Below are positions 1 to 64,000 of a stretch of 64,000 nucleotides of DNA, one piece after another. The stretch is from the IMG/VR virus record IMGVR_UViG_3300046746_000620, positions 1-64,000 of that record, one strand, 5' to 3'. The stretch's first letter is position 1; the number at the start of each line of letters is the position of its first letter. The notes below the pieces were generated by a model. The model worked only from the letters and a program-made list of their open reading frames with translations. It did no database searches and had not been told where the DNA came from. Position numbers and translations under genes: made by a program. The stretch comes from a virus.

Positions 1-1100
1 CCAGTTTCTGTCTCTGTCTCTGTTTCAGTCTGAGTTTGTGTTTCTGTCTCTGTCTCTGTTTCAGTCTGAGTTTCAGTTTCTGTTTCAGTTTGGGTTTCTG
101 TCTCTGTTTCAGTCTGAGTACCAGTTTCTGTTTCTGTCTCTGTTTCAGTCTGAGTCTGGGTCTGTGTTTGAGTTTCAGTCTGAGTTTCAGTTTCTGTTTC
201 GGTAAATGTATTTGTCTGAGTTTGAGTCTCTGTTTCAGTTTGAGTCTCTGTTTCAGTTTGAGTCTCTGTTTCAGTTTGAGTTTCTGTCTCTGTTTGAGTC
301 TGAGTACCAGTTTCTGTCTCTGTCTCTGTTTCAGTCTGAGTCTGGGTCTCTGTTTGAGTTTCAGTCTGAGTTTGTGTTTCTGTCTCTGTCTCTGTTTCAG
401 TCTGAGTTTCAGTTTCTGTTTCGGTAAATGTATTTGTCTGAGTTTGAGTCTCTGTTTCAGTTTGAGTTTCTGTCTCTGTTTCAGTCTGAGTACCAGTTTC
501 TGTCTCTGTCTCTGTTTCAGTCTGAGTCTGGGTCTCTGTTTGAGTTTCAGTCTGAGTTTGTGTTTCTGTCTCTGTCTCTGTTTCAGTCTGAGTTTCAGTT
601 TCTGTTTCGGTAAATGTATTTGTCTGAGTTTGAGTCTCTGTTTCAGTTTGAGTTTCTGTCTCTGTTTCAGTCTGAGTACCAGTTTCTGTCTCTGTCTCTG
701 TTTCAGTCTGAGTTTGTGTTTCTGTCTCTGTCTCTGTTTCAGTCTGAGTTTCAGTTTCTGTTTCAGTTTGGGTTTCTGTCTCTGTTTCAGTCTGAGTACC
801 AGTTTCTGTTTCTGTCTCTGTTTCAGTCTGAGTCTGGGTCTCTGTTTGAGTTTCAGTCTGAGTTTCAGTTTCTGTTTCGGTAAATGTATTTGTCTGAGTT
901 TGAGTCTCTGTTTCAGTCTGAGTACCAGTTTCTGTCTCTGTCTCTGTTTCAGTCTGAGTCTGGGTCTCTGTTTGAGTCTGAGTCTGGGTCTCTGTTTGGG
1001 TCTGAGTACCAGTTTCTGTTTGAGTCTCCGTCTCTGTTTCAGTGAATGTATTTGTCTGGGTTTGAGTCTCTGTTTCTGTTTCTGTTTCTGTTTCAGAAAT
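1..1100 (-). repeat. Degenerate 6-bp (Thr-x) coding repeat
   Basis: The coding strand is an imperfect run of ACN-GAR/CAR hexamers encoding T-E/T-Q. Larger blocks recur: a unit containing the residues NTFTE (plus-strand gtaaatgtatttgtctgag) appears near 205, 425, 610, 880 and 1045, and marks a higher-order repeat of roughly 170-270 bp. The plus strand is made almost entirely of T, G and C. The tract is likely to be variable in length through slippage or recombination. Confidence 0.9.
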
Positions 1101-1505
1101 TGTTGGAGATACTGTCGGGGTTCCATCAGCACAACAACCTAAAGATAGTCTATATATATCTGTAGAACTTGAATGAGAAAATTGAAATTCAGGAATATCA
1201 ACAAATCCTTGCCCTGGTTTTAGAATAATTTTATAAGCTTTTCCGCACTCTAAGGATTTTATTCCAAGGAATGGAATTTGACTTTTAGTAGCTGAACTCG
1301 AATAAGAAGACTCTGAAACTAAATCTTCAAAAGGATGTATAGCATAATAAATTTCTGGATGATTGTGATCGTTGTTATTAGAATCTCCCGCATCAATAGT
1401 TACTAAATCAAAAGGGATACATTTCGCAGCACTTTCTTCAGGACAAGTCCCATACCACCCATAGTAAATTAGGTAATTGGATTGATTTTGATCTAAGCGA
1501 GCCAT
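1..1505 (-). CDS. Thr-repeat fibre-like virion protein (partial, C-terminus off the left edge)
   Basis: The gene starts at the ATG at 1505, one base after the stop of the gene upstream, and stays open to the window edge, giving at least 501 residues. Residues 1 to about 120 form a mixed-composition domain with scattered cysteines. A GCCADG segment at about residue 121 follows, and from about residue 137 the protein is almost pure T-x-T-x (x = E, Q, N, F, G, S). No enzymatic motif is visible. The layout (small globular head, Cys-Cys, long Thr stalk) matches parts of the genes at 1507-4176 and 43002-45809. I infer an extended stalk of a tail fibre or surface appendage. The antisense Ser/Leu/Phe/Cys-rich frames over the repeat are shadows. 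Confidence 0.75.
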   Translation of the reverse strand, partial: MARLDQNQSNYLIYYGWYGTCPEESAAKCIPFDLVTIDAGDSNNNDHNHPEIYYAIHPFEDLVSESSYSSSATKSQIPFLGIKSLECGKAYKIILKPGQGFVDIPEFQFSHSSSTDIYRLSLGCCADGTPTVSPTISETETETETETQTQTNTFTETETETQTETGTQTQTETQTQTQTETQTQTETETETETGTQTETETQTQTNTFTETETETQTETQTETQTQTETETETETGTQTETETETQTETETETQTETETETETQTQTETETETETGTQTETETETQTETETQTQTNTFTETETETQTETETETETQTQTETQTETQTQTETETETETGTQTETETETQTETETQTQTNTFTETETETQTETETETETQTQTETQTETQTQTETETETETGTQTQTETETQTETETQTETETQTETETQTQTNTFTETETETQTETQTQTQTQTETETETETGTQTETETETQTETETETQTETETETETQTQTETETETET

Positions 1506-1506
1506 G

Positions 1507-4176
1507 TTAACTTATTGTTATAGAATAAACACCTCCGTTAAGATTTACGGTTTGACCCTCTAGCATCTTTACCATGTCTTCTACACTGGTGAATTCTGGG
1601 TAATATGTATCTTTAGGTTGGAATGGGGAGTAATATGATTTGAGCATCATACCTTCAACATACAAATGGTTTTCTACCGAAATAACCGTTTCTGCTTGTA
1701 CGAATCTAGGGCCTGAAGAAAAGAAAGAATTCCATTGTCCAGGATCGCTAGTCCATTCTAGTATAAAAGTCGAATCTGGTACAAGATAACGTACATATAA
1801 ACCACCAGCATCTTCTTCAACAGTAAGACCTGATAGTTTTGTTACCATGTCTTCTACACTAGCGAATTCTGAATAATATGTATCTTTAGGTTGGAATGGG
1901 GAATAATATGATTTGAGCATCATACCTTCAACATACAAATGGTTTTCTACCGAAATAACCGTTCCTGCTTGTACGAATCTAGGGCCTGAGGAAAAGAAAG
2001 AATTCCATTGTCCAGGATCGCTAGTCCATTCTAAATAAAACTTTTTCAATCTAGGAGCTGGCGTTTCAGTTTCTGTTTGAGTAAATGTTTCGGTAGTTGT
2101 TGGTGTTGGGATGATGCTGTTTACATTAACTAATATAATTGTGCTCTGATTAGGGCCTGTAAGCTCTCCTATCCAGCATTCTCCTCCATAAGTATATTTT
2201 ATTGAACCATTAGAAACACCAAATGAAAGAGTTACATATCCTGTAAAGGTTGGATTTTGAACAGAGTCTTGAATGAAATAAGATCTATTCGTTGTATCTG
2301 ATACATCTAAATGGTAAAAGCAAAGAGTGCCTCCATTATCAAAACCATTTACATTAAAACCTGTATCCGCCGAAAATTGTGATCCCGTAGTTCTTGCTTG
2401 AATATCCCCAAACCCATCACAGCAATTAGGCTCAGAAGTTTGTGTTTCTGTTTCAGTCCCTGTTTGGGTTAAAGTAAATGAGCCTGTCTCTGTTTGTGTT
2501 TCTGTATCAGTCTGAGTTTGCGTTTCTGTCTCAGTTTGGGTTTGTGTTTCTGTTTCGGTCTGAGTCTGAGTATGAGTTTCTGTTTCAGTCTGAGTCTGAG
2601 TGCCAGTTTCTGTTTCAGTCTCTGTATCAGTCTGAGTTTGCGTTTCTGTCTCAGTTTGGGTTTGTGTTTCTGTTTCGGTCTGAGTGTGAGTATGAGTTTT
2701 TGTTTCAGTCTGAGTCTGAGTGCCAGTTTCTGTTTCAGTCTCTGTAGTCGTCTGAGTTTCTGTCTCTGTCTCAGTCTGGGTTTGCGTTTCTGTCTCAGTT
2801 TGAGTTTGCGTTTCTGTTTCTGTCTCAGTTTGAGTTTGTGTTTCTGTCTCGGTCTGAGTCTGAGTTTGTGTTTCAGTCTGAGTCTGAGTTTCTGTTTCTG
2901 TTTGGGTAAATGTATTTGTCTGAGTTTGAGTATCTGTTTGGGTCTGAGTGCCAGTTTCTGTTTCAGTCTCTGTAGTCGTCTGAGTTTCTGTCCCTGTCTC
3001 AGTCTGAGTTTGCGTTTCTGTCTCAGTTTGGGTTTGTGTTTCTGTTTCAGTCTGAGTCTGAGTTTGTGTTTCTGTATCTGTATGGGTCTGAGTTTCTGTC
3101 TCGGTCTGAGTCTGAGTCTCTGTTTGAGTCTGAGTACCAGTTTCTGTTTCAGTAAATGTGTTTGTCTGAGTTTCTGTCTCGGTTTGAGTTTGCGTTTCTG
3201 TTTCTGTCTCGGTTTGAGTTTGCGTTTCTGTTTCAGTCTGAGTCTGAGTTTGTGTTTCTGTTTCAGTCTGAGTCTGAGTTTCTGTTTCTGTTTGGGTAAA
3301 TGTATTTGTCTGAGTTTGAGTATCTGTTTGGGTCTGAGTGCCAGTTTCTGTCTCTGTTTCTGTTTCGGTCTGAGTCTGAGTTTCTGTATCTGTTTCCGTA
3401 AATGTATTTGTCTGAGTTTGAGTTTCTGTCTCTGTTTGGGTTTGGGTTTCGGTTTGGGTAAAAGAACCTGTTTCAGTTTTTGTTTCTGTTCTTGTATTAG
3501 TAAATGTATTAGTATAAGTTTGGCTGTTTGTCGCAGTTTCGGTTTGGGTATCTGTATTTGTTTTAGTATGAGTTTGAGTCTCTGTTTCTGTATTAGTATC
3601 AGTTATTGTTGAAGTTTGAGTTGTTGTGTAAGACCCTGTTTCGGTTTGAGTTGGTGTTTCAGTTTCTGTTCTGGTTTGAGTTTGCGTGAATGAACCTGTT
3701 TCGGTTTGAGTCTCTGTAAATGAACCTGTTTCGGTTTCAGTTTCTGTATTTGAGGGAGTTTCCGTCGGGTTTGTTTCTGTTATAGTTGGTGATTTAGGTA
3801 TTGAGTCTATTAGGAAATCAGGTTTATATATAGGATTATGGCAATGAGAAACAGTAAAATCACAACTAGAACTATTTACTTGAATTTTTAAAAAATTAAA
3901 ATTAAAAATTTGTTGATAATTTAATGTGTCTGAAGATTTTGAAGAAACCTCAAGGCTATAAATCTTTACCCAAGATTTTAAATTGATATCATTTGATACA
4001 TATATCGATATATCACTAGGAGAATCAGATTTATTATTTAAAAAAAGTGTAAAAGAATGAGTTAAATGCTTAGATATATCATAGTTTATAGACTCCGAAG
4101 AGCCTGAATCAGTAGGAAGCAATGAACCCGAAAATTCATAGCTAACTGATAGTGTTTTATTTAACTCAGACCTCAT
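1507..4176 (-). CDS. Thr-repeat fibre-like protein with duplicated C-terminal domain
   Basis: This 889-residue protein has no recognised enzyme motif. Residues 1-130 form an N-terminal domain rich in Ser and Asp, possibly the virion attachment part. Residues about 130-582 are a T-x-T-x stalk. A SEPNCCDGF segment follows, then a globular domain to about residue 690, a short second Thr linker, and two nearly identical 91-residue domains (about 711-889). Each of these contains EWTSDPGQWNSFF and YYSPFQPKDTYY. The duplication is in frame at DNA level (273-bp offset). Position downstream of the tail genes suggests a tail fibre or host-binding appendage. The terminal repeated domain is the best candidate for the receptor-binding tip, by inference. 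Confidence 0.75.
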   Translation of the reverse strand: MRSELNKTLSVSYEFSGSLLPTDSGSSESINYDISKHLTHSFTLFLNNKSDSPSDISIYVSNDINLKSWVKIYSLEVSSKSSDTLNYQQIFNFNFLKIQVNSSSCDFTVSHCHNPIYKPDFLIDSIPKSPTITETNPTETPSNTETETETGSFTETQTETGSFTQTQTRTETETPTQTETGSYTTTQTSTITDTNTETETQTHTKTNTDTQTETATNSQTYTNTFTNTRTETKTETGSFTQTETQTQTETETQTQTNTFTETDTETQTQTETETETETGTQTQTDTQTQTNTFTQTETETQTQTETETQTQTQTETETQTQTETETETQTQTETETQTNTFTETETGTQTQTETQTQTETETQTHTDTETQTQTQTETETQTQTETETQTQTETGTETQTTTETETETGTQTQTDTQTQTNTFTQTETETQTQTETQTQTQTETETQTQTETETETQTQTETETQTQTETETETQTTTETETETGTQTQTETKTHTHTQTETETQTQTETETQTQTDTETETETGTQTQTETETHTQTQTETETQTQTETETQTQTDTETQTETGSFTLTQTGTETETQTSEPNCCDGFGDIQARTTGSQFSADTGFNVNGFDNGGTLCFYHLDVSDTTNRSYFIQDSVQNPTFTGYVTLSFGVSNGSIKYTYGGECWIGELTGPNQSTIILVNVNSIIPTPTTTETFTQTETETPAPRLKKFYLEWTSDPGQWNSFFSSGPRFVQAGTVISVENHLYVEGMMLKSYYSPFQPKDTYYSEFASVEDMVTKLSGLTVEEDAGGLYVRYLVPDSTFILEWTSDPGQWNSFFSSGPRFVQAETVISVENHLYVEGMMLKSYYSPFQPKDTYYPEFTSVEDMVKMLEGQTVNLNGGVYSITIS
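1571..2033 (-). repeat. 273-bp tandem duplication (copies 1571-1760 and 1844-2033)
   Basis: The 190-bp cores at 1571-1760 and 1844-2033 are offset by exactly 273 bp (91 codons). They differ at only a handful of positions, apparently all transitions. They encode the repeated EWTSDPGQW...YYSPFQPKDTYY domain. The offset is a multiple of three, so the frame is kept. The near-identity indicates a recent duplication or gene conversion. Confidence 0.95.
2430..3790 (-). repeat. Degenerate 6-bp (Thr-x) coding repeat, second tract
   Basis: The coding strand again alternates ACN with GAR, CAR or AAY codons for about 450 codons, with recurring NTFTE and GTQTQ blocks. It resembles the tract at 1-1100 but its higher-order blocks differ. 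Degeneracy rises toward the N-terminal end of the protein (3450-3790), as is usual for older repeats at an array edge. Confidence 0.9.
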
Positions 4177-4187
4177 AATAAACTAAT

Positions 4188-4214
4188 AAAAGTATTTTAC
4201 ACGAAAATACTTTT
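4188..4214 (-). terminator. Rho-independent-type hairpin after the sugar-enzyme genes
   Basis: A perfect 11-bp stem (AAAAGTATTTT, loop ACACG, AAAATACTTTT) lies between the end of the gene at 4252-5184 and the start of the one at 1507-4176. All stem pairs but two are A/T, so the stem is weak. It is symmetric and could act in either direction; on the minus strand it would end the sugar-gene transcript. Confidence 0.6.
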
Positions 4215-4251
4215 AGAAGCCGATTTTATATAAAAAAAGTTACATTTTAGA

Positions 4252-5184
4252 TTACTCTCTAAGGTCTGCTGATGATTTATTACTCAAATACCAGTTTATT
4301 GTTTGCTCAAGACCTTCCTCAAAAGAAATGGGATGAAAGTCTGGGAAAATAATTTTCATTTTTGAGACATCTAACACTTTTCTTTGTACTCCATTTGGTT
4401 TTGATGTATCCCATTTCAAATCTCCTTTGTATTTTATAAATTTAGCAGTTAAATCAGCAAGTTCTTTGATTGATGTCCCAATACCTGTCCCGATGTTTAC
4501 AGGATCTAGATCGTGATCAACATTTACAGACATAGAAATAACCTTGGCAGCATCCTTAACGTGTAAAAATTCTCTAACAGGACTTCCATCACCCCAATTA
4601 GTAATTTCGGGTTCATTTATTTGATCAGAAAACCTTTTTATTAAAGCTGATACTACATGAGCTCGATATTCTTGAAATACATCGTGTTCTCCGTATAAGT
4701 TAGTAAGCACTAGGTGGTTTCCTAATAATCCATATTGTTGATAATAAGATTTTTGAGCTATTAATTGAATTTTTTTTGAAGAGCCGTAGCCGATAACAGA
4801 ATCGTGCATGGGGCCATTCCAAAAATCTTTTTCTTTCATATCTCCTTCGACGTGACCTGGGTAAGCACAGGCAGAACCTACAGCAACAACTTTATTAACA
4901 TCGTTTTTTGCCGCAGCCTCATAAATATTAGCTGTCATTAAAGTGTTATTCCTGAAGAGGTTAGCGGGCTCTTCGACATTAATGTTTAATCCGCCATAAT
5001 ATGCAGCCGAATGAATTATGACTTCTGGCTTATGTTTTTTAATATAATTAAAAGTTGAATTATAATCATAAAGATTAAACTCAGAGCTTCTTGGAGCAAG
5101 GACTTCGAATTTTTTTTCGCACTCGCTAACGATTTGCCTCCCCAGAAAACCTGAACCGCCTGTAACTAATATTTTTTTATACAT
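4252..5184 (-). CDS. GDP-L-fucose synthase-like SDR epimerase/reductase
   Basis: The protein is an extended short-chain dehydrogenase of 310 residues. The NAD(P)-binding glycine motif TGGSGFLG sits at residues 8-15. A GSACAYPG segment (about 105) and YGSSKK (about 133) supply the catalytic Ser and the Tyr-x3-Lys pair. The later LYGEHD and REFLHVKDAA segments are typical of the GDP-fucose synthase (Fcl/GMER) branch, which makes GDP-L-fucose from GDP-4-keto-6-deoxymannose in the cytoplasm. Length fits the family. No GDP-mannose 4,6-dehydratase is seen in the window, so the substrate must come from the host or from outside the window. It overlaps the preceding gene by 8 bp. Confidence 0.8.
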   Translation of the reverse strand: MYKKILVTGGSGFLGRQIVSECEKKFEVLAPRSSEFNLYDYNSTFNYIKKHKPEVIIHSAAYYGGLNINVEEPANLFRNNTLMTANIYEAAAKNDVNKVVAVGSACAYPGHVEGDMKEKDFWNGPMHDSVIGYGSSKKIQLIAQKSYYQQYGLLGNHLVLTNLYGEHDVFQEYRAHVVSALIKRFSDQINEPEITNWGDGSPVREFLHVKDAAKVISMSVNVDHDLDPVNIGTGIGTSIKELADLTAKFIKYKGDLKWDTSKPNGVQRKVLDVSKMKIIFPDFHPISFEEGLEQTINWYLSNKSSADLRE

Positions 5185-6109
5185 TTTTATATTTACTCCT
5201 ACTATCTAAAGCTGGAACAGCTTGAATTAATTCGTTAATACCTTCTTCTATAGTTTTTTTAATATTAAATCCTATATTATTTATTTTCTTATAAGACACT
5301 TCATAATTCCTTTTATCTTCATCTTCTCCAAACTCCGCAAAATGAAGATAGTAATCTACTTTGTCTTTTATCATCAAAGCTATTTCTTCTTTACTAAAGT
5401 TATTAAAATCTCCCCCAACATTATAAGTATTATTCTTCATAATATCATAATTCTCTATAGCATAAACTATACTATCAGCCATATCATCTACATGAATAAA
5501 AGTTCTTTTGAAGCTTTTTTCAAACATAACAAGAGTTTTGTTATTAATAGCCTGATAGACAAAATCATTAATAAGAAGATCTAATCTCATCCTTGGAGAC
5601 AAACCAAAAGCTGTGGCAAAACGATAAGCTACGGCACCATTTTCATTTAAAAAAATATTTTCAGCTTCAGTTTTAGTTGTTCCATATAAACTTATAGGGT
5701 TTAAAGGAGTTTCTTCAGTGCAAATTTCATTTTCAATAACTCCATAGTTAGACCCTGTTGAAGCATATACAGTTCCTTGATCTTTGGATAATAAGGACGA
5801 TATTAATTTAGAAGAGTCTACGTTAACTGTTTTTGCTAAATCTGGATTCTTTCTGCAAGCTGGAAACCCAACAATAGCCGCCAAATGTATAACAAATTCA
5901 AAGTTATGAACTAAGTTTTTCATTAAAGTTTCATCTCTAGCATCTCCTTTGATGAATTTAAACTTTTTATTTTTAAAAAAGGGGATAATTGTATGACCAT
6001 TGTCGTACATCAAATTATCGACAACACAGACCTTAAACCCTTTTTCTAATAATTTGGGAACTAAAACAGAACCCACGTATCCAGCACCTCCAGTAACTAA
6101 AATTTTCAT
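5177..6109 (-). CDS. NAD-dependent nucleotide-sugar epimerase/dehydratase
   Basis: This is an extended SDR protein of 310 residues. TGGAGYVG near residues 6-13 binds the dinucleotide. STGSNYG (about 120) and YGTTK (about 143) carry the catalytic Ser/Thr and Tyr-x3-Lys. FIHVDDMA is a conserved C-terminal SDR segment. The family interconverts or dehydrates NDP-sugars; which sugar cannot be told from sequence. It lies in one operon with the fucose-synthase-like gene downstream and sugar-transfer genes upstream. Confidence 0.8.
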   Translation of the reverse strand: MKILVTGGAGYVGSVLVPKLLEKGFKVCVVDNLMYDNGHTIIPFFKNKKFKFIKGDARDETLMKNLVHNFEFVIHLAAIVGFPACRKNPDLAKTVNVDSSKLISSLLSKDQGTVYASTGSNYGVIENEICTEETPLNPISLYGTTKTEAENIFLNENGAVAYRFATAFGLSPRMRLDLLINDFVYQAINNKTLVMFEKSFKRTFIHVDDMADSIVYAIENYDIMKNNTYNVGGDFNNFSKEEIALMIKDKVDYYLHFAEFGEDEDKRNYEVSYKKINNIGFNIKKTIEEGINELIQAVPALDSRSKYKNV

Positions 6110-6155
6110 AATATGTTTATTATGAATAGTAAATTACTTTTACTAAAAATCTAAA

Positions 6156-6932
6156 CTAATAATTAAAAAAATTACTTTTATAAAGAGGTGAATTTAGTTT
6201 TTCATCTAAATTAGAGCTATGATACTGGTGGTAGAAGTCGAAATTTAACTTTAGACCTAAATTGTAAACAGGGTTATGAGCGCATAAAGAATTTATAAAA
6301 TTGATATCAATGTATTTTTTAAATATTAAATCTTCATTCAAAAAACTTCTTTGATTGATAAGAGATTTATTGAAAATAAATATTCCTCTAGCTGAACCAA
6401 AGAAAGGGCAAATATTATTTCTATAAAAACAATTATAGGCATAGTGAGGTTGATTAATTACAAACTCATTTATGTCGTCACTTAAAACATGTTTTATTGG
6501 ATCTTTCGATTGTAATTCGTCTAAAGATCTAGATTGGGAATAAGCGAGATTAGGTAGCTTGCTCGAAGAAAAAAACCAGTCAAAGAAAGATATTCCAGGA
6601 ATTGTGTCTTGGTCAATTTTTAATATAAAATTAAAAGAGCAGTGATCTATGCAAAAGTTTAATGCATGTGGTATTGAAAAAACTGACTCTTTACAAAATT
6701 TTTTTGAAGGAGTTAATATTTTAATAAAATCTTTTTTTTTGTATAGATTAATTGATTCAATAATAGGAGTTTCTGAGAAGTAGTCACAAACTATAATCTC
6801 TACTCGATTGATTAAATTTAATTTTTCTATAAAAAAAGTAATACAATTTAATGTATTTGTTAATCTTTTAAGCGAAGATCCTTTATAGAAATCATTTCTT
6901 GAGCAAAGAATAATGCTTAATTTTTCGTTCAT
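6156..6932 (-). CDS. GT-A-fold glycosyltransferase (family 2-like)
   Basis: The 258-residue protein begins with a GT2-like strand and loop (LSIILCSRND) and has a metal-binding DxD-like motif, KIDQDTIPG, at about residue 109. This is the usual arrangement of inverting glycosyltransferases that use NDP-sugars. There is no membrane segment. It sits between nucleotide-sugar enzymes and further transferase-like genes, so it probably uses the sugars they make. The acceptor is unknown; virion Thr-rich proteins encoded nearby are one possibility. Confidence 0.65.
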   Translation of the reverse strand: MNEKLSIILCSRNDFYKGSSLKRLTNTLNCITFFIEKLNLINRVEIIVCDYFSETPIIESINLYKKKDFIKILTPSKKFCKESVFSIPHALNFCIDHCSFNFILKIDQDTIPGISFFDWFFSSSKLPNLAYSQSRSLDELQSKDPIKHVLSDDINEFVINQPHYAYNCFYRNNICPFFGSARGIFIFNKSLINQRSFLNEDLIFKKYIDINFINSLCAHNPVYNLGLKLNFDFYHQYHSSNLDEKLNSPLYKSNFFNY

Positions 6933-6934
6933 GA

Positions 6935-7294
6935 TTAAATAAAGTTTGATATATGATCACTACTAAAAGAAAAATAAAAAGAATCTTCATTTAAATAGTA
7001 AGTATTTTTGAAATTAAATGGCAAACTTTTATCACTTTTATAAATTATAACATGATTCAGGAGATTAACAGGTAATTCATAATCTTTAGATGATCTTATA
7101 TTTTTAAAAATTTTTTTTAAAAAAACCTCATGATCAGAACTTAAACTTATTAAATAAAAAATAGAATTATTTAATAGCAAGCTACATTTGTTCATTTGAG
7201 CTACTAAAGTATTAGTTAAATGAATAGGTAATTGAGGTGCATAAATACCCACACAAAATTTATTGTTTTTTTTAATTGAATTATATACGCTCAA
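6935..7294 (-). CDS. Hypothetical protein in the glycosyltransferase cluster
   Basis: A 119-residue protein that I do not recognise. It has alternating hydrophobic strands and no clear motif. It overlaps the upstream gene by 4 bp (ATGA-type) and is 2 bp from the next gene, so it is translated with the transferases. It could be a separate domain of a split glycosyltransferase. Confidence 0.55.
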   Translation of the reverse strand: MSVYNSIKKNNKFCVGIYAPQLPIHLTNTLVAQMNKCSLLLNNSIFYLISLSSDHEVFLKKIFKNIRSSKDYELPVNLLNHVIIYKSDKSLPFNFKNTYYLNEDSFYFSFSSDHISNFI

Positions 7295-7977
7295 GATTTT
7301 TTATGAAGAATTTTTGTATTGGGATATAAACTAATAACCTCATCTAAAGTTTTTTTTGAATCAATAGGGTCGCTTATGTTGACGATAAAGTCTGTATTAA
7401 TAAAATTATTATAATAATCTTTATCATTTTTGCAAGATTCATAAATCGCAACATCAAAACTTAAATAACTTAATCCATGAGAGACTTTTCTAAGTAAAAA
7501 TTTTTCAGATTTATCTAATATTTTTTTTAATTGTTTAGAGTTTTTATAAATAGCAACTCCATTTAAATGCTCTCGATAACTTAAGTTTTTATGATATACA
7601 TTATCGCCTTTATATTTTGATCCTGCTATAATAAAATTATTATTATTTACAAAAATTAAAAAAGTAGAGATCCACCCGTCTATTAACTCAACATCTGTTT
7701 CTAATAGTAGAAAACTTTTGTATTTTATTGGGTAATCAATTAAGTAGTTTAATGATTCAAAGAAAAGAATATTAGGGCCAGATGTTAAACTATAAGGAGT
7801 TATTTCCGTCGGATTAAAAGGGTGAAAACTTTTATCATAAACATCTTCCGAGCTATTTAAATTTAAATTTACAAAATATATATTAAAATTATACTTTAAC
7901 TTTTTTTCTTTTATATATTTCTCAAAGCTTTTGCTTGAAGCATTTACAAAAATAAAAAAATCAAATACATCACGCAA
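7291..7977 (-). CDS. Putative glycosyltransferase
   Basis: The 228-residue protein contains FLLLETDVELIDGW at about residue 92. There ETDVE resembles the DxD nucleotide-sugar site of GT-A enzymes, followed by a GW segment common in that fold. Other conserved blocks are weak. It is the first gene of a three-gene overlapping group (7977 down to 6156), after the ribonucleotide reductase gene. The assignment rests on one motif plus context. Confidence 0.5.
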   Translation of the reverse strand: MRDVFDFFIFVNASSKSFEKYIKEKKLKYNFNIYFVNLNLNSSEDVYDKSFHPFNPTEITPYSLTSGPNILFFESLNYLIDYPIKYKSFLLLETDVELIDGWISTFLIFVNNNNFIIAGSKYKGDNVYHKNLSYREHLNGVAIYKNSKQLKKILDKSEKFLLRKVSHGLSYLSFDVAIYESCKNDKDYYNNFINTDFIVNISDPIDSKKTLDEVISLYPNTKILHKKS

Positions 7978-8097
7978 ATTATTATTTATATTTTTTTTAA
8001 AAAAATTTTCTAAACTTCCATTTTTATACTCTTTTAAAGTGCAAAGTAAAAAAATGCAGTTATATATTTTATTTTTTTTTTATATTTTTTCAATATA

Positions 8098-10551
8098 TTA
8101 CTGGCAGCTTTCACAAGATTCTCCTTTAGCTCTAGCCTCTAGGCTACAAGATTTAGGTTCAGATTTAGATTCACCTGTGGATTTTTCTACTTTACTAGCA
8201 GCTCTATTGCGTAAATAATATGTAGTTTTAAGTCCTAACTGCCAACACTTAAAGTAAATATCATTTAAATATTTTAAGGATGTTGTTTTGTTATAAAGGT
8301 TAAAACTTATAGCTTGATCAACCCACTTTTGACGAACAGAATTGATTTCTATTAATTTTAACATGTCTCTATCAAATGCAGTTTTATACTTATTTTTTAA
8401 ATCTTCTGGAATATTTTCGTTAGTTAGAGATAAATCACCATCAATGCTTTTTATGAATGAAGCTATTTCTGGATTCCAGAGACCTCTATCTTTCATATCA
8501 TTGACAAAATGAGGATTAGTGATGTAGAAATTACCACTTTTATTTTCATAAACAAAAAGAACAGAAAAATTAGGTTCAATACTTTGCTCCACACCATTTA
8601 TATATCCTATGGTTGCGGTTGGAGCTATAGCCATTACATTTGAATTTCTCATACCATGCTTAGAAATATGACTCCTAACTTTTTCCCAATCTTTTAGATT
8701 TTCTGTAGATTTGTTTTTTTCTCCCCTGTATGACATTAAATTATTGAAAGAGTCAATAGGTAGAATATTTTTACTCCACAGTGATCCATTATAACTACTA
8801 TAAGATCCTTTTTCTCTAGCTAAAAGGGAGCTGGCATAAATTGCATGACAGGAATAAAACTCAAAAAGTTTGTCGTTAAAACTCTTAGCTTCATCGCTGT
8901 CAATTTGAATATTCATTTTATGTAAAACATCGTGTATTGACATCATTCCTAGGCCAATTGGTCTATGCTTTAAGTTGCTATTTTCAGCTTCTTTTGTTGG
9001 GTAGAAATTTAGATCAATTACATTATCAAGTATTCTAATAGCTGTATGTATTGTTGATTTTAATTTATTAAAATCGATGCAATAACCAGTTTTGCCATGA
9101 GTTGTTTTTTCTTTTAAATGATTTAATATATTGATAGAACCTAAATTGCAAACAGCTGTTTCTCCTATTTCTGTTTTTTCTCCCTGATTGTATTTTGATG
9201 GTTTTGTGTGTAGAGTAATTTCCGTGCAAAGATTTGAGCTATTGACCGCACCCTTATGTTGATTAGTGTATCGAATATTACAGGGGTCTTTAAATGTATT
9301 CCATGGGTGAGATGTTTCAAAGAGAACTTTAAGCATTTTTTTCCAAAGATCTTTTGCGGGGATTATCCGATAATTTTTAATTAAACCTGCATCTGCCGCT
9401 TTGCATAACTCATCGTATCGAGTGTCAAACTGATCTCCGAAAAGATCATGCAAGGTTTTTCCGTCATCACCTTCTGTATCTTTTGGGTCAAAGAAATACC
9501 AAACATCTTCTTTTTGGACCCTACGCATAAATTCATCAGGAATCCATGCTGCGGTATTCATGTCGTGACAGCGTAAGCGGTCGTCTCCTGTATTTCTCCT
9601 TAAGTTTAAAAAATCTTCAAAATCTAAATGCCATGGCTCTAAATAAGCACATCCAGCACCTGGGCGCTTCCCTCCTTGATTGACAGCAACTAAAAGGTCG
9701 TTGTATATTTTCAACCAAGGAACTAAACCGCTAGAAATACCATTAGTCCCTTCAATATGAGAACCTGTAGAACGAAATGGTGTTACATCAAGACCTAAGC
9801 CTCCAGCATATTTTGATTTGCGAGCTTCTTGCCAAGCACCGTCAAATATCCCATCAATACTATCATCAAAAGTATTTAAGTAGCAGGAACTAAGTTGAGA
9901 GTGAGTGGTTCCGCTATTAAAAAGAGTTGGGGTTGAGGGAGTGTACAAGAATTGACTAAACAAATTGTAAAATTCTATAGCTTTTTCGTTTTTATTTTTT
10001 TCGTTGATTGCTAGTCCCATTGCGACTCGCATCCAAAAACTTTGGGGAGCCTCCATGCATTTTTCATCCACCCTAATAAAATATCTGTCTGTTAAAATCT
10101 GTATACCTAAATATTTAAAATCTAAATCTCTTCTAATTTTAATAGATTCAGCAAGCTTTTGTAAGTCGAAGTTTAGTAATTTTTCATCAAGCCTGTTTTC
10201 TTTTACTAGCTTTTTTGTATTTTGAATGAAACTTTTTCTATATTGTAATTTAAAAGTGTCTGAATCCACACCTTCTTTAAAAACTTCTTTATATAGATTA
10301 TTTAATAATAATCTAGCCGCAGCAAAAGAGTAATTAGGCTCTTTTTCTATTTTTTCTCTAGCTGATAAAATCAAAGCTTGATCGATCTCTTTTGTTGTTA
10401 TTTTGTCAAAAAGCTGTAATTGTGCATCTAGAACTATTTCGCTGGCAGATACATCGGTAATTCCTTCACAAGCTCTTTGCGAGCTTGCATTAATTTTATC
10501 TACATGAAATTTTTCAAGCCTTCCGTTTCTTTTCTTTACTTTTATATTCAT
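8098..10551 (-). CDS. nrdA: Class I ribonucleoside-diphosphate reductase, alpha subunit
   Basis: The 817-residue protein has the full large-subunit plan. An N-terminal ATP-cone spans about residues 1-90. SSCYLN (about 224) and AVCNLGS (about 465) give the substrate-reducing cysteines, and NLCTE (about 440) the N-x-C-x-E active site. PTATIG lies near 643. The radical-transfer pair TYYLR is near 776, and the C-terminal CESCQ is the redox shuttle. It reduces NDPs to dNDPs for phage DNA synthesis and needs a radical-generating beta subunit. No beta subunit or thioredoxin gene is found in the window. A promoter is seen just upstream (10572-10600). Confidence 0.95.
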   Translation of the reverse strand: MNIKVKKRNGRLEKFHVDKINASSQRACEGITDVSASEIVLDAQLQLFDKITTKEIDQALILSAREKIEKEPNYSFAAARLLLNNLYKEVFKEGVDSDTFKLQYRKSFIQNTKKLVKENRLDEKLLNFDLQKLAESIKIRRDLDFKYLGIQILTDRYFIRVDEKCMEAPQSFWMRVAMGLAINEKNKNEKAIEFYNLFSQFLYTPSTPTLFNSGTTHSQLSSCYLNTFDDSIDGIFDGAWQEARKSKYAGGLGLDVTPFRSTGSHIEGTNGISSGLVPWLKIYNDLLVAVNQGGKRPGAGCAYLEPWHLDFEDFLNLRRNTGDDRLRCHDMNTAAWIPDEFMRRVQKEDVWYFFDPKDTEGDDGKTLHDLFGDQFDTRYDELCKAADAGLIKNYRIIPAKDLWKKMLKVLFETSHPWNTFKDPCNIRYTNQHKGAVNSSNLCTEITLHTKPSKYNQGEKTEIGETAVCNLGSINILNHLKEKTTHGKTGYCIDFNKLKSTIHTAIRILDNVIDLNFYPTKEAENSNLKHRPIGLGMMSIHDVLHKMNIQIDSDEAKSFNDKLFEFYSCHAIYASSLLAREKGSYSSYNGSLWSKNILPIDSFNNLMSYRGEKNKSTENLKDWEKVRSHISKHGMRNSNVMAIAPTATIGYINGVEQSIEPNFSVLFVYENKSGNFYITNPHFVNDMKDRGLWNPEIASFIKSIDGDLSLTNENIPEDLKNKYKTAFDRDMLKLIEINSVRQKWVDQAISFNLYNKTTSLKYLNDIYFKCWQLGLKTTYYLRNRAASKVEKSTGESKSEPKSCSLEARAKGESCESCQ

Positions 10552-10571
10552 ATAATTTTAGATATTTTGCA

Positions 10572-10600
10572 ATGATAACACATTACACTAATATAATCAA
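10572..10600 (-). promoter_or_regulatory. Promoter of nrdA
   Basis: On the minus strand TTGATT (10595-10600) and TATCAT (10572-10577) are spaced by exactly 17 bp. The -10 box ends 20 bases before the nrdA ATG, leaving a leader of about 14 bases. It matches the spacing of the other promoters in this window. Confidence 0.6.
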
Positions 10601-10632
10601 GACGAAACAGAAAAAAAGATATTAACAAAAAA

Positions 10633-11493
10633 TTAATTATCAAATACTGCGGACTTAAATTCTCCCCAGTCTAACTTATCTCTGACATTAAGATTTACCT
10701 CCCATGCAGCTTTAAGAACTGTTGGTTGTAGATCATTTTTTTCAAAAGTATCTATCAATGAGTTAATATCTTTAGGGAAGCATGTACCCCCAAAACCTTT
10801 TTGTCCATCATGCCCTGGGACTTGATAATGAGATTGCCCTATTCTTTTATCTGATAAAACTCCGTTTATAATAGGGTTCCAATCTAACCCAAGTTTTTCA
10901 ATCAAGGTATAAATTTCATTAAAGAAACTAACTTTACAAGCAAAAAAACAATTAGCTATATATTTGACCGACTCAGATTCGTCGCTCTTCATTAACATTG
11001 TTTTAATGTTAGGAAAAGCTGATTGTAATAATTTTTCAACAAGATGTCCTGTTCTTTTATTATTAGTAAATCCGACGATATGTCTGTCAGCATTAAGGAA
11101 ATCTTCTTTAGCAAATTTAGCAGTTAAGAATTCTGGACTATGAACAATATTTAGATTTGGATATTTGTCTTGCAGGTCTTTTGTTGTGCCGATTGGAACC
11201 GTAGATTTTATAATTAAAATAGGATTAGACTTCACCTTTTCTGAAACCTCTTTAAGGCAGGAATTTATAATTGATAAATTACATTCGCCACCTCTTAGGG
11301 ATCTCATTGGGGTTGGAACGCAAATAAAAACAAAATCTTGCGAAACAACTTCTTCAAGCGAATTTTTTGATAATTTTTTATTTTTGTCAAAAATTTTTAC
11401 ATTAAATTTTTGGAAACCATTGGCGATAGCGGAGCCAACAAAACCATTGCCGATTACGCCAATGTTTAATTTACTGAGATTGATTTTTTTCAA
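10633..11493 (-). CDS. Short UDP-glucose/GDP-mannose 6-dehydrogenase-family protein
   Basis: The protein has the N-terminal NAD-binding motif GVIGNGFVGSA (about residue 12), VFICVPTPM, and IIKSTVPIGTT. The catalytic cysteine lies in GFGGTCFPKD near residue 234. Family members usually have about 400-450 residues; this one has 286 and stops soon after the catalytic domain, so the C-terminal nucleotide-sugar-binding domain is missing. The reaction would be NDP-sugar to NDP-uronate, but activity of such a short form is uncertain. It overlaps the upstream epimerase gene by 23 bp. Confidence 0.75.
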   Translation of the reverse strand: MKKINLSKLNIGVIGNGFVGSAIANGFQKFNVKIFDKNKKLSKNSLEEVVSQDFVFICVPTPMRSLRGGECNLSIINSCLKEVSEKVKSNPILIIKSTVPIGTTKDLQDKYPNLNIVHSPEFLTAKFAKEDFLNADRHIVGFTNNKRTGHLVEKLLQSAFPNIKTMLMKSDESESVKYIANCFFACKVSFFNEIYTLIEKLGLDWNPIINGVLSDKRIGQSHYQVPGHDGQKGFGGTCFPKDINSLIDTFEKNDLQPTVLKAAWEVNLNVRDKLDWGEFKSAVFDN

Positions 11494-12385
11494 TCCAATC
11501 CTCCAGTTTTTGTTTGGGAATCCAGTTCAATAACTCTCTGGCTTTATTGTTATTAGCTTGAGTTTCTTTAGCTTCTCCAAGTCTAGCTGGAATATGAGTA
11601 AATTCACCCCCTATTAAATCTTTAATTTCATTAACGGAATGATTTAAACCTGTCCCAAGATTTATAAGTTCACCCACAGGCTTTTTGTTGTCGAGATTAG
11701 CTGCTAAAATATTTGCTTTAGCAATATCTTTTACATAAGTGAAATCTCTTCTCTGTGTTCCATCTCCTACAATTGTCATTAGTTCTTTGTTTGATTTTTG
11801 TCTAAGAAAAATTCCTATGACGGGAGCATATTGACCTTTCAGGGGCTGTCTTTCGCCATAGACATTGAAATATCTAAAACAAACTGTTTCTATATTAAAT
11901 AGATTTGTATACATAAAGCACAGATCTTCTCCAGCGGTTTTTGTTACAGAATAAGGATTCAAGCAATCCTTGGGCATATCTTCTCTTTGGGGAGGAGTAT
12001 TTTTTAAACCATAAGCTGCTGATGTAGAGCTGTAAATGACTCTTTTAACATTATTTATTTTTGCAGCCTGTAGTACAGAACAGGTTCCTACAACGTTTGT
12101 TTTAGCTGCTAATATTGGGTTTTCTAAAGTTGGCTGAATGCGAGCTTCCGCTGCAAGGTGGAAAATAACATCAACACCTTTACATAATGGAGAAAAGTGA
12201 TCGAAGTCGCAAACATCAACTTTAAAATTTTTTGTTTCTTTATTCCAGAAGAATTCACTATTGGCATCAGAAGACTCATTGTCGACCACAGTGACTTCAT
12301 TTCCTAAAGATAGTAGTTGATCAACAACATGAGAGCCTATAAAACCAGCTCCTCCAGTGACTAAACATTTTTTATTTTTAATCAT
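11471..12385 (-). CDS. UDP-glucose 4-epimerase-like SDR protein
   Basis: The 304-residue extended SDR enzyme has TGGAGFIG at residues 10-17, HLAAEAR, SSTSAAYG (about 125) and YSVTK (about 147). The C-terminal half has RDFTYVKDIAKA. This pattern is shared by UDP-glucose and UDP-glucuronate 4-epimerases. With the downstream dehydrogenase-like gene it may form a UDP-glucuronate/galacturonate branch. It is the first gene of the leftward unit that starts at the promoter at 12397-12424. Confidence 0.75.
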   Translation of the reverse strand: MIKNKKCLVTGGAGFIGSHVVDQLLSLGNEVTVVDNESSDANSEFFWNKETKNFKVDVCDFDHFSPLCKGVDVIFHLAAEARIQPTLENPILAAKTNVVGTCSVLQAAKINNVKRVIYSSTSAAYGLKNTPPQREDMPKDCLNPYSVTKTAGEDLCFMYTNLFNIETVCFRYFNVYGERQPLKGQYAPVIGIFLRQKSNKELMTIVGDGTQRRDFTYVKDIAKANILAANLDNKKPVGELINLGTGLNHSVNEIKDLIGGEFTHIPARLGEAKETQANNNKARELLNWIPKQKLEDWIEKNQSQ

Positions 12386-12396
12386 AATAAATATTT

Positions 12397-12424
12397 ATTA
12401 TAACTCAAGTATTTGAGAAATCAA
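12397..12424 (-). promoter_or_regulatory. Leftward promoter with palindromic operator-like spacer
   Basis: On the minus strand TTGATT (12419-12424) and TATAAT (12397-12402) are 16 bp apart. The spacer contains the inverted repeat CTCAA-N4-TTGAG (12404-12417), well placed for a repressor. The -10 box ends 11 bases before the ATG at 12385, so the leader is only a few bases long. Confidence 0.65.
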
Positions 12425-12531
12425 TTTTTTTTCTATATAATATATATAATATATAATATATATAATATTAAAAGATATATATATTTCTATAGATAATATA
12501 GAAAAAATTAAAAGATATATAAAATATATGA

Positions 12532-12560
12532 TTGACTTTTCGTCAACATAATGATATTAT
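12532..12560 (+). promoter_or_regulatory. Rightward early-type promoter
   Basis: TTGACT (12532-12537) and TATTAT (12555-12560) are spaced by 17 bp. The ATG of the first rightward gene is 11 bases after the -10 box, implying a leader of about five bases. It mirrors the leftward promoter on the other side of the gap. Confidence 0.7.
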
Positions 12561-12571
12561 TTTAGGCTTTA

Positions 12572-12874
12572 ATGAAAAATATGTTTAGAATAATTAAGGA
12601 AGATTACTTAAATCAATATTTTGTGACATCTTCAAACTGGGAAAATACAATCCTAGCATCATCTAGTTCGGAGGCTGTATCCAGAAGTCTTGAAATAGCT
12701 TTTGATCAGCAAGGAGATAGATTATTATTATCACCAGCGATAATTGTTGTTGATATGACTAATTTTTGCTTGAATTTTTCCGAAGATCACACTAAAGTAT
12801 ACTCTACTGAATTAATACTTCACGATATAGGTAGACACGATTTAGCAAAAAAATTTAAAAAAATTATAAAATGA
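12572..12874 (+). CDS. Hypothetical protein, first gene of the rightward DNA-metabolism operon
   Basis: A 100-residue acidic protein of unknown function, without cysteine clusters, P-loop or membrane segment. Its stop overlaps the start of the kinase gene (ATGA), so the two are translationally coupled. The near-leaderless start follows the promoter at 12532-12560. Confidence 0.65.
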   Translation: MKNMFRIIKEDYLNQYFVTSSNWENTILASSSSEAVSRSLEIAFDQQGDRLLLSPAIIVVDMTNFCLNFSEDHTKVYSTELILHDIGRHDLAKKFKKIIK

Positions 12875-13407
12875 TTATCGGGGTTTCAGGTAATGCGAGG
12901 GCAGGAAAAGATACTTTTTGCAATCTATATAAAGAAAATAAAGATAAGAACACCAAGCGTGTAGCTTTTGCAGATGCAATTAAGGAAGAGTTAAAAAATC
13001 TTCTACTTACTAATTTTAACATAAATCCTTTAAATTGCTCAGATGAAGAAAAGGAAATCATTAGACCCCTACTAGTATCATACGGCACTGATGTAGCTAG
13101 AAAATTGAATAAAAATCATTGGATTGATAAAATCAAAGATCAACTTATATTAAATGAATCAAAGCGAATTACAACAATAATTACTGACGTAAGATATAAA
13201 AATGAGCAAGATTATATTAGAAGTTTTAAAAATTCACTACTGATACACATTAATCGAGAAGGCTTTCCTCCAATGAATATTGAAGAATCCAAAAACTCTC
13301 CAATATTAGAAAAAAATTCTGATTTTGTATTTAATTGGAAAACATTTGTTAACAACGAAGATCCACATATATATTTTAATAAATTCCTAAATGAATCAAA
13401 ATTATAA
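12871..13407 (+). CDS. Deoxynucleoside monophosphate kinase-like P-loop protein
   Basis: The 178-residue protein opens with a P-loop, GVSGNARAGKDT (residues 4-15). FADAIKEEL and ITDVRYKNE further on are blocks found in phage deoxynucleoside monophosphate kinases, which phosphorylate dNMPs for DNA synthesis. Length is somewhat shorter than the T4 gp1 type. It lies between the first operon gene and a sigma-like gene, together with SSB, which fits a role in replication. Confidence 0.7.
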   Translation: MIIGVSGNARAGKDTFCNLYKENKDKNTKRVAFADAIKEELKNLLLTNFNINPLNCSDEEKEIIRPLLVSYGTDVARKLNKNHWIDKIKDQLILNESKRITTIITDVRYKNEQDYIRSFKNSLLIHINREGFPPMNIEESKNSPILEKNSDFVFNWKTFVNNEDPHIYFNKFLNESKL

Positions 13408-13999
13408 CAACGAAGAAGATAACAAATTAATTAATGAAATAAAAAAAGGAATTAATGCAAGTTTAAATTTCAATTTTTTACTTCAAAAACATTCTCCATT
13501 ATTTTTCAAGATAAGTAGGTTTTACTTAAATTCTCAAAAGAAAAATGTAATTTATGATTTTAATAAAGATAAAAATTTTTACTTTTATAAATTTATTTTA
13601 GATTATGATCAGACTAAAGGAACTAAATTCAGTACATATGTTGGTAATAGAGTAAAGTGGCTTTGTCTTAATATAGTTAACTCAATAAAAAAGAAGTCTA
13701 CATTAGAGTCCAGCGACTGCCCAGAAGATCTTGACTTCGTAACTGAAGGCTTAATACCTAATTCAAATATTTCAAGCCAAGATATAACTGATGTAATACA
13801 AGTATTAAAAAATGACCCAGATAGAAGAGTTTATGAAATTTTTAAGTACAGATACTTACAAGGAAAAGAAAATAATGTTATGCCATGGAAAGAGGTCTGT
13901 AAAAAAAGTGAATTAAACTTAAGTATTCAGGGTTGTATAAATATACATAATAAATTTATAAAAAAAATAAAAAATAAACAAAAAACAAAACAATACTAA
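13391..13999 (+). CDS. Sigma-70-like factor
   Basis: The 202-residue protein has a recognisable sigma region 2 at about residues 65-100 (DYDQTKGTKFSTYVGNRVKWLC), matching the core-binding helix of sigma factors. A divergent helical C-terminal half, with EIFKYRYLQG near residue 155, could be region 4. It would redirect host RNA polymerase to phage genes. A second, different sigma-like gene lies at 58845-59576. It overlaps the kinase gene by 17 bp. Confidence 0.65.
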   Translation: MNQNYNNEEDNKLINEIKKGINASLNFNFLLQKHSPLFFKISRFYLNSQKKNVIYDFNKDKNFYFYKFILDYDQTKGTKFSTYVGNRVKWLCLNIVNSIKKKSTLESSDCPEDLDFVTEGLIPNSNISSQDITDVIQVLKNDPDRRVYEIFKYRYLQGKENNVMPWKEVCKKSELNLSIQGCINIHNKFIKKIKNKQKTKQY

Positions 14000-14001
14000 T
14001 C

Positions 14002-14451
14002 ATGGCTTTTTATTTAAATCAATTCCATTGCATAGGAAATTTAGTTGCCGATCCTGAAATTAAAAATGCTGGATCTACAAAAGTCTGTAAATTCAGAATT
14101 GCAGTTAATAATCCTCATAATGAATCTGCGTTATTTTTTTATGTGGATGTTTGGGGTAAAGAGGGAGAAAAATGTATGCTTCTCAAGAAAGGAGCTCAAG
14201 TCTTTATATCTAATGCTTCAATTATACCTAAGCAATACCAAAAAGACTGTAACGGAACTCCAGTCTCTTGCACAACATTCACCGTAAATGTGGACGGTTA
14301 TTGCGGTAAGGTTCAATTTGGTCCAAAAACTGAGATCCCAAGCTCCAATAAAATATCAAAAAATAAAACTAATAAAATTAACAACCCAGCAGAAACAAAA
14401 GAAAGCGATGAAGAAGATTATTCCGATTTCGAGCAAGAATTTGAGTTTTAA
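14002..14451 (+). CDS. ssb: Single-stranded DNA-binding protein
   Basis: The 149-residue protein has the SSB OB-fold pattern: an N-terminal FHCIGNLVADPEIK strand pair, then KFRIAVNN, FFYVDVWGKEGE and FTVNVDGYCGKV. A Lys/Asn/Thr-rich linker leads to a very acidic tail ending in aromatic residues (DFEQEFEF), as in bacterial SSBs, where the tail recruits replication proteins. It starts two bases after the sigma-like gene. Its 3' end overlaps that of the convergent gene at 14448-15704. Confidence 0.85.
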   Translation: MAFYLNQFHCIGNLVADPEIKNAGSTKVCKFRIAVNNPHNESALFFYVDVWGKEGEKCMLLKKGAQVFISNASIIPKQYQKDCNGTPVSCTTFTVNVDGYCGKVQFGPKTEIPSSNKISKNKTNKINNPAETKESDEEDYSDFEQEFEF

Positions 14452-15704
14452 TCTTTATTCGAGGTTTTTCTCCAGTCCATAATCTCTTCTATTCTTTGAG
14501 GAAAAACTTTCTTTTTTTTCTCTTTTTTGTTTTCTTTTGAAAGATTTAAAACATCCAATTTATTCTCTGGGTTTTTAATGTCTGTAGTTCCAGCAGTTTC
14601 TTCGTTTATTTTATTCTTTAATTTTTTGTATGTTTTATTGACTCTTTCCTTGCTATTAATAAAAGATATTTGAGCCGCTAAAACTAATAAAATAGCCAAA
14701 GGATCAAACACTAACATAATAATAATTATTATTACACGAACAGCTTGATCGGGAGATAGAGAAACAAATCCAGAATCATTTAAAGCTTCTAGAAAATATT
14801 TCAATGGCCCTATTTCGGTTTCCATTCGCCTAATGGTTTCCCCTAAATTGTTTTTTTCTTTTTTAAGTGAATCTATTCTTTCGAAGCTTGATCTTATATA
14901 TTCATTGCATTCTTCTATTTCTTTTTGTTTTATATCTAAATTATTGTCTTTCAGTCGGATATTTTCTATAAATTGATTTATCCTAGAATACTCTTTGTTA
15001 TAATTTTCTCTATAGATTTTTATATTTTCATTATAAATATTTATTTTATTTTTAATTTCTTGTCTCTGTCCCTCTTGCTTTACTCTTAACTCCTCCAATA
15101 ACTTTTTTTTGTTAGAAAATAATCCGACCTTTTTACTTTCCAACTCTTTTATTTCAATGTCTAAAACTTCTTTAGATTTCTCTAGTCTGTTAATTCTTTC
15201 AATTTCTATCTCAATATCATCTTTTAATTTTTTTGAAAGAGCATCTATTCTTGATTGTTCCCTATCTATCTCTTTTTGCTGAATATCTATTCCCACAACT
15301 TCCTTTTTTTCTAATTTTTCTATTTGATTTTTGTATTGATTTATTGAATTTTGCTCGTATTCAATTTGAACATTTAAGTTATCAATTAATGATAATTCTT
15401 GATTAGCTTGACTTTTGTGTTCTATATGCGATTTACTTAAAAATCCAAATATACCTAAGCTGGTTATGCTCATTAAAACAAAAACAGCAAAACTGAAATA
15501 CAATTTCATTAAAAATTTTGTTTTTGCCCAATTCTTATGCAACCATAACACGGTTACCAACTTACCAACCTCAAGGGCTGCTCCCATTATAATTACCGAA
15601 TATTTAGAGCCTGGAAATATTGTCGATAAACCAAGTATACTAAAATAGCCACCTATAATAGATATAGATAATGCAGATAAAATAGTTAAAAAAAATATTT
15701 TCAT
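14448..15704 (-). CDS. Membrane protein with long coiled coil
   Basis: The 418-residue protein has three hydrophobic segments near the N-terminus (about residues 5-30, 35-55 and 65-90). A long Glu/Lys/Arg-rich coiled coil follows (about 110-290). One or two more membrane segments lie near 325-350 (VRVIIIIIMLVFDPLAILLVL), and the tail is basic. Similar membrane-plus-coil proteins, with a VIIMGAALEVGKLV-type block, occur in large marine phages, where their function is unknown. It is the only minus-strand gene inside the rightward early block, so it has its own control. Confidence 0.7.
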   Translation of the reverse strand: MKIFFLTILSALSISIIGGYFSILGLSTIFPGSKYSVIIMGAALEVGKLVTVLWLHKNWAKTKFLMKLYFSFAVFVLMSITSLGIFGFLSKSHIEHKSQANQELSLIDNLNVQIEYEQNSINQYKNQIEKLEKKEVVGIDIQQKEIDREQSRIDALSKKLKDDIEIEIERINRLEKSKEVLDIEIKELESKKVGLFSNKKKLLEELRVKQEGQRQEIKNKINIYNENIKIYRENYNKEYSRINQFIENIRLKDNNLDIKQKEIEECNEYIRSSFERIDSLKKEKNNLGETIRRMETEIGPLKYFLEALNDSGFVSLSPDQAVRVIIIIIMLVFDPLAILLVLAAQISFINSKERVNKTYKKLKNKINEETAGTTDIKNPENKLDVLNLSKENKKEKKKKVFPQRIEEIMDWRKTSNKD

Positions 15705-15725
15705 ACTCTGTTGTTACACTTTTTC

Positions 15726-15754
15726 TTGATTTTTATATGTTTATATGTTACTAT
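15726..15754 (+). promoter_or_regulatory. Leaderless-type promoter
   Basis: TTGATT (15726-15731) is followed after 17 bp by TACTAT (15749-15754). An overlapping TATAAT (15752-15757) would have 20-bp spacing. The ATG at 15762 comes seven bases after the first -10 candidate, about where transcription should begin, so the mRNA may start at the start codon. Confidence 0.55.
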
Positions 15755-15761
15755 AATTCTA

Positions 15762-16151
15762 ATGCCTTCTTATATATATAAACATCCTGAAGAAGAAAAA
15801 TATGTTGAAGTAATTCAATCAATGAACGAAGAGCATATATATTTTGACGAATCTGGCTTGCAATGGCAAAGAGTTTGGACCAATCCTCAGTTAAACACCG
15901 AATCAAATATAGATCCTTTTAGTAATGTAGGTTTTATAGAAAAGACTGGAAAAATGAAAGGGTCCTATGGCGACATGATGGACTATTCAAAAGAGCTTTC
16001 TGAAAAAAGAAAATCTATACACGGAGGCATTGATCCTGTTCAGCAAAAATATTTTAAAGATTACTCCGCCAAAAGAAATGGAGCAAAACATGTCCACGAA
16101 CTAAAGCAAGGAAAGTTTGAAAATAAAAATTTTAAAATATCATATGACTAA
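15762..16151 (+). CDS. Conserved phage-type hypothetical protein
   Basis: A 129-residue protein starting MPSYIYKHPEE. An upstream TTG would add 17 hydrophobic residues, but it lies in front of the promoter, so the ATG is preferred. The first segment resembles small phage proteins related to the FmdB-like family, without their zinc cysteines. The rest is charged. It overlaps the next gene (TAATG). No function can be assigned. Confidence 0.6.
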   Translation: MPSYIYKHPEEEKYVEVIQSMNEEHIYFDESGLQWQRVWTNPQLNTESNIDPFSNVGFIEKTGKMKGSYGDMMDYSKELSEKRKSIHGGIDPVQQKYFKDYSAKRNGAKHVHELKQGKFENKNFKISYD

Positions 16152-16684
16152 TGAGTATATCAATATACAAACCTAATTCAAAAAATACAGGGTGCGCTTT
16201 TAGTTTTCGTTATGGAATTCAAAAAAATGGCGAACCTTGTTTATTTGTTAATTCTATAAAGCAGTATAGCTGGGATGATTCATCAAAGACTGGAAACTTT
16301 TCATCGAATGCTAATGACCCATCCAAAAACTTATCTTTAAAGTTTAATGAATTTGAATGTGGTTCAATTATCAGTGCTTTAGTAAATCGTTATGAGTATA
16401 ACACATTCCATAACTACGAACAAAACAAAACCACCATAAAATTTTCGCCATGGGATAAAGAAATAAAAGTAAGTTCCTTAGACTCAAAAACTAAAAAGTT
16501 CATAGAGAAAAAACAAATACTACCTGCTTTTGGCATATCTATTACCCGTAACGGCTCTGATACTTTTAAAATTCCTATAGAACCTGGTGAAGTTGAAGTT
16601 ATTCGCTGTTTTATAGAGTCTATTATAAATAAAATAATTAATTTCAGAATTAAATCTCAAATAGATAATTTAAAAAAAGCTTGA
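16151..16684 (+). CDS. Putative single-strand nucleic-acid-binding (PC4/whirly-like) protein
   Basis: The 177-residue protein opens with MSISIYKPNSKNTGCAFSF, followed by strand-rich segments (LFVNSIKQYSWDD, IKFSPWDK) and a helical C-terminus. This is the arrangement of small phage proteins thought to have a PC4/whirly-like fold. I assign that from overall pattern only. It lies between two recombination or replication-type genes, which is consistent. The start overlaps the previous stop (TAATG). Confidence 0.45.
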   Translation: MSISIYKPNSKNTGCAFSFRYGIQKNGEPCLFVNSIKQYSWDDSSKTGNFSSNANDPSKNLSLKFNEFECGSIISALVNRYEYNTFHNYEQNKTTIKFSPWDKEIKVSSLDSKTKKFIEKKQILPAFGISITRNGSDTFKIPIEPGEVEVIRCFIESIINKIINFRIKSQIDNLKKA

Positions 16685-16709
16685 CTTTCTTTAGATTTTT
16701 TTCTATAAT
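16681..16709 (+). promoter_or_regulatory. Consensus leaderless promoter
   Basis: TTGACT (16681-16686), a 17-bp spacer and a perfect TATAAT (16704-16709) are followed by six bases and then the ATG at 16716. Transcription starting 6-7 bases after the -10 box would begin at the start codon. The -35 box overlaps the stop of the gene upstream. Confidence 0.75.
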
Positions 16710-16715
16710 CACTGC

Positions 16716-17489
16716 ATGACTAAATCAAAAGCTTCCCTGCCTGATAACTCCTTTGGCCCTAAAAGCTTCGAAAGAGATGAAAATGGGCTTTTAAAAAATG
16801 TTCAATATACATTCAATGAAGACGGCTCTATCGACTGGAGAGCCATGGTAAGAGAAGAGCATTTATTTCCAAACAAAGCTTGGTTTGAAAGATTTAATAA
16901 ACCAATGCCAAAATCTATTAATGGATTAAAAGATCATCAATTATTAATAAAACTTTCTGGGATAAAAGAGTTAGCTAGATTAAGAGGTTTTAATTCTGTT
17001 TCCTATGAAACGGTTGCGTGCAATCATGACCATGTAGCAGTTAAATGTAAGATATCATTTATTGAAAACTACGAGACAAAAGAAATTGTTACATACGAAG
17101 ACATGGCAAATGCAACAATAAATAACTGTAGTAGTTTTGCTGTAAAGTTTTTAGAAACTATTGCATGTAACAGAGCTTTTGTTAGAGCTGTTAGAAATTT
17201 TTTAAATGTCCATATTGTAGGTTTAGATGAAATGGATACATCTGAATCCAGCCAACAAAACAAAGCAGACCAACCCTCTTCACTTAATTCTTTCTCCATA
17301 CATTCAACTCTTGAAAAAGCAGCTAAAACCTCTTTAAACTGTAATGATTTTGATTGCTTTAAAGAATTTTTAGTTGATCTTAAAAATTCTAACGAATATA
17401 TTAATAGCGATGCTCCAAATTGGAAAAGCTATACAGATATACCATCAAAAGAAGCTAGAATACTTTTGAAAATTTTAAAAAGTAATTAA
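16716..17489 (+). CDS. Putative Rad52/Red-beta-like annealing protein
   Basis: A 257-residue protein. The segment at about 85-175 has the flow of single-strand annealing proteins: a helix with KLSGIKELARLRGF, beta strands (HVAVKCKISFIE), then a helix with ETIACNRAFVRAVRNFL resembling the A-x-x-RAxxRAxR signature. A Ser/Gln-rich linker and a small C-terminal helical domain follow. Context with SSB supports a role in recombination, but the match is by eye and distant. It has its own strong promoter. Confidence 0.45.
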   Translation: MTKSKASLPDNSFGPKSFERDENGLLKNVQYTFNEDGSIDWRAMVREEHLFPNKAWFERFNKPMPKSINGLKDHQLLIKLSGIKELARLRGFNSVSYETVACNHDHVAVKCKISFIENYETKEIVTYEDMANATINNCSSFAVKFLETIACNRAFVRAVRNFLNVHIVGLDEMDTSESSQQNKADQPSSLNSFSIHSTLEKAAKTSLNCNDFDCFKEFLVDLKNSNEYINSDAPNWKSYTDIPSKEARILLKILKSN

Positions 17490-17836
17490 ATATATTTTTT
17501 GATTAAGAAATATACTAAAACAGGATATGTAAAAAAAGAAACTATTGGTAAATAAACTGGACCGTTTAAATAATAACATAAAATTCCAGAAAAAATAGCT
17601 CCAACCCAATGACAAAAGCAAATAGGGCAAGTTAGCAACTCTCCTAAAATTCCCCAATTTTTATATACATATTCCTCAAAATCTGTCGGGGTATATATCA
17701 TTACTTTTCTTCTTCTCAAGCATAACCAAATCTTTAAAAATTTACATTTCAATGTCGTTGTTTGCCATGTGAAAATCCAATTTAAGGTTGCTATAAAACC
17801 TAATATGTATATTTCTATAAATAATAAATTAATCAT
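17486..17836 (-). CDS. Small membrane protein with CPICFCHW motif
   Basis: A 116-residue protein with hydrophobic segments at about 3-22, 68-88 and 92-112 and a basic cytoplasmic patch. TCPICFCHWVGA lies at the start of the second membrane segment. Cys-containing membrane proteins of this size recur in phages, with unknown function. It is convergent with the annealing-protein gene, overlapping its 3' end by 4 bp. Confidence 0.6.
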   Translation of the reverse strand: MINLLFIEIYILGFIATLNWIFTWQTTTLKCKFLKIWLCLRRRKVMIYTPTDFEEYVYKNWGILGELLTCPICFCHWVGAIFSGILCYYLNGPVYLPIVSFFTYPVLVYFLIKKYI

Positions 17837-17868
17837 AATAATATTATGTATTATAAATGTATTCTTTT

Positions 17869-19410
17869 TTATTTCCAGTGTAATATTCCAGAGAATATAC
17901 CGTAACCTTTATGTAAAACTCCTTTAGTCATTGCGTTTGGAGTTTTTGATAACATTGGATTATAATATCCAGGCCCCTTACCTGCTAAATTAAACTGAAC
18001 AGAGTCTGCTACGAATGTTTGACCACAACCAACAGCTACTGGACCACAAGCTAATGTATACTCTGGATTAATATCGAAATCTGCACTTCCACCAATTCTA
18101 GGCTTCCAAGATTTACAATCTAATTCCTGATTAAAAATATTAGTTATTTCCCACTGATCTGCGCCGCTTAAAGTCAAACCTACTACCCCCGCATTCCATA
18201 AACTAACAACTATCCCCCCTTCTCCAGCACCAACTCCAGTAGGAAAAGCTCCTATAGTTTCTGTTGAAAAACTTCTATTAACTGAACAAGTTTGATCTAC
18301 AGCTCTAGTAGCTGGATTCACAAGATTAACTTGCTTTGCAGCATATGCCCCGCTATAAAATGTAAAATTAGTGAAATCGAAACAAGAAACAGAATCATCT
18401 ATGCAAAAATTTTGAGAAGTGTTGAATGTTTTAATTGATGATGAATTTTTAAATAGCGATCCGCTATACCCATTGGTTGCAGTAGTAAAATAACAATCAT
18501 CTTTATAAAAATCTATTGCAGTGCAGACCCCACCTCCAAAATCTTCTTTAGAAAAATTTACTTGACCTGATGAATTTTCCTGAACTTCTATTTTGAATGC
18601 TCCTGAGTCTGTAGCTACATAACAAATATAATTTTCTCTATCACTTGCCATATCTGTAACATTTCCGCACGGTATAGTCTTTACTAGGCTCGAATTTAAA
18701 TCTGATCCTTGACTTATTTTCACCATATCATAAATTAACACTCCTTTTCCAGTCTTTGAGCCAGGAAAATTTGTTCCCAATTCAGGCTGATATAGTTCTT
18801 TTTCAAAATCATTAGCTGGTTCGGGTGGCGGAGTGTATCCGCATGTACCAACTAATATATATTGACCAATTACTCCAACCCTGTAAGCTATTGCTCCAAC
18901 ATTTTGAAGTAATGTACTATCATCTCCAGTTATTATATCATAAAACCCTACTCCCGCTTCCCCCATAGCATAAACAATAGTTTCTTGATGAAAAAATTCT
19001 GCCCCATAAATTCCATTAAAATCATCAAACCCATACCTCATGCCTTTTTCGTCCCCTCCCCAAAATTGCCCTAAACTTTTTAAAGCTCCGTCAAAAATCT
19101 GATCTTCACCTGATCCATGTCCTCCACCAATGGTTGCTTTATGACTCATCGATCCTTCTTCTATTTTGTACAAAAAACCTCCAGATGATCCGCATGAAGC
19201 TATTAAATGTTTTCCGTCCGATTTTAGGTCGTAAATAAAATTAGCATTTAAACTGCCTGAAGACTGTAAATCGTCATTCACCCTACTAGCGAAACTTGGT
19301 GAATTTAAATAAGGTTGTGTTGAGGAAGCTGGGCTACCTAAATAATTTACAGCTCCACCTGTTACCCCATGTTTTTTACAAACACTACTACAGCAACACC
19401 CTAAAGTCAT
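17869..19410 (-). CDS. Virion/tail-associated protein, possible beta-propeller
   Basis: The 513-residue protein has a Cys-rich N-terminus (LGCCCSSVCKKHG). A long strand-rich body follows, with repeated blocks that look like propeller blades: LIASCGSSGGFLYKI, IVYAMGEAGVGFYDI, YICYVATDSGAFKI and GIVVSLWNAGVVGLTL, spaced by about 50-100 residues. No enzyme signature is seen. It is the last gene of the virion operon and starts at the stop of the 93-residue gene upstream, so it is probably a distal tail or receptor-binding component. Confidence 0.55.
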   Translation of the reverse strand: MTLGCCCSSVCKKHGVTGGAVNYLGSPASSTQPYLNSPSFASRVNDDLQSSGSLNANFIYDLKSDGKHLIASCGSSGGFLYKIEEGSMSHKATIGGGHGSGEDQIFDGALKSLGQFWGGDEKGMRYGFDDFNGIYGAEFFHQETIVYAMGEAGVGFYDIITGDDSTLLQNVGAIAYRVGVIGQYILVGTCGYTPPPEPANDFEKELYQPELGTNFPGSKTGKGVLIYDMVKISQGSDLNSSLVKTIPCGNVTDMASDRENYICYVATDSGAFKIEVQENSSGQVNFSKEDFGGGVCTAIDFYKDDCYFTTATNGYSGSLFKNSSSIKTFNTSQNFCIDDSVSCFDFTNFTFYSGAYAAKQVNLVNPATRAVDQTCSVNRSFSTETIGAFPTGVGAGEGGIVVSLWNAGVVGLTLSGADQWEITNIFNQELDCKSWKPRIGGSADFDINPEYTLACGPVAVGCGQTFVADSVQFNLAGKGPGYYNPMLSKTPNAMTKGVLHKGYGIFSGILHWK

Positions 19411-19691
19411 TACTCATTATTTTCTTGTTCTGCGACAGCTTCTGATGCAAGCACAACTATATTGTATTTATTTCCGCTATCATCACAATATTTTACTTTT
19501 CTAAATTTCATTGTTAGATCTTTATCTTCTGTGTCAGATTGCTTAAATTCAATATCTACAATTTGATCAGATCTTGCATCAAAATTTATATAATCTTCAT
19601 GTGAAGACTCCATACCAAGTACGTAATTAGCGGCTCCACCTTTTTCCGATATGGATACATAATAACCCGCACTTGAACTCATTGGTTGCAT
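19410..19691 (-). CDS. Small tail-region protein
   Basis: A 93-residue acidic protein between two large tail-region genes, sharing a G-G-x-x-N-Y-x-L-G segment with the N-terminus of the next protein. Most of the sequence forms alternating strands (IVDIEFKQSD, TMKFRKVKYCDD). Likely a structural or accessory tail protein; function unknown. Confidence 0.55.
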   Translation of the reverse strand: MQPMSSSAGYYVSISEKGGAANYVLGMESSHEDYINFDARSDQIVDIEFKQSDTEDKDLTMKFRKVKYCDDSGNKYNIVVLASEAVAEQENNE

Positions 19692-19692
19692 A

Positions 19693-22206
19693 TTATCTAT
19701 TTAGTAAGTTTTTTATTCTTGATGTTGTAAATTTTCTATAGTCTCTTAATTTAGCTTTTTCAGAAAAAACATACGAAGCTGTTAATTTTCCATCCACTAC
19801 ATTTATAGACATTGAATCAACATATTTTAAATTATCTGGAGTTATCTCTAACATTTCATTTACTAATGAAAAAGACATTTTTTGTATATACGGAACCCCA
19901 TACACTGCATCACCACATTCATAGTTATATTGTTGAATTAAATATTCACTATCTTGGTTTACTCTAACAAAAGAATTCTGGTTTTGATCTTCCATCCAGG
20001 AGTAATCAATTTTTGTATGTTTTGTTCCTCTATTTAGAAGCCAAGCATCCGAAGGAGGCTCTTCCCCCTGTTTCCAATTTGTTTTACAACCTGTCCATGA
20101 ACTCTTCCTATATACTATAGGTTGAGCCGCCATACGGCTTCTCTGAATCTCTGGGTCAGATTGATCCCAGGGCTGTCTTCTTCCATCTGATCCTACATTA
20201 GCTCTTTCATAATAAACACCAGTTTGTTTAGTTCCAGAATAATGAGCTGTTCCACCCGACGCTCTTCTTTCTTTTTGGCTCTGTATCGCATCTACAGCTG
20301 TATTTAAAAAATCTTGAGCAACTTGTTTTAATTCTGTCTTATTTACACATGCAACTCCATTGAATCGTTCTCCTTCTTCAGCTCTTACGGAAGGAGATGT
20401 GTCTATTTTCGTCTCTAACCCTAAATAATTCACATCGCTTGCGTCTATGGTTGGCATTGGTAATGGCCCATAATCAATGGCAACAACACCTTGGGTGAAA
20501 TTATATTCATCATCATTTCCTCCTATACCTATTTGATCACCCACCGTAGTACCTTTATCAGCCGAACAGGCTACTCCCAATGACTCTATATCCGCAGTAC
20601 CAGGAACAAACATTAATGAACCTCCACTAGTTGTGACCCAAGATCTTGACCCTAAAGGGGAATCGGCAGTCCCAAAATTTTCAAAACCAGCTGATTGCAG
20701 ATTTCCAAACATAGCACTTTCTCCATCAGTGTCTCCTTGAGCTGTTATATCTTTACCATCAATTGTAGAAGAATACCAAATTCTATCAGTATTCTGATAG
20801 GCGCATACATGACTATCTTCAGCTGTACCTGAAACACCCAGCTCCTGTCTTGCTCTTTCTAAAAAATCTGCACCTTTAAGTTTGTCATTTACATTTTTAT
20901 AATACGTTCCATCCATTCCATAAACTGTTCTAGCCCAATCACCATCTATCTCTTCAGCTTCTGAGCATACCACAGCAACTCCAAGCTCTTGAAAAACAGG
21001 ATGATCTCCAATCAGATACCAGGCTAGCTCTTTATCATCCGCCTCATCTCCAGCCGATAAAGAACTTGATAAATCAACATCATCGCTTATAAACCTTAAT
21101 TTAGGCACAGCTCTAAAACTTCCTGAATCATTATAAGCTGGAGCTTCGTCTTCAATATCATAGTCCGTTTCTCTAGGATATCGCCCAGGTCTTCTGCTCA
21201 ACTTTTGATATGAATGAGACACAGCTAAAGAATAATCTGTTTCTATTGACGAAGAAATCGCATTATCAGGAACTGTAATCCCTTCATCCTCCATAGCTTC
21301 TATTTTTCCACTTATTTCCGTAAAATCAAAATATTTTGCCCCCCAAAAAGAATTAGAAGTAAAACTTTTTCCAAAAGCATTACCGATCCCACTAAGAACA
21401 TCTGCAAAAGTTCCAGCATCATTAAATAAGCCAGTAAACCCTTCTGCATTTTCTATTTCTATATTCAAGCCTGCATTATTTTTTAAAAACTCTTCTATTT
21501 CTCTTTTTAAACCTCTTTCCCCTGCTTTTACTATTGAGGTTCCCGCATTAAAACTATAATAAAAAGATCCATACTCAACATAAGGATGAGGTATTCCTGG
21601 CGTATGATTTTTCTTATACGAATCCCTAGAATAACCGTTTATTCCAGAAACGTTATCAAAGGATACTGATTTCCAGTTTCTGGTAACAATTGAGCCATCA
21701 ACCCTAACATAACCATATCCGTTATTTATTTTATGATACCTACTCCCTTTATGCCCCCATAAAAAACTTCTCTCCACAAGAACATCCCTTTGTCTTCCAT
21801 CTAAATATCCACTCGTAGTACCCGTAACATTAAACCACTCTCTCCCTAATAACAAATCAGCAAATGATTCCGCTCCATTGTAACTATCTCCAGGAGCTAC
21901 AAAAAATGAGTTAAACTTTAACCACACAGAATCTATAAAAGTGCATGTTGTAATTACTCCAGATGAAGATTTTGCTGTTTGTATAGATACTAACTCCCAG
22001 CTTTCAGAGTTCCCAAAATTAAGACCAAACTCTTCAACTTCCTTTAGTGCGGTTGAAGCTAATTCTTTATGTTGCTGAATTCCTGTTTCAGGATCTCCAA
22101 TTAGGCTAATTTCTAAAGTAGGCCCATTACTTGGAGACATTGTTAAATTTATACCTTGAAATTTACTACAAAAAGCATCACTTTTCTTGATTACACAGCT
22201 ACTCAT
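19693..22206 (-). CDS. Large distal tail / baseplate-type protein
   Basis: An 837-residue strand-rich protein rich in Gly, Ser, Asp and Trp. I recognise no catalytic motif. The last 100 residues (VPYIQKMSFSLVNEMLEITPDNLKYVDSM and following) resemble the C-terminal part of its upstream neighbours. The gene is packed against both neighbours (1-2 bp). Together with 22206-23846 and 23848-27051 it probably builds the tail tip below the tape measure. Confidence 0.55.
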   Translation of the reverse strand: MSSCVIKKSDAFCSKFQGINLTMSPSNGPTLEISLIGDPETGIQQHKELASTALKEVEEFGLNFGNSESWELVSIQTAKSSSGVITTCTFIDSVWLKFNSFFVAPGDSYNGAESFADLLLGREWFNVTGTTSGYLDGRQRDVLVERSFLWGHKGSRYHKINNGYGYVRVDGSIVTRNWKSVSFDNVSGINGYSRDSYKKNHTPGIPHPYVEYGSFYYSFNAGTSIVKAGERGLKREIEEFLKNNAGLNIEIENAEGFTGLFNDAGTFADVLSGIGNAFGKSFTSNSFWGAKYFDFTEISGKIEAMEDEGITVPDNAISSSIETDYSLAVSHSYQKLSRRPGRYPRETDYDIEDEAPAYNDSGSFRAVPKLRFISDDVDLSSSLSAGDEADDKELAWYLIGDHPVFQELGVAVVCSEAEEIDGDWARTVYGMDGTYYKNVNDKLKGADFLERARQELGVSGTAEDSHVCAYQNTDRIWYSSTIDGKDITAQGDTDGESAMFGNLQSAGFENFGTADSPLGSRSWVTTSGGSLMFVPGTADIESLGVACSADKGTTVGDQIGIGGNDDEYNFTQGVVAIDYGPLPMPTIDASDVNYLGLETKIDTSPSVRAEEGERFNGVACVNKTELKQVAQDFLNTAVDAIQSQKERRASGGTAHYSGTKQTGVYYERANVGSDGRRQPWDQSDPEIQRSRMAAQPIVYRKSSWTGCKTNWKQGEEPPSDAWLLNRGTKHTKIDYSWMEDQNQNSFVRVNQDSEYLIQQYNYECGDAVYGVPYIQKMSFSLVNEMLEITPDNLKYVDSMSINVVDGKLTASYVFSEKAKLRDYRKFTTSRIKNLLNR

Positions 22207-23846
22207 TATACATACCCCTTGTAATATGTTCTACTTTGACTAAAACTACAATACTGAGAATTTTCATTAAAAGAGTTAGACTCTGTTTCTATATTACTAT
22301 AGTAAGAGCCAAACAAGTCATTTTCAATAGATAAAAATTTTTCATCAGCTTTTTCTTTTAATTTATTTATAGCCTGATCTTTTGTTAAACTTTTATCTGT
22401 ATAATTTCCACTAACTTCTACAGAAACAGTTCCTACGGTTATCCCATGTTTTGTAACTATATATTTATCCATTCCACCTCCAAAATTCATATCAACAGAG
22501 TATCTATCCACAACATCATTAATTTCACAACTTAAATTTAAATTTTTAAAATCTTGAACTTTTTCTTTGTTAGTAAAAGAGTAGGAGAAGGATATAACCC
22601 CATTAGACTCCTGTTCATCTATTTGTCTGGATTCTGGTTCCTGATTTAAAGTAATTCCCGAAAAAATTAAATTTAAAGACTCTTGAGCTTCTTGATGAAT
22701 CCAGCTTCCATAAGAACTTGAATCATATGGCTTATTTTCAAATTCATTTTTAACCATCGCCCATCTACTTTCATTTCTTCCACTAGCTGTAATCTCTCCA
22801 TCTACAGAGACTTCAAATACTCCTCCCTCCTTTTCTGATATATCCACTGAGCTTTGAATGCCAATACCGCATGAATTTCTAAATGAATTTTTTTCAAAAG
22901 TCATTCTAAATTTTATTAAATTAACTTCTTCAACTTCTGAAATTTGTATTTGTTGTGGGATGTCTGAATAATTTAAATCTGCAGTTTTTTCTATTAGCTT
23001 CTGATGAAAATCAATTTCTTTAAATTTTTCTTGAACATCTGAAAAATTAAATTCCATTCCTAATTGTAGACTGCCTGACAAATTTGCTGTCTGAATTTCC
23101 CCAAATGAATTAGCTTCATCTATTATTAAACTAAAAATTCCTAAATCATCATTACTAGATTCTTTATTAGCTAAAAAAGTTCTTTGAACATTAAAGTTGT
23201 TTTTTAATCTATCGATGGATTCAACCCTATTTATTGAATGTAAATTTAAACCATTAAACTCTTCTGGTAGATTTATATCTTGAGACTCAATTGATTGAAC
23301 AAAATCTATAGCATTCTGTAAAGCGTTAGATATACTGGATTCATTATTTTGATTTATTCCTGAATAGTTTTTTGTGTTTAATCCATCAGCTGATATAGTT
23401 TGATCAATAGTATAATTTCCGTTTTCGTCTCTGGATATCTCTATAGAGTTAATTGGTTGTGTAACACCATAAAACTCTTTATACATTAGTTCATCATAAG
23501 AATGAATTTCTATTGAATAATTCAATACGCCAGCATAATTAGCTGCTGGAAAATCAATTTTAGCTATTTCAACAATTTTTCTTTCGAATATTATTTTAGA
23601 ACCATCTATTATTTTTAAATTCTTAAAATTTTCAGAAAAATTATCAATAATTTTATCTCTCTTTGATGATAGTGTTGATATTTTATCACAGCTGTCTGAG
23701 TTAATTAAACCATGCAAAATAACAATTTCTTTCATCCCAATTTTTTTTCCAAAAACAACGTTTTCGGATGAAAACTCAACTGATGGTGTAGCTATGGACT
23801 CATCATTAAATATATTCTTATTATTATATAAAATTTCAACACTCAT
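22206..23846 (-). CDS. Tail-tip structural protein
   Basis: The 546-residue protein is rich in Ser, Asn and Glu. It alternates strand segments (EIVILHGLINSDSC, NYSIEIHSYDELM, VSVEVSGNYTDKSL) with charged loops. The strand pattern and size resemble the first half of the 1,067-residue protein upstream, suggesting a shared fold and an old duplication. No function other than a structural tail role can be inferred. Confidence 0.55.
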   Translation of the reverse strand: MSVEILYNNKNIFNDESIATPSVEFSSENVVFGKKIGMKEIVILHGLINSDSCDKISTLSSKRDKIIDNFSENFKNLKIIDGSKIIFERKIVEIAKIDFPAANYAGVLNYSIEIHSYDELMYKEFYGVTQPINSIEISRDENGNYTIDQTISADGLNTKNYSGINQNNESSISNALQNAIDFVQSIESQDINLPEEFNGLNLHSINRVESIDRLKNNFNVQRTFLANKESSNDDLGIFSLIIDEANSFGEIQTANLSGSLQLGMEFNFSDVQEKFKEIDFHQKLIEKTADLNYSDIPQQIQISEVEEVNLIKFRMTFEKNSFRNSCGIGIQSSVDISEKEGGVFEVSVDGEITASGRNESRWAMVKNEFENKPYDSSSYGSWIHQEAQESLNLIFSGITLNQEPESRQIDEQESNGVISFSYSFTNKEKVQDFKNLNLSCEINDVVDRYSVDMNFGGGMDKYIVTKHGITVGTVSVEVSGNYTDKSLTKDQAINKLKEKADEKFLSIENDLFGSYYSNIETESNSFNENSQYCSFSQSRTYYKGYV

Positions 23847-23847
23847 T

Positions 23848-26800
23848 TTATGTAGTTTGGGTTTCTGTTGATGTTGGGCAGCTCTGTAAATATTCTACAT
23901 ATGCGAAATTTATTTGCTCGTGCTCTGATAGACTGTATATACAGTTTTTAACTATATCATCAAAATGATATCGCTCGTCATTATATTCAGATCGTAAAAA
24001 GCAAGATTGTACCCCAATAACATCATAACAACCCTGCCCGCTACTATCTCCAAATTCATTTTCTGCCCTCTGGTTTATAGTTAAATTTTGACCATCCGCT
24101 GGTATTTCTAATTCAAGCACAGTACTTTGAGTCGCATTTAAACTAGAACAACTTTCAAATATCATAGGACCTGCAAAAAACTCTGTATTTGATAGATCAG
24201 GATGAAAAGAATTATTTTCAGAATTTTGTGAAATTTTTGAATTATGATCATAATTAGAGTCTTTATGATTGTATTCAAATTGACCTAAATTTCTAAAACC
24301 TCCTATGAAATTAGAGTTATTGATAGTCTCTTGAACCAAATCTGCAACAGTTAGATTCCAAAACTTTGGAATATATATTGTATGAAAATCGCATCTTTGA
24401 GCTCCAAGATCAGGAGGAGATGCGCCAGCATCTGATTCAAAAATTAAATAGTTAAAAGCTTGACCTGATCCAGCTTTAACACAATCTTTTACTACATTAT
24501 TTTCAGCCCAACTAGGATCTATAAGGAATGTTGGATCACCCGAAGAAAAGACAGAGCCTCCGTCATCCCAACATTTTTTACCTCCATATATATCGCCATC
24601 AGGGAAGAGTTTTGCAGCAGTATCATTCCAGTTTTCAGGAATATAAACTTCATGGAAAACTCTTGATGTTGTATAAGTATATGTAAAAGTTGGTTGAGTC
24701 CCTCCTTGTGTTGCACTGTAAGTTGGGGTTTCTAATATTACTGTATTTGTTTGAGTTAAAGATGGTGTATCTGTTATTGTTAAAGTTGGTGTTGGTTTTG
24801 GAGTTCCCAACTCTAAGTCAAAGTTCCATTTAAACCCCCCATCTGTTATTGGTGTGAATGCCACCCCTTCTTCTGATAATTGTGTTGTAAAAGAAGATGT
24901 TGGAGTTCTTTCGTGTAAAGATAAACTTAAATCAAATCCAAAATCAGGATCTACCGTATCAGTAGGCACTACACATTCGGAAAGGTCAACTATTTCTCTT
25001 GTATAATTCAATACATCGTTCTGATAATCAAATTCATATATTTTTTCAGCAAGAAATATATTTTCAGACTCAGGGGAATTGCCTTCTAGTAAATTTTTAC
25101 TCAAAAGGATAGCTTCTGCTGCATTTTTAATATTTTTAAGACCTTGACCCTTTTTCCCAGTAACTTGTATGTTTATTGTTCTTGTTTTAGCTGTTTGTAG
25201 AGCTCCTAATCTTTGTAAAAAAGTTGAACAGTTTACAAAAAAAGCTGCACCTTGTTGGGTTGATTCATTTTCAGTTATAGTTAGCTCGAACTTTTTAACC
25301 ACATTTTCTATATCTGAGTTTGGCATAGTATAACCAACTTGATTTGAGAATTGCAGCGAAAATTCAAAACTTCCAGTCAGGTTATCTATTGATACTTGTT
25401 TCTCCACCTCCTTGAAAGTATTACTATAAGACCTTCTTGTGGCTATTTCAGATACTTGACTTGCAGATTGATTCACTACATTCTCTATAGCTTTTTTTGA
25501 ATTATTAATTCTTTCTGCCGTCGTTGAACCATGCCCAATAGATTCACCGTTAATAGTTATTAATTCAAACCCATCTTGTTCCTCTATTGATACATTACTA
25601 TCTAGAATATATTTAAACGATCCAGATTTTTGAAATTTCGGGGAATTTGTATATTTTAATGATATATTTGCAGAATTTGTTCCGTATTGATAATTCACAG
25701 AGGAATACAAAGGCTCCTCAAAAATTTGATTTTCAACTCCAGGAGTTGCGCTAGGGCACTGATAAAAAAATTGTTTTGAATAACTATTTAATTTAGAAGA
25801 TATTCTTGAATTAGAAGAATTTAAAAAAGATTGCGTAAAACTCTTAAGTGAATTATCGCTTTCATCTTTTAAGTTTACTAATAAAGTATCTTCTGTAATT
25901 TCTATAAACCCTTCTTCTGTTACATTAATAGATACATCGCTACGAGTGGAGTACTCTTTATTACTATCCAACTTATCAATTCTTAAATTTCTACTAGAGT
26001 TATATTTATTACTTATATGATCGAATGATTCACTTTTTCCAAAATCATTAAAATTAATAACATTTTTATATTCTCCTTGATATGTGTTTGAGAGTATAGG
26101 GTAATTTATACTAGATGAAAATATATTACTAGCAAATTCTCTAGATTTATTTATAGGTAATTCATTTGTTTTATATAAATATATATTATCAAAAAAAGTA
26201 TTATTATCTGTTGATGCAATTAGTTCAATTTTTACATCCTGATTAGCTACATTATTTATTTCAATATAGTGTTGTCCAGTAAACTCTTTTAAATCTAAAG
26301 TTTCTTGTTGAAATTTAACCTGACAATCGTTATAAGTCTGAGAATCTTGCCCTAAATAATCAAAATATAAAGAGTATCTTCCTGTTGTTAAATTTATAGT
26401 AAAACTTGATTTTTGATTTGCAGAAACTTTAATAGAACCATTTCCTTTTCCATTTAGGTTTTCTAGTGCTCTATCTTGCACTGAAGAGTTTGACCATATA
26501 TTTTTTCTATTTTCCAGTAAAGATTCTCTTTTTTCAAAACTACAGGACACCGAATGCTGAATATCAAGAGAATTAGCTGATTCCGAAAAGCTAAAATTTT
26601 CTGAAAAATCTTTTAAATATTTTAAATCTTCATTTTGAAGACCTAATTGCTGGGCTGTTTTTATATTATTTTTATCGTTAGTTGTAAAATAAATTTCATC
26701 AACACTTCCAGCTTCTATAATTTCTATTGATGCTGTAAAGTTAGCATCTCTAATAAATTCTCCAGATACAGCAAAACTAATAACAGAGCCTTCTCCATGA

Positions 26801-27051
26801 CTTACTCCATTTATAAATATTTCTTGATTATCATTAATTATTGAATAATCAGAAGAAGATGATGATAACTCTTCAGAATTTAACCTTTTATATTCCTCAA
26901 AAATACTTTCAACTCCAGAAGGGTTTTGTAAATCTAATAATAATCCAGATATTAGTATTTCTTTTTTGTTACTTTTAACATTTTCGTTCCCGATTTTTTC
27001 TAGAGAAGATGTTAAACTTAATAAGTTTACATTTTCAAATTGTATTGACAT
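23848..27051 (-). CDS. Large tail-tip protein with Thr-Pro linker
   Basis: A 1,067-residue protein. Residues about 1-750 are strand-rich and resemble the next tail gene (for example DLQNPSGVESIFEEYKRL). Around residues 755-800 lies a Thr/Pro linker (TPKPTPTLTITDTPSLTQTN). It is followed by two related domains that begin FHEVYIPENWNDTAAKL (about 802) and FHTIYIPKFWNLTVADL (about 900). The extreme C-terminus ends in STETQTT, a start of the Thr-x pattern. It follows the tape measure gene directly, the usual place for the distal tail protein. Confidence 0.6.
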   Translation of the reverse strand: MSIQFENVNLLSLTSSLEKIGNENVKSNKKEILISGLLLDLQNPSGVESIFEEYKRLNSEELSSSSSDYSIINDNQEIFINGVSHGEGSVISFAVSGEFIRDANFTASIEIIEAGSVDEIYFTTNDKNNIKTAQQLGLQNEDLKYLKDFSENFSFSESANSLDIQHSVSCSFEKRESLLENRKNIWSNSSVQDRALENLNGKGNGSIKVSANQKSSFTINLTTGRYSLYFDYLGQDSQTYNDCQVKFQQETLDLKEFTGQHYIEINNVANQDVKIELIASTDNNTFFDNIYLYKTNELPINKSREFASNIFSSSINYPILSNTYQGEYKNVINFNDFGKSESFDHISNKYNSSRNLRIDKLDSNKEYSTRSDVSINVTEEGFIEITEDTLLVNLKDESDNSLKSFTQSFLNSSNSRISSKLNSYSKQFFYQCPSATPGVENQIFEEPLYSSVNYQYGTNSANISLKYTNSPKFQKSGSFKYILDSNVSIEEQDGFELITINGESIGHGSTTAERINNSKKAIENVVNQSASQVSEIATRRSYSNTFKEVEKQVSIDNLTGSFEFSLQFSNQVGYTMPNSDIENVVKKFELTITENESTQQGAAFFVNCSTFLQRLGALQTAKTRTINIQVTGKKGQGLKNIKNAAEAILLSKNLLEGNSPESENIFLAEKIYEFDYQNDVLNYTREIVDLSECVVPTDTVDPDFGFDLSLSLHERTPTSSFTTQLSEEGVAFTPITDGGFKWNFDLELGTPKPTPTLTITDTPSLTQTNTVILETPTYSATQGGTQPTFTYTYTTSRVFHEVYIPENWNDTAAKLFPDGDIYGGKKCWDDGGSVFSSGDPTFLIDPSWAENNVVKDCVKAGSGQAFNYLIFESDAGASPPDLGAQRCDFHTIYIPKFWNLTVADLVQETINNSNFIGGFRNLGQFEYNHKDSNYDHNSKISQNSENNSFHPDLSNTEFFAGPMIFESCSSLNATQSTVLELEIPADGQNLTINQRAENEFGDSSGQGCYDVIGVQSCFLRSEYNDERYHFDDIVKNCIYSLSEHEQINFAYVEYLQSCPTSTETQTT

Positions 27052-27057
27052 AATATA

Positions 27058-30000
27058 TTATTGGCCTCCTAATATATTATTTTTATCTATTCTTTGCGCA
27101 AGAACAGATTCTAAATATCCAATAATCATAGGATCTTGCAATGCTTGCACTACCGATTGCTTAACAGCTGGTTTTAGATTTCTATTTATAGCTTCATTAT
27201 TAAACTCGAATCTAACATCCCCTGTTACAGTGTGCTTCATAACCACTTCATTTAATTGCTCAGTTAACTGTTGTGGGAAAGATAGTATTGTTTCATTCAC
27301 TGCTTCGAATAAAGTTCTAGAAGTGTCCAGTCCCTCAGTATTTAGCATTACAGATTCGTTAAAAAGGGCCATTTGTTCATTCAGGATGGATTGATTCTCT
27401 AATAAAAGCATATTTGTTTCATTAAGTCTGTTGCTGGTCTCAATTAATAATTTATTACTTTCAACTAAAGGTTGGTTTCCTCCTCCGCCGTCACCGTTGC
27501 CACCTGGAACTGGTTGATCACCTTTAGGTGTATTATTTAAAGATTGTACTACAGCCTGACCAACTGCTTGAGCTATCTCTCCGTAATTATTTAATTTTAT
27601 ACCCTCTGACCTCTGCTTCAATAATTCATTTTGAACAGCTTTCATTGGATCTTCTAACCTAGTATAATCAGCTTCTCCAAGGAGTTTAGTCTGCTCTAAT
27701 ATTGATTCATCAATTGCTTGCACAGCCTTCAAGTCTTCCACAGCTGTATGTTTCAATTCTTCCATTTTTTTTATAAGATCTGGACTTACATTATTAGCTC
27801 TAAATGTCTCAATAACCTTTTCTAAATTTCTAATACCTACCACAAAATTAGCTTCATCATTACTCATTCCAGTAAGTATTTGTTGTTGCACTCCTAGTAT
27901 TTCAGCCAAACGTCTCGCATTTTCAACACTTAGAGCTTTCTCATCCATTGTATCTACAGTATTATCGGCAACGTAATCTCTTGGCCCAAATTCCCTATTT
28001 AGTAACTCACCAGTTCTTTCATTTCTGTATACATCTATACCTTCTCCAAGATCTGCGACATTTTTCAAATCTTCCTTGGATAAAAATTTACCACCTATTC
28101 CCTCCAACCTACCCCTACCAAGTTCAGCTCTTTCAAGTTTTCTATTTATAGCCGCTTTTTGTATCTCAATAGCTAATTTTTGCATACTTAAACTGCTCAT
28201 CATTGCTGCTTTTTCTGCGATAGCATTACCCTGTCCTCCAATAACCTGCAACTTACCTATAAATTGTTTTATTTCTTTAAGAGATATGTTTCCATCTTCA
28301 TTACTTTTTAAAAACGCTGTATAAGCATCCTGCATAGCTTGAGTACTTTCTTTTGTAGATTTCTCAAAAAATTGAGCGAAACCAGCTTGCCCAGTCAATA
28401 CTTTTTCCTTCGCTTTAACCCCCTCCCCTTGCAAGAATGATTTTGATGCATCAGAGGGCTCGAATTCAGCTTTAGGCATTGAATTGCTTACAAGATTTAT
28501 TAATTCACTTTTTAACTGTAAATTGCTATCCGCTTTAATCTTTGAAACTTCATTTTCAGCTCTTCGATCAATTCCTTCGTCAGGAGATCTCGATCCACCA
28601 TTTACTTTAAAATCATTAACAGCATTCCTAACCTGAAAAGAAGCTTCCAGTCTGGCTGAAGCTAATTCTAAATTGTTCTCAAATTTAGTTAAAATGTTAT
28701 TTATTAACTCTTGTTCTCTTATGAATTTTTGGTATTCTGAAATTAAAACCTCTTTTTGGTTTTTTAACCTCATTTCTGTATCCTGAGCTTTTTCTACAGC
28801 ATCAGAATATGCATCAACGCTTTGGGCAGCCTCTCGCTGGGATTCTATCAACTCAGAAAGCAATGCTGATCCTGCCAAATTAAATTCTCCATCTTCACCT
28901 TTTATAAATCTGTTCATATTATCTACAGTTTCATTGCCTCCTTTATATTTTTTTAACGACTGCCCTACTTCTGTGTCTCCAATATTAGAGCCTAATTCAA
29001 CTAAAGTTTTAATAGTTTTATCTCTTAAATCATTAGCGACTTCATTTTCCATCTTGGCAATTTGTGCATCAAGCTCTAAATCTTCCTGCCTTTTAGCTGT
29101 AATAGCTTCAGGAGTTAATCCCCTCAAATCAAAGCCTCCTAAACCTGCTGAACCATCAGATAATTGTTGTATCACTTTATCACTTGCCATTATTTCAATC
29201 TCTTTATCAATAACTTTATTAAGCTCAGCCCCTTTATCCTTAGCTTTTGCAAATTCGCCAAACATAGGATCAGCGCCCTTAAGCATTCTTTTATTGAAAT
29301 CATATGTGCCATTACCAAAAGCACTCATTGTTGCGGCTGTAGTTGCTTGAACTGCACTCCCAAATGAACTCGTAACAAGGCTATTAGGTTTAGAGTATTC
29401 ATCCGAATTAAGATCCTGGCCCATTTTAATTAATTGATCTTGAACAGTTAAATTCTTCTGAGCATCTTGCATGGTACGGTTAAGTATTCCTAATTTCTCT
29501 GAAGTGCTTAAACTTGAATTCGCTAACTCTCTCATTCTTTGAGCTTGTTTAGGATCAGATAAGGAGTTAATAGAATCTCTAATTTGTTGATTAGCGCTCA
29601 CTATTCCCGAAACATCTCCCATTTCAGTGGAGTTTTTTAAATCAACTAGTGATTGTCCAAAACTTTCTAGCTTACTGACATCTTTAAACTCTTCGTCAAG
29701 CTTCTTTTTTGCAGCAGCTAAAGCCTTAAAAGTCTTTGATTGATCCTCTTTTACTCCATACTCAGCCATCCCTTTTATAGCTCCGCCTGCTCCTCCCACA
29801 ATCATTCCTGGAGCCCCAAAAGCTGCACCGTATGACAATCCAGTTAAGGCATTTGTGGCAAGGCTAGCTCCGCCTCCAAGTTCTGGCCCCTGCCTCCCGT
29901 CAGCAATCATTTGAGCCCCCATCGGTCCCATGAACATAGCTCCCATAGCAAGCCCGCCCGACTTCCCCTTCAGGTTTTTATATCTTTGTGAATTTTCAGG

Positions 30001-33000
30001 GCTTCTAATATTACTTACAAATTTTGAAAAGCCTTTTTTTCCAGCGTTTCTTTTTTTGAATTCTTTTTGCCTTTGGTTTAGTTCGTAAGCTTGATTTTTA
30101 TCAAGATCTGTGTAAGGGTTTATCAAACCTGATCCGCCTAGAAATCTACCATTTTTTCTATCCTGCTCTAAGTGGAATTTTTCTTGTCTTTTTCTCTCTC
30201 TTATTTCTTCTATAGTCATTGCGAAAGAAGGTACTCCGTGAGTTTTAGGATCAATACCTTTTGCTTCAGACCTATTAATTCCTTGCTGCACACCCATAGG
30301 TTCATCTACGGTATTAATAACCGCTAACCCCATTGGATTCATTGAGTTCTTTAATTTAGAATGTTTTGATACTTTTATTTTATTAGAGGATATACCTCTT
30401 TGTTTTAAAGCTTTTGTCTCTCTTTCTATAGCTTCATCTAATGCAAAATTAGGCATAAATCCGTTTCCGAAATTTCTAATTTTCCCTCTATAATTTGGGC
30501 TTGCTGAATGCCGCAAGTATTCATTATCTAAATCTTTAATTGAGGAAATTTTCGCCTTTTGTTTATTATAGTAATACGTTAATTTATTTTTTGTCTCTTC
30601 GGGTAATACCCTGAATTGTTTAGAATTTAAAAATCTTTTAATATTATCCAAATCTTCTAAACGATGTCTTCTGCTGATTTTAAACACTTGCTTTCTATCT
30701 GTTGAAACAAGCGGTCTACTTTGCATATAACGACCATCCTTAGAAGCTTGCACCTTTTTATTAAAATCTGCAATTCTAGTACTTAATTTTGAAAATTCTT
30801 GTCCAGTCAAACCTTGCCTAACTTTTTTTTGTTGATTATTTTTTAAAATTAAATTACTAAAACTAGACTGCTTATCTGAAAAACTTCTCATAACTCTAGA
30901 GAAACTAGGTGTAAACCCAGAAGCAAAAGATTTTTTAGGCACTATTCTTTTTCCTCTCATTACATAACCCGTTTCTTTAGGTATTACTTTTTTATTACCA
31001 GCCCAATGTTGAGGTTTTGCATACTTACGATAATAACTATCTAAAGCTTTTTTCTGTATTTTTATTTCTTCAGCATTTCTTTCTAGCCTTTTAAGCTGTT
31101 CTAAAGATGGATCAGAACTCCTGCCTGATAATATATCCATTATCGATTGCTGGTTTGATGCAAAGCTTCTCTTTATTTCTTGATTTTTAAAACTATAAAC
31201 TTCAGCATCTTTCTTTGGTAAATACATATAATTTTTACCAGTATCAACCTGAACCCCTCTAAAAGTTTCTTTTACAGATTTCTGTATTTTATTTAAACCA
31301 GTTATTCTGCTAGAAAAAGCTGCAGCTTTTCTAAAGTGCTCAGAAAAATCTATTTTTCTTTTTTCCCCTGAAATTCCGTAATCAACATCAGCATATGGAT
31401 TTTTCATACCTTTATCGAAAGAGAAGGTTTTTGATAAAGTCTTTCTAGGTTCTTTAATTAGAGATTTTCCAGCTTTAACTATAGAACTTTCATTAACCCA
31501 TTTATTGAAAGCGAACTGCGCCTTATTTGAAATTTTTGAAGATCTTTCAGTTTGTAATGGATTTTTAATATATCTTTTTTGTCTTTCTATTGCAGATAAA
31601 TAAGGATTTTCTGTCGAACTTTTTGTTGGTGAAAATATTTTTTTACCAAGATTTGAAACTTTATTAAATGTATTTTCAGCTCGCTGTCTAACCTGAAGTC
31701 TTTCTGAAAAATTTCTCCAACTATCACTTATGGATTGAGGTGCATTTTTAATTTTTCCTGTTTTTTCATTTACTATTCTCGAAACTTGTTCTTTAATATT
31801 TTTTTGTTTTTTTCTTAGCGATAAAATTTCTTTTTTAATTTTACTAGCTTGATTAGCTGGCATATTTTTAATAGCTTCTGCTTTTGTCTTTATTGAGCTG
31901 GTTATTTCATCCCTCTTTGACATTAAAGACTCAAACTTCCTAGATATTGATTGTCCATTAAATTTTTGTATCAAATTAGCTAACTGATCTTTTCTTCTTG
32001 CAGTCATTTGATTTACAGAGCCACCTATGTCTTGATATATATTTTTAATTTTATCTTTTTGCTCTATTATAGATCCTTTAATGTCTATTTTTTTTGCCGC
32101 TTGCATTTTCCCCAGCATAGCTGTGTTTTGCGATAATCTTTTGAGTGATATCCCCCCAGAAGAGCCTTCTCTACCTTTTTTGGTTATTGCTATTGTTGAC
32201 ATTAAATTAGACAAAGAGGCATCAGCAACCCCCCTGAATCCCTTGCCTCCAAATTTCGTAATAACATTTTTAACTCCTTGAGGTTTAAGTTGCAGAGTGT
32301 GCTCTCCATTACTTAAAGCTTTACCTATCGTAAAGGAAGGGTCTAGTGACTGAACTGATCCCGTTTGCTTATTAGTTCCTAATTTTATATTTTTTGCTAC
32401 AGATCTTAGATTTTGACCTAATTGTTGTTTTTCTATATCTATAGTAGGTTTAAATCCAAGCCTTGATAGAAGACTTTTACCTGCTCCATATCTTTGAGCA
32501 TCAAGCAATTGTTTATTTACTTTTTTTGTTACAAAATCTAAAACTTTTTTATTGCTTACTATTTGATTAATTATAGCTTTATTATTAAAATTTATTGGCT
32601 TTCCATCTTTTAATATTCCACCTTCTTTATCGACACTAATATTCATATTAGTTGATACTCCCCCTATATTTTTCGATAAAGCTTGTCTAGTATGATCTTC
32701 TAACCCAAAACCTATTTCTTTAGCGAAATTAGGTATATAACCTTCAGATAAATGATTTATTACATTATTCGAATATTGAGGGCTTAAATGGTTAGATTCA
32801 AAATTTGGGATAAATCCTTCAGAAAAATTTTGCTTAAACCCTTGAATTATGTCATCTATTTTTTCTTTTTTTAAATATTTAAGTTCAACCTTAAAAGGTC
32901 GGTCTTGAGGAAGTGGGTTATTGTAATAATTTTTTCTTTCATAAAAACCTGCATTTCCTAATTTTATTTTTTTACCAAGCTCGTAATCTCTCTTTTTCTG

Positions 33001-36000
33001 AGCCTCTAAATCTTGTTTCTCTTTTTGTAAAGCTTTATTAAAGTTTTTGGATACATACGGAGGAATGTCAGACCTAGTTGATAAATATTTAGAAAAAGAT
33101 TCTACTTCTTTTAAATCTCCTTGTACTCTCTGATATTTAGGGCTTATCCATTCAGTTTTTGAGCTTTCCCAGTCAGGGGTATTAAACTTAGCTTCCTTAA
33201 ATTTTTTCCCTTTAAATAAGAAATTGCCTTTAGGATCTTCTATTCCTTTTATGTTCCTAATTGATGTAACTCGTTTTATCCCACCTCTCATCGCATAATT
33301 TGGAATAAATCCTTTAGAGAAATTTTTGCCAATCCAAAGATTCTCAAGTCTTACTAATTTATCTTGTTTATGAGCATTTCGCCCTAAACCAAACTGCCTC
33401 AGGGATTTAATCAATTTTCTTTCTTCTCCAGGTAAATATTCTGCCTGATCCCTTGTTTTAAACTTTCCAGACTCACGATAATAATTTTCTTGCCTAAATC
33501 CTTCTACCCTCTTTCTTAATTGAACGGGGTTAAAAACTCCTTCCATTTGCATTTTTGGAATATTTTTTGAAAGCCTTTTCCTGTCTAATATTTTTTTTGC
33601 GGACAATAAAGCTCTTGGGATCCTGGGTCCAATTACAGAACCAGCATCTATTTTAGTATAAGGTCTCCCAGATTTAGCTGCAGATTCAATTTCTTTTATT
33701 AATTTTTTATATATACTTGAACCAAACTCACCCTCATTAGCTCTGATGTGACGCACATTTAAAACACGCTCTTTACCCCTGTTCATGTCATAAACATTGC
33801 TACTCCTACCAAATCCTGGTCGTTTAACCATAAAATTAGGCACAAACCCTTTTGACATATTTGGTAATTTTTTTCTTGAAGGGCCAAACTCTTTTCTTGT
33901 TTTTCTGGATACTTCTTGTTGTTTCTGTTTATCTGTTTCCGATATCTTTTGTCTTACATCTGGAAGTTTTAAAACTTTTTGAACAAAATCTCCTTTTGTT
34001 CCTTGACTTATCCCTATTTTTGCATCAGCAAAAGGAGTGTAGTAACCAAATAAACTTTGGAGAGCTTTATCTGGAAAGCCTGATATGTCGAAAGTAGCAT
34101 TGTTTTGAGAAAATAATTTATTTTTTCCAATAGAAGATAAAGCTGTTTCAAAAACAGATCCTGCAGCGGAACCGACACTTCCTGCATTTGCCATTTTTGT
34201 TATTGGGTTATTATTTGAAGCAAACCTTCCTCCAGATAATTCACTAGCAAGTTTCTTAGATTCGCCTAGCATTAAGTTTTTTAATTTTTCTCTAGTTTTT
34301 GTCTCTGTACCCTGCAGGCTCTTATTTTTGATTCCTTCAATTCTGTATTTAATTCTTGTCTTATTTCCATCTTTTGGAGAGTGAATAGTGTCAACTTTTT
34401 GCCTAACATTATTTCTCGCAACCAACATCGTTGCTTGCCTACTTGCGTCAATAGTATTTATTTGATTTCTTTTTCTTTTTGTCTCTATTGCTTGGTTATT
34501 CATAACATCTTTGTTATACCTAGCTTTAAAACCTAAAAGAGCTTTTTGCTCTTCACTGGAGAAATCTTTAATAGTCAGTTTTTCATTGTTTAAGTTTATC
34601 GGCTTGCCCTCTCTTAAATTTCTAACCCTTTGAACACTTACAAACCCTCTTTGGGTAGCAACTCCAGATTTTGAAAAGTTCGGGACATATCCTTTTGTTA
34701 AATTTTTAACATACTCTGGGACATACCCTTTTGAATAATTAAAATTTACCCCATGAGGGAATAGGGGGTTTTCAGTTTGTTGATCTTTTGGTGAATTTTT
34801 TTTCTTTGCTGTTATTTTACTTTCCCTAAGAACTGTATCTGATGGAGTTATCATATTAATTCCACCAGAAAACATTGTTCTTCCCCCTTTAGTTAAATTA
34901 ATCTTGTCGGTTTTATTATTCTTAATTCCAATTTTTGGTTGATTAAAGCTAGCTTGAGAATTAGTTAAGGCTAGTAACCACTCTGAAGCAGCCTTTTTTA
35001 ATCCCACTATTATGTTCTGCTCTGTTGTGGCTTTAGTTTCGAAACTTTTTTCAGATTTATTTTTTTTGCTTCTCGCAGTTAAATCCATGAAGGCGTTTTT
35101 TCCTGTAAATTTTATATCAGAAAATCCAGATTTAGCTAGGTAATTTTTACTCTCCATTTCTCCAACTAAACCTTTAGCTTTTCCTGTTAATGTCCCAAAA
35201 GCTTGATGGACTGCATAAGGTCTTTTACCGTAATAAGGTCTTTTCGCTATGTTTTCTGCGGATTTAAATATCCCCTTGTAAGACCCACTTTTTACAAGAT
35301 CCCCATATGTTTGTTTAATTCTTTTTACGGCGTCTGGATTGATTTTATATTTAGTTAAGTTTGGATCTTTGTTTTTTGGATCTCTTACTATTAAACCTTG
35401 AATTTGACTATTGCCCTTAACTATTTTATTAGCTTCTTTCTTGAAGTGATCATTGTCATGACTCATTCTGTGAACATTCAACTTCCCAGTAAATACATCT
35501 GTTAAGTCTGCATATTGAGATATTATTGATCCACCTCCATCAAACCCTCCTAGCTTGGAAGCTGAATAGCTATATGTTTTTCCACTTAAGCTTTGTCCAT
35601 ATTTTTGTCTCGAAAAATTTGGTATATATCCGTCCGCTGCATTTACTTTTTTAGCTCCATTTGGTAATCCATATTGTTTAGCCATATCTCTATTGAAAAC
35701 AGCATCGGCTCCAGAATTTTTAAAATTCTTCACAATCCACTCCCCTGTATTTACAACCACATCAGAGGATTGCCCTGGCCTCATTTTAATTTTTGTTTTT
35801 ACAGGTTTATCCCCTTTTCTTGCTCCACCTATACCCCTACTGACATCTAAACTTTCTTTTTCAAATGCGGGTAAAAATCCATTAGCTAAAGATAGAGTTT
35901 TTCTGCCTTTAGCTCTCGATGATCTTTTACCCATAGGTACAAACCCTACATCTGTTGCCCCCACACCAATTAACCTAGAACTCGCCGCTATTCTTTTGAT

Positions 36001-37551
36001 TAAAGCTTCTTGCTTCAGTCTTTCGGCTGTTTCTTGTTTTATTGTATTTAATATTATCTGTTCTTGCTTTGCTGTGTTCGAACCTGCTGCAAGAATTTTT
36101 TGATATATATTTGAATTGGTTGTTAAAATTTGACTTATTGCAGCTTGTAAACCTTGCTGTCTTTTTGTTTCTGAATTTAATCCGAGAATATCAGAAAAAG
36201 CTTCTTTCGCAAATTTTGTAACAAGACCAAATATTTTTATAAATGCAGCTCCTAAAATTACCATCCCTGGCCCAGTCAGGAAGCTACCAATTCCACTAAT
36301 TAAGTTTTTTGCTAAGTTAGATCCACTGTCTTCAGAAAGTATTTCATTAAATTTTTTAGCTAAATTATTTAAAAAAGTAAGAATCTCTTTAAAGTTATCT
36401 GAAAAAGCTATATCCCCAATAGAAGAAGCTAATTCTTTTGCGCTTAAGGATGTTTGAGTGAATAGAGCTGACAGTGTTTTGTTTAACTCCTCATTTCTTT
36501 TCGTCGCTTCATTCGTTGTATTATTAGCCACATTTAAAGCATCATTATAAATGGAGTATCCACTGTTTAGATCTTGTATTAAGGCTTGCAGATTTTGAAT
36601 TTGATAAACTCCAGCTAATTGCTCTGCTGTATAAGCTTTTTGACTATCAGAGAGGTTTTTATAAACATTTGCATAATCTAATATTATATCCATACCTCCA
36701 CGAAAAGTTCCATCTAAATTTCTTGTAGCTACGCCAATTTCTTCCAAAGCTTCTCTAACCCCGCTTCTTTTTATTCTTGTGAAAATACTTTTAAATCCGT
36801 TACCTATTACTGATCCACCCCTCGCAGTTCTTTGCTGCACTGCAGTCACAACAGCAGCTAATTCATTAAACTCAACACCTGAAGATTGCGCAACAGCTCC
36901 TGCCCTTGATAAAGCTTCAGCTAAATCAGCTGAAGACACAGCAAAAGCAGCATCAACATTAGCCATTCTATTAACTATCTGGGTGTGAGTTATTCCTTCT
37001 TCATTAAAAGAATTAATTGCAGCTGTTAAAGTTTCTGTTGATTTTACTGTATCCAACCCTGACAATCTACTAAGTATTAAAGCTGAATTAACTCTAGCTA
37101 AAGTTTCTTCAGCACTTAAACCCTGTCTGGCTAATTCTGTCGCAGATTCCGCCACAGCAGAAAAAGATGTTGCAGTGTTTCTAGCTACATCAAACAATCC
37201 TTCCCCGAATTTCGCCATAGCAGAATCCGTAGTTTCCATAACCACCTGGATATCTTTTAGAGACTTCTCGACTTCTGCCGCTGATTGAACTATATTAAAA
37301 AAGGCATCAGATATTCCATTGATTACCCCCACTGCCGCACCAAAAGCAAATACTCTTGCAGCAGATGCGTCCATAGATTTTTGAAATTCTGAAGCTGAAT
37401 TAGTTATTTTTCCTAAAGGTTGAACTATTCCAGCTGGATTAAGAGTTGGAGACATGCGCATGCGATTAACTACCCTCTGAGCAGCAGCAGCTTCAGCAAC
37501 AATACTTTCCCTATATCCGCTTGCGGATGTTGGTATATTTACAACACTCAT
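27058..37551 (-). CDS. Giant tail tape measure protein with embedded domains
   Basis: The 3,497-residue protein begins with a TP901-type tape measure domain (about 75-370; blocks FSAVAESATELARQGLSAEET and VVTAVQQRTARGGSVIGNGF). A hydrophobic segment lies near 415-445. The central region (about 555-2450) contains about ten G-F/Y-x-P-N-F motifs and two segments with PD-(D/E)XK residue patterns. A Gly/Ala/Met-rich hydrophobic stretch lies near 2530-2600, and the rest is mostly charged helical coiled coil. Tape measures set tail length; at 1.5 angstrom per helical residue the whole chain would span roughly 0.5 micrometre, less if the centre is globular. It is placed correctly between tail chaperone-like genes and tail-tip genes. 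Confidence 0.9.
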   Translation of the reverse strand: MSVVNIPTSASGYRESIVAEAAAAQRVVNRMRMSPTLNPAGIVQPLGKITNSASEFQKSMDASAARVFAFGAAVGVINGISDAFFNIVQSAAEVEKSLKDIQVVMETTDSAMAKFGEGLFDVARNTATSFSAVAESATELARQGLSAEETLARVNSALILSRLSGLDTVKSTETLTAAINSFNEEGITHTQIVNRMANVDAAFAVSSADLAEALSRAGAVAQSSGVEFNELAAVVTAVQQRTARGGSVIGNGFKSIFTRIKRSGVREALEEIGVATRNLDGTFRGGMDIILDYANVYKNLSDSQKAYTAEQLAGVYQIQNLQALIQDLNSGYSIYNDALNVANNTTNEATKRNEELNKTLSALFTQTSLSAKELASSIGDIAFSDNFKEILTFLNNLAKKFNEILSEDSGSNLAKNLISGIGSFLTGPGMVILGAAFIKIFGLVTKFAKEAFSDILGLNSETKRQQGLQAAISQILTTNSNIYQKILAAGSNTAKQEQIILNTIKQETAERLKQEALIKRIAASSRLIGVGATDVGFVPMGKRSSRAKGRKTLSLANGFLPAFEKESLDVSRGIGGARKGDKPVKTKIKMRPGQSSDVVVNTGEWIVKNFKNSGADAVFNRDMAKQYGLPNGAKKVNAADGYIPNFSRQKYGQSLSGKTYSYSASKLGGFDGGGSIISQYADLTDVFTGKLNVHRMSHDNDHFKKEANKIVKGNSQIQGLIVRDPKNKDPNLTKYKINPDAVKRIKQTYGDLVKSGSYKGIFKSAENIAKRPYYGKRPYAVHQAFGTLTGKAKGLVGEMESKNYLAKSGFSDIKFTGKNAFMDLTARSKKNKSEKSFETKATTEQNIIVGLKKAASEWLLALTNSQASFNQPKIGIKNNKTDKINLTKGGRTMFSGGINMITPSDTVLRESKITAKKKNSPKDQQTENPLFPHGVNFNYSKGYVPEYVKNLTKGYVPNFSKSGVATQRGFVSVQRVRNLREGKPINLNNEKLTIKDFSSEEQKALLGFKARYNKDVMNNQAIETKRKRNQINTIDASRQATMLVARNNVRQKVDTIHSPKDGNKTRIKYRIEGIKNKSLQGTETKTREKLKNLMLGESKKLASELSGGRFASNNNPITKMANAGSVGSAAGSVFETALSSIGKNKLFSQNNATFDISGFPDKALQSLFGYYTPFADAKIGISQGTKGDFVQKVLKLPDVRQKISETDKQKQQEVSRKTRKEFGPSRKKLPNMSKGFVPNFMVKRPGFGRSSNVYDMNRGKERVLNVRHIRANEGEFGSSIYKKLIKEIESAAKSGRPYTKIDAGSVIGPRIPRALLSAKKILDRKRLSKNIPKMQMEGVFNPVQLRKRVEGFRQENYYRESGKFKTRDQAEYLPGEERKLIKSLRQFGLGRNAHKQDKLVRLENLWIGKNFSKGFIPNYAMRGGIKRVTSIRNIKGIEDPKGNFLFKGKKFKEAKFNTPDWESSKTEWISPKYQRVQGDLKEVESFSKYLSTRSDIPPYVSKNFNKALQKEKQDLEAQKKRDYELGKKIKLGNAGFYERKNYYNNPLPQDRPFKVELKYLKKEKIDDIIQGFKQNFSEGFIPNFESNHLSPQYSNNVINHLSEGYIPNFAKEIGFGLEDHTRQALSKNIGGVSTNMNISVDKEGGILKDGKPINFNNKAIINQIVSNKKVLDFVTKKVNKQLLDAQRYGAGKSLLSRLGFKPTIDIEKQQLGQNLRSVAKNIKLGTNKQTGSVQSLDPSFTIGKALSNGEHTLQLKPQGVKNVITKFGGKGFRGVADASLSNLMSTIAITKKGREGSSGGISLKRLSQNTAMLGKMQAAKKIDIKGSIIEQKDKIKNIYQDIGGSVNQMTARRKDQLANLIQKFNGQSISRKFESLMSKRDEITSSIKTKAEAIKNMPANQASKIKKEILSLRKKQKNIKEQVSRIVNEKTGKIKNAPQSISDSWRNFSERLQVRQRAENTFNKVSNLGKKIFSPTKSSTENPYLSAIERQKRYIKNPLQTERSSKISNKAQFAFNKWVNESSIVKAGKSLIKEPRKTLSKTFSFDKGMKNPYADVDYGISGEKRKIDFSEHFRKAAAFSSRITGLNKIQKSVKETFRGVQVDTGKNYMYLPKKDAEVYSFKNQEIKRSFASNQQSIMDILSGRSSDPSLEQLKRLERNAEEIKIQKKALDSYYRKYAKPQHWAGNKKVIPKETGYVMRGKRIVPKKSFASGFTPSFSRVMRSFSDKQSSFSNLILKNNQQKKVRQGLTGQEFSKLSTRIADFNKKVQASKDGRYMQSRPLVSTDRKQVFKISRRHRLEDLDNIKRFLNSKQFRVLPEETKNKLTYYYNKQKAKISSIKDLDNEYLRHSASPNYRGKIRNFGNGFMPNFALDEAIERETKALKQRGISSNKIKVSKHSKLKNSMNPMGLAVINTVDEPMGVQQGINRSEAKGIDPKTHGVPSFAMTIEEIRERKRQEKFHLEQDRKNGRFLGGSGLINPYTDLDKNQAYELNQRQKEFKKRNAGKKGFSKFVSNIRSPENSQRYKNLKGKSGGLAMGAMFMGPMGAQMIADGRQGPELGGGASLATNALTGLSYGAAFGAPGMIVGGAGGAIKGMAEYGVKEDQSKTFKALAAAKKKLDEEFKDVSKLESFGQSLVDLKNSTEMGDVSGIVSANQQIRDSINSLSDPKQAQRMRELANSSLSTSEKLGILNRTMQDAQKNLTVQDQLIKMGQDLNSDEYSKPNSLVTSSFGSAVQATTAATMSAFGNGTYDFNKRMLKGADPMFGEFAKAKDKGAELNKVIDKEIEIMASDKVIQQLSDGSAGLGGFDLRGLTPEAITAKRQEDLELDAQIAKMENEVANDLRDKTIKTLVELGSNIGDTEVGQSLKKYKGGNETVDNMNRFIKGEDGEFNLAGSALLSELIESQREAAQSVDAYSDAVEKAQDTEMRLKNQKEVLISEYQKFIREQELINNILTKFENNLELASARLEASFQVRNAVNDFKVNGGSRSPDEGIDRRAENEVSKIKADSNLQLKSELINLVSNSMPKAEFEPSDASKSFLQGEGVKAKEKVLTGQAGFAQFFEKSTKESTQAMQDAYTAFLKSNEDGNISLKEIKQFIGKLQVIGGQGNAIAEKAAMMSSLSMQKLAIEIQKAAINRKLERAELGRGRLEGIGGKFLSKEDLKNVADLGEGIDVYRNERTGELLNREFGPRDYVADNTVDTMDEKALSVENARRLAEILGVQQQILTGMSNDEANFVVGIRNLEKVIETFRANNVSPDLIKKMEELKHTAVEDLKAVQAIDESILEQTKLLGEADYTRLEDPMKAVQNELLKQRSEGIKLNNYGEIAQAVGQAVVQSLNNTPKGDQPVPGGNGDGGGGNQPLVESNKLLIETSNRLNETNMLLLENQSILNEQMALFNESVMLNTEGLDTSRTLFEAVNETILSFPQQLTEQLNEVVMKHTVTGDVRFEFNNEAINRNLKPAVKQSVVQALQDPMIIGYLESVLAQRIDKNNILGGQ

Positions 37552-37577
37552 AATCCTTAAACCTAATTAGGTTTACA

Positions 37578-38573
37578 CTATTTTTTATGAATTTTCAGTA
37601 AATCTTCCATATTCAACTCTTCTTTGCCTTGTTTTTTTGCTATCTCATGTATATCGACAGAACCTTCGGTATTAACACCCATTCTTTCTAAATCACTACG
37701 TTTTGCTCTTGCGAAAGAAAATCCATCAGATGATTTAGATTTCTCTAACAGGTTTTTAGCTTTTTCTTTTTTATTGTTAGATTCCTCTACAAACCTTAAT
37801 ATAGCTTCAGCATCGTCTTGAATATCTTCTGGTACTTCATAATTTTCAAAAATATTTTGAAACATTTTTGCATAGTTTAATAAATTTACTTGAAAAAAAG
37901 TTAACTCTAAAGGGGCGGCTTGAAAAAAATTTGATAAATCTTTATGAAATAAATTAAAATAACTTTTAAATAAAGGGTAGATTGAAACTTTTTTAATGTT
38001 TTTATTTGAAAATTTTTCGTTAATAATTGAGTAACTATTGAATAGTTTAGATAATTCTAAATTATCTATATATTCAAAGTCTTCATCTGTAAAAAATAAT
38101 TCTTTAAGTTCACTATCTTTAAATAAGCTTTTTTTTAAGAAATTTTCATTACTTTTTCTGTCTGAATATTTTTCTGCTGTATTAAAAAATAAACTTTCTT
38201 TTTCTTTTGCTTTGCTATTTAAATCTTCTTCTATTGTTTTTATTTTTTTATCTATATTAGATATATCACTTTCTAAGAAAAGATTTTTTTTTGTTTTTTT
38301 TAAATTTTTTAATTCATTAGTTTTTAACTCTATAAGTACATCTTCATTAGGGCTCCATGCGCCCTGACTTATAAGATCTTGCTCTATTTCTTTTTTTGTT
38401 TTTAAACCCTTTTCTTTAGCTTTTTTTATGAATTTTTTTTTATCGTTTTCTATAAACTCTAAATCATTTATACAAAGATGTTTTATATATAAAACACTAT
38501 CTTTATAATTTATTTTTGAAAATCCATTTTTAATATCGATAAATATACTATCAATATCTTCATCAAGCTTCAT
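37578..38573 (-). CDS. Tail-assembly-region protein, candidate tape-measure chaperone
   Basis: A 331-residue, Lys/Glu/Phe-rich, mostly helical protein with a coiled coil near residues 85-125. It lies directly upstream of the tape measure gene and overlaps the preceding gene by 11 bp. In most siphoviruses this slot is filled by the tail assembly chaperones. I see no conserved motif to confirm that, nor a classical slippery frameshift site at the junction. Confidence 0.45.
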   Translation of the reverse strand: MKLDEDIDSIFIDIKNGFSKINYKDSVLYIKHLCINDLEFIENDKKKFIKKAKEKGLKTKKEIEQDLISQGAWSPNEDVLIELKTNELKNLKKTKKNLFLESDISNIDKKIKTIEEDLNSKAKEKESLFFNTAEKYSDRKSNENFLKKSLFKDSELKELFFTDEDFEYIDNLELSKLFNSYSIINEKFSNKNIKKVSIYPLFKSYFNLFHKDLSNFFQAAPLELTFFQVNLLNYAKMFQNIFENYEVPEDIQDDAEAILRFVEESNNKKEKAKNLLEKSKSSDGFSFARAKRSDLERMGVNTEGSVDIHEIAKKQGKEELNMEDLLKIHKK

Positions 38574-39375
38574 CTAAAACTTCTTGATCTTTTTTCATTT
38601 CATTCATTATTTTATCCACACCCTCCTGGTCTTGAGTGCCACCTATATACCAAATAGTTACTATAGATGATATTTTATCAATACAAGCTTCAAACAAGGG
38701 GTCGTTCATAGATTCTTTATCTAAGTAATCTGAGTATTTTTCTTCAAAACTATCTCCCTCAAAAAAGTCTTCTAGCGGATTATCCTCTTGATCTCCTTCT
38801 TGAAATCTTGATAAATGTAGAATATACCACATAATAGCTCTGTTTCTAGCTTTTACATCTGCCGTATGGTCAAATAAAGAATTTTGCACCATCTCGTATT
38901 CTGTTAGCTCTTTTTTAATGTCAGAAAGCTCTTGAATAAGTATATCTAATTTTTCTTTTTGCCTCTCAGATAATTTAGAGGAATCATTCAATATAGAAAA
39001 TTGCTGAATATCTAATTGTTTTTTGTGCATTTTGTATATTAATTCAGCATAGATTTGTTGCTCTTTCTCTGACCAGACTCCACCCTGATTACCGTACTGT
39101 TTTGCGAGCATAGCTTTCGTCATTAAACCCATTTTTATGAATTTATTTAACTCTACACTGTAAAACATATCACCATCTTCCAGAATTGCTCTTCTAGGTT
39201 TTTCTATGATAATTTTAAACGGTACTTCTTTTTTGACCGATACAGTCTCCTTCGAGGTGACTACTTCCATTTTACCTGTTTCTTTATTTTTTCTTTTTGA
39301 TTTTTTTTCAACTTCCTCTTCAATTTCTCTTTCTATGTTAATTGAAAAAGAGTATAGTATTTTTTTGTCGTTCAT
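38563..39375 (-). CDS. Tail-assembly-region protein, second chaperone candidate
   Basis: A 270-residue acidic protein. The N-terminal part is strand-rich (YSFSINIEREIEEEVEKK); the rest is helical with a coiled coil around 95-155 and a WYILHLSRF segment. It lies between the tail tube and tape measure genes, where tail assembly chaperones are found. Assignment by position only. Confidence 0.45.
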   Translation of the reverse strand: MNDKKILYSFSINIEREIEEEVEKKSKRKNKETGKMEVVTSKETVSVKKEVPFKIIIEKPRRAILEDGDMFYSVELNKFIKMGLMTKAMLAKQYGNQGGVWSEKEQQIYAELIYKMHKKQLDIQQFSILNDSSKLSERQKEKLDILIQELSDIKKELTEYEMVQNSLFDHTADVKARNRAIMWYILHLSRFQEGDQEDNPLEDFFEGDSFEEKYSDYLDKESMNDPLFEACIDKISSIVTIWYIGGTQDQEGVDKIMNEMKKDQEVLDEA

Positions 39376-39382
39376 ATTTGCC

Positions 39383-39670
39383 TTATTCCTTTTTAAAATT
39401 TATATCAAAATTATTCATATATAATAATAACTCTCTTCTAGTATCATTTCCACAATCTAATATTTTTTTTCTTATGAAATTTAACCTACCTTCATCTAGA
39501 TATTGAGCTTGTATTAGAAGTTTTTCTTCTTCAGGTAAAGCGTTTTTAAGTTTCTCAAACTGATCGTCATGCTCCAAACTTAACTCTTCAACCATTTGCA
39601 AAAAAACTTTATACAAATTAGTCACAGACCTATGCACTTGAAATTCTAAAACTTCCCTTTCTTTTTCCAT
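39383..39670 (-). CDS. Small helical protein in the tail-assembly region
   Basis: A 95-residue protein starting MEKEREVLEFQV. The open frame extends 20 residues further upstream through the terminator hairpin, so the ATG at 39670 is preferred. It is helical, acidic and has no motif I recognise. Given its place between tail tube and chaperone candidates, a tail-assembly role is likely. Confidence 0.55.
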   Translation of the reverse strand: MEKEREVLEFQVHRSVTNLYKVFLQMVEELSLEHDDQFEKLKNALPEEEKLLIQAQYLDEGRLNFIRKKILDCGNDTRRELLLYMNNFDINFKKE

Positions 39671-39704
39671 TATAATATATGCCTTATACCTATATGTGTT
39701 TACA

Positions 39705-39738
39705 CAAAAAAACCCCAAGTGTGAAAACACTTGAGGTT
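39705..39738 (-). terminator. Terminator after the major tail protein gene
   Basis: A 12-bp stem with one mismatch (AACCCCAAGTGT / ACACTTGAGGTT) around a GAAA tetraloop lies just past the tail tube stop. In the minus-strand RNA it is followed by a U-run (plus-strand A-run at 39706-39712). The tail tube gene is expected to need high expression, and a terminator here would limit transcription of the genes downstream. Confidence 0.85.
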
Positions 39739-39767
39739 TTAGAGGGGGGATAATTAGAAATTAATTA

Positions 39768-41015
39768 TCAAATGGTTGGAGTATGCGGCGCACCTGAGTT
39801 CTCATCAACCTTATTGACAGCCTCCTGAATGACAAAAATACCATTTTCTGAATCATTTGCTCCACCAACTTGGGAAGAGAATGTCAGATCAACAGTTTTG
39901 TTATCGCCAATAGATGCCGAAAATGCTTGAGTATCAAGGATAGCATTTTTCATCACGTATACCAGAGCATTTTTAGCTCCGCATCTTGTGTTTAACACAA
40001 TAGCGATGTCTCGTTTTTGCTCACTTCCGCATAGCAATCCATCAAGACTTCCATCAGAAAATTCAGTCATGAGAGCTGAAACACTAAGTGTCATATTTAC
40101 AGGAAAGTCAACCTTTCTAGAAAATGGATAAAGACTACCTAATCTATTTAAAGGACTTCTTCCAACAGGAACTTCTAAAGATACATTTTGAACATGAATA
40201 CCTGTTTTTGCTTTTGTTTCGTCTACTCCTGGTAAAACAGCTCCACCTACACTTAATTTTCCTGCTTCACCACTACCAAGATAACCTTTAGCATCAAAAT
40301 CTATATAGATATCACCAGGTCTAATAGCAAAAACTTCATCTCCGCCGACCTGAATATCTCCATCATTTGAGGAAACCTGTGTAAGATCGACAGTATTGGC
40401 GATTCTGCTTCCTGTTGTAGACTCTACATTAATAGCTGGATTATCGAATGCTGATGATATGTCATTTTTGAATACAATATTCGAACCTTCGACAGACAAA
40501 CTTGCTGTAGCTAACTCTCCAACAGCAGCAGATATTCCATAACTTGTGATAAAACCGTTTCCAATCCCAATTACACCATGATCAGCTTGACCTACTTTTT
40601 CTGAAGAGTGATGAACATCTTCACCTTCAGGTACAGTTACTACATAGTAATTCTTTTCCTCATTAGTTCCTGAAAGCAAATCTTTAGTAAAGGAATCTGC
40701 TCCTGTGACAGGAAATGTGTTTTTTCCTGTTGTGTTGATATTGAACCCTAAACTTGACTCTTGGGTTCCATCTGTAATATAATATGAAAAATCAAGACTT
40801 ACTGTAGGTGGTTCAGTAACTTCTCTTGAAAGTGCAGCTAATTGACCAAACTCATTAATGTCTGTACGAGACACTTCGAGGTTGTAACTCATATCTTGAA
40901 CTCTGTTTATCTCTTTTACATCGGATGCTACAATATTCTTTGCAGCTCCTGATGATCCATTAATATTACTAACGAAAAGAGATTCACTTTGATATATAAC
41001 TCTGTCTGTTGCCAT
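39768..41015 (-). CDS. Major tail (tube) protein
   Basis: The 415-residue acidic, strand-rich protein begins MATDRVIYQSESLFVSNI. It contains QDMSYNLEVSRTDINEFGQLA, a block typical of phage tail tube proteins, which build the tube around the tape measure. Codon use is less AT-extreme than its neighbours, as in the capsid gene, consistent with high expression. It has a terminator downstream and a 65-bp gap upstream. No sheath gene accompanies it. Confidence 0.75.
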   Translation of the reverse strand: MATDRVIYQSESLFVSNINGSSGAAKNIVASDVKEINRVQDMSYNLEVSRTDINEFGQLAALSREVTEPPTVSLDFSYYITDGTQESSLGFNINTTGKNTFPVTGADSFTKDLLSGTNEEKNYYVVTVPEGEDVHHSSEKVGQADHGVIGIGNGFITSYGISAAVGELATASLSVEGSNIVFKNDISSAFDNPAINVESTTGSRIANTVDLTQVSSNDGDIQVGGDEVFAIRPGDIYIDFDAKGYLGSGEAGKLSVGGAVLPGVDETKAKTGIHVQNVSLEVPVGRSPLNRLGSLYPFSRKVDFPVNMTLSVSALMTEFSDGSLDGLLCGSEQKRDIAIVLNTRCGAKNALVYVMKNAILDTQAFSASIGDNKTVDLTFSSQVGGANDSENGIFVIQEAVNKVDENSGAPHTPTI

Positions 41016-41080
41016 AATTTATAAAATTTTAATTAATAATGCTTATTACAGTAAAAATATAGAAATGTGAAAAAATATTT

Positions 41081-41959
41081 TTATCTTTGAAAAATGGCTC
41101 TTGGGTTTCTGGGCTTAGATAAATCAAAGTCTAGGAAACCTATTTTATAATCTTGTGATGAAGTAATCCTTTCTCTTGACCTGTCTGTAAGTTTAGATGC
41201 TCTAACACATTCAATAAAAACATTTGAGGAAGATCCACTAATAACATCTGAATACTTATAAGGGTGAGATTTAACATGGAAAAACTCTCCAAATGGAAAA
41301 TTTTCAAATTCGATTAAAGGAAACATAGTTTTTGCAGAATCTCTAAACATCGAAAGAACTCCATCTAATGTATAATTTGAATCTGCTACTACAACAGATC
41401 TCATTCTGCATACCGTATTATCTAACCCTCCAAAAGCAAAAGGTTCATTTTCAGAATTTTCCAAAGTGATAAACATTGCTGGTACGGTATATATCGTGTC
41501 AGAAAAACCTCCATTGGTTTGTAAAAAAGTTTGATTTGTTGGCGATATAATAAAATCACTATTAATTATTACATTTTCTTCTGTTTCATCCGTAATATAA
41601 AGGTTTACTGTTTTATAAGCAAATTCTCCAGTTATGTTTAAAGTTTTGCTGGCCCCATGGATGGCGGTATCGACAAGAACCCTTCCATTATTAAAATCAA
41701 TATAAAGCCCATCTGTTTTATCAAATTTTTTTGCTCCATTAATTGATACAAAATTATTAACAGACACTTTGTCTGACGCTGCTACAAATTGCCTGTAAGG
41801 GCTATAATATCCGTGGTAATTCGCAGGAACATCCAGTGTATCAACATACTCAAAAGTGTGGCTAACTGGAGCTTTAAAAGCCTCAGCAAAATAACTCAAC
41901 CTATCGTCACACCAAAGAAAAAAGCTGGATAAAATTTTGTGATCAAAACCTGTTTTCAT
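41081..41959 (-). CDS. Neck/tail completion-type structural protein
   Basis: A 292-residue strand-rich protein. Aromatic-rich N-terminal blocks (FFLWCDDRLSYFAEAF, YHGYYSPYRQFV) precede an acidic beta domain and a C-terminal SKPRNPRAIFQR. It overlaps the preceding connector gene by 4 bp and precedes the tail tube gene. This suggests a tail terminator or completion role. No specific family is recognised. Confidence 0.5.
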   Translation of the reverse strand: MKTGFDHKILSSFFLWCDDRLSYFAEAFKAPVSHTFEYVDTLDVPANYHGYYSPYRQFVAASDKVSVNNFVSINGAKKFDKTDGLYIDFNNGRVLVDTAIHGASKTLNITGEFAYKTVNLYITDETEENVIINSDFIISPTNQTFLQTNGGFSDTIYTVPAMFITLENSENEPFAFGGLDNTVCRMRSVVVADSNYTLDGVLSMFRDSAKTMFPLIEFENFPFGEFFHVKSHPYKYSDVISGSSSNVFIECVRASKLTDRSRERITSSQDYKIGFLDFDLSKPRNPRAIFQR

Positions 41960-42555
41960 TTTATATTCTTAAATATTTTTTCTTTCAAAGAAGAGATGAT
42001 TTGTGAGATATACTTTGTATTTCTAAACCCACCACTCCTCACTCTATGATTAGCTTGAATACCCTGACCTGACCTGCTGGAAAATGACATTCTATTTATA
42101 TATTTTGCCAAGCCAGATATACCTCTTTCAATACCTTCAGCCCAACTTCTCCCCTGAATCCAAGGCATAGGGGTAGCTTGAAAAATCTCTTCTTTATCTG
42201 GAACTTCAACCATGAATTTAATATTATTTGACTTATAGGAGCTAGGAACAGCTTTAACATTTAATTTTCTTTTAAAGAAATATTTTACTACATCTACAGG
42301 TCTCATGCCTTCTTCAAATCCTATAAACGAAAATAAATTGCCATACCCGCCCAATGTTCCACTTTGATTAAAACCATTTGGTCCAGATTCAATTTCTTTA
42401 GTTACTGGATGATCTTCAAGCTCTTGATAAGCCTCTCTTTGAGCCATTTCAGTAGCTTGTATAATTTTTTTTTCAATAACTCTCCCTATTACTGGACCAA
42501 CTTGCGTAGCTTCAATTTGTTTTAATTTAGATTGATTGATTGAGATTTTTTTCAC
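41956..42555 (-). CDS. Head-tail connector-type protein (GTG start)
   Basis: A 199-residue basic protein. It starts at a GTG at 42555 because a strong AAGGAGGAG Shine-Dalgarno sequence lies about five bases before it. This is one of the best ribosome sites in the window, and the start overlaps the previous stop (TAAGTG). It contains SGPNGFNQSGTLGGYGNLFSF and a Gly/Arg-rich C-terminal segment. Position between two other small connector genes suggests a neck component. Confidence 0.55.
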   Translation of the reverse strand: MKKISINQSKLKQIEATQVGPVIGRVIEKKIIQATEMAQREAYQELEDHPVTKEIESGPNGFNQSGTLGGYGNLFSFIGFEEGMRPVDVVKYFFKRKLNVKAVPSSYKSNNIKFMVEVPDKEEIFQATPMPWIQGRSWAEGIERGISGLAKYINRMSFSSRSGQGIQANHRVRSGGFRNTKYISQIISSLKEKIFKNIK

Positions 42556-43002
42556 TTAACTCCTCCTTTTTAATAGTATATTATAATAATTGACGGAAAA
42601 AATTCCTGATTTAGCTGCATCGGAAGATACATTAAATAATTCTCCATCAACTTCTATATCTGTTGCTTGTTTGATTAAATTATAACCTTGCAAATTAACT
42701 TTTATTCTTATATGGTCTGAAGGAATATCAATTCCAAGAATTTCATTCTCACTATTTTGCCTTAAAAATTCAAAATTCCCAGCATAAGCTATTCTAGCTT
42801 TTATTTTTATTTCTTCAACTGTTTTACTATTTCCTTTTTCATTTTTAATTCTTGAATATAAGGCATTATAAGTATTATTTGTTGCAATAAAGATCTTTTT
42901 TTCTTTTTTAAATATTGTAATTTCTCTAGCAAAAGTATCATGTATATCATCAAATACTTTATCGTATTTATTCTTATCAGAGTTGGGTATTAAATTTGTC
43001 AT
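42556..43002 (-). CDS. Small connector/neck-type protein
   Basis: The protein has 148 residues from the ATG at 43002, which overlaps the stop of the upstream gene (TAATG). A TTG four codons earlier is less likely. It is a mixed alpha/beta protein with VDGELFNVSSDAAKSG near the end. The place in the operon matches head-tail joining or head completion proteins of siphoviruses; no specific motif supports one of them. Confidence 0.55.
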   Translation of the reverse strand: MTNLIPNSDKNKYDKVFDDIHDTFAREITIFKKEKKIFIATNNTYNALYSRIKNEKGNSKTVEEIKIKARIAYAGNFEFLRQNSENEILGIDIPSDHIRIKVNLQGYNLIKQATDIEVDGELFNVSSDAAKSGIFSVNYYNILLKRRS

Positions 43003-45809
43003 TATGTGTAGCAAGGTATAGTCATTTCACAAACCCCAGAAACAATTTTGCAACTAAAGCAAGTTGTAGAGCATGTGCATGCGCAGCACTCACTGCAAGT
43101 ATCAAATTTATCCGAAGATGTAAGTTCGCTATGTCTTGTAACGAACCCGCTGTTATATTCATTTTGATTTTTGAAATTAAAAGCTGAACCTCCGCAGTCT
43201 GCTGCAGAATTAGCCCCGCACAGTTCTGCATTTACGGTAATATCGTTTAAACTATAGCATCTTCCATTAATATAAACTCCATTGGAAGGAAGTTCTCCTT
43301 CCCCTAAAGCTATATAGAATTTCTCCAATTCACTGACTGTTGAAGGACATCTTGACGCATCATTACAGGGGTTATCTTTATATTCGTCAATATCACATAA
43401 TGTGTATTCAGCGCACGTACCATAACCGCATGTAGTTTCTGTTGGCGATGATGTATATGTTGGAGGAATATATTCTTGAACTAAATCGAACAAGTTGGGG
43501 TCTGTATTTGCTAATACAACATCGTAACATTGCCCGCCTACATCAATAAAAATTATATGATTATTTTTAATTTTCTTTTTTGTCGTTACGGCGGCATTTA
43601 AGGTAAAAAATTGATTGTTTATATAATATGTTGTTGGGGTTATAGATTCATCTACGGTATCATAACAAATGTTCCAATTTTTCATTGAAACTGTGTTAAA
43701 AAAAGGATTTGTTTGAGTCAATTCTATTTCATTGTTTAACCAAGCCCCATTAACAGTTTCAGTATTAATTACATCTGACACATCTTTATTACTGCAACAC
43801 ACGGAATTCCCTGAAGCTACAGACTCCATTGAAAAGCTATGCGCCCCACTTGATTCAAAAAGTTTATCCATATATATGGTTTCACCTTCTAGTGATCCAT
43901 TTCCCTCTATAAGCATAAAATCTTTATTATTTACTTTTAATTGTACAGAATAACTTGAAGAGTTTCCTGTAGCTCTCGGCATACACATGCTAGCTCCTAC
44001 AGCATCACTATGAATATTTTTTATAGTTGTTTCATTTGAGCTTTCAGAAGATGGTATTGTTATATTAGATTGCGAGCTAATACTTTGGGTTCTAAACCCA
44101 TATTCACAACATGGACCTGCAGGAGAAAATGTAAAACTAGTTGTGATTGTTTCTGTCTGAGTATTAGTCTCTGTCTCTGTTTGAGTCTGAGTATTAGTCT
44201 CTGTCTCTGTTTGAGTCTGAGTATTAGTCTCTGTCTCTGTTTGAGTCTGAGTATTGGTTATAGTCTCTGTTTGAGTCTGAGTATTGGTTATAGTCTCTGT
44301 TTGAGTCTCAGTATTAGTAGATGTCTCTGTTTGAGTCTCAGTGTTGGTAGATGTCTCTGTTTGAGTCTCAGTGTTGGTAGATGTATCTGTTTGAGTCTCA
44401 GTGTTGGTAGATGTATCTGTTTGAGTCTCAGTATTAGTAGATGTCTCTGTTTGAGTCTCAGTGTTGGTAGATGTATCTGTTTGAGTCTGAGTATTGGTTA
44501 TAGTCTCTGTTTGAGTCTCAGTGTTGGTAGATGTATCTGTTTGAGTCTGAGTATTGGTTATAGTCTCTGTTTGAGTCTCAGTATTGGTTATAGTCTCTGT
44601 TTGAGTCTCAGTGTTGGTAGATGTATCTGTTTGAGTCTCAGTGTTGGTAGATGTCTCTGTTTGAGTCTCAGTGTTGGTAGATGTATCTGTTTGAGTCTGA
44701 GTATTGGTTATAGTCTCTGTTTGAGTCTCAGTGTTGGTAGATGTATCTGTTTGAGTCTCAGTATTGGTTATAGTCTCTGTTTGAGTCTCAGTATTAGTAG
44801 ATGTACCTGTTTGAGTCTCAGTATTGGTTATAGTCTCTGTTTGAGTCTCAGTGTTGGTAGATGTATCTGTTTGAGTCTCAGTGTTGGTAGATGTATCTGT
44901 TTGAGTCTCAGTGTTGGTAGATGTATCTGTTTGAGTCTCAGTATTAGTAGATGTATCTGTTTGAGTCTCAGTATTGGTTATAGTCTCTGTTTGAGTCTCA
45001 GTATTAGTAGATGTATCTGTTTGAGTCTCAGTATTAGTAGATGTACCTGTTTGAGTCTCAGTATTGGTTATAGTCTCTGTTTGAGTCTCAGTATTAGTAG
45101 ATGTATCTGTTTCGGTTTCAGTGTTGGTTTTAACTACAGTTTTTTTTTCCGTCTCAGTTATCGTTGGAGTGTGACCCTCGTGACACTCATGAGTTTTTGT
45201 TGGAGTATAAAATACTGTTTCTGTTTGAGTTTTTGTATAACATTTATATTCTTCAGTTTCGCATCCATGTTTGTTATTTAAACAAGAAGCTTTTCCTGAA
45301 AAACCTTCTTCAAGAACTTGTCTAGGTAAAGATTTATATATATTATAATATTGAACAAACTCTTTTATTTTTACGTCAGCTTCTGCAGATATGCTTTTAT
45401 AAGCTTGAGCTGCTTGAATTTTTTGTTGAGGCGTTGAAATTAATGACTGTCTTTTTATCTGAGAATCTCCTTCTCTCAGTTCAATCCAATCAGACATTGA
45501 AAAAGATGATTCGCCAGTACTGACATCGCTTTCTGTAACATTCTTAAGTACAGCTTGACTTTTTCGCTTATAATATTCTTTTAAATATAACTGAATAAAT
45601 ATAGCTATTTCTTCTGGACCTAACCTAGGACAAACATCAAGGTTTTCAGTAACCCGATATTCTGAATGTATTAATATATTAAGCTGGCCTATATTCGTCT
45701 CAAGCCAAGCAGAAATAGAGTTGATTAAGTTTTTTCCACCATCTTTAGATGAATCGTCATAAAACTCTGTAGAATATATTTTTCGAGCGATATCATGAAT
45801 TTGACTCAT
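43002..45809 (-). CDS. Head-tail adaptor-like domain fused to Thr-repeat stalk and globular domain
   Basis: A 935-residue protein. Residues 1 to about 170 form a helical domain (SAWLETNIGQLNILIHSEYR, LGPEEIAIFIQLYLKEYYKR, WIELREGDSQI) of a kind seen in neck adaptors of marine phages. A short Cys/His-bearing linker follows. Residues about 190-556 are a decapeptide repeat of the form TETQTDTSTN. A CCEYGF segment (about 566) leads into a strand-rich domain, and the C-terminus is Cys-rich (CSECCACTCSTTCFSC). Located between capsid and connector genes, it could be a neck whisker or collar fibre. This is an inference. Confidence 0.65.
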   Translation of the reverse strand: MSQIHDIARKIYSTEFYDDSSKDGGKNLINSISAWLETNIGQLNILIHSEYRVTENLDVCPRLGPEEIAIFIQLYLKEYYKRKSQAVLKNVTESDVSTGESSFSMSDWIELREGDSQIKRQSLISTPQQKIQAAQAYKSISAEADVKIKEFVQYYNIYKSLPRQVLEEGFSGKASCLNNKHGCETEEYKCYTKTQTETVFYTPTKTHECHEGHTPTITETEKKTVVKTNTETETDTSTNTETQTETITNTETQTGTSTNTETQTDTSTNTETQTETITNTETQTDTSTNTETQTDTSTNTETQTDTSTNTETQTDTSTNTETQTETITNTETQTGTSTNTETQTETITNTETQTDTSTNTETQTETITNTQTQTDTSTNTETQTETSTNTETQTDTSTNTETQTETITNTETQTETITNTQTQTDTSTNTETQTETITNTQTQTDTSTNTETQTETSTNTETQTDTSTNTETQTDTSTNTETQTETSTNTETQTETSTNTETQTETITNTQTQTETITNTQTQTETETNTQTQTETETNTQTQTETETNTQTETITTSFTFSPAGPCCEYGFRTQSISSQSNITIPSSESSNETTIKNIHSDAVGASMCMPRATGNSSSYSVQLKVNNKDFMLIEGNGSLEGETIYMDKLFESSGAHSFSMESVASGNSVCCSNKDVSDVINTETVNGAWLNNEIELTQTNPFFNTVSMKNWNICYDTVDESITPTTYYINNQFFTLNAAVTTKKKIKNNHIIFIDVGGQCYDVVLANTDPNLFDLVQEYIPPTYTSSPTETTCGYGTCAEYTLCDIDEYKDNPCNDASRCPSTVSELEKFYIALGEGELPSNGVYINGRCYSLNDITVNAELCGANSAADCGGSAFNFKNQNEYNSGFVTRHSELTSSDKFDTCSECCACTCSTTCFSCKIVSGVCEMTIPCYT
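44150..45130 (-). repeat. 30-bp minisatellite encoding a Thr decapeptide repeat
   Basis: About 32 tandem units of 30 bp encode 10-residue repeats. Two main variants are interspersed. One reads TETQTDTSTN (plus-strand gtgttggtagatgtatctgt...), the other TETQTETITN (gtattggttatagtctctgt...). The 3' half of each unit (tttgagtctca/ga) is nearly constant. The regular period contrasts with the 6-bp repeats at the left end. There are no spacers, so it is not a CRISPR array. Confidence 0.95.
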
Positions 45810-45822
45810 CTCATAATTAAGT

Positions 45823-46203
45823 TTAACTTAAGTTAAAAAGTTTTTTTTGCTCTTTAGATAATTTTGATTTATCTAGAATTGGCGCAGAACTAGAAAAAAC
45901 CCTACCTTTACCAGAGAATTTTTCTTTCTTAAACTCTTTTTTTAATTTATTTTTTAACGTTGTTCTGTTCCCAGAAGGGAAAACGCCAGCTCCTACAGCT
46001 AAGGATTGAAGCTCTGGTAAAGACATTGATGCTATTTTTTCATCAAACTCTTCTTCACTTGAGCTTTTAAATTTTTCATATGTGCCTGGTGTGCGCATAA
46101 GATCTTCTAAACTCCTCACCCCATTAATTGAGTTACTGTTTTCATGGCTTTTGCCATCAATGTATTTTAATTCTTTTTTTGTATTGGCTTTTCTTTTTTT
46201 CAT
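45823..46203 (-). CDS. SAP-like head-completion candidate
   Basis: A 126-residue basic protein. Residues about 60-95 (MSLPELQSLAVGAGVFPSGN, then TTLKNKLKKEF) have the helix-loop-helix pattern of SAP or Rho-N-like nucleic-acid-binding motifs. The ends are Lys/Ser-rich and probably disordered. The gene follows the capsid gene, where phages often encode a head-tail joining protein with such a domain. Confidence 0.5.
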   Translation of the reverse strand: MKKRKANTKKELKYIDGKSHENSNSINGVRSLEDLMRTPGTYEKFKSSSEEEFDEKIASMSLPELQSLAVGAGVFPSGNRTTLKNKLKKEFKKEKFSGKGRVFSSSAPILDKSKLSKEQKKLFNLS

Positions 46204-46246
46204 GAAATATTGTATTTGGTTACACTTTTATAATAAATCTGTGAAT

Positions 46247-46277
46247 AAAAAAATCCACCCCGAAGGGTGGATTTTTT
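46247..46277 (-). terminator. Strong terminator after the capsid gene
   Basis: A perfect inverted repeat, AATCCACCC / GGGTGGATT, around a CGAA loop is flanked by A- and T-runs that extend the pairing. In the minus-strand RNA the stem is followed by a U-tract. It lies 26 bp past the capsid gene stop and would make capsid and upstream genes a separate abundant transcript. Confidence 0.9.
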
Positions 46278-46302
46278 AAATAGCCAGTACTTTTTGTAAG
46301 TA

Positions 46303-47523
46303 TTAAACTACAATACCAGTAAGAGCTCTAGAGTCAAGAACCATTCTTCCTTCCTCAATAGATCCGTAATATCCGATCTTTTGTTGGCGAACGGTGTATT
46401 GATCATCAGCAGCAAGTCTGAGTTCTTGACCTGTTTCAGAGTCAAGAGCTACAGCTCTCATTAATGATTCTCTAGATCTATCAATACCAATAATAATTTG
46501 ATCAGTAGCACTCGCAAATGCTGAGCCTCCATGACCAAAGTTTTTACTAGCTGCAGTAGCTACTGTAGCAAAAACATCATTGAATTTCTGACCATCACCA
46601 AGTTCATTCAACTCAGTAAAGGAAACTCCATAAAGCTCAGATGCCCCAGCATTAGAATATAACTGATTACGCATCTGCTCAGTTGCAGGAATAACACCTG
46701 CGCCAGTACTTGAAACTGTTCCAGCTGTTACTGGATCTGTAGCTGTTCCACCTCTAGTATCAGCAGTCTGAGGGCTAACTGTTAATGTAGTATCAAGACC
46801 ACGAGTATTGATGGGGTTGTAAGCCATAGCACGAATTTCACCCATAATTTCAGGAGAAATAAGTAAGTCTGTAACTCCACGATTTTGAGTTACTGGAGTG
46901 CCCTTATTCCAAGCTGTATTAATGCGCTTTGCATGAGTAATCAAACGATTTACATCAGCGAGCAAGAATTGGTCAGCATTTACAGATTGAATAACATGAT
47001 CTTTTTTATTTGAAGATCCACCTGAAGAAAACTCTGATTGAGCATTAGCTAAAACTCCTAAGATTAAGTTGGCAGATGTTACTTCCTGTTTAAGCATCAA
47101 TTCTTGAGCTAAACGAGAAAATGTCTTGCTAACCACATCTAGACGAGAGCGAGCAGCATATCTGCGATCAAAATCCAAAGCGGTTTCCAACCTATAGGTT
47201 GTGAATTTCAATTCACTATGTGTTGGAGCAATGTTGTTTGAAGGCAATCCACCAGGAGTATTTTGAGTATAAATCTCAATATAATCTTCATCTGTAATGT
47301 CATGGTAAAGATCCAATGGAATAGAAGGGTTATCATCCTCATTAAAAGAGAAACTATTAAACATGTTACTCAAAGAAGGTGCGTTATTTATAACTTCAGC
47401 CAATACTGGGGAAATAAATTCAGCAGCAGCAGCTTGAGCTTCTTGAGCGACATTTCTGTTCTTTGAAGCCATAGCTTTAATAAGCTCGACTTGTTCTTGT
47501 GTTCTTGTTAAAGTAATATTCAT
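46303..47523 (-). CDS. Major capsid protein
   Basis: The 406-residue protein is placed between a protease-scaffold plus decoration pair and the neck genes, the standard capsid position. Internal blocks (FTTYRLETALDFDRRYAARSRLDVV, GVTDLLISPEIMGEIRAMAYNP) agree with HK97-fold phage capsid proteins. GC content is higher than in neighbours and the codon choice looks optimised. It has its own terminator. I identify it mainly from context and composition. Confidence 0.8.
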   Translation of the reverse strand: MNITLTRTQEQVELIKAMASKNRNVAQEAQAAAAEFISPVLAEVINNAPSLSNMFNSFSFNEDDNPSIPLDLYHDITDEDYIEIYTQNTPGGLPSNNIAPTHSELKFTTYRLETALDFDRRYAARSRLDVVSKTFSRLAQELMLKQEVTSANLILGVLANAQSEFSSGGSSNKKDHVIQSVNADQFLLADVNRLITHAKRINTAWNKGTPVTQNRGVTDLLISPEIMGEIRAMAYNPINTRGLDTTLTVSPQTADTRGGTATDPVTAGTVSSTGAGVIPATEQMRNQLYSNAGASELYGVSFTELNELGDGQKFNDVFATVATAASKNFGHGGSAFASATDQIIIGIDRSRESLMRAVALDSETGQELRLAADDQYTVRQQKIGYYGSIEEGRMVLDSRALTGIVV

Positions 47524-47544
47524 TATTGTTATCTTTCTTTTTGA

Positions 47545-48219
47545 TTATCCAATTTTAACTAAAGCAACATTCTTGCCTGCATTCTTTCCTGTCGCAAGCA
47601 CTCTTCCAACTACAGGTTTACCAGAACCAGCAATTCCAAGTTTTCCATCAGCAGCAGCCTGCAAATTAGCTCCTGGTATAATAGCTGAAGCGCTACCTAA
47701 CTCTGTTGCATCAACAATTCCAGCTCCACTAGCAGCTAGTCCAACTGTTATTGTGAAAAATCCACGAGTCGCTACAGGCACAGTTTCTCCAGGGAGAACG
47801 GCTTGAAACTCATCTTTCTTTACTGGGTAATAAAGAAGCTTTTCATCATTTTCATCCCATGCCATTGTAGCACGCAATGTAATTCCTAAAATTTGGGCCT
47901 CAGCCGCAGCTACAGTAACATCATGAGCTGCAGTTGGATAAAAACTTCCTTGCTTTAATGCGTATTCTCCTTGATTGCTTCCGCCGATTTTACCAAGGTA
48001 ATCATCATATGTGCGGGTAGGCTCGTCGCCTCCAAGGGTTAGTTTAGTACTGCTGTTATTTACTACAGCTGTTCCACTCCAGTTACCTCCTTTTGAGAAA
48101 GTTATGTCATCAGGACTTAAGGCTGTATATTTTGAAGCCTTAACTGAGGACACATCTAAATTAAAAAGACCGATAACGTCATTTTCATCATATTGTCTAA
48201 ATGGTAATAATTTATGCAT
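47545..48219 (-). CDS. Head decoration-type protein
   Basis: A 224-residue, Ala/Gly/Val-rich protein located between protease-scaffold and capsid genes. Segments such as QGEYALKQGSFYPTAAHDVTVA and ETVPVATRGFFTITVG are like those of head decoration (lambda gpD-like) proteins in marine phages. It would bind and stabilise the expanded capsid. Composition matches the capsid gene, suggesting equal high expression. Confidence 0.6.
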   Translation of the reverse strand: MHKLLPFRQYDENDVIGLFNLDVSSVKASKYTALSPDDITFSKGGNWSGTAVVNNSSTKLTLGGDEPTRTYDDYLGKIGGSNQGEYALKQGSFYPTAAHDVTVAAAEAQILGITLRATMAWDENDEKLLYYPVKKDEFQAVLPGETVPVATRGFFTITVGLAASGAGIVDATELGSASAIIPGANLQAAADGKLGIAGSGKPVVGRVLATGKNAGKNVALVKIG

Positions 48220-48238
48220 GATTGTGTTTTGTTAAATA

Positions 48239-49810
48239 TTAAAATGTTATTGTTAAGTTTTCTTTAGCGAATGCTGTTGAAAATTTTTCTCTTAAAGATT
48301 GTGGCTCTTCTGAAGATTCAGTGTTGTTATTTGGAATAACTTCTTCTTCTTTAGCGCTAGCCAAAGCTTCTTCTACATTAACTTCATTCTCAGATTCTTC
48401 TGAAGAAGCTTCGCTCTCTCCTGAGATACGTTTTTTAACTTCTTCTTCCAATCTTGTTTGAAATTCTTTTTCTTTTGCTTCAATGTACTCTTTATTTTTA
48501 TGAGCCCACATTACAGAAATTTTTTCTTTATACTCATCAAACGAAGAATCTTCGATATCGAGAGATCCAACTTCTTTAGCTAAAAGCTCTCTATCCGAAT
48601 CAGAAAGGTCATAATTCGCTTCAATTTCTTCCATTCTGGAATTGAATGCTGAATCCTTTTTCGTTTCTAAAATTTCATTCTTTAGAGACTCAACACTAGC
48701 TTCAGAGTTTTCAAGCTGAGTTTTAAGCTCTTCGATATCTTTTTTCATCCGAGCTTCCGCTTCATCAAGGCTTTTCTTTTGATTAGCAAGATCGGATAAT
48801 TCTTGTTCATATTGCTCACTTTTGGATTTAATTGCATCTCCAATTACTCTTCCAATGTTAGCAACAGCCTCTTGAGAAAAGTTATGCTCAGGCATCTTTT
48901 CTTCAAGCAAAGCTTTAAAATCTTCCATTAATTCTTTTTTTTCCATAGTTGTAGAAATTATATTTATAGACTCTGTTACATTATTTTTTTCGCTTTGTGA
49001 AATTTTTTTTAATTTTTTTTTATCAGAAGCTTTTTCCTGGTGTAGGTCTTTATCTTGATTTTCGTTCTCTTCCGCCAAGATTATACCCTTCACATCTGCA
49101 GCTGGATTAGTTGTGAATCCGATTCCTAAAGGATAAACTTCTCCAACAACTAACCTGTAAACAGGAGTTCCGTCTTCCATCTTTCCTTCTCCTTCAAAAG
49201 AAGTTAGGAATTCTGATAACTCAGATATTACTTTTGGATCTTCAACAATTTCAGCTTCTTTGAGGTTTTCACTACCAACAGCAATTACATAATCATTAAA
49301 ACCAAGTTCCCAACTCGCAGAAACACTCATGTATAACTCATCTTGAGGATCTATTGATTTTTTAACTATGTCGCCAAAATCTTGATGAGTATGAGTATAC
49401 AATATAGAGCCGAAAGATAAATTAAAAACATCAAGCCCATAACTATCAATATCAGTTATTATTTCATTAGTTTGCAAATCAGAAAAAGCTGAAGAAATGA
49501 TATGCCCTACGATTTGTTTTTTGTTGTGCTCTATATTTGTTGGTTTATGGATAAAATAATCTTTAATTTTTTTAGCTGTAGTGGTATCGATACCATCTCC
49601 ATTTCTATTAAATTTATTAATCAACGCGCCATTAAAAGCTAAGCCAACAATATCAATATTTTTATCATAATCTATATCACCACTTTTGATTAATTCTTTA
49701 AGTGGAGACAAATCACTTATTGAAGCTATAGATTCTTGTAAAAATTTATTTTTTTTAATTTGTGAAGCTTTAACTTCTGAAGAAAACTTTGTTTTATATT
49801 TAAAATTCAT
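48239..49810 (-). CDS. Prohead protease fused to scaffold
   Basis: A 523-residue protein. Residues about 1-235 resemble prohead proteases: NIEHNKKQIVGHIISSAF (about 90) carries the probable catalytic His, and YMSVSASWELGF (about 165) the probable Ser. Residues about 270-500 form a Glu/Lys-rich coiled coil typical of scaffolds. The last 40 residues are acidic. The ATG at 49810 is chosen; a TTG eight codons upstream also opens the frame. Protease and scaffold in one chain would self-remove during maturation. Confidence 0.75.
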   Translation of the reverse strand: MNFKYKTKFSSEVKASQIKKNKFLQESIASISDLSPLKELIKSGDIDYDKNIDIVGLAFNGALINKFNRNGDGIDTTTAKKIKDYFIHKPTNIEHNKKQIVGHIISSAFSDLQTNEIITDIDSYGLDVFNLSFGSILYTHTHQDFGDIVKKSIDPQDELYMSVSASWELGFNDYVIAVGSENLKEAEIVEDPKVISELSEFLTSFEGEGKMEDGTPVYRLVVGEVYPLGIGFTTNPAADVKGIILAEENENQDKDLHQEKASDKKKLKKISQSEKNNVTESINIISTTMEKKELMEDFKALLEEKMPEHNFSQEAVANIGRVIGDAIKSKSEQYEQELSDLANQKKSLDEAEARMKKDIEELKTQLENSEASVESLKNEILETKKDSAFNSRMEEIEANYDLSDSDRELLAKEVGSLDIEDSSFDEYKEKISVMWAHKNKEYIEAKEKEFQTRLEEEVKKRISGESEASSEESENEVNVEEALASAKEEEVIPNNNTESSEEPQSLREKFSTAFAKENLTITF

Positions 49811-49858
49811 AACAATGTTGTAATTGTTACACAATTTTATTTTTAAAATGAAAAACTT

Positions 49859-50434
49859 TTATCTTGTAATGTATCGGTATTTATCGTAATCATTATTTAA
49901 TTCTAATAAATCGATATCATCACTAATCTTTAACATACAGAGCGAGTCTACACTCTTAACTATACTAAAATATTTTTTTTCCAAAGTTAATTCAGATAAA
50001 TACCTTTTAGCATCATGTATTAATACGATTGGGTCTACCCCCATATCTTTAGAGTATTTTATTGTGGCTAGAGCGCAAGCTATTCTAAACCTTCCATCTA
50101 TTAATACAACCTCTGGTATATCTTCTGCATTGTTTATCGCTTGACTGTATGTAGGCCACAAATTTTTTCTTGCCTCATCGGTGGGGTAGCCATACGAATG
50201 GGTGGGCCCTAAATCAATATGCTCAAACTTGAATCTTTTTTCATCTTGAATTATTTTTTCAACTTTATCCAACCATTTTCTATCAGTATCTATTGTGCGA
50301 ACCTTTGCCGAAGAATTGTCGTATACAAAAACCGTACTACCTCCACATCCGTATTCAAAGTAAGTATTAATGCTTTTTGTCGTTTCTAAAAGAAATTCAA
50401 TTTCTTTTTCGTTCATTCCAACTTTCAATCGCAT
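49859..50434 (-). CDS. Class I SAM-dependent methyltransferase-like protein
   Basis: A 191-residue protein with FEYGCGGSTVFVYD (about residue 27), a motif I glycine loop, an acidic end of strand 2 (VRTIDTDRKW), and VVLIDGRFRIACAL (about 110) as the post-motif strand. Its target is unknown. The start lies inside a duplicated stretch: M-x-LKVG is shared with the sulfotransferase-like gene. An internal ATG at 50416 is an alternative. In the head operon it may modify a virion component or sugar. Confidence 0.6.
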   Translation of the reverse strand: MRLKVGMNEKEIEFLLETTKSINTYFEYGCGGSTVFVYDNSSAKVRTIDTDRKWLDKVEKIIQDEKRFKFEHIDLGPTHSYGYPTDEARKNLWPTYSQAINNAEDIPEVVLIDGRFRIACALATIKYSKDMGVDPIVLIHDAKRYLSELTLEKKYFSIVKSVDSLCMLKISDDIDLLELNNDYDKYRYITR

Positions 50435-50519
50435 TTTATTTTTTTTCTTTTGAGTTTTTTTGAGCTTTTTAAAGACTTTTCATCAGGGTAATCTTTATCT
50501 CCAGGTTTAGCTGGTTTGT
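50418..50519. repeat. Direct repeat copy B flanking the sulfotransferase cassette
   Basis: This 102-bp stretch repeats 51195-51298 with one substitution and a 2-base deletion in a T-run. It is a non-coding relic of the 3' end of the gene at 51213-51797 plus the first codons (M-x-LKVG) of the next gene. It marks the downstream edge of a roughly 777-bp insertion. Confidence 0.95.
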
Positions 50520-50536
50520 TAAAGGTTCTCTATGTC

Positions 50537-51211
50537 TCATACTATATCTATGTTAAAAATATTTCTCATATATTCATTAATCTCATCATTCTTAATGACA
50601 TCTTTCCATTTATTTGGATTTGACTTTGCAATTGAATGATATCTACCATTAACCTCATTAATATTCAGACTACCACCCGTGAATGATGATCCCTTGCCAA
50701 TACCAGAGTTTGGCAACCCAGTAGGTACTACTTTATGTGACCAACCAAATCTATTTTCTACCTTCATTGCATAATCACTATCTGAAACTAATTTATTATA
50801 TAAAATGAACTTATTAGGGTATTTATCATATAACATACAATACTTTAAATATATTTCATCACACTTACCACCCCAACAAGTATCTCTATTCGATTTTATC
50901 CTAGATGCCCATATATTATACCAATCTCTAAGGATAATAATATCATTATCTAAAATATGTGTAGGTGCGACATCCTCATACGAGGAAATTAAAACATCAT
51001 ATTTCCCATCTGGTGGTTTCTTTAACTCAATTTTACCACCCAACCAAGTAACATGTTGCCCTACTTTACCATTTGTAATTGCATTTTTATGATAACCATA
51101 TTCAAAATGCGAAAGTATCCATTCTATGATCATGTGATTACCTGATCTCCTCAATCCATATGTATTATACTCCACCATCTTAATAAACCCCTCTCCAACT
51201 TTCAATGGCAT
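50537..51211 (-). CDS. Sulfotransferase-like P-loop protein (inserted cassette)
   Basis: A 224-residue protein. YGLRRSGNHMIIEWIL near residue 18 resembles the 5'-phosphosulfate-binding loop of PAPS-dependent sulfotransferases. IIILRDWYNIWASRIKS near residue 95 resembles the 3'-phosphate-binding strand (LRDPxxxxxSR). FTGGS lies near 178. If active it would move sulfate from PAPS to a sugar or other hydroxyl. An internal ATG at 51178 (MVEYNTYG) may be the true start, since the first residues come from the duplicated flank. The gene lies between 102- and 104-bp direct repeats, so it is a recent insertion. Confidence 0.6.
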   Translation of the reverse strand: MPLKVGEGFIKMVEYNTYGLRRSGNHMIIEWILSHFEYGYHKNAITNGKVGQHVTWLGGKIELKKPPDGKYDVLISSYEDVAPTHILDNDIIILRDWYNIWASRIKSNRDTCWGGKCDEIYLKYCMLYDKYPNKFILYNKLVSDSDYAMKVENRFGWSHKVVPTGLPNSGIGKGSSFTGGSLNINEVNGRYHSIAKSNPNKWKDVIKNDEINEYMRNIFNIDIV

Positions 51212-51298
51212 TTTATTTTTTTTCTTTTGAGTTTTTTTGAGCTTTTTTTAAAGACTTTTCATCAGGGTAATCTTTATCTCCAGGTTTAGCTGGTTTGT
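51195..51298. repeat. Direct repeat copy A flanking the sulfotransferase cassette
   Basis: This 104-bp stretch covers the 3' end of the gene at 51213-51797 (encoding KPAKPGDKDYPDEKSLKKA and the tail) and the start of the sulfotransferase-like gene. Copy B lies 777-779 bp away at 50418-50519. Copy A is the intact, coding version. Confidence 0.95.
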
Positions 51299-51797
51299 AG
51301 TTTTTCCCCATCCTTTTTTTCTTTCTTCTAATGTTTTCCCAGAGTCCAGGTTTATTTTTCTTACCTTCTGATTCGTCCATTTCATCGAGTAAAATATCTT
51401 CAAGATCTTGTTCTGTAAATTCCTCTAAAGAACCTTCAACTTTTGAACCTCCTCGCCATTGCCTGCAAGACCAGTATCTAGCTTTCCATTTTGGCCCAGG
51501 GTTTCCGCAGTTATGCCTAGCTCTAAAAGATTTTCTTCTTGCAGGATCATCTCTTTTAATTTCCATGTTTGGATCTCCGAAGTTCACTTTTACAATATTC
51601 CCTTTGTCATTCTTTACATAAACAGAAAATTTCTTAGGCCCCTTTGGAGTTCTGAATGGCTTATTTAAAGTTTTACCTTTATTCTTTTCTTCAGCCCATA
51701 TTTCCTCAGAAATCAATTCTTCACTTCCACAATCAGGACAGAATAAACTTTTAGCATTTATTATTTCAGAAAGATCTATATTTATATATTTTCTCAT
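51213..51797 (-). CDS. Conserved head-region protein with zinc-ribbon start
   Basis: A 194-residue basic protein. CPDCGSEE (about residue 20) is a zinc-ribbon half-site. VYVKNDKGNIVKVNFGDPNM and DDPARRKSFRARHNC form a block that I associate with head-region proteins of large marine phages. The C-terminus is a Lys-rich tail whose coding sequence is duplicated downstream. It sits next to the portal gene. Function unknown; a structural or maturation accessory is likely. Confidence 0.6.
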   Translation of the reverse strand: MRKYINIDLSEIINAKSLFCPDCGSEELISEEIWAEEKNKGKTLNKPFRTPKGPKKFSVYVKNDKGNIVKVNFGDPNMEIKRDDPARRKSFRARHNCGNPGPKWKARYWSCRQWRGGSKVEGSLEEFTEQDLEDILLDEMDESEGKKNKPGLWENIRRKKKRMGKNYKPAKPGDKDYPDEKSLKKAQKNSKEKK

Positions 51798-51805
51798 ATT
51801 TTATA

Positions 51806-53875
51806 CTACACAGGTTTTTCTCTGCTGTGAAAAAGAATTGCTGACGGGTAATCAGATAATTGATGCTTGGCTGATATTTCTAGTATTTCTTGAAGGCTGG
51901 TTAACTTGTCAATACTTTCTGGGTCTTTTACGCACGCTTTTATGCTTTCCTCCCAATCTTCACTTAAGTTGGATACAACAACAGACTCTATTAACTTGTC
52001 TAAAATATTGTTTTGATCTTTACTTAATCTTTTAACTTTAAATTTTGATTTTAATTCTGACAAACCTAAAGATCTTAGTTTTTCTATTGATTGAATGGTA
52101 GACTGAATATCTTTCCTTGAATATAGTTGGTTGGCTGTAGCACCCGTTGGTCTTCCAACTTCTTTCGGTGGGTTATTTTTTTGCTGTTGATCTGTTTTAA
52201 TCACTTGTTTTTGGTTGGCGGATTTATTAATCTGTTTTTCCTTGAGGTCTCTCTCTTCTTCAGCTCCAGGAGCTTCAACCAAAGGCACTCCCCCAATTAA
52301 GGGATTGTACATACCTTTCTCTCTGTCATCTAAGTATTTTTCTTGAGCTGGCTCTAATTCATCTGCATGAGGGAAAATACCTGTCCTTATCGCCTGCATA
52401 CCTTGCTCTGGAGAGAGTACTCCTATTTCCAGAAGTCGTGTTATAACTCTTTGAAATTGAACTTCGTCTTTAATATCCACTTCTTGAAATTTCACTGTTG
52501 GGTATTGTTTAAATCCCATTTTTCGAGAAAGTATTTTTACTTGAGGCATGATAAAATCATTAATAAAAGCGTTTCTCGCTTCTTTCAATCTTTCCAAGAA
52601 AATTTGAGCTTTAATTTGTGTGCTAGAATAATTTTCTTTACCTACAATAATATTTTGCAATCCTTCTCTAATGTCTTGATTTACTATTTCGTATTTATTA
52701 GGCCCTAGTATTTTGTTCACATCAGGCATTACGAAATCAGCTTTTGTCGTGTAGTCGCTAACTAATACTCGACCAACACTTTCATTTTGAAACAAGCACT
52801 GCATAGCACTTAAACTATGGGGGTTAATTCCACCTTTATCTGGTTCCGTCCCCATTGTAATTAACAGTACAACATTTTCTATTGTTCGACTTATAGCCTG
52901 ATCAATTTTTTTAAGTTCTATTTTCCAGTTCAGATCATCTAACACTGGAAATCCAAAAGGGATTGCAAAAGGTTCATAATCTTGTTTTTTATAAAATGAA
53001 AAAATTAATTTTTCTGAATCTAATGGCACAAGTATTCCTGTGGTATTGAACTGCCCTTTTTTAATTGCTTTTTGAGTTTCTAAATCAAAAGAGTTGAATA
53101 TATCTTGATCTTCTTTTGTGGCGGGATTTCTTAATCTTTCTAACTCATATTCTGATAATATTTTTTTATAAGCCCCAGAGTCAAAAGATGTTGCTCTGTT
53201 TGCTGTTATATCGTATGGATTCAATAATATATATCTAACAGGTATTTTACCATCCTCTAAAAACTTATTTCCTTCAGCTCCATAGACTTTATTTAGATTT
53301 AACAGATCTTTTTTATTAAACTCTCCATCTATTCGATAAAAAAATATATTCCCACTTCTATAGTACTCTCTAAAATATTGATCCTTTAATTTCCATAGAT
53401 TAATTTTTTCAAACCATTTATATATAAACTTTCTTGCAGTTTCACTGCCACCTTCTAAGTATATTTCAGAATTTGAAAACTCTGACATAACATCGATAGC
53501 GTTTCGGAATATTGGTATATTCGCATAAGCTTTTTGGCATAACTCTATAGTTTCCCTTACATCAATACCATCAACACTTACATTATAAGGTAGTATACCT
53601 TCAGATATATTTTTAAATTTATCCGCTTTAATTCTTGAGCCTAATCTCCCTCTAGATTTACTGCTTGAATCTGCTGATCGAAGAGCATCTGTTATTGGCC
53701 CGCCACAACTAGCTTTTGATTCGAACAGCTGAGGTTTTGTTTTACTTGAAGCTTCGCTAACATAATAATTATCTCCACACATTATAGGCTCAAAAGAACT
53801 TTGCTCCTGTGCGACATCTTTTTTTTCAAATCTATTCCAGTAGCTTGATTTTTTTGTATATTTTCTTTTACTCAT
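51806..53875 (-). CDS. Portal protein
   Basis: The 689-residue protein follows the terminase gene. It contains portal-like blocks: ETIELCQKAYANIPIFRNAIDVM (about 110), KLKDQYFREYYRSGNIFFYR (about 165) and PVRYILLNPYDI (about 210). Near the C-terminal half, VGRVLVSDYTTKADFVMPD and LQNIIVGKENYS resemble the clip/crown region. It forms the dodecameric DNA channel at the capsid vertex. The N-terminal 70 residues and the last 150 are charged and probably flexible. Confidence 0.85.
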   Translation of the reverse strand: MSKRKYTKKSSYWNRFEKKDVAQEQSSFEPIMCGDNYYVSEASSKTKPQLFESKASCGGPITDALRSADSSSKSRGRLGSRIKADKFKNISEGILPYNVSVDGIDVRETIELCQKAYANIPIFRNAIDVMSEFSNSEIYLEGGSETARKFIYKWFEKINLWKLKDQYFREYYRSGNIFFYRIDGEFNKKDLLNLNKVYGAEGNKFLEDGKIPVRYILLNPYDITANRATSFDSGAYKKILSEYELERLRNPATKEDQDIFNSFDLETQKAIKKGQFNTTGILVPLDSEKLIFSFYKKQDYEPFAIPFGFPVLDDLNWKIELKKIDQAISRTIENVVLLITMGTEPDKGGINPHSLSAMQCLFQNESVGRVLVSDYTTKADFVMPDVNKILGPNKYEIVNQDIREGLQNIIVGKENYSSTQIKAQIFLERLKEARNAFINDFIMPQVKILSRKMGFKQYPTVKFQEVDIKDEVQFQRVITRLLEIGVLSPEQGMQAIRTGIFPHADELEPAQEKYLDDREKGMYNPLIGGVPLVEAPGAEEERDLKEKQINKSANQKQVIKTDQQQKNNPPKEVGRPTGATANQLYSRKDIQSTIQSIEKLRSLGLSELKSKFKVKRLSKDQNNILDKLIESVVVSNLSEDWEESIKACVKDPESIDKLTSLQEILEISAKHQLSDYPSAILFHSREKPV

Positions 53876-53926
53876 GGCTGGGTTACTTTATGATTACACG
53901 CAAAAGTTTAAAAGTGACTTTTAAAG

Positions 53927-55783
53927 TTACTTTATAAACATTGGGGCAAAAGTTAAATGATTTTCTTGTTTATAGTTTTTGATGTCATGGTATATTTTAA
54001 CCATCCAACTACCTAAAACTAAAGCAGAATAACAGTCTTTCCTCGCTTTACTTGGCCCAGTAGTCTTTTTTAAATTTAATGGCAAATCAAATGTTTGAGT
54101 TCCTTGTGGAGATGATCTCACTTCAATCAAAGCGCATTGCCCTTTAGTATATGATATCATATCATTTTGATGTTCTATAAAATCAATCATTTTAGCCCCA
54201 TCTGTTTGGCTAATTTCATCATCATTAAAATTCATAAATCTCAGTTTTTGAATCGGGATTTGCTTTCTTCTCTGGGATTGAAAATGTTCATTTATACTTC
54301 TTGATGCGAACCAAACTCTTTTATGGTCAAAATTTGCTTGAAGCAATTCGTTGGCTCTTCGGATCCAATCTGATGTAGGCTTCCTTAAGCAGCAAGGTAT
54401 TCCTTCGTTAGAAAACTCTCTTTTAGCTTTTGATAGTGATTTTTGGTAATTTTCTATATCATCAAATTCTGTTTCAATAATATTGATTTTATGTTTTGAG
54501 TTTTTGAATTCAATATTTTCTTGTAGAGCGTTAATAAATTGTACACCACCATTATAATCGCCTACAATAGCTTTTATATTAAAATTATTTAATATATAAT
54601 TAAAATATTGTATATGATTTTTTAAACTTTCTCCAGCCATTGCATAAACATGAACTAATGTACAAGTATTTTTTTCTGGATGTAATTTAAATACCTGCAT
54701 GGCAAAGTCATCAGAGCTTTCTGATTCAGCCCAACTTGGGTCAAATGCCAATAAATATTTAGCACCTTCTTCTCCTTTCACCTCGACACTCGGATGACTA
54801 CCTTCTTCTACGGTGCAAGCTTTCATTGTTGAAATCTTAAAATAGCCTGAGCTATCATCAGTAAAAATTGCACCAAATTCTCGATCATATTGACTTTGAC
54901 TCATGGTTGACTTCGCTTGTTCTACCAAATTCTGATCATATAGTTGTTTTGGAGCGCAGTCATAAGAGAAGTGCATAATAGATCTAGAAGCGTTATCATT
55001 TTCATTTTCTTTTAATATAGATTGCTCAAAGTTTTCGTAAAGCTTATATAGATACTCAAATTTATAACTTGCAGACGAAAGCATAATTAGCTTATTGTTA
55101 GGCCAAACATATCTATCCTCTTCTTTCATTTCTCCGCTAGCTATTAGCTTTGTTTCAAGATTGTACATATCTTCTCTTTCTTTTGGATTTTGAACAACAG
55201 ACAAGAATGGGACGATAACCTCATTATAAACTCTCTCTGGCATAAGTAACATCTCATCGATAATAATCCTATGAAACCTAAACCCTCTAAGTTTTGATCC
55301 ATCTCCCAAAGGTAATGCTCGAATAGAGCTGTCGCCTATTTCCATAACCCATTCATCATTTTGCTTGGAAACTCTTGTAATACAATTTGATAAATATTTG
55401 GCTTCTGGTTTAGCAGCGATATCTTCAATTTTTTTAAAAATCATTTTTGCTTGTCGAAATGATTTAGAAAGTATACCAATATCTACCCCTTGATTCATTA
55501 TTGCATCCATGAAGGCAAAAATTCCAGTAGTCCAGGATTTTGACATACCACGAGACCATATACCCAAAAAGTAATCGCTCTCAAACATTGCTTTTATAGC
55601 CATATGTTGAAATGGAAACAAATCCACCCCTGCAATTAAATTAGTACTGAAAGTTACATTCTCTTTCAAAAATTTATACAACAATATCTTAGCTTCCCTT
55701 TCTTCTAGAAAACCTTGTTTAGATTTTAGGATATCATTGATATCCTCTTTCTTTTTCTTTTTGTGTGGTTGCTCCCAAGCCAT
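53927..55783 (-). CDS. terL: Terminase large subunit
   Basis: A 618-residue packaging motor. The ATPase part has Walker A-like GIWSRGMSKSW (about residue 78) and Walker B RIIIDEMLL (about 174). The nuclease part has LLAFDPSWAES (about 346) with the first metal-binding Asp, VGDYNGG (about 406) with the second, and a likely third acidic site near DGAKMIDF (about 531). It cuts concatemers and drives DNA into the prohead through the portal encoded next to it. Confidence 0.9.
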   Translation of the reverse strand: MAWEQPHKKKKKEDINDILKSKQGFLEEREAKILLYKFLKENVTFSTNLIAGVDLFPFQHMAIKAMFESDYFLGIWSRGMSKSWTTGIFAFMDAIMNQGVDIGILSKSFRQAKMIFKKIEDIAAKPEAKYLSNCITRVSKQNDEWVMEIGDSSIRALPLGDGSKLRGFRFHRIIIDEMLLMPERVYNEVIVPFLSVVQNPKEREDMYNLETKLIASGEMKEEDRYVWPNNKLIMLSSASYKFEYLYKLYENFEQSILKENENDNASRSIMHFSYDCAPKQLYDQNLVEQAKSTMSQSQYDREFGAIFTDDSSGYFKISTMKACTVEEGSHPSVEVKGEEGAKYLLAFDPSWAESESSDDFAMQVFKLHPEKNTCTLVHVYAMAGESLKNHIQYFNYILNNFNIKAIVGDYNGGVQFINALQENIEFKNSKHKINIIETEFDDIENYQKSLSKAKREFSNEGIPCCLRKPTSDWIRRANELLQANFDHKRVWFASRSINEHFQSQRRKQIPIQKLRFMNFNDDEISQTDGAKMIDFIEHQNDMISYTKGQCALIEVRSSPQGTQTFDLPLNLKKTTGPSKARKDCYSALVLGSWMVKIYHDIKNYKQENHLTFAPMFIK

Positions 55784-56224
55784 TTAAATTATTTGTTGTA
55801 TTGCTTCTTGTGATATTCCAGATGGAGTATGAATTGTTTTTATACCAACTTCATTAGCATCGTCAATAATTGTTTGAAGATCATCTATTAATAATATGTT
55901 TTTATATTCACAATTAAACTTTTTTTTAGTTTCTTCTATGTGATATCTTTTAGATGGATAAGAGGGATGAATTACGATAATATCAAAAAATTTTTTTTCA
56001 AAGATATATGATAAATAATTTTTACAGATCTCTGCAGCTGGACTTGCTGAAGCTATTCCTACTTTATAACCTTTATTCTTTAAAGATTTGATTACATCTA
56101 CAGCATTCGGCATCAACATGCTTTCAACTTGTTGTTTTGATAAAATCTTTGAAGCCCAACTGTCAAATCTCCATATAGTTCTATCTAGATCTATTAATAC
56201 TATTTTTATTTCTTTTGTGTTCAT
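55784..56224 (-). CDS. HAD-superfamily phosphatase (MDP-1-like)
   Basis: The 146-residue protein has the HAD motif I D12-L-D14-R-T (nucleophile and acid/base Asp). Motif II lies in KVGIASAS and a C-terminal acidic pair in ILLIDD. Its size and the DLDRTIW form fit magnesium-dependent phosphatase-1-like enzymes. The substrate is unknown; a sugar phosphate or nucleotide is possible. It overlaps the nuclease gene upstream by 4 bp and ends one base before terL. Confidence 0.7.
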   Translation of the reverse strand: MNTKEIKIVLIDLDRTIWRFDSWASKILSKQQVESMLMPNAVDVIKSLKNKGYKVGIASASPAAEICKNYLSYIFEKKFFDIIVIHPSYPSKRYHIEETKKKFNCEYKNILLIDDLQTIIDDANEVGIKTIHTPSGISQEAIQQII

Positions 56225-57150
56225 ATTTTTAAAATTCTTTTATCTATATAGTATTGTATGTCGCAGTGCCACATTTCAGGTCCATATTCAAGAAGTATTG
56301 GAATTAGGTTTTCGGATCTTTTTCGCCCCCCTGAAAATATAAACTGACAACTTCTAGGGAACTCATGAGATAATACTCTCATTTGATGCCATACAAAAGT
56401 TAAATTTGATTTATGCGGAGAAAAGGAATTATTTCTAATAATTTTTTCAATAGAACTTTCCACAACAATATATAAAAATGAGTCGAAAGCTACAGCTCTT
56501 TCAAGTTCTTTTTTAAATCTTTCAAACCCTACAGTCATAGTAGATTTAAAATCTGTTTCACTTTTCCTGTCAATGTATGTATGTTTATAATCCTCTCCTG
56601 ATGCCGTGTAGTCTCCAAAGTCTAATTTTTGAAGTCTAGAATTAGGGAACTTTAATGGAGTTTGCTCTCTAGTGTCAATCAATATCTCTATGTCATTTAA
56701 ATTTTTATTTTCTTTTAAAAATTTACTTTTAATAATTTTATTTAATAATGGCTCCACTTGGAGCCTCCTACAGGCTTCGCTGTAGGATTTAAAATATAAT
56801 TTATATATTTCTATTTCAGGTAAATTAAGTAATTTTAATTCTAAATGATTTGGCGCGTATTGCAAATTTTTGCTAATTATTCTTTTTTGTAATATATCTA
56901 ATAATATTTGTTGAACATGTTCATGGTCAGCTGTCGCTGCCCATTTTTCTAATTCAACATTATTCGAAAAATAAGTAGAAAAATATTGATCTTTATTTTT
57001 AAAAGGAATTAATTCATTAGTATATAAATTATATCTAGGATAATATGTTGTATAATATTCAGAAAGCAAAATTCCATGAGCTTTTATATGAGTGTGGAGA
57101 GAACGCTCACTTTTAAATTTTGACCCGCATATTTTACATGTTATACTCAA
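56221..57150 (-). CDS. ERCC4-type nuclease with N-terminal C2H2 zinc finger
   Basis: The 309-residue protein starts with a classical C2H2 finger (C5, C8, H21, H25), rare in bacterial and phage proteins but common in phage nucleases. The ERCC4-like nuclease core follows: EILIDTREQTPL (about 153), KLDFGDYTA (about 177) and YIDRKSETDF (about 195), giving the D...GDxxxxxxxxERK-type active site. It would cut branched or flap DNA in replication, repair or packaging. It is part of an overlapping chain of genes leading to terL. Confidence 0.75.
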   Translation of the reverse strand: MSITCKICGSKFKSERSLHTHIKAHGILLSEYYTTYYPRYNLYTNELIPFKNKDQYFSTYFSNNVELEKWAATADHEHVQQILLDILQKRIISKNLQYAPNHLELKLLNLPEIEIYKLYFKSYSEACRRLQVEPLLNKIIKSKFLKENKNLNDIEILIDTREQTPLKFPNSRLQKLDFGDYTASGEDYKHTYIDRKSETDFKSTMTVGFERFKKELERAVAFDSFLYIVVESSIEKIIRNNSFSPHKSNLTFVWHQMRVLSHEFPRSCQFIFSGGRKRSENLIPILLEYGPEMWHCDIQYYIDKRILKI

Positions 57151-57809
57151 CGTCTAACCCACACTGACTGTTTTAAATTTAATAAACATATATATCCATC
57201 ACTCTCCAATTGCCTCTTGGCAAGAAGAGTTTGAGAGCCGCCAGGATAATCGTTTCCTTCGAGTAACACGATAGAATGCTTACTTAGATTTGGTTTAAAG
57301 GTATTATACTGCTTTAAAACTCGTTTTTGACAAGGTTCTATTAAGTTACCAAAATGCTTTACCATGTCTTCTTCTGGATATCCTTTTAACATATTTAGAC
57401 ATTCTAATGTTGTTATATTTTTGTCTATCTTATTTTTAATTTCTTTTATTGGATATGTTATATCATTTATTATTAATAAATCTATATTACTTGAATGATT
57501 TAATTTTATATCAGTAGATATAGATACTTTATTAATATCATAATTTTTATATAATGTTGATTTTATGTTATTTAATCTACTTTGACTAATATTATTAGTA
57601 TCTAAATAAAATTCATAAGTGCCCATTTCTATGTCTTCAATAAATTCTCCCAATACTGAATAAAAATCTATAGGTGAATACTCGAAATCTCTTACCTGAC
57701 CCCCAACTTGAACAATAGAAGTCAACCCATAGCTTTTAAAGAGATTTAGAGCTAATTGAGTGGTATAATAACGTTCACCCCACAAACTATAATCAGTTTT
57801 AAATTGCAT
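57147..57809 (-). CDS. Methyltransferase-fold-like protein, function unknown
   Basis: A 220-residue protein. A first block, TSIVQVGGQVRDFEYSPIDFYS, resembles a degenerate SAM-binding loop. LLIINDITYP is a possible motif II strand, and the end (SIVLLEGNDYPGGSQTLLAKR, then VWVRR) resembles C-terminal blocks of sugar-linked methyltransferases. The usual GxGxG is missing. Low confidence in activity. It overlaps both neighbours by 4-11 bp. Confidence 0.45.
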   Translation of the reverse strand: MQFKTDYSLWGERYYTTQLALNLFKSYGLTSIVQVGGQVRDFEYSPIDFYSVLGEFIEDIEMGTYEFYLDTNNISQSRLNNIKSTLYKNYDINKVSISTDIKLNHSSNIDLLIINDITYPIKEIKNKIDKNITTLECLNMLKGYPEEDMVKHFGNLIEPCQKRVLKQYNTFKPNLSKHSIVLLEGNDYPGGSQTLLAKRQLESDGYICLLNLKQSVWVRR

Positions 57810-58848
57810 CTTCTTTACTAATACCTAAAACTCTAGCCTTCCAGCTATCCATTCTCTCAAGCGAATCAGCTTCTTCTTTTATTAATAATTTTTGTTTTTC
57901 TGCCATCTCTACCATTCTAGTTCTATCTTCTTCATTTTGAAACACCTTCACTAACGATAATATAGATGCATTATCTTTATGTTTATTTTTGACACGCTCT
58001 TTTCTATCACCATTTAAACGCGCGATTAATGTTTCTTGCCTCTTTTCGCATTGATTATATTCTTCGCTCTTTGTTTTTAATAATTCCGCTAATCTAACAG
58101 TCATATCTTGTTGGTCTTCACATTCTTCAAACATGCGATTTAATTTATCTATTGCTTTACTGATATTTTTTAAATGTATATAATCCATACAAACATTTAT
58201 ATATAAATTTAATTCATCACTTGTTAAGTCTGGTTTATCCCATACAGATCTTATATATTCAGCCTCAAAGAGTTTTCTATCATCTCCAGATGTATAAGTA
58301 TTAATAACTTGAATAAAACGAGGAGCCGAAAGAAATTTCATCGAACTTTCTAAATTGTCTAAATCGCCTCTATTTAGCTTTTTTTCATCTAGATCCTCTT
58401 GGCAGTATTCATTTACCTTTTTAACTACCCTAGAGATTGATTTAGGGGCAAAATATTGGCTATTTAAGGCTGTTTCTGAGGAATGTAATAACCTGAAGTC
58501 AACATCTTCGATGAATTTAGCAACCTCGGTAACTTCTTTACTTAAATTAGTTACATTTATTTCTGGAAAAATAATTTTTGAAATTTCATAAGCCGTCATT
58601 CCTTCTTTCGCATATTGAATCATAAACTCTTTCTGTTCTTGAGAGAATGTTATATCTTCTTTTTTTTCTTTTTTTGTTGTATTGTAATTTAACTCTCTAT
58701 CAACCAAAAATTTTCTAACAGCTCTCCCCTCTTTTGTTCTTCCATCTAAGCTTTCATCATTGAATGTCAATCGGGTTAATTCTATTAGGTCAGGAACCCT
58801 ATCATAATTCTCAATTATAAAATTAGCTTGTATTTCTGTAAGTTTCAT
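57799..58848 (-). CDS. Helical protein upstream of packaging genes, candidate small terminase
   Basis: A 349-residue all-helical, charged protein. Residues about 1-90 hold two short helix-turn-helix-like segments (MKLTEIQANFIIENY and FSQEQKEFMIQYAKEGMTAYEISKIIF). The rest forms long helices and a C-terminal coiled region. N-terminal HTH plus an oligomerising helical core is the plan of small terminase subunits, and terL is four genes downstream, but no motif proves it. Confidence 0.4.
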   Translation of the reverse strand: MKLTEIQANFIIENYDRVPDLIELTRLTFNDESLDGRTKEGRAVRKFLVDRELNYNTTKKEKKEDITFSQEQKEFMIQYAKEGMTAYEISKIIFPEINVTNLSKEVTEVAKFIEDVDFRLLHSSETALNSQYFAPKSISRVVKKVNEYCQEDLDEKKLNRGDLDNLESSMKFLSAPRFIQVINTYTSGDDRKLFEAEYIRSVWDKPDLTSDELNLYINVCMDYIHLKNISKAIDKLNRMFEECEDQQDMTVRLAELLKTKSEEYNQCEKRQETLIARLNGDRKERVKNKHKDNASILSLVKVFQNEEDRTRMVEMAEKQKLLIKEEADSLERMDSWKARVLGISKEDAI

Positions 58849-59576
58849 AATATATCTTGTTTTTTAATCACTTGTTTTGCAATAATTTTAAATTGTTTTT
58901 CTGCATTTTTAATTTGTTTATAACCTGCAGATCTACCTTTTTCATTAGAGATATACCCTAATTTCTTAGCTATTTCATCATGTGGTAGATGAAGAATATA
59001 AAGCATTTCGTAAATTTTAAATTGCTTAGGGGTTAACTTGAGCTCCATAGCTTCATGCAATCTTTGAGCAGATAAATCTAAATTAAAACCATTAGAACAT
59101 GTAATTCTATCTTCTTTATCTGTTATTGTGGCTGCCAAATTTATATCAAAAGAGCTTTTTTTTCCTACAAGCCATTTTTTATATAATGGACATGTTTTAT
59201 CTTGGAGCCCCGATTTTGTCCAGCTGCAAAAATTTTCATTATCATTATAATTATCTTGAGCTCCAGAAGAATTAAATGGACATTGAACACAGGGTTTAAC
59301 AAAATTTCCATAATAATTTCTTAATAAATTTTTAAGCTGATTAGATATGATTCTATTCAACCATGGCTTCATAGGGCGTTTTTGATCCCACAAAGACCAT
59401 TTTTTTTCAATATGCACTAATATTATTGACTTTATATCTTCCCACGATATCCAGCTAATGGCATTTAGAAACCACTTACCCCTCCTTTTCTCTACACAGG
59501 CTTCTACTTCTTCAAAACTCTCAATAAATGTTATTTTTCTAGGTCGTCCCCTCTTCTTCATTCTGTTTTGGCCCAA
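58845..59576 (-). CDS. Sigma-factor-like DNA-binding protein with AT-hook and Cys cluster
   Basis: A 243-residue protein. It opens with an AT-hook-like KKRGRPRK. RPMKPWLNRIISNQLKNLLR (about residue 70) matches a divergent sigma region 2. An inserted Cys set (CVQC, then CSW and CPLY, about 95-135) could bind zinc. LTPKQFKIYEMLYI...HDEIAKKLG (about 180-210) is a region-4-like helix-turn-helix. It is probably a phage late transcription factor upstream of the virion genes. The start at 59576 or the ATG at 59561 are both possible. Confidence 0.65.
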   Translation of the reverse strand: MGQNRMKKRGRPRKITFIESFEEVEACVEKRRGKWFLNAISWISWEDIKSIILVHIEKKWSLWDQKRPMKPWLNRIISNQLKNLLRNYYGNFVKPCVQCPFNSSGAQDNYNDNENFCSWTKSGLQDKTCPLYKKWLVGKKSSFDINLAATITDKEDRITCSNGFNLDLSAQRLHEAMELKLTPKQFKIYEMLYILHLPHDEIAKKLGYISNEKGRSAGYKQIKNAEKQFKIIAKQVIKKQDIL

Positions 59577-59820
59577 ATATCTCCTCAGCCGAGAATGTTT
59601 TTCTTTGCATCGGGGAGACTGTGTAATTTAACTTTCTAATATTTGGGACAAAATTAGAATCACTCTCAAAATCATTAAGCTCTTCACTAATTTCTACACT
59701 ATTGCTTATGTTTTTTGAACTCGTAGCGCTGAAGTTTCCACCACAAAAACTACAGAACTTTGGCTCAATTCCAAGGTATTGATTTTTTTTACCACATTTT
59801 TTGCAATATTTGTAGCTCAT
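59539..59820 (-). CDS. Small zinc-ribbon protein
   Basis: A 93-residue protein with two CxxC pairs (YCKKCGKKN and FCSFCGGNF, residues 5-28) forming a zinc ribbon, then an acidic Ser-rich tail. It overlaps the sigma-like gene by 38 bp and the membrane protein gene by 4 bp, so expression is coupled. A transcription accessory role is a guess. Confidence 0.6.
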   Translation of the reverse strand: MSYKYCKKCGKKNQYLGIEPKFCSFCGGNFSATSSKNISNSVEISEELNDFESDSNFVPNIRKLNYTVSPMQRKTFSAEEIFGPKQNEEEGTT

Positions 59821-60041
59821 TTTATGATATACACAGTTTTTTGTTGAGACCCTGTAGAGGTTTCTTTAAAGAACGGGCTGCTGTTAGATTCTATAATTAC
59901 AATTTGACTGTTATCTATATGTAATTTTTTTTGTAAATTTTCTGCCAATAAATCTCGCCTTTTATTCTCTCTCTTTTTATTTATTAGCGCAACGCAAATT
60001 GCCGAAAATGCTCCTATTAAAGCTGATATTACAATTTCCAT
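59817..60041 (-). CDS. Small single-span membrane protein
   Basis: A 74-residue protein with an N-terminal hydrophobic segment (MEIVISALIGAFSAICVALI) followed by a basic stretch KKRENKRR, so probably N-out, C-in. The soluble tail is strand-like. Function unknown. Confidence 0.55.
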   Translation of the reverse strand: MEIVISALIGAFSAICVALINKKRENKRRDLLAENLQKKLHIDNSQIVIIESNSSPFFKETSTGSQQKTVYIIK

Positions 60042-60067
60042 ACATACATTATAATATGTACATATGT

Positions 60068-60265
60068 TTATTTTTCAATAATTTTTATTTCAGCAATTTT
60101 ACAATCTATTACGCATTCAGAAAAAAGCCCCATGCAATTATCAAGAGATATGACAGCTTTTTGGAAACCATGGTCAGAAAACCCTATTTGTGTATATATT
60201 TTTATTATTCTACCTGAAACTTCAGTATTGTTGTGGTAAAATCTTATATGCTCACCTTCTCTCAT
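60068..60265 (-). CDS. Small beta-rich hypothetical protein
   Basis: A 65-residue protein beginning MREGEHIRFYHNNTEVSGRI, with the look of a small beta barrel. No motif is recognised. It lies just after a strong RNA hairpin region (60276-60350), whose base is about ten bases before its start codon, suggesting control by RNA structure. Confidence 0.55.
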   Translation of the reverse strand: MREGEHIRFYHNNTEVSGRIIKIYTQIGFSDHGFQKAVISLDNCMGLFSECVIDCKIAEIKIIEK

Positions 60266-60275
60266 AACACATTAA

Positions 60276-60350
60276 AACCAAGAGGTTGGGCATGTATTGT
60301 GTAATGGCCCCCCAACCACTGTTAAATTTTCTGCCCAACCTCTTTTGGTT
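60276..60350 (-). promoter_or_regulatory. Structured leader with mutually exclusive pairings
   Basis: The arms AACCAAGAGGTTGGGCA (60276-60292) and TGCCCAACCTCTTTTGGTT (60332-60350) pair over 17 bp with a two-base bulge. A third segment, CCCCCCAACC (60308-60317), can instead pair with GGTTGGG of the first arm. Such competition is typical of attenuators. In the minus-strand RNA the long stem ends in UUUUAA just before the 65-residue gene. Confidence 0.6.
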
Positions 60351-60477
60351 AAATTTTTTTTTAAATTTTCGCAAAACTTCCACGTTTATATTTACACTTT
60401 TAAAAGGTAAAGGGAAAAAGGACTGTGTTAAAAATATAGTCCACACAGGAAATTTTTTTGGACTATTTTAATTTAAT
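60351..60477. other. Non-coding gap after the PhoH gene
   Basis: Between the structured leader and the PhoH stop there is only AT-rich DNA and the PhoH terminator. A 64-codon minus-strand frame crosses the region but runs through both hairpins and has no supporting start signal, so it is not called. Confidence 0.5.
60431..60469 (-). terminator. Terminator after the PhoH-like gene
   Basis: ATAGTCC (60436-60442) pairs with GGACTAT (60460-60466) over a 17-base loop, extended by A/T pairs. In the minus-strand RNA it is followed by AUUUUU. It lies 9 bp past the PhoH-like gene. Confidence 0.65.
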
Positions 60478-61209
60478 TCAAGATTTTAATTCTTCTAGTT
60501 TTTTAACTATATATTTTAATATCTCGCTTCTTTTTATATCTTTATGATCAAAATCAAAAGTATGTATCCCTTGCCTTTTAGAGCTTTCTTCATCAAAGAG
60601 TTCTTTAATTGGAGATAAACCACTCTTTCCGTTTATATCGCTTTGCATTATATCTCCGCAAATAAACATTTTTGTGTTTTCTCCTATTCTCGTAATTAAA
60701 GTTACTAACTCTTTTAAACTGAAGTTTTGAGCTTCGTCGGCTATTACGATTTGATCGTTTAAGCTGGCTCCTCGTAAATAGTTGATTGGCATAGCTGTAA
60801 TTACACCTTTGTCAACTAAATTTTTTGCTGTTGATATTGGTATTAACTCATACAGTTTATCATTAAGCGGCATCATAAATGGGCAAAATTTCTCATCAAC
60901 ATTTCCTGGTAATGCGCCCATGCCCCTGTCAGCACTTTCAATGATTGTTCGCACATAACTAATACTATAGTTATTATTCATATTAAATAATTGAAGAGCA
61001 CCGTAAATAGCCATAAACGTTTTACTTGTTCCAGCAGGACCGTTTATAAAAATTATCTTAGTATCTCTGTCAAATATTAACTTCAACAACTCTTGTTGTT
61101 TATCAGAAAAATCTATTTTTTTGAGCTTCACTTTTGTCTTAGACATGGAGCTCATGATTTTTTCTATTTCTTGATCGTCTTCTATTTCAGATTTTTTGCG
61201 TCTTGGCAT
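60478..61209 (-). CDS. phoH: PhoH-like ATPase
   Basis: The 243-residue protein has Walker A NGPAGTSKTFMA (about residue 56), YVRTIIESADRGMGALPG (about 90, the substrate or nucleotide loop of PhoH proteins), Walker B QIVIADEAQNF (about 155) and the sensor-like FICGDIMQSD. Length and order match phage PhoH proteins, which are common in marine phages; their role (RNA-related, possibly phosphate stress) is unsettled. The ATG at 61209 is chosen because the longer frame starts in front of the -10 box. Confidence 0.9.
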   Translation of the reverse strand: MPRRKKSEIEDDQEIEKIMSSMSKTKVKLKKIDFSDKQQELLKLIFDRDTKIIFINGPAGTSKTFMAIYGALQLFNMNNNYSISYVRTIIESADRGMGALPGNVDEKFCPFMMPLNDKLYELIPISTAKNLVDKGVITAMPINYLRGASLNDQIVIADEAQNFSLKELVTLITRIGENTKMFICGDIMQSDINGKSGLSPIKELFDEESSKRQGIHTFDFDHKDIKRSEILKYIVKKLEELKS

Positions 61210-61222
61210 GTCTATCAAAGAT

Positions 61223-61251
61223 ATACTATATGATACACAATTAAAATTCAA
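61223..61251 (-). promoter_or_regulatory. Promoter of phoH and the leftward unit
   Basis: On the minus strand TTGAAT (61246-61251) and TAGTAT (61223-61228) are separated by 17 bp. The ATG is 13 bases after the -10 box. It fires away from the early promoter at 61426-61454. Confidence 0.65.
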
Positions 61252-61425
61252 GTGTCGCCGATTTTTTTTTGAAAAATGTTATTCACAAAAGATCGAAGCT
61301 TTGATTTTTTGAGAAAAACCACCCCCCCGCCAAATCTGTCAAGCTTAATCTGTAAAAAATTCAAAAAACGGGGGACATCCTTAAATTTTTAAAAATAAAA
61401 ATAATAGTTTTTTTTTTGAATTAGT
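61252..61425. other. Divergent non-coding region with C- and G-runs
   Basis: This 174-bp gap separates leftward and rightward transcription. It holds long A- and T-runs, a C-rich run (CCACCCCCCCGCC, 61320-61332) and, about 40 bp on, a G-run (ACGGGGGACAT). The runs could pair with each other and stand out in AT-rich DNA. It might serve as an origin, packaging site or operator; nothing in the sequence decides this. Confidence 0.45.
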
Positions 61426-61454
61426 TTGACGTGAAGCTCTTTTTTGTTTAGTTT
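61426..61454 (+). promoter_or_regulatory. Leaderless early promoter P1
   Basis: TTGACG (61426-61431), 17 bp, TAGTTT (61449-61454), then GTATAT directly followed by the ATG at 61461. The same arrangement precedes the gene at 62417. Transcription should start at or next to the start codon. Confidence 0.7.
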
Positions 61455-61460
61455 GTATAT

Positions 61461-61673
61461 ATGAACATTACTAAAGGATTAAAAGTCGGAAGCCTTTACC
61501 ACTCAAAGGTTAATAATAAAGTTGTTCGTCTCGTGTCTATCGACAGAGTCGGATCTCAACGGATCGCAACGATCAAGCATCATGCGCAAAATCATCTTTT
61601 CGAGTCAGAGGTTTTTATCTCTGACCTAATCAAGGCAACTGCCGATCAAGTCAAGGCTTACTTTAAAAGGTAA
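61461..61673 (+). CDS. Small early protein
   Basis: A 70-residue basic protein (MNITKGLKVGSLYHSKVNNK...). Its strand-rich start (VVRLVSIDRVGSQRIATIKHH) suggests a small SH3-like or OB-like barrel. It is leaderless behind promoter P1 and heads a unit with the next three genes. GC content is visibly higher than in the virion genes. Function unknown. Confidence 0.65.
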   Translation: MNITKGLKVGSLYHSKVNNKVVRLVSIDRVGSQRIATIKHHAQNHLFESEVFISDLIKATADQVKAYFKR

Positions 61674-61709
61674 GTCTTGACACAACACACAAGGAAAGGT
61701 AAAAAAGAA

Positions 61710-61880
61710 ATGATTAAAATACTACGAAACCCTAACTTTTCAAATTGGTTTGACATTCGCCTTTTTGGGGAACTAATAGACAACGCAAAATCACAAGCAA
61801 AAGCCTTGCAAATTGCAAAACAAATAAAACGAAACAATCCACATTTTCAAATCGTAACAGAGGGAGAAACAAATGCGTAA
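61710..61880 (+). CDS. Small early protein
   Basis: A 56-residue basic protein (MIKILRNPNFSNWFDIRLFG...). The ATG at 61710 is chosen over a TTG at 61677 because AGGAAAGG precedes it by about ten bases. The sequence is an alpha/beta mini-protein with an AKSQAKALQIAKQI helix. The last 8 bases overlap the next gene. Function unknown. Confidence 0.6.
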   Translation: MIKILRNPNFSNWFDIRLFGELIDNAKSQAKALQIAKQIKRNNPHFQIVTEGETNA

Positions 61881-62169
61881 AGTAACAGAAAGAATTAAAC
61901 AAGCCTTTGAGCAAGGCACTTCTCTAAAGGTCGGCAACACAAGAACAGACGGCACAAGCGTCTTCTTGCATGGTAACGAGATAATCAAACGAGATGAAAG
62001 CGGGCTTGTAATGGCTACGCTTGCAGGATGGAACACGCCAACCACAAGGGAAAGAATCAACGGCATAACAGGATTGGGCATCTACCAAAAGAACTTTGCT
62101 CCTATGCTAAACGGGCAAGAAATTGACGAATACGATTGGGTGACGCATACAGAGGAGGTGTATGTATGA
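61873..62169 (+). CDS. Conserved-type small phage protein
   Basis: A 98-residue protein with a helix (VTERIKQAFEQGTSLKVGNT), then DGTSVFLHGNEI and LAGWNTPTTRERINGI. I have the impression that this block recurs in small proteins of many phages and plasmid-like elements, without a known function. AGGGAG lies seven bases before the ATG. The stop overlaps a downstream mini-gene. Confidence 0.65.
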   Translation: MRKVTERIKQAFEQGTSLKVGNTRTDGTSVFLHGNEIIKRDESGLVMATLAGWNTPTTRERINGITGLGIYQKNFAPMLNGQEIDEYDWVTHTEEVYV

Positions 62170-62216
62170 CTTGCATAATCCTCTTATCCATTGCATTATA
62201 CTTCTACTCTAAATAA
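62166..62216 (+). CDS. Possible 16-residue hydrophobic peptide
   Basis: The ATG overlaps the previous stop (ATGA) and is preceded by GAGGAGGTG, a strong ribosome site. The peptide MTCIILLSIALYFYSK is one short hydrophobic segment with a lysine end, long enough for a membrane-inserted microprotein. It ends right before element A. It could also be chance coding. Confidence 0.35.
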   Translation: MTCIILLSIALYFYSK

Positions 62217-62221
62217 AATAA

Positions 62222-62300
62222 GCCGCCTAAGTGACTGAATAACAAGCACTTAGAGCGCGGCGCTGCCGCGTGACCTAAGTACTTAATAAACAACAACTTA
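62222..62300 (+). repeat. GC-rich double-palindrome element A
   Basis: Two 25-bp modules of the form TAAGT-N15-ACTTA (62228-62252 and 62276-62300) flank a 23-bp GC-rich spacer that contains the perfect hairpin CGCGGC-GCT-GCCGCG. Element B at 63331-63409 has the same 25-23-25 layout. It lies directly after a gene end and could be an RNA structure, a terminator or a protein-binding site. Confidence 0.85.
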
Positions 62301-62367
62301 CGAAAGTCTCGTACAGAAATCATGCCAATTCATGTAATAGAATAATGCAATAAAATAGTTGCCAAAT

Positions 62368-62410
62368 AATTCAAAATAAATTTGACTTTAGTTAATAGAT
62401 GCTTTAGTTT
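62368..62410 (+). promoter_or_regulatory. Leaderless early promoter P2 with shared upstream box
   Basis: TTGACT (62382-62387), 17 bp, TAGTTT (62405-62410), then ATATAT and the ATG at 62417. The stretch AATAATTCAAAATAAA in front of the -35 box is repeated exactly in front of P3, so it is probably an UP-like or regulator-binding element. Confidence 0.7.
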
Positions 62411-62416
62411 ATATAT

Positions 62417-62767
62417 ATGAAATCAATATACAATACAGACACAGAAGAATTTACTTTTAACTTTTTAATGAGCATCGAGGGTGCAACTTATAGAATCGAA
62501 GCCGTAGCTTGTCAAGATGACATCTTGCTGAGCGAACAATATCGTCCCGAATATATCGACGTTTATATGGCTAAATTAATAAATGACAAAACAGGTGAAT
62601 TTATAGAATCAAGCATCTATAAAAACACAGATCTTTTAAAGGTTGTGAGCGACAAGCTCACAGAAAGGCTAATTACAAATGCAAGCAAAACTTGGTTTGT
62701 TACTGATGCGCCAAGGCTTTTCCGTGAGCAATTCGACACTTGCCTTGAAATAATGTTTCAAAAATAA
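62417..62767 (+). CDS. Hypothetical early protein
   Basis: A 116-residue acidic alpha/beta protein (MKSIYNTDTEEFTFNFLMSI...). Strands in the first half (YRIEAVACQDDILL, YIDVYMAKLIND) and two helices in the second are visible. No motif is recognised. Leaderless behind P2, as a single-gene unit. Confidence 0.65.
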   Translation: MKSIYNTDTEEFTFNFLMSIEGATYRIEAVACQDDILLSEQYRPEYIDVYMAKLINDKTGEFIESSIYKNTDLLKVVSDKLTERLITNASKTWFVTDAPRLFREQFDTCLEIMFQK

Positions 62768-62810
62768 TTCAAAATAAATTTGACAAAAGTTAAAAAATAG
62801 ACGATAGTAA
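62764..62810 (+). promoter_or_regulatory. Early promoter P3
   Basis: TTGACA (62780-62785) follows the same AATAATTCAAAATAAA box as P2. The -10 is less clear: GATAGT at 17 bp or TAGTAA at 19 bp. The ATG at 62814 comes 3-5 bases later, so the transcript should be nearly leaderless. Confidence 0.55.
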
Positions 62811-62813
62811 GGT

Positions 62814-63149
62814 ATGACAGAAATAAAAATAGAATTCGACGAAGTAAACAATGAAGAGTTTTCCGCCTATGCTGAAGTAGGCGAGGAATACTACGAACTG
62901 CAAGGCACAACATGGACAGATGAGCAAGAGTCTCTTTATGGAGATCAAGTCTCAGCCGTTCACTTAGTGGCTTACTTTGATACTCTTGAAAGCGTGAAGC
63001 GCTTCGATGGCAACGGCAAACAAATTGATTCAATGAACTTGGATCTTATCAAAGCAATTAAAAAAGAACTTAATAAAAACATGGATGAAGAGATAGGATC
63101 ACACTCTTGCCGTGTTGACTACTCGCCACAATACTACGACCTAATCTAA
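62814..63149 (+). CDS. Hypothetical acidic early protein
   Basis: A 111-residue very acidic protein (MTEIKIEFDEVNNEEFSAYA...) with strand-like repeats and a Glu/Asp-rich surface. Acidic early phage proteins often act as inhibitors that mimic DNA, but nothing specific supports this here. A short gene follows two bases later. Confidence 0.65.
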   Translation: MTEIKIEFDEVNNEEFSAYAEVGEEYYELQGTTWTDEQESLYGDQVSAVHLVAYFDTLESVKRFDGNGKQIDSMNLDLIKAIKKELNKNMDEEIGSHSCRVDYSPQYYDLI

Positions 63150-63151
63150 TC

Positions 63152-63325
63152 ATGGAATACATAAAAAACACGATCAACAAATTAAGAACTCAAATCATGG
63201 CATTGAATAGCGAAAGAATCAAGGCAATGAAATTGAACAATAAAAAGAAGGCTTCAGACATTGAAGCTATACAAATAGAATTAGACAATCAAATAGCACG
63301 ATTGGAAGGTCTCGCACACCGATAA
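63152..63325 (+). CDS. Short helical early protein
   Basis: A 57-residue protein starting MEYIKNTINKLRTQIMALN. Heptad-like hydrophobic positions throughout predict one amphipathic or coiled-coil helix. It starts two bases after the previous stop and ends six bases before element B. Function unknown. Confidence 0.55.
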   Translation: MEYIKNTINKLRTQIMALNSERIKAMKLNNKKKASDIEAIQIELDNQIARLEGLAHR

Positions 63326-63330
63326 GATCA

Positions 63331-63409
63331 GCCCCCTAAGTTACTGATAACCAAGCACTTAGGTCAGGGCGCCGCGCTGCGCTGTAAGTGCTTAATAAGC
63401 AACTACTTA
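63331..63409 (+). repeat. GC-rich double-palindrome element B
   Basis: It has the same plan as element A: TAAGT-N15-ACTTA modules at 63337-63361 and 63385-63409 around a 23-bp GC-rich spacer. The spacer starts GGTCA, whereas the spacer of element A ends TGACC, as if it were inverted. The first modules of A and B agree at most positions. Confidence 0.85.
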
Positions 63410-63507
63410 TATAACTCCATAAATCTAGTTTAAAATTGCATAATCCCGCCACCACTAAAAAGTTGCACTATTTGACTATTTGGTATTTAAATAAAAAAAC
63501 AAAAAAA

Positions 63508-63798
63508 ATGAAAATAAATCCGTATTTGCTTGCAAAACACGCACTACTAGTTTACCTTGTTTTTATGGATAAGATCAGAATCAATCATGTAATCGGAGTC
63601 AATGGACTTCTTGAATTTTCACGCGACGAAAAGTCGGGCATATCCCTGTGGGAAGATGTTGCAAATAATGTTTGGACTTGGGATCAAATAGTCGAAGCAT
63701 CTAAAGATGTAACAAATAAAGAAATCATCGACGCCATGAAAGTAGATGGACACATCACTGAGCCATGCGTAAATGATCTTTTAAATATACTAAAATAA
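63508..63798 (+). CDS. Hypothetical early protein
   Basis: A 96-residue protein from the ATG at 63508 (MKINPYLLAKHALLVY...). A TTG at 63436 would extend it by 24 residues, but that extension looks non-coding. The second half (SLWEDVANNVWTWDQIVEASKD) is helical with conserved-looking tryptophans. No clear promoter is seen between element B and the gene. Function unknown. Confidence 0.5.
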   Translation: MKINPYLLAKHALLVYLVFMDKIRINHVIGVNGLLEFSRDEKSGISLWEDVANNVWTWDQIVEASKDVTNKEIIDAMKVDGHITEPCVNDLLNILK

Positions 63799-63801
63799 AA
63801 T

Positions 63802-63830
63802 TTGCAATTATATCATAACTCGTTTACCTT
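63802..63830 (+). promoter_or_regulatory. Leaderless early promoter P4
   Basis: TTGCAA (63802-63807), 17 bp, TACCTT (63825-63830), then ATATAT and the ATG at 63837. The spacing from -10 to start codon equals that of P1 and P2. Confidence 0.55.
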
Positions 63831-63836
63831 ATATAT

Positions 63837-64000
63837 ATGAAAGCTAATACAGACACCATCTCAATCGTTGACCTAATCGAAAACGAATCATATAAAAATC
63901 ACCAAGCTTACAACTTAGCAAAAGCTCTCTTGGACATTGCGGTTCAAGCAAGATCCATAAAAAACACAGTTTCAGAAAACATTTCAGGCGATGGAAAAGT
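63837..64000 (+). CDS. Early protein, cut by the right edge
   Basis: An open frame of at least 54 codons starting MKANTDTISIVDLIENESYK, helical, with the usual early-region codon use. It is preceded by promoter P4 and runs off the window. No function can be assigned. Confidence 0.6.
   Translation, partial: MKANTDTISIVDLIENESYKNHQAYNLAKALLDIAVQARSIKNTVSENISGDGK

Follow-up and report, generated by a model that had tools for sequence, protein, structure and literature searches.

Appendages that project from the neck of the phage particle, such as the fibritin whiskers of T4 and the neck passage structure of lactococcal phages, are built of separate proteins. Glycosylated virions are said to have been described by Freeman et al. 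(2023) for the mycobacteriophages Che8, Corndog and Myrna. The excerpts of two articles used here present mycobacteriophage virion glycosylation as established for the capsid and the tail tube (PMC12619734, PMC12363180). In Che8, Corndog and Myrna phage-encoded glycosyltransferases decorate structural proteins, and the sites named in those excerpts are the capsid and tail-tube C-termini (PMC12619734, PMC12363180). According to the excerpted part of a survey of low-complexity regions, the longest such region spans 115 aa in 102 phage proteomes, 1110 aa in bacteria and 960 aa in five eukaryotes (PMC6821194).

The DNA analysed here, 64,000 nucleotides of IMG/VR virus record IMGVR_UViG_3300046746_000620 (the window), encodes three proteins with strictly alternating Thr-X tracts of 382, 467 and 385 residues, in which Thr makes up 47-48%.

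Threonine tracts of the window

The tract-bearing genes, and the capsid gene used as a marker, are the following.

3-1505, minus strand: Thr-stalk protein A, an N-terminal domain of about 120 aa followed by a Thr-X tract
1507-4176, minus strand: Thr-stalk protein B, 889 aa, an N-terminal domain of about 125 aa and a tract at residues 124-591
23848-27051, minus strand: tail-region protein with a Thr-rich linker of 40-51 residues (Thr 35-40%)
43002-45809, minus strand: neck-region protein, the N-terminal ~175 aa lineage-wide, a Thr-X stalk at residues 190-575 and a Cys-rich tip at about 794-935
46303-47523, minus strand: presumed major capsid protein, assigned by position and conservation, with no family match

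The first-pass annotation had named the four Thr-rich genes and had placed Thr at nearly every second residue over hundreds of residues in three of them; both statements are confirmed, the tail-region gene carrying a short linker only. Its homologues in the related records G004, G006 and G013 have Thr-rich linkers too. The tract of protein A (residues 119-501, Thr 48%) holds a single alternating run of 363 aa, and the longest runs are 161, 88 and 75 aa in protein B (Thr 47%) and 329 aa in the neck-region protein (Thr 47%). Protein A is truncated by the end of the record; the whole gene, found at 167326-170160 of the related record G001, encodes 944 aa. Protein B, which has a near-duplicated segment in its C-terminal part, is identical in G001. 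A and B are presumed virion proteins.

The alternation is not due to chance. The three tracts contain 0, 6 and 1 TT dipeptides, against means of 60.1, 70.8 and 57.2 in 2000 shuffles (minima 51, 59 and 46). The third base of the Thr codons varies within the tracts, as in other genes, while Thr itself is kept: ACA, ACT, ACC and ACG account for.45,.46,.08 and.01 of the codons in the thrA tract, and ACT, ACA and ACC for.55,.30 and.15 in the giant tract of G001 described below. The positions between the threonines are filled mainly by Glu, Gln, Asn, Ser or Asp. The tracts are long tandem repeats dense in Thr/Ser, as is typical of mucin-like proteins; their 2, 6 and 4 Pro residues fall short of the PTS composition of mucins.

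Long open reading frames overlap the tracts (2-1132 on the minus strand; 3-1142, 2494-3612 and 44070-45281 on the plus strand). They are by-products, because such repeat DNA is open in other frames also, and were rejected as genes; the Thr frame is continuous with conserved end domains.

The neck-region gene

The stalk gene at 43002-45809 lies two genes beyond the presumed capsid gene, the marker with which relatives were collected. The small gene at this place is present in 74 of the 80 related loci. A stalk and a Cys-rich tip are found in all eight loci whose capsid marker is at least 77% identical (five complete, three cut), representing about four species, and in none of the 66 remaining relatives, all complete, where the protein has 151-255 aa. 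As judged by this distribution, a stalk has been grafted onto a lineage-wide gene of the head-to-tail region. The Cys-rich tip also terminates the giant tract of G001 (33.5 bits, E 1.8e-8, with a tip model built without the giant's sequence; best of 200 shuffles 4.6 bits).

The assignment to the neck is presumed from gene order, size and helical prediction: the protein is small and helical, with its gene between the capsid and tail genes, as expected of a connector or adaptor. AlphaFold2 predicts a helical N-domain, gives the tract a pLDDT below about 35 and the whole model a pLDDT of 42. PDB-sequence, PHROG and fold searches, the last with this overall weak model, found no connector match. 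The fold searches returned nothing at E ≤0.001, the best viral hit being an unrelated capsid protein (E 7.6e-3), and a PHROG scan of 23 of the 74 neck proteins gave tract-composition matches only. No match in the phage collection was found by tblastn with the presumed capsid protein or, with the low-complexity filter on, with two stalk proteins. No tail sheath gene (PF04984) was found in six lineage records, of which one is circularly complete; membership of the moraphages, as the excerpts describe them (PMC12619734), was rejected because no sheath was found.

The giant tract and the evolution of the tracts

G001 (205,857 b) is 99.3-99.8% identical to the record of the window, which bridges its two ends. 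It has four Thr-X genes beyond the three of the window, one with an unbroken tract of 1,873 residues. The giant region, at 145.0-164.7 kb of G001, comprises about 19 kb of Thr-X repeat with six frame changes within; no second record of it was found, and the gene beside it has relatives in G001 only. Strict Thr-X coding occupies 12.2% of G001; its 25,122 bases lie wholly on the coding strand. In a base-reversed control, Thr-X runs amount to 18 aa for the two strands together.

The tracts change in length by whole units. G000 and G001 differ by an exact insertion of 50 residues, equal to five 10-residue units, stalk B being unchanged. The filler residues differ between species and the alternate Thr is retained; a corresponding stretch of one and the same gene stays dense in Thr in species whose fillers are of another kind (TPTLTHTSTST; TTTVTETATITP). 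The design of the tracts, the conservation of Thr at the protein level and the unit-wise change of length are shown. G029, a second member of the lineage, has Thr/Ser tracts in a tail-protein paralogue, at its C-terminal end, and in other proteins, together with six sulfotransferase matches.

Sugar and sulfate genes

A run of genes lies upstream of stalk genes A and B and shares their strand; no terminator-like site is listed for the minus strand between them.

4252-5184, minus strand: GDP-L-fucose-synthase-like NAD epimerase/reductase; best NCBIfam match 222 bits, below the cut-off of 500
5177-6109, minus strand: NAD-dependent sugar epimerase/dehydratase; Pfam Epimerase above cut-off
6156-6932, minus strand: GT-2-like glycosyltransferase, assigned via the G004 homologue
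6935-7294, minus strand: small protein, function unassigned, between the two transferase genes
7291-7977, minus strand: putative transferase; no family match; homologous to the N-terminal half of fusions
10633-11493, minus strand: UDP-glucose/GDP-mannose dehydrogenase-like; UDPG_MGDP_dh N-terminal and central domains only
11471-12385, minus strand: NAD-dependent sugar epimerase; Pfam Epimerase above cut-off; 59-61% identical in G031 and G029

An RNR gene (8098-10551) lies inside the run. Of the enzymes previously read into this block the epimerases hold, the fucose synthase and the dehydrogenase stay below their cut-offs, and the glycosyltransferase is recognised through its homologue only: 6156-6932 has no glycosyltransferase match of its own and a relative in G001 only among those sought, and the G004 homologue exceeds the Glycos_transf_2 cut-off. 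The dehydrogenase-like protein scores 178.8 bits against 189.8 required for the NCBIfam nucleotide sugar dehydrogenase; the match spans 72-298 of 413, so its C-terminal part is missing. It is 72% identical in G029 and G031. Both homologues of the putative transferase (G001, G004) are fused to sulfotransferase-looking halves, and a fusion model from three sequences has a pLDDT of 41. The sulfotransferase proposed at 50537-51211 finds no support: searches of Pfam, NCBIfam, PHROGs, PDB sequences and the phage collection gave the gene no match; its relatives are in three same-species records. G001 encodes two Glycos_transf_2 proteins above cut-off, and thus glycosyltransferases of its own, as well as Glyco_transf_11, a Fringe-like protein and three Sulfotransfer_2 proteins.

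Possible function of the stalks

Thr-X proteins occur together with several genes for adding sugar or sulfate, and therefore the phage may wear a mucin-like coat. The explanation we tentatively prefer, at a little under an even chance, is that the phage builds Thr-X surface stalks and itself encodes the means of decorating them. A stalk would start from an anchoring domain, for which 43002-45809 uses the small neck-region protein, continue over hundreds or thousands of residues with Thr at every second position, and end in a Cys-rich tip. Such stalks would be long and flexible, and would lengthen or shorten by whole repeat units; selection would retain the alternate Thr while the fillers drift. 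This retention would most likely be due to enzymes of the phage that O-glycosylate the Thr and perhaps add sulfate. The outcome would be a hydrated, negatively charged, mucin-like brush, which might hold the tips off the particle for the first contact with the host, or shield the particle. Glycosylation of the stalks is plausible; it, like their presence on the virion, their sulfation and their function, is what we infer. In its fullest form, a sulfated, phage-made brush on the particles of the whole lineage, including a stalk with Thr-X residues in the thousands and, if extended, more than 1 micrometre long, its length tuned by gain and loss of units, the proposal is unlikely.

A serious competitor, still somewhat doubtful, is that the stalks exist undecorated, as extended and charged spacers bearing the tip, and that the sugar and sulfotransferase genes have another role, for instance in altering the host envelope or hypermodifying phage DNA. 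The cluster of sugar genes predates the tracts and is more widely distributed: G029 and G031 have its RNR, dehydrogenase and epimerase at 59-82% identity. Of 19 lineage records, 14 have Epimerase, 10 have Glycos_transf_2 above cut-off and 10 have Sulfotransfer_2. The co-occurrence in relatives by which the first-pass annotation would have judged glycosylation is mixed: tracts and enzymes are together in G001 and G029, whereas G031 (115 kb, partial) has the cluster and four sulfotransferases but, at the threshold applied, lacks a Thr tract. G020 and G025 show no tract either, and G004 has one with no epimerase within its 78 kb record. Nor did a case-control comparison give a significant link, Glycos_transf_2 being present in 10 of 28 Thr-X contigs versus 5 of 31 random contigs (size-adjusted p 0.30; 10 versus 7 at E ≤0.001). 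The cases were unrelated viral contigs of at least 30 kb with a metagenome-type name and a Thr-X run of at least 40, hand-picked from the 80 of 120 scan loci that were listed; at least two fitting contigs (L180, L193) were omitted, and so were runs in very short ORFs, though L170 (132-aa ORF) was retained. The controls, also of at least 30 kb with metagenome-type names, were among 160 listed of 240 loci obtained with two random 14-15-base patterns. G031, G004 and this comparison were counted against decoration, as were the Glu/Gln fillers and the scarcity of Pro, which are unlike classic mucins or PT-box linkers. No oligosaccharyltransferase of a known kind and no enzyme specific for initiation on Thr is among the genes identified, a set obtained without a family-specific search. 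Bare stalks, however, leave unexplained why Thr specifically is kept at alternate positions with fillers free to change, and why the sugar genes lead into the stalk genes on a single strand.

That host enzymes glycosylate the stalks and the phage genes are unneeded is improbable. This reading draws on the same tract evidence, and on the putative nature of any action of the phage enzymes on Thr. A search for the host by RNR gave two cellular matches (73%), on short MAG contigs that resemble phage DNA and are probably just that. Still more improbable is a beta or ice-binding-like rigid rod needing no sugar: strict two-residue alternation would put Thr on one face of a strand, but AlphaFold2 gives the tract no structure (weak evidence for repeats), the fillers vary freely, and the periods are 24, 30 and 48 bases and their multiples, with none of the 11-15 residues of ice-binding repeats seen. 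An origin of the tracts in noise, faulty assembly or repetition at the DNA level is scarcely credible and, for the window, largely refuted, for although G000, L005, L006 and L008 end within tracts, as repeats break assemblies, and the giant tract with its six frame changes is known from a single record, the window tracts join conserved ends in one uninterrupted frame, and other species, with different DNA, have such tracts in the same gene.

Comparison with known systems

What is new here is a stalk with a Cys-rich tip on a conserved neck-region gene, present only in the eight closest loci. Compared with Che8, Corndog and Myrna, as the excerpted articles describe them (PMC12619734, PMC12363180), glycosylation is demonstrated there and inferred here; the Thr-X stalks are far longer, the lineage is unrelated, and sulfotransferases are present besides. 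If decoration is confirmed, virion glycosylation in phages would reach beyond short glycosylated tails, to very long stalks dedicated to accepting sugar, and mucins would have a viral counterpart. Both these tracts and the phage low-complexity regions in the excerpted survey (PMC6821194) are compositionally biased, those here reaching 382-467 aa in the window and, unbroken, 1,873 aa in G001.

TPTN-type Thr/Pro tracts of other IMG/VR contigs likewise carry Thr at alternate residues, with a run of at least 24 residues within an ORF in 104 of 120 loci among the matches listed. Their filler is mostly Pro, in contrast to Glu/Gln here, and their longest run has at least 476 residues. The present proposal, if true, would give a testable role to many Thr-X proteins of viral metagenome records. 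The MSCRAMM adhesins ClfA and ClfB similarly present a binding domain on a long, anchored, simple-repeat stalk; the 69 bits of stalk B against ClfB, across the repeat and far below the cut-off of 999, are a match of composition, and no homology is claimed.

T4 fibritin and the lactococcal neck structure share with the present stalk the character of a neck appendage, here a predicted one. It differs from them in being a graft on a lineage-wide protein and a Thr-X repeat instead of a coiled coil, and would, if real, exemplify the conversion of a neck protein into an appendage by the addition of a simple repeat.

Threonine tracts

Three genes of the window encode tracts in which every second residue is threonine (Thr-X):

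3-1505 (-), stalk A: Thr 48% over 382 residues; TT pairs 0 vs 60 in shuffles
1507-4176 (-), stalk B: Thr 47% over 467 residues; TT pairs 6 vs 71 in shuffles
43002-45809 (-), neck-region protein: Thr 47% over 385 residues; TT pairs 1 vs 57 in shuffles

The fillers between the threonines are mostly Glu and Gln, with Asn, Ser, Asp and Ile as well in 43002-45809. The first two bases of the tract Thr codons are constant and the third varies much as in other phage genes, as expected under selection at the protein level. The opposite strand and the other frames are also open across the tracts, because the repeat contains no stops. The Thr-rich tracts that the first-pass annotation described in these genes are real, with TT pairs far below those of the shuffles.

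The full record (G000), whose bases 1-64000 form the window, has 74,522 bases. Three blocks that jointly span G000 align with the near-identical record G001 (IMGVR_UViG_3300046170_000519, 205,857 bases) at identities of 99.7, 99.3 and 99.8%. The G001 junction 205857|1 falls at G000 37202|37203, so that G000 joins both G001 ends; the genome, of close to 206 kb, is therefore either circular or terminally redundant. G001 has eight tract-bearing genes, four of them outside the window's record.

Table. Tract-bearing genes of G001
neck-region gene: 985 aa
117852-126800: 2,982 aa
130263-142409: 4,048 aa, 12 tracts
near 145.0-164.7 kb: giant gene
165713-167239: 508 aa
167326-170160: 944 aa, complete stalk A gene (truncated in the window by its left end)
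170162-172831: 889 aa
192503-195706: linker gene

Strict Thr-X runs of at least 16 residues occupy 25,122 bases, or 12.2%, of G001, on the coding strand throughout; the longest unbroken tract has 1,873 residues. The giant block (G001 145.0-164.7 kb; L121 and L122) contributes 19,119 of these bases. It consists almost purely of Thr-Glu/Gln repeat over about 19 kb, and its five in-frame pieces total 6,401 residues, 3,183 of them Thr. Its six frame changes may stem from mistakes in sequencing or assembly, or the frame may truly be broken there; the longest unbroken tract lies in this block. No second record covering the block was found, and its length therefore rests on one assembly.

Stalk length changes by whole units. 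The neck-region proteins of G000 and G001 differ by a single 50-residue insertion (31 vs 36 ten-residue units); stalk B is identical in the two. Four assemblies (G000, L005, L006 and L008) end inside tracts.

The neck-region protein

To gather relatives, IMG/VR virus contigs were searched at the protein level for the presumed capsid protein (46303-47523), and the best 80 of 300 related stretches were kept. This protein had no match among 50,697 phage records. The capsid, tail-tube and tape-measure labels rest on position, size and conservation; a clear family match exists for the terminase alone. Six lineage records were searched for a tail-sheath family, and none turned up. Scattered along the presumed tape-measure protein (27058-37551; 3,497 aa) are nine GF(I/V)PNF-like motifs.

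At its N-terminal end, 43002-45809 consists of a small protein that recurs across the lineage two genes past the presumed capsid gene. It is present in 74 of the best 80 loci (71 complete) and missing in six (L019, L021, L063, L064, L072 and L074). In 66 loci of this set the protein stops at 151-255 aa, without the tract. The tract occurs in exactly eight, those of top capsid identity (77-100%); five are complete and three cut by a contig end. They come from about four species and so do not count as eight independent cases. Thr density stays high although the fillers differ among species: TETQTDTSTN in this phage, TPTLTHTSTST in L007, TTTVTETATITP in L009 and TATETATVTE in L010. In the tractless loci next in identity (L012-L014), the adaptor C-terminus is a short tail rich in Gln/Glu/Ser or in Thr/Pro, from which the stalk may have grown.

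Beyond the tract the protein has a Cys-rich tip domain, about 140 aa long. Searched with a model of this tip built from four neck proteins, the giant gene matches at its C-terminal end (33.5 bits, E 1.8e-8; best of 200 shuffles of that end, 4.6 bits), so two genes share one stalk-plus-tip plan. An AlphaFold2 model made from 23 of the neck proteins predicts the first ~172 residues as helical, with block pLDDT of 75-88 over most of that part, and the tract as without structure (pLDDT under about 35; overall 42). Fold, PDB-sequence and PHROGs searches with the N-domain named no connector, so the "neck" label rests on gene order.

Sugar and sulfate genes

From 12385 the minus strand carries, in order, an epimerase, a dehydrogenase-like gene without the C-terminal domain, RNR, a putative transferase, a small gene, a GT-2-like transferase, an epimerase, a GDP-fucose-synthase-like gene, stalk B and stalk A. 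Gaps within this run are at most 120 bases. The scan found no terminator-like sites on its minus strand; 11 of 11 detected sites lay on the plus strand. RNR genes 73% identical occur in two MAGs, one of Woesebacteria and one of Halobacteriovorax, on short contigs (L299, L300) with neighbours phage-like in appearance; in L300, transferase-like genes adjoin RNR.

Table. Second sugar region of G001
67229, 75775: Glycos_transf_2
72716: Glyco_transf_11
81921: Fringe-like
55505, 79122, 80678: Sulfotransfer_2

Homologues of 7291-7977 in G001 and the relative G004 are longer: each has a second part, without a Pfam match, that bears HIPK..G and RDPF motifs, which we take to be sulfotransferase-like. 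G001 76530-78323 and G004 871-3756, also without a Pfam match, resemble fusions of a transferase with one or two sulfotransferase-like parts. Sulfotransfer_2 is present in 10 of 19 lineage records (G001, G004, G013, G019, G023-G026, G029 and G031; up to six matches per record) vs 0 of 14 control genomes. The assignment of 50537-51211 as a sulfotransferase found no support.

Co-occurrence of sugar genes and stalks

For the proposal that stalks and a sugar-modification cluster go together in related phages, the evidence is mixed and makes such a link no more than possible; all the lineage records compared are partial except G001. In its favour, at least five proteins of G029 (194 kb, ~57% capsid identity) contain Thr/Ser-rich tracts, including a paralogue of the presumed tail-tube protein (E 3.3e-71) and the homologue of 14448-15704 (E 3.1e-74); the record also has matches to epimerase (six), Glycos_transf_2 (five) and Sulfotransfer_2 (six).

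Table. Thr/Ser/Pro-rich tracts of G029 (L143-L152), mostly C-terminal
35578-37497
61831-63174
65947-67752
105067-105663
127681-130107
160916-162856

Against it, no Thr tract occurs within the 115 kb of G031, which carries the window's sugar cluster with five epimerase and four sulfotransferase matches, and the 78 kb of G004 include a tract but no epimerase. No Thr tract was seen in G020 and G025. Among contigs of at least 30 kb, Glycos_transf_2 exceeded the cut-off in 10 of 28 unrelated Thr-X contigs vs 5 of 31 random contigs (Fisher p 0.13; p 0.30 allowing for contig size).

Comparison with known systems

Of the possible readings of Thr conservation next to glycan genes, glycosylation is the likeliest, though an inference. 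Many unrelated viral contigs (L160-L279) also carry Thr-X tracts, mostly with Pro as filler and of TPTN type; among the 120 loci listed, 104 have a run of at least 24 residues in an ORF. No account of long Thr-repeat phage stalks was found in the literature searched, most subscription papers being outside its scope. A survey of 102 phage proteomes reports no low-complexity region longer than 115 aa (PMC6821194). According to two reports, mycobacteriophages glycosylate capsid and tail-tube proteins at their C-termini with their own transferases (PMC12619734, PMC12363180). The anatomy described here is real and striking, and belongs with virion appendages and virion glycosylation, both of which are known.
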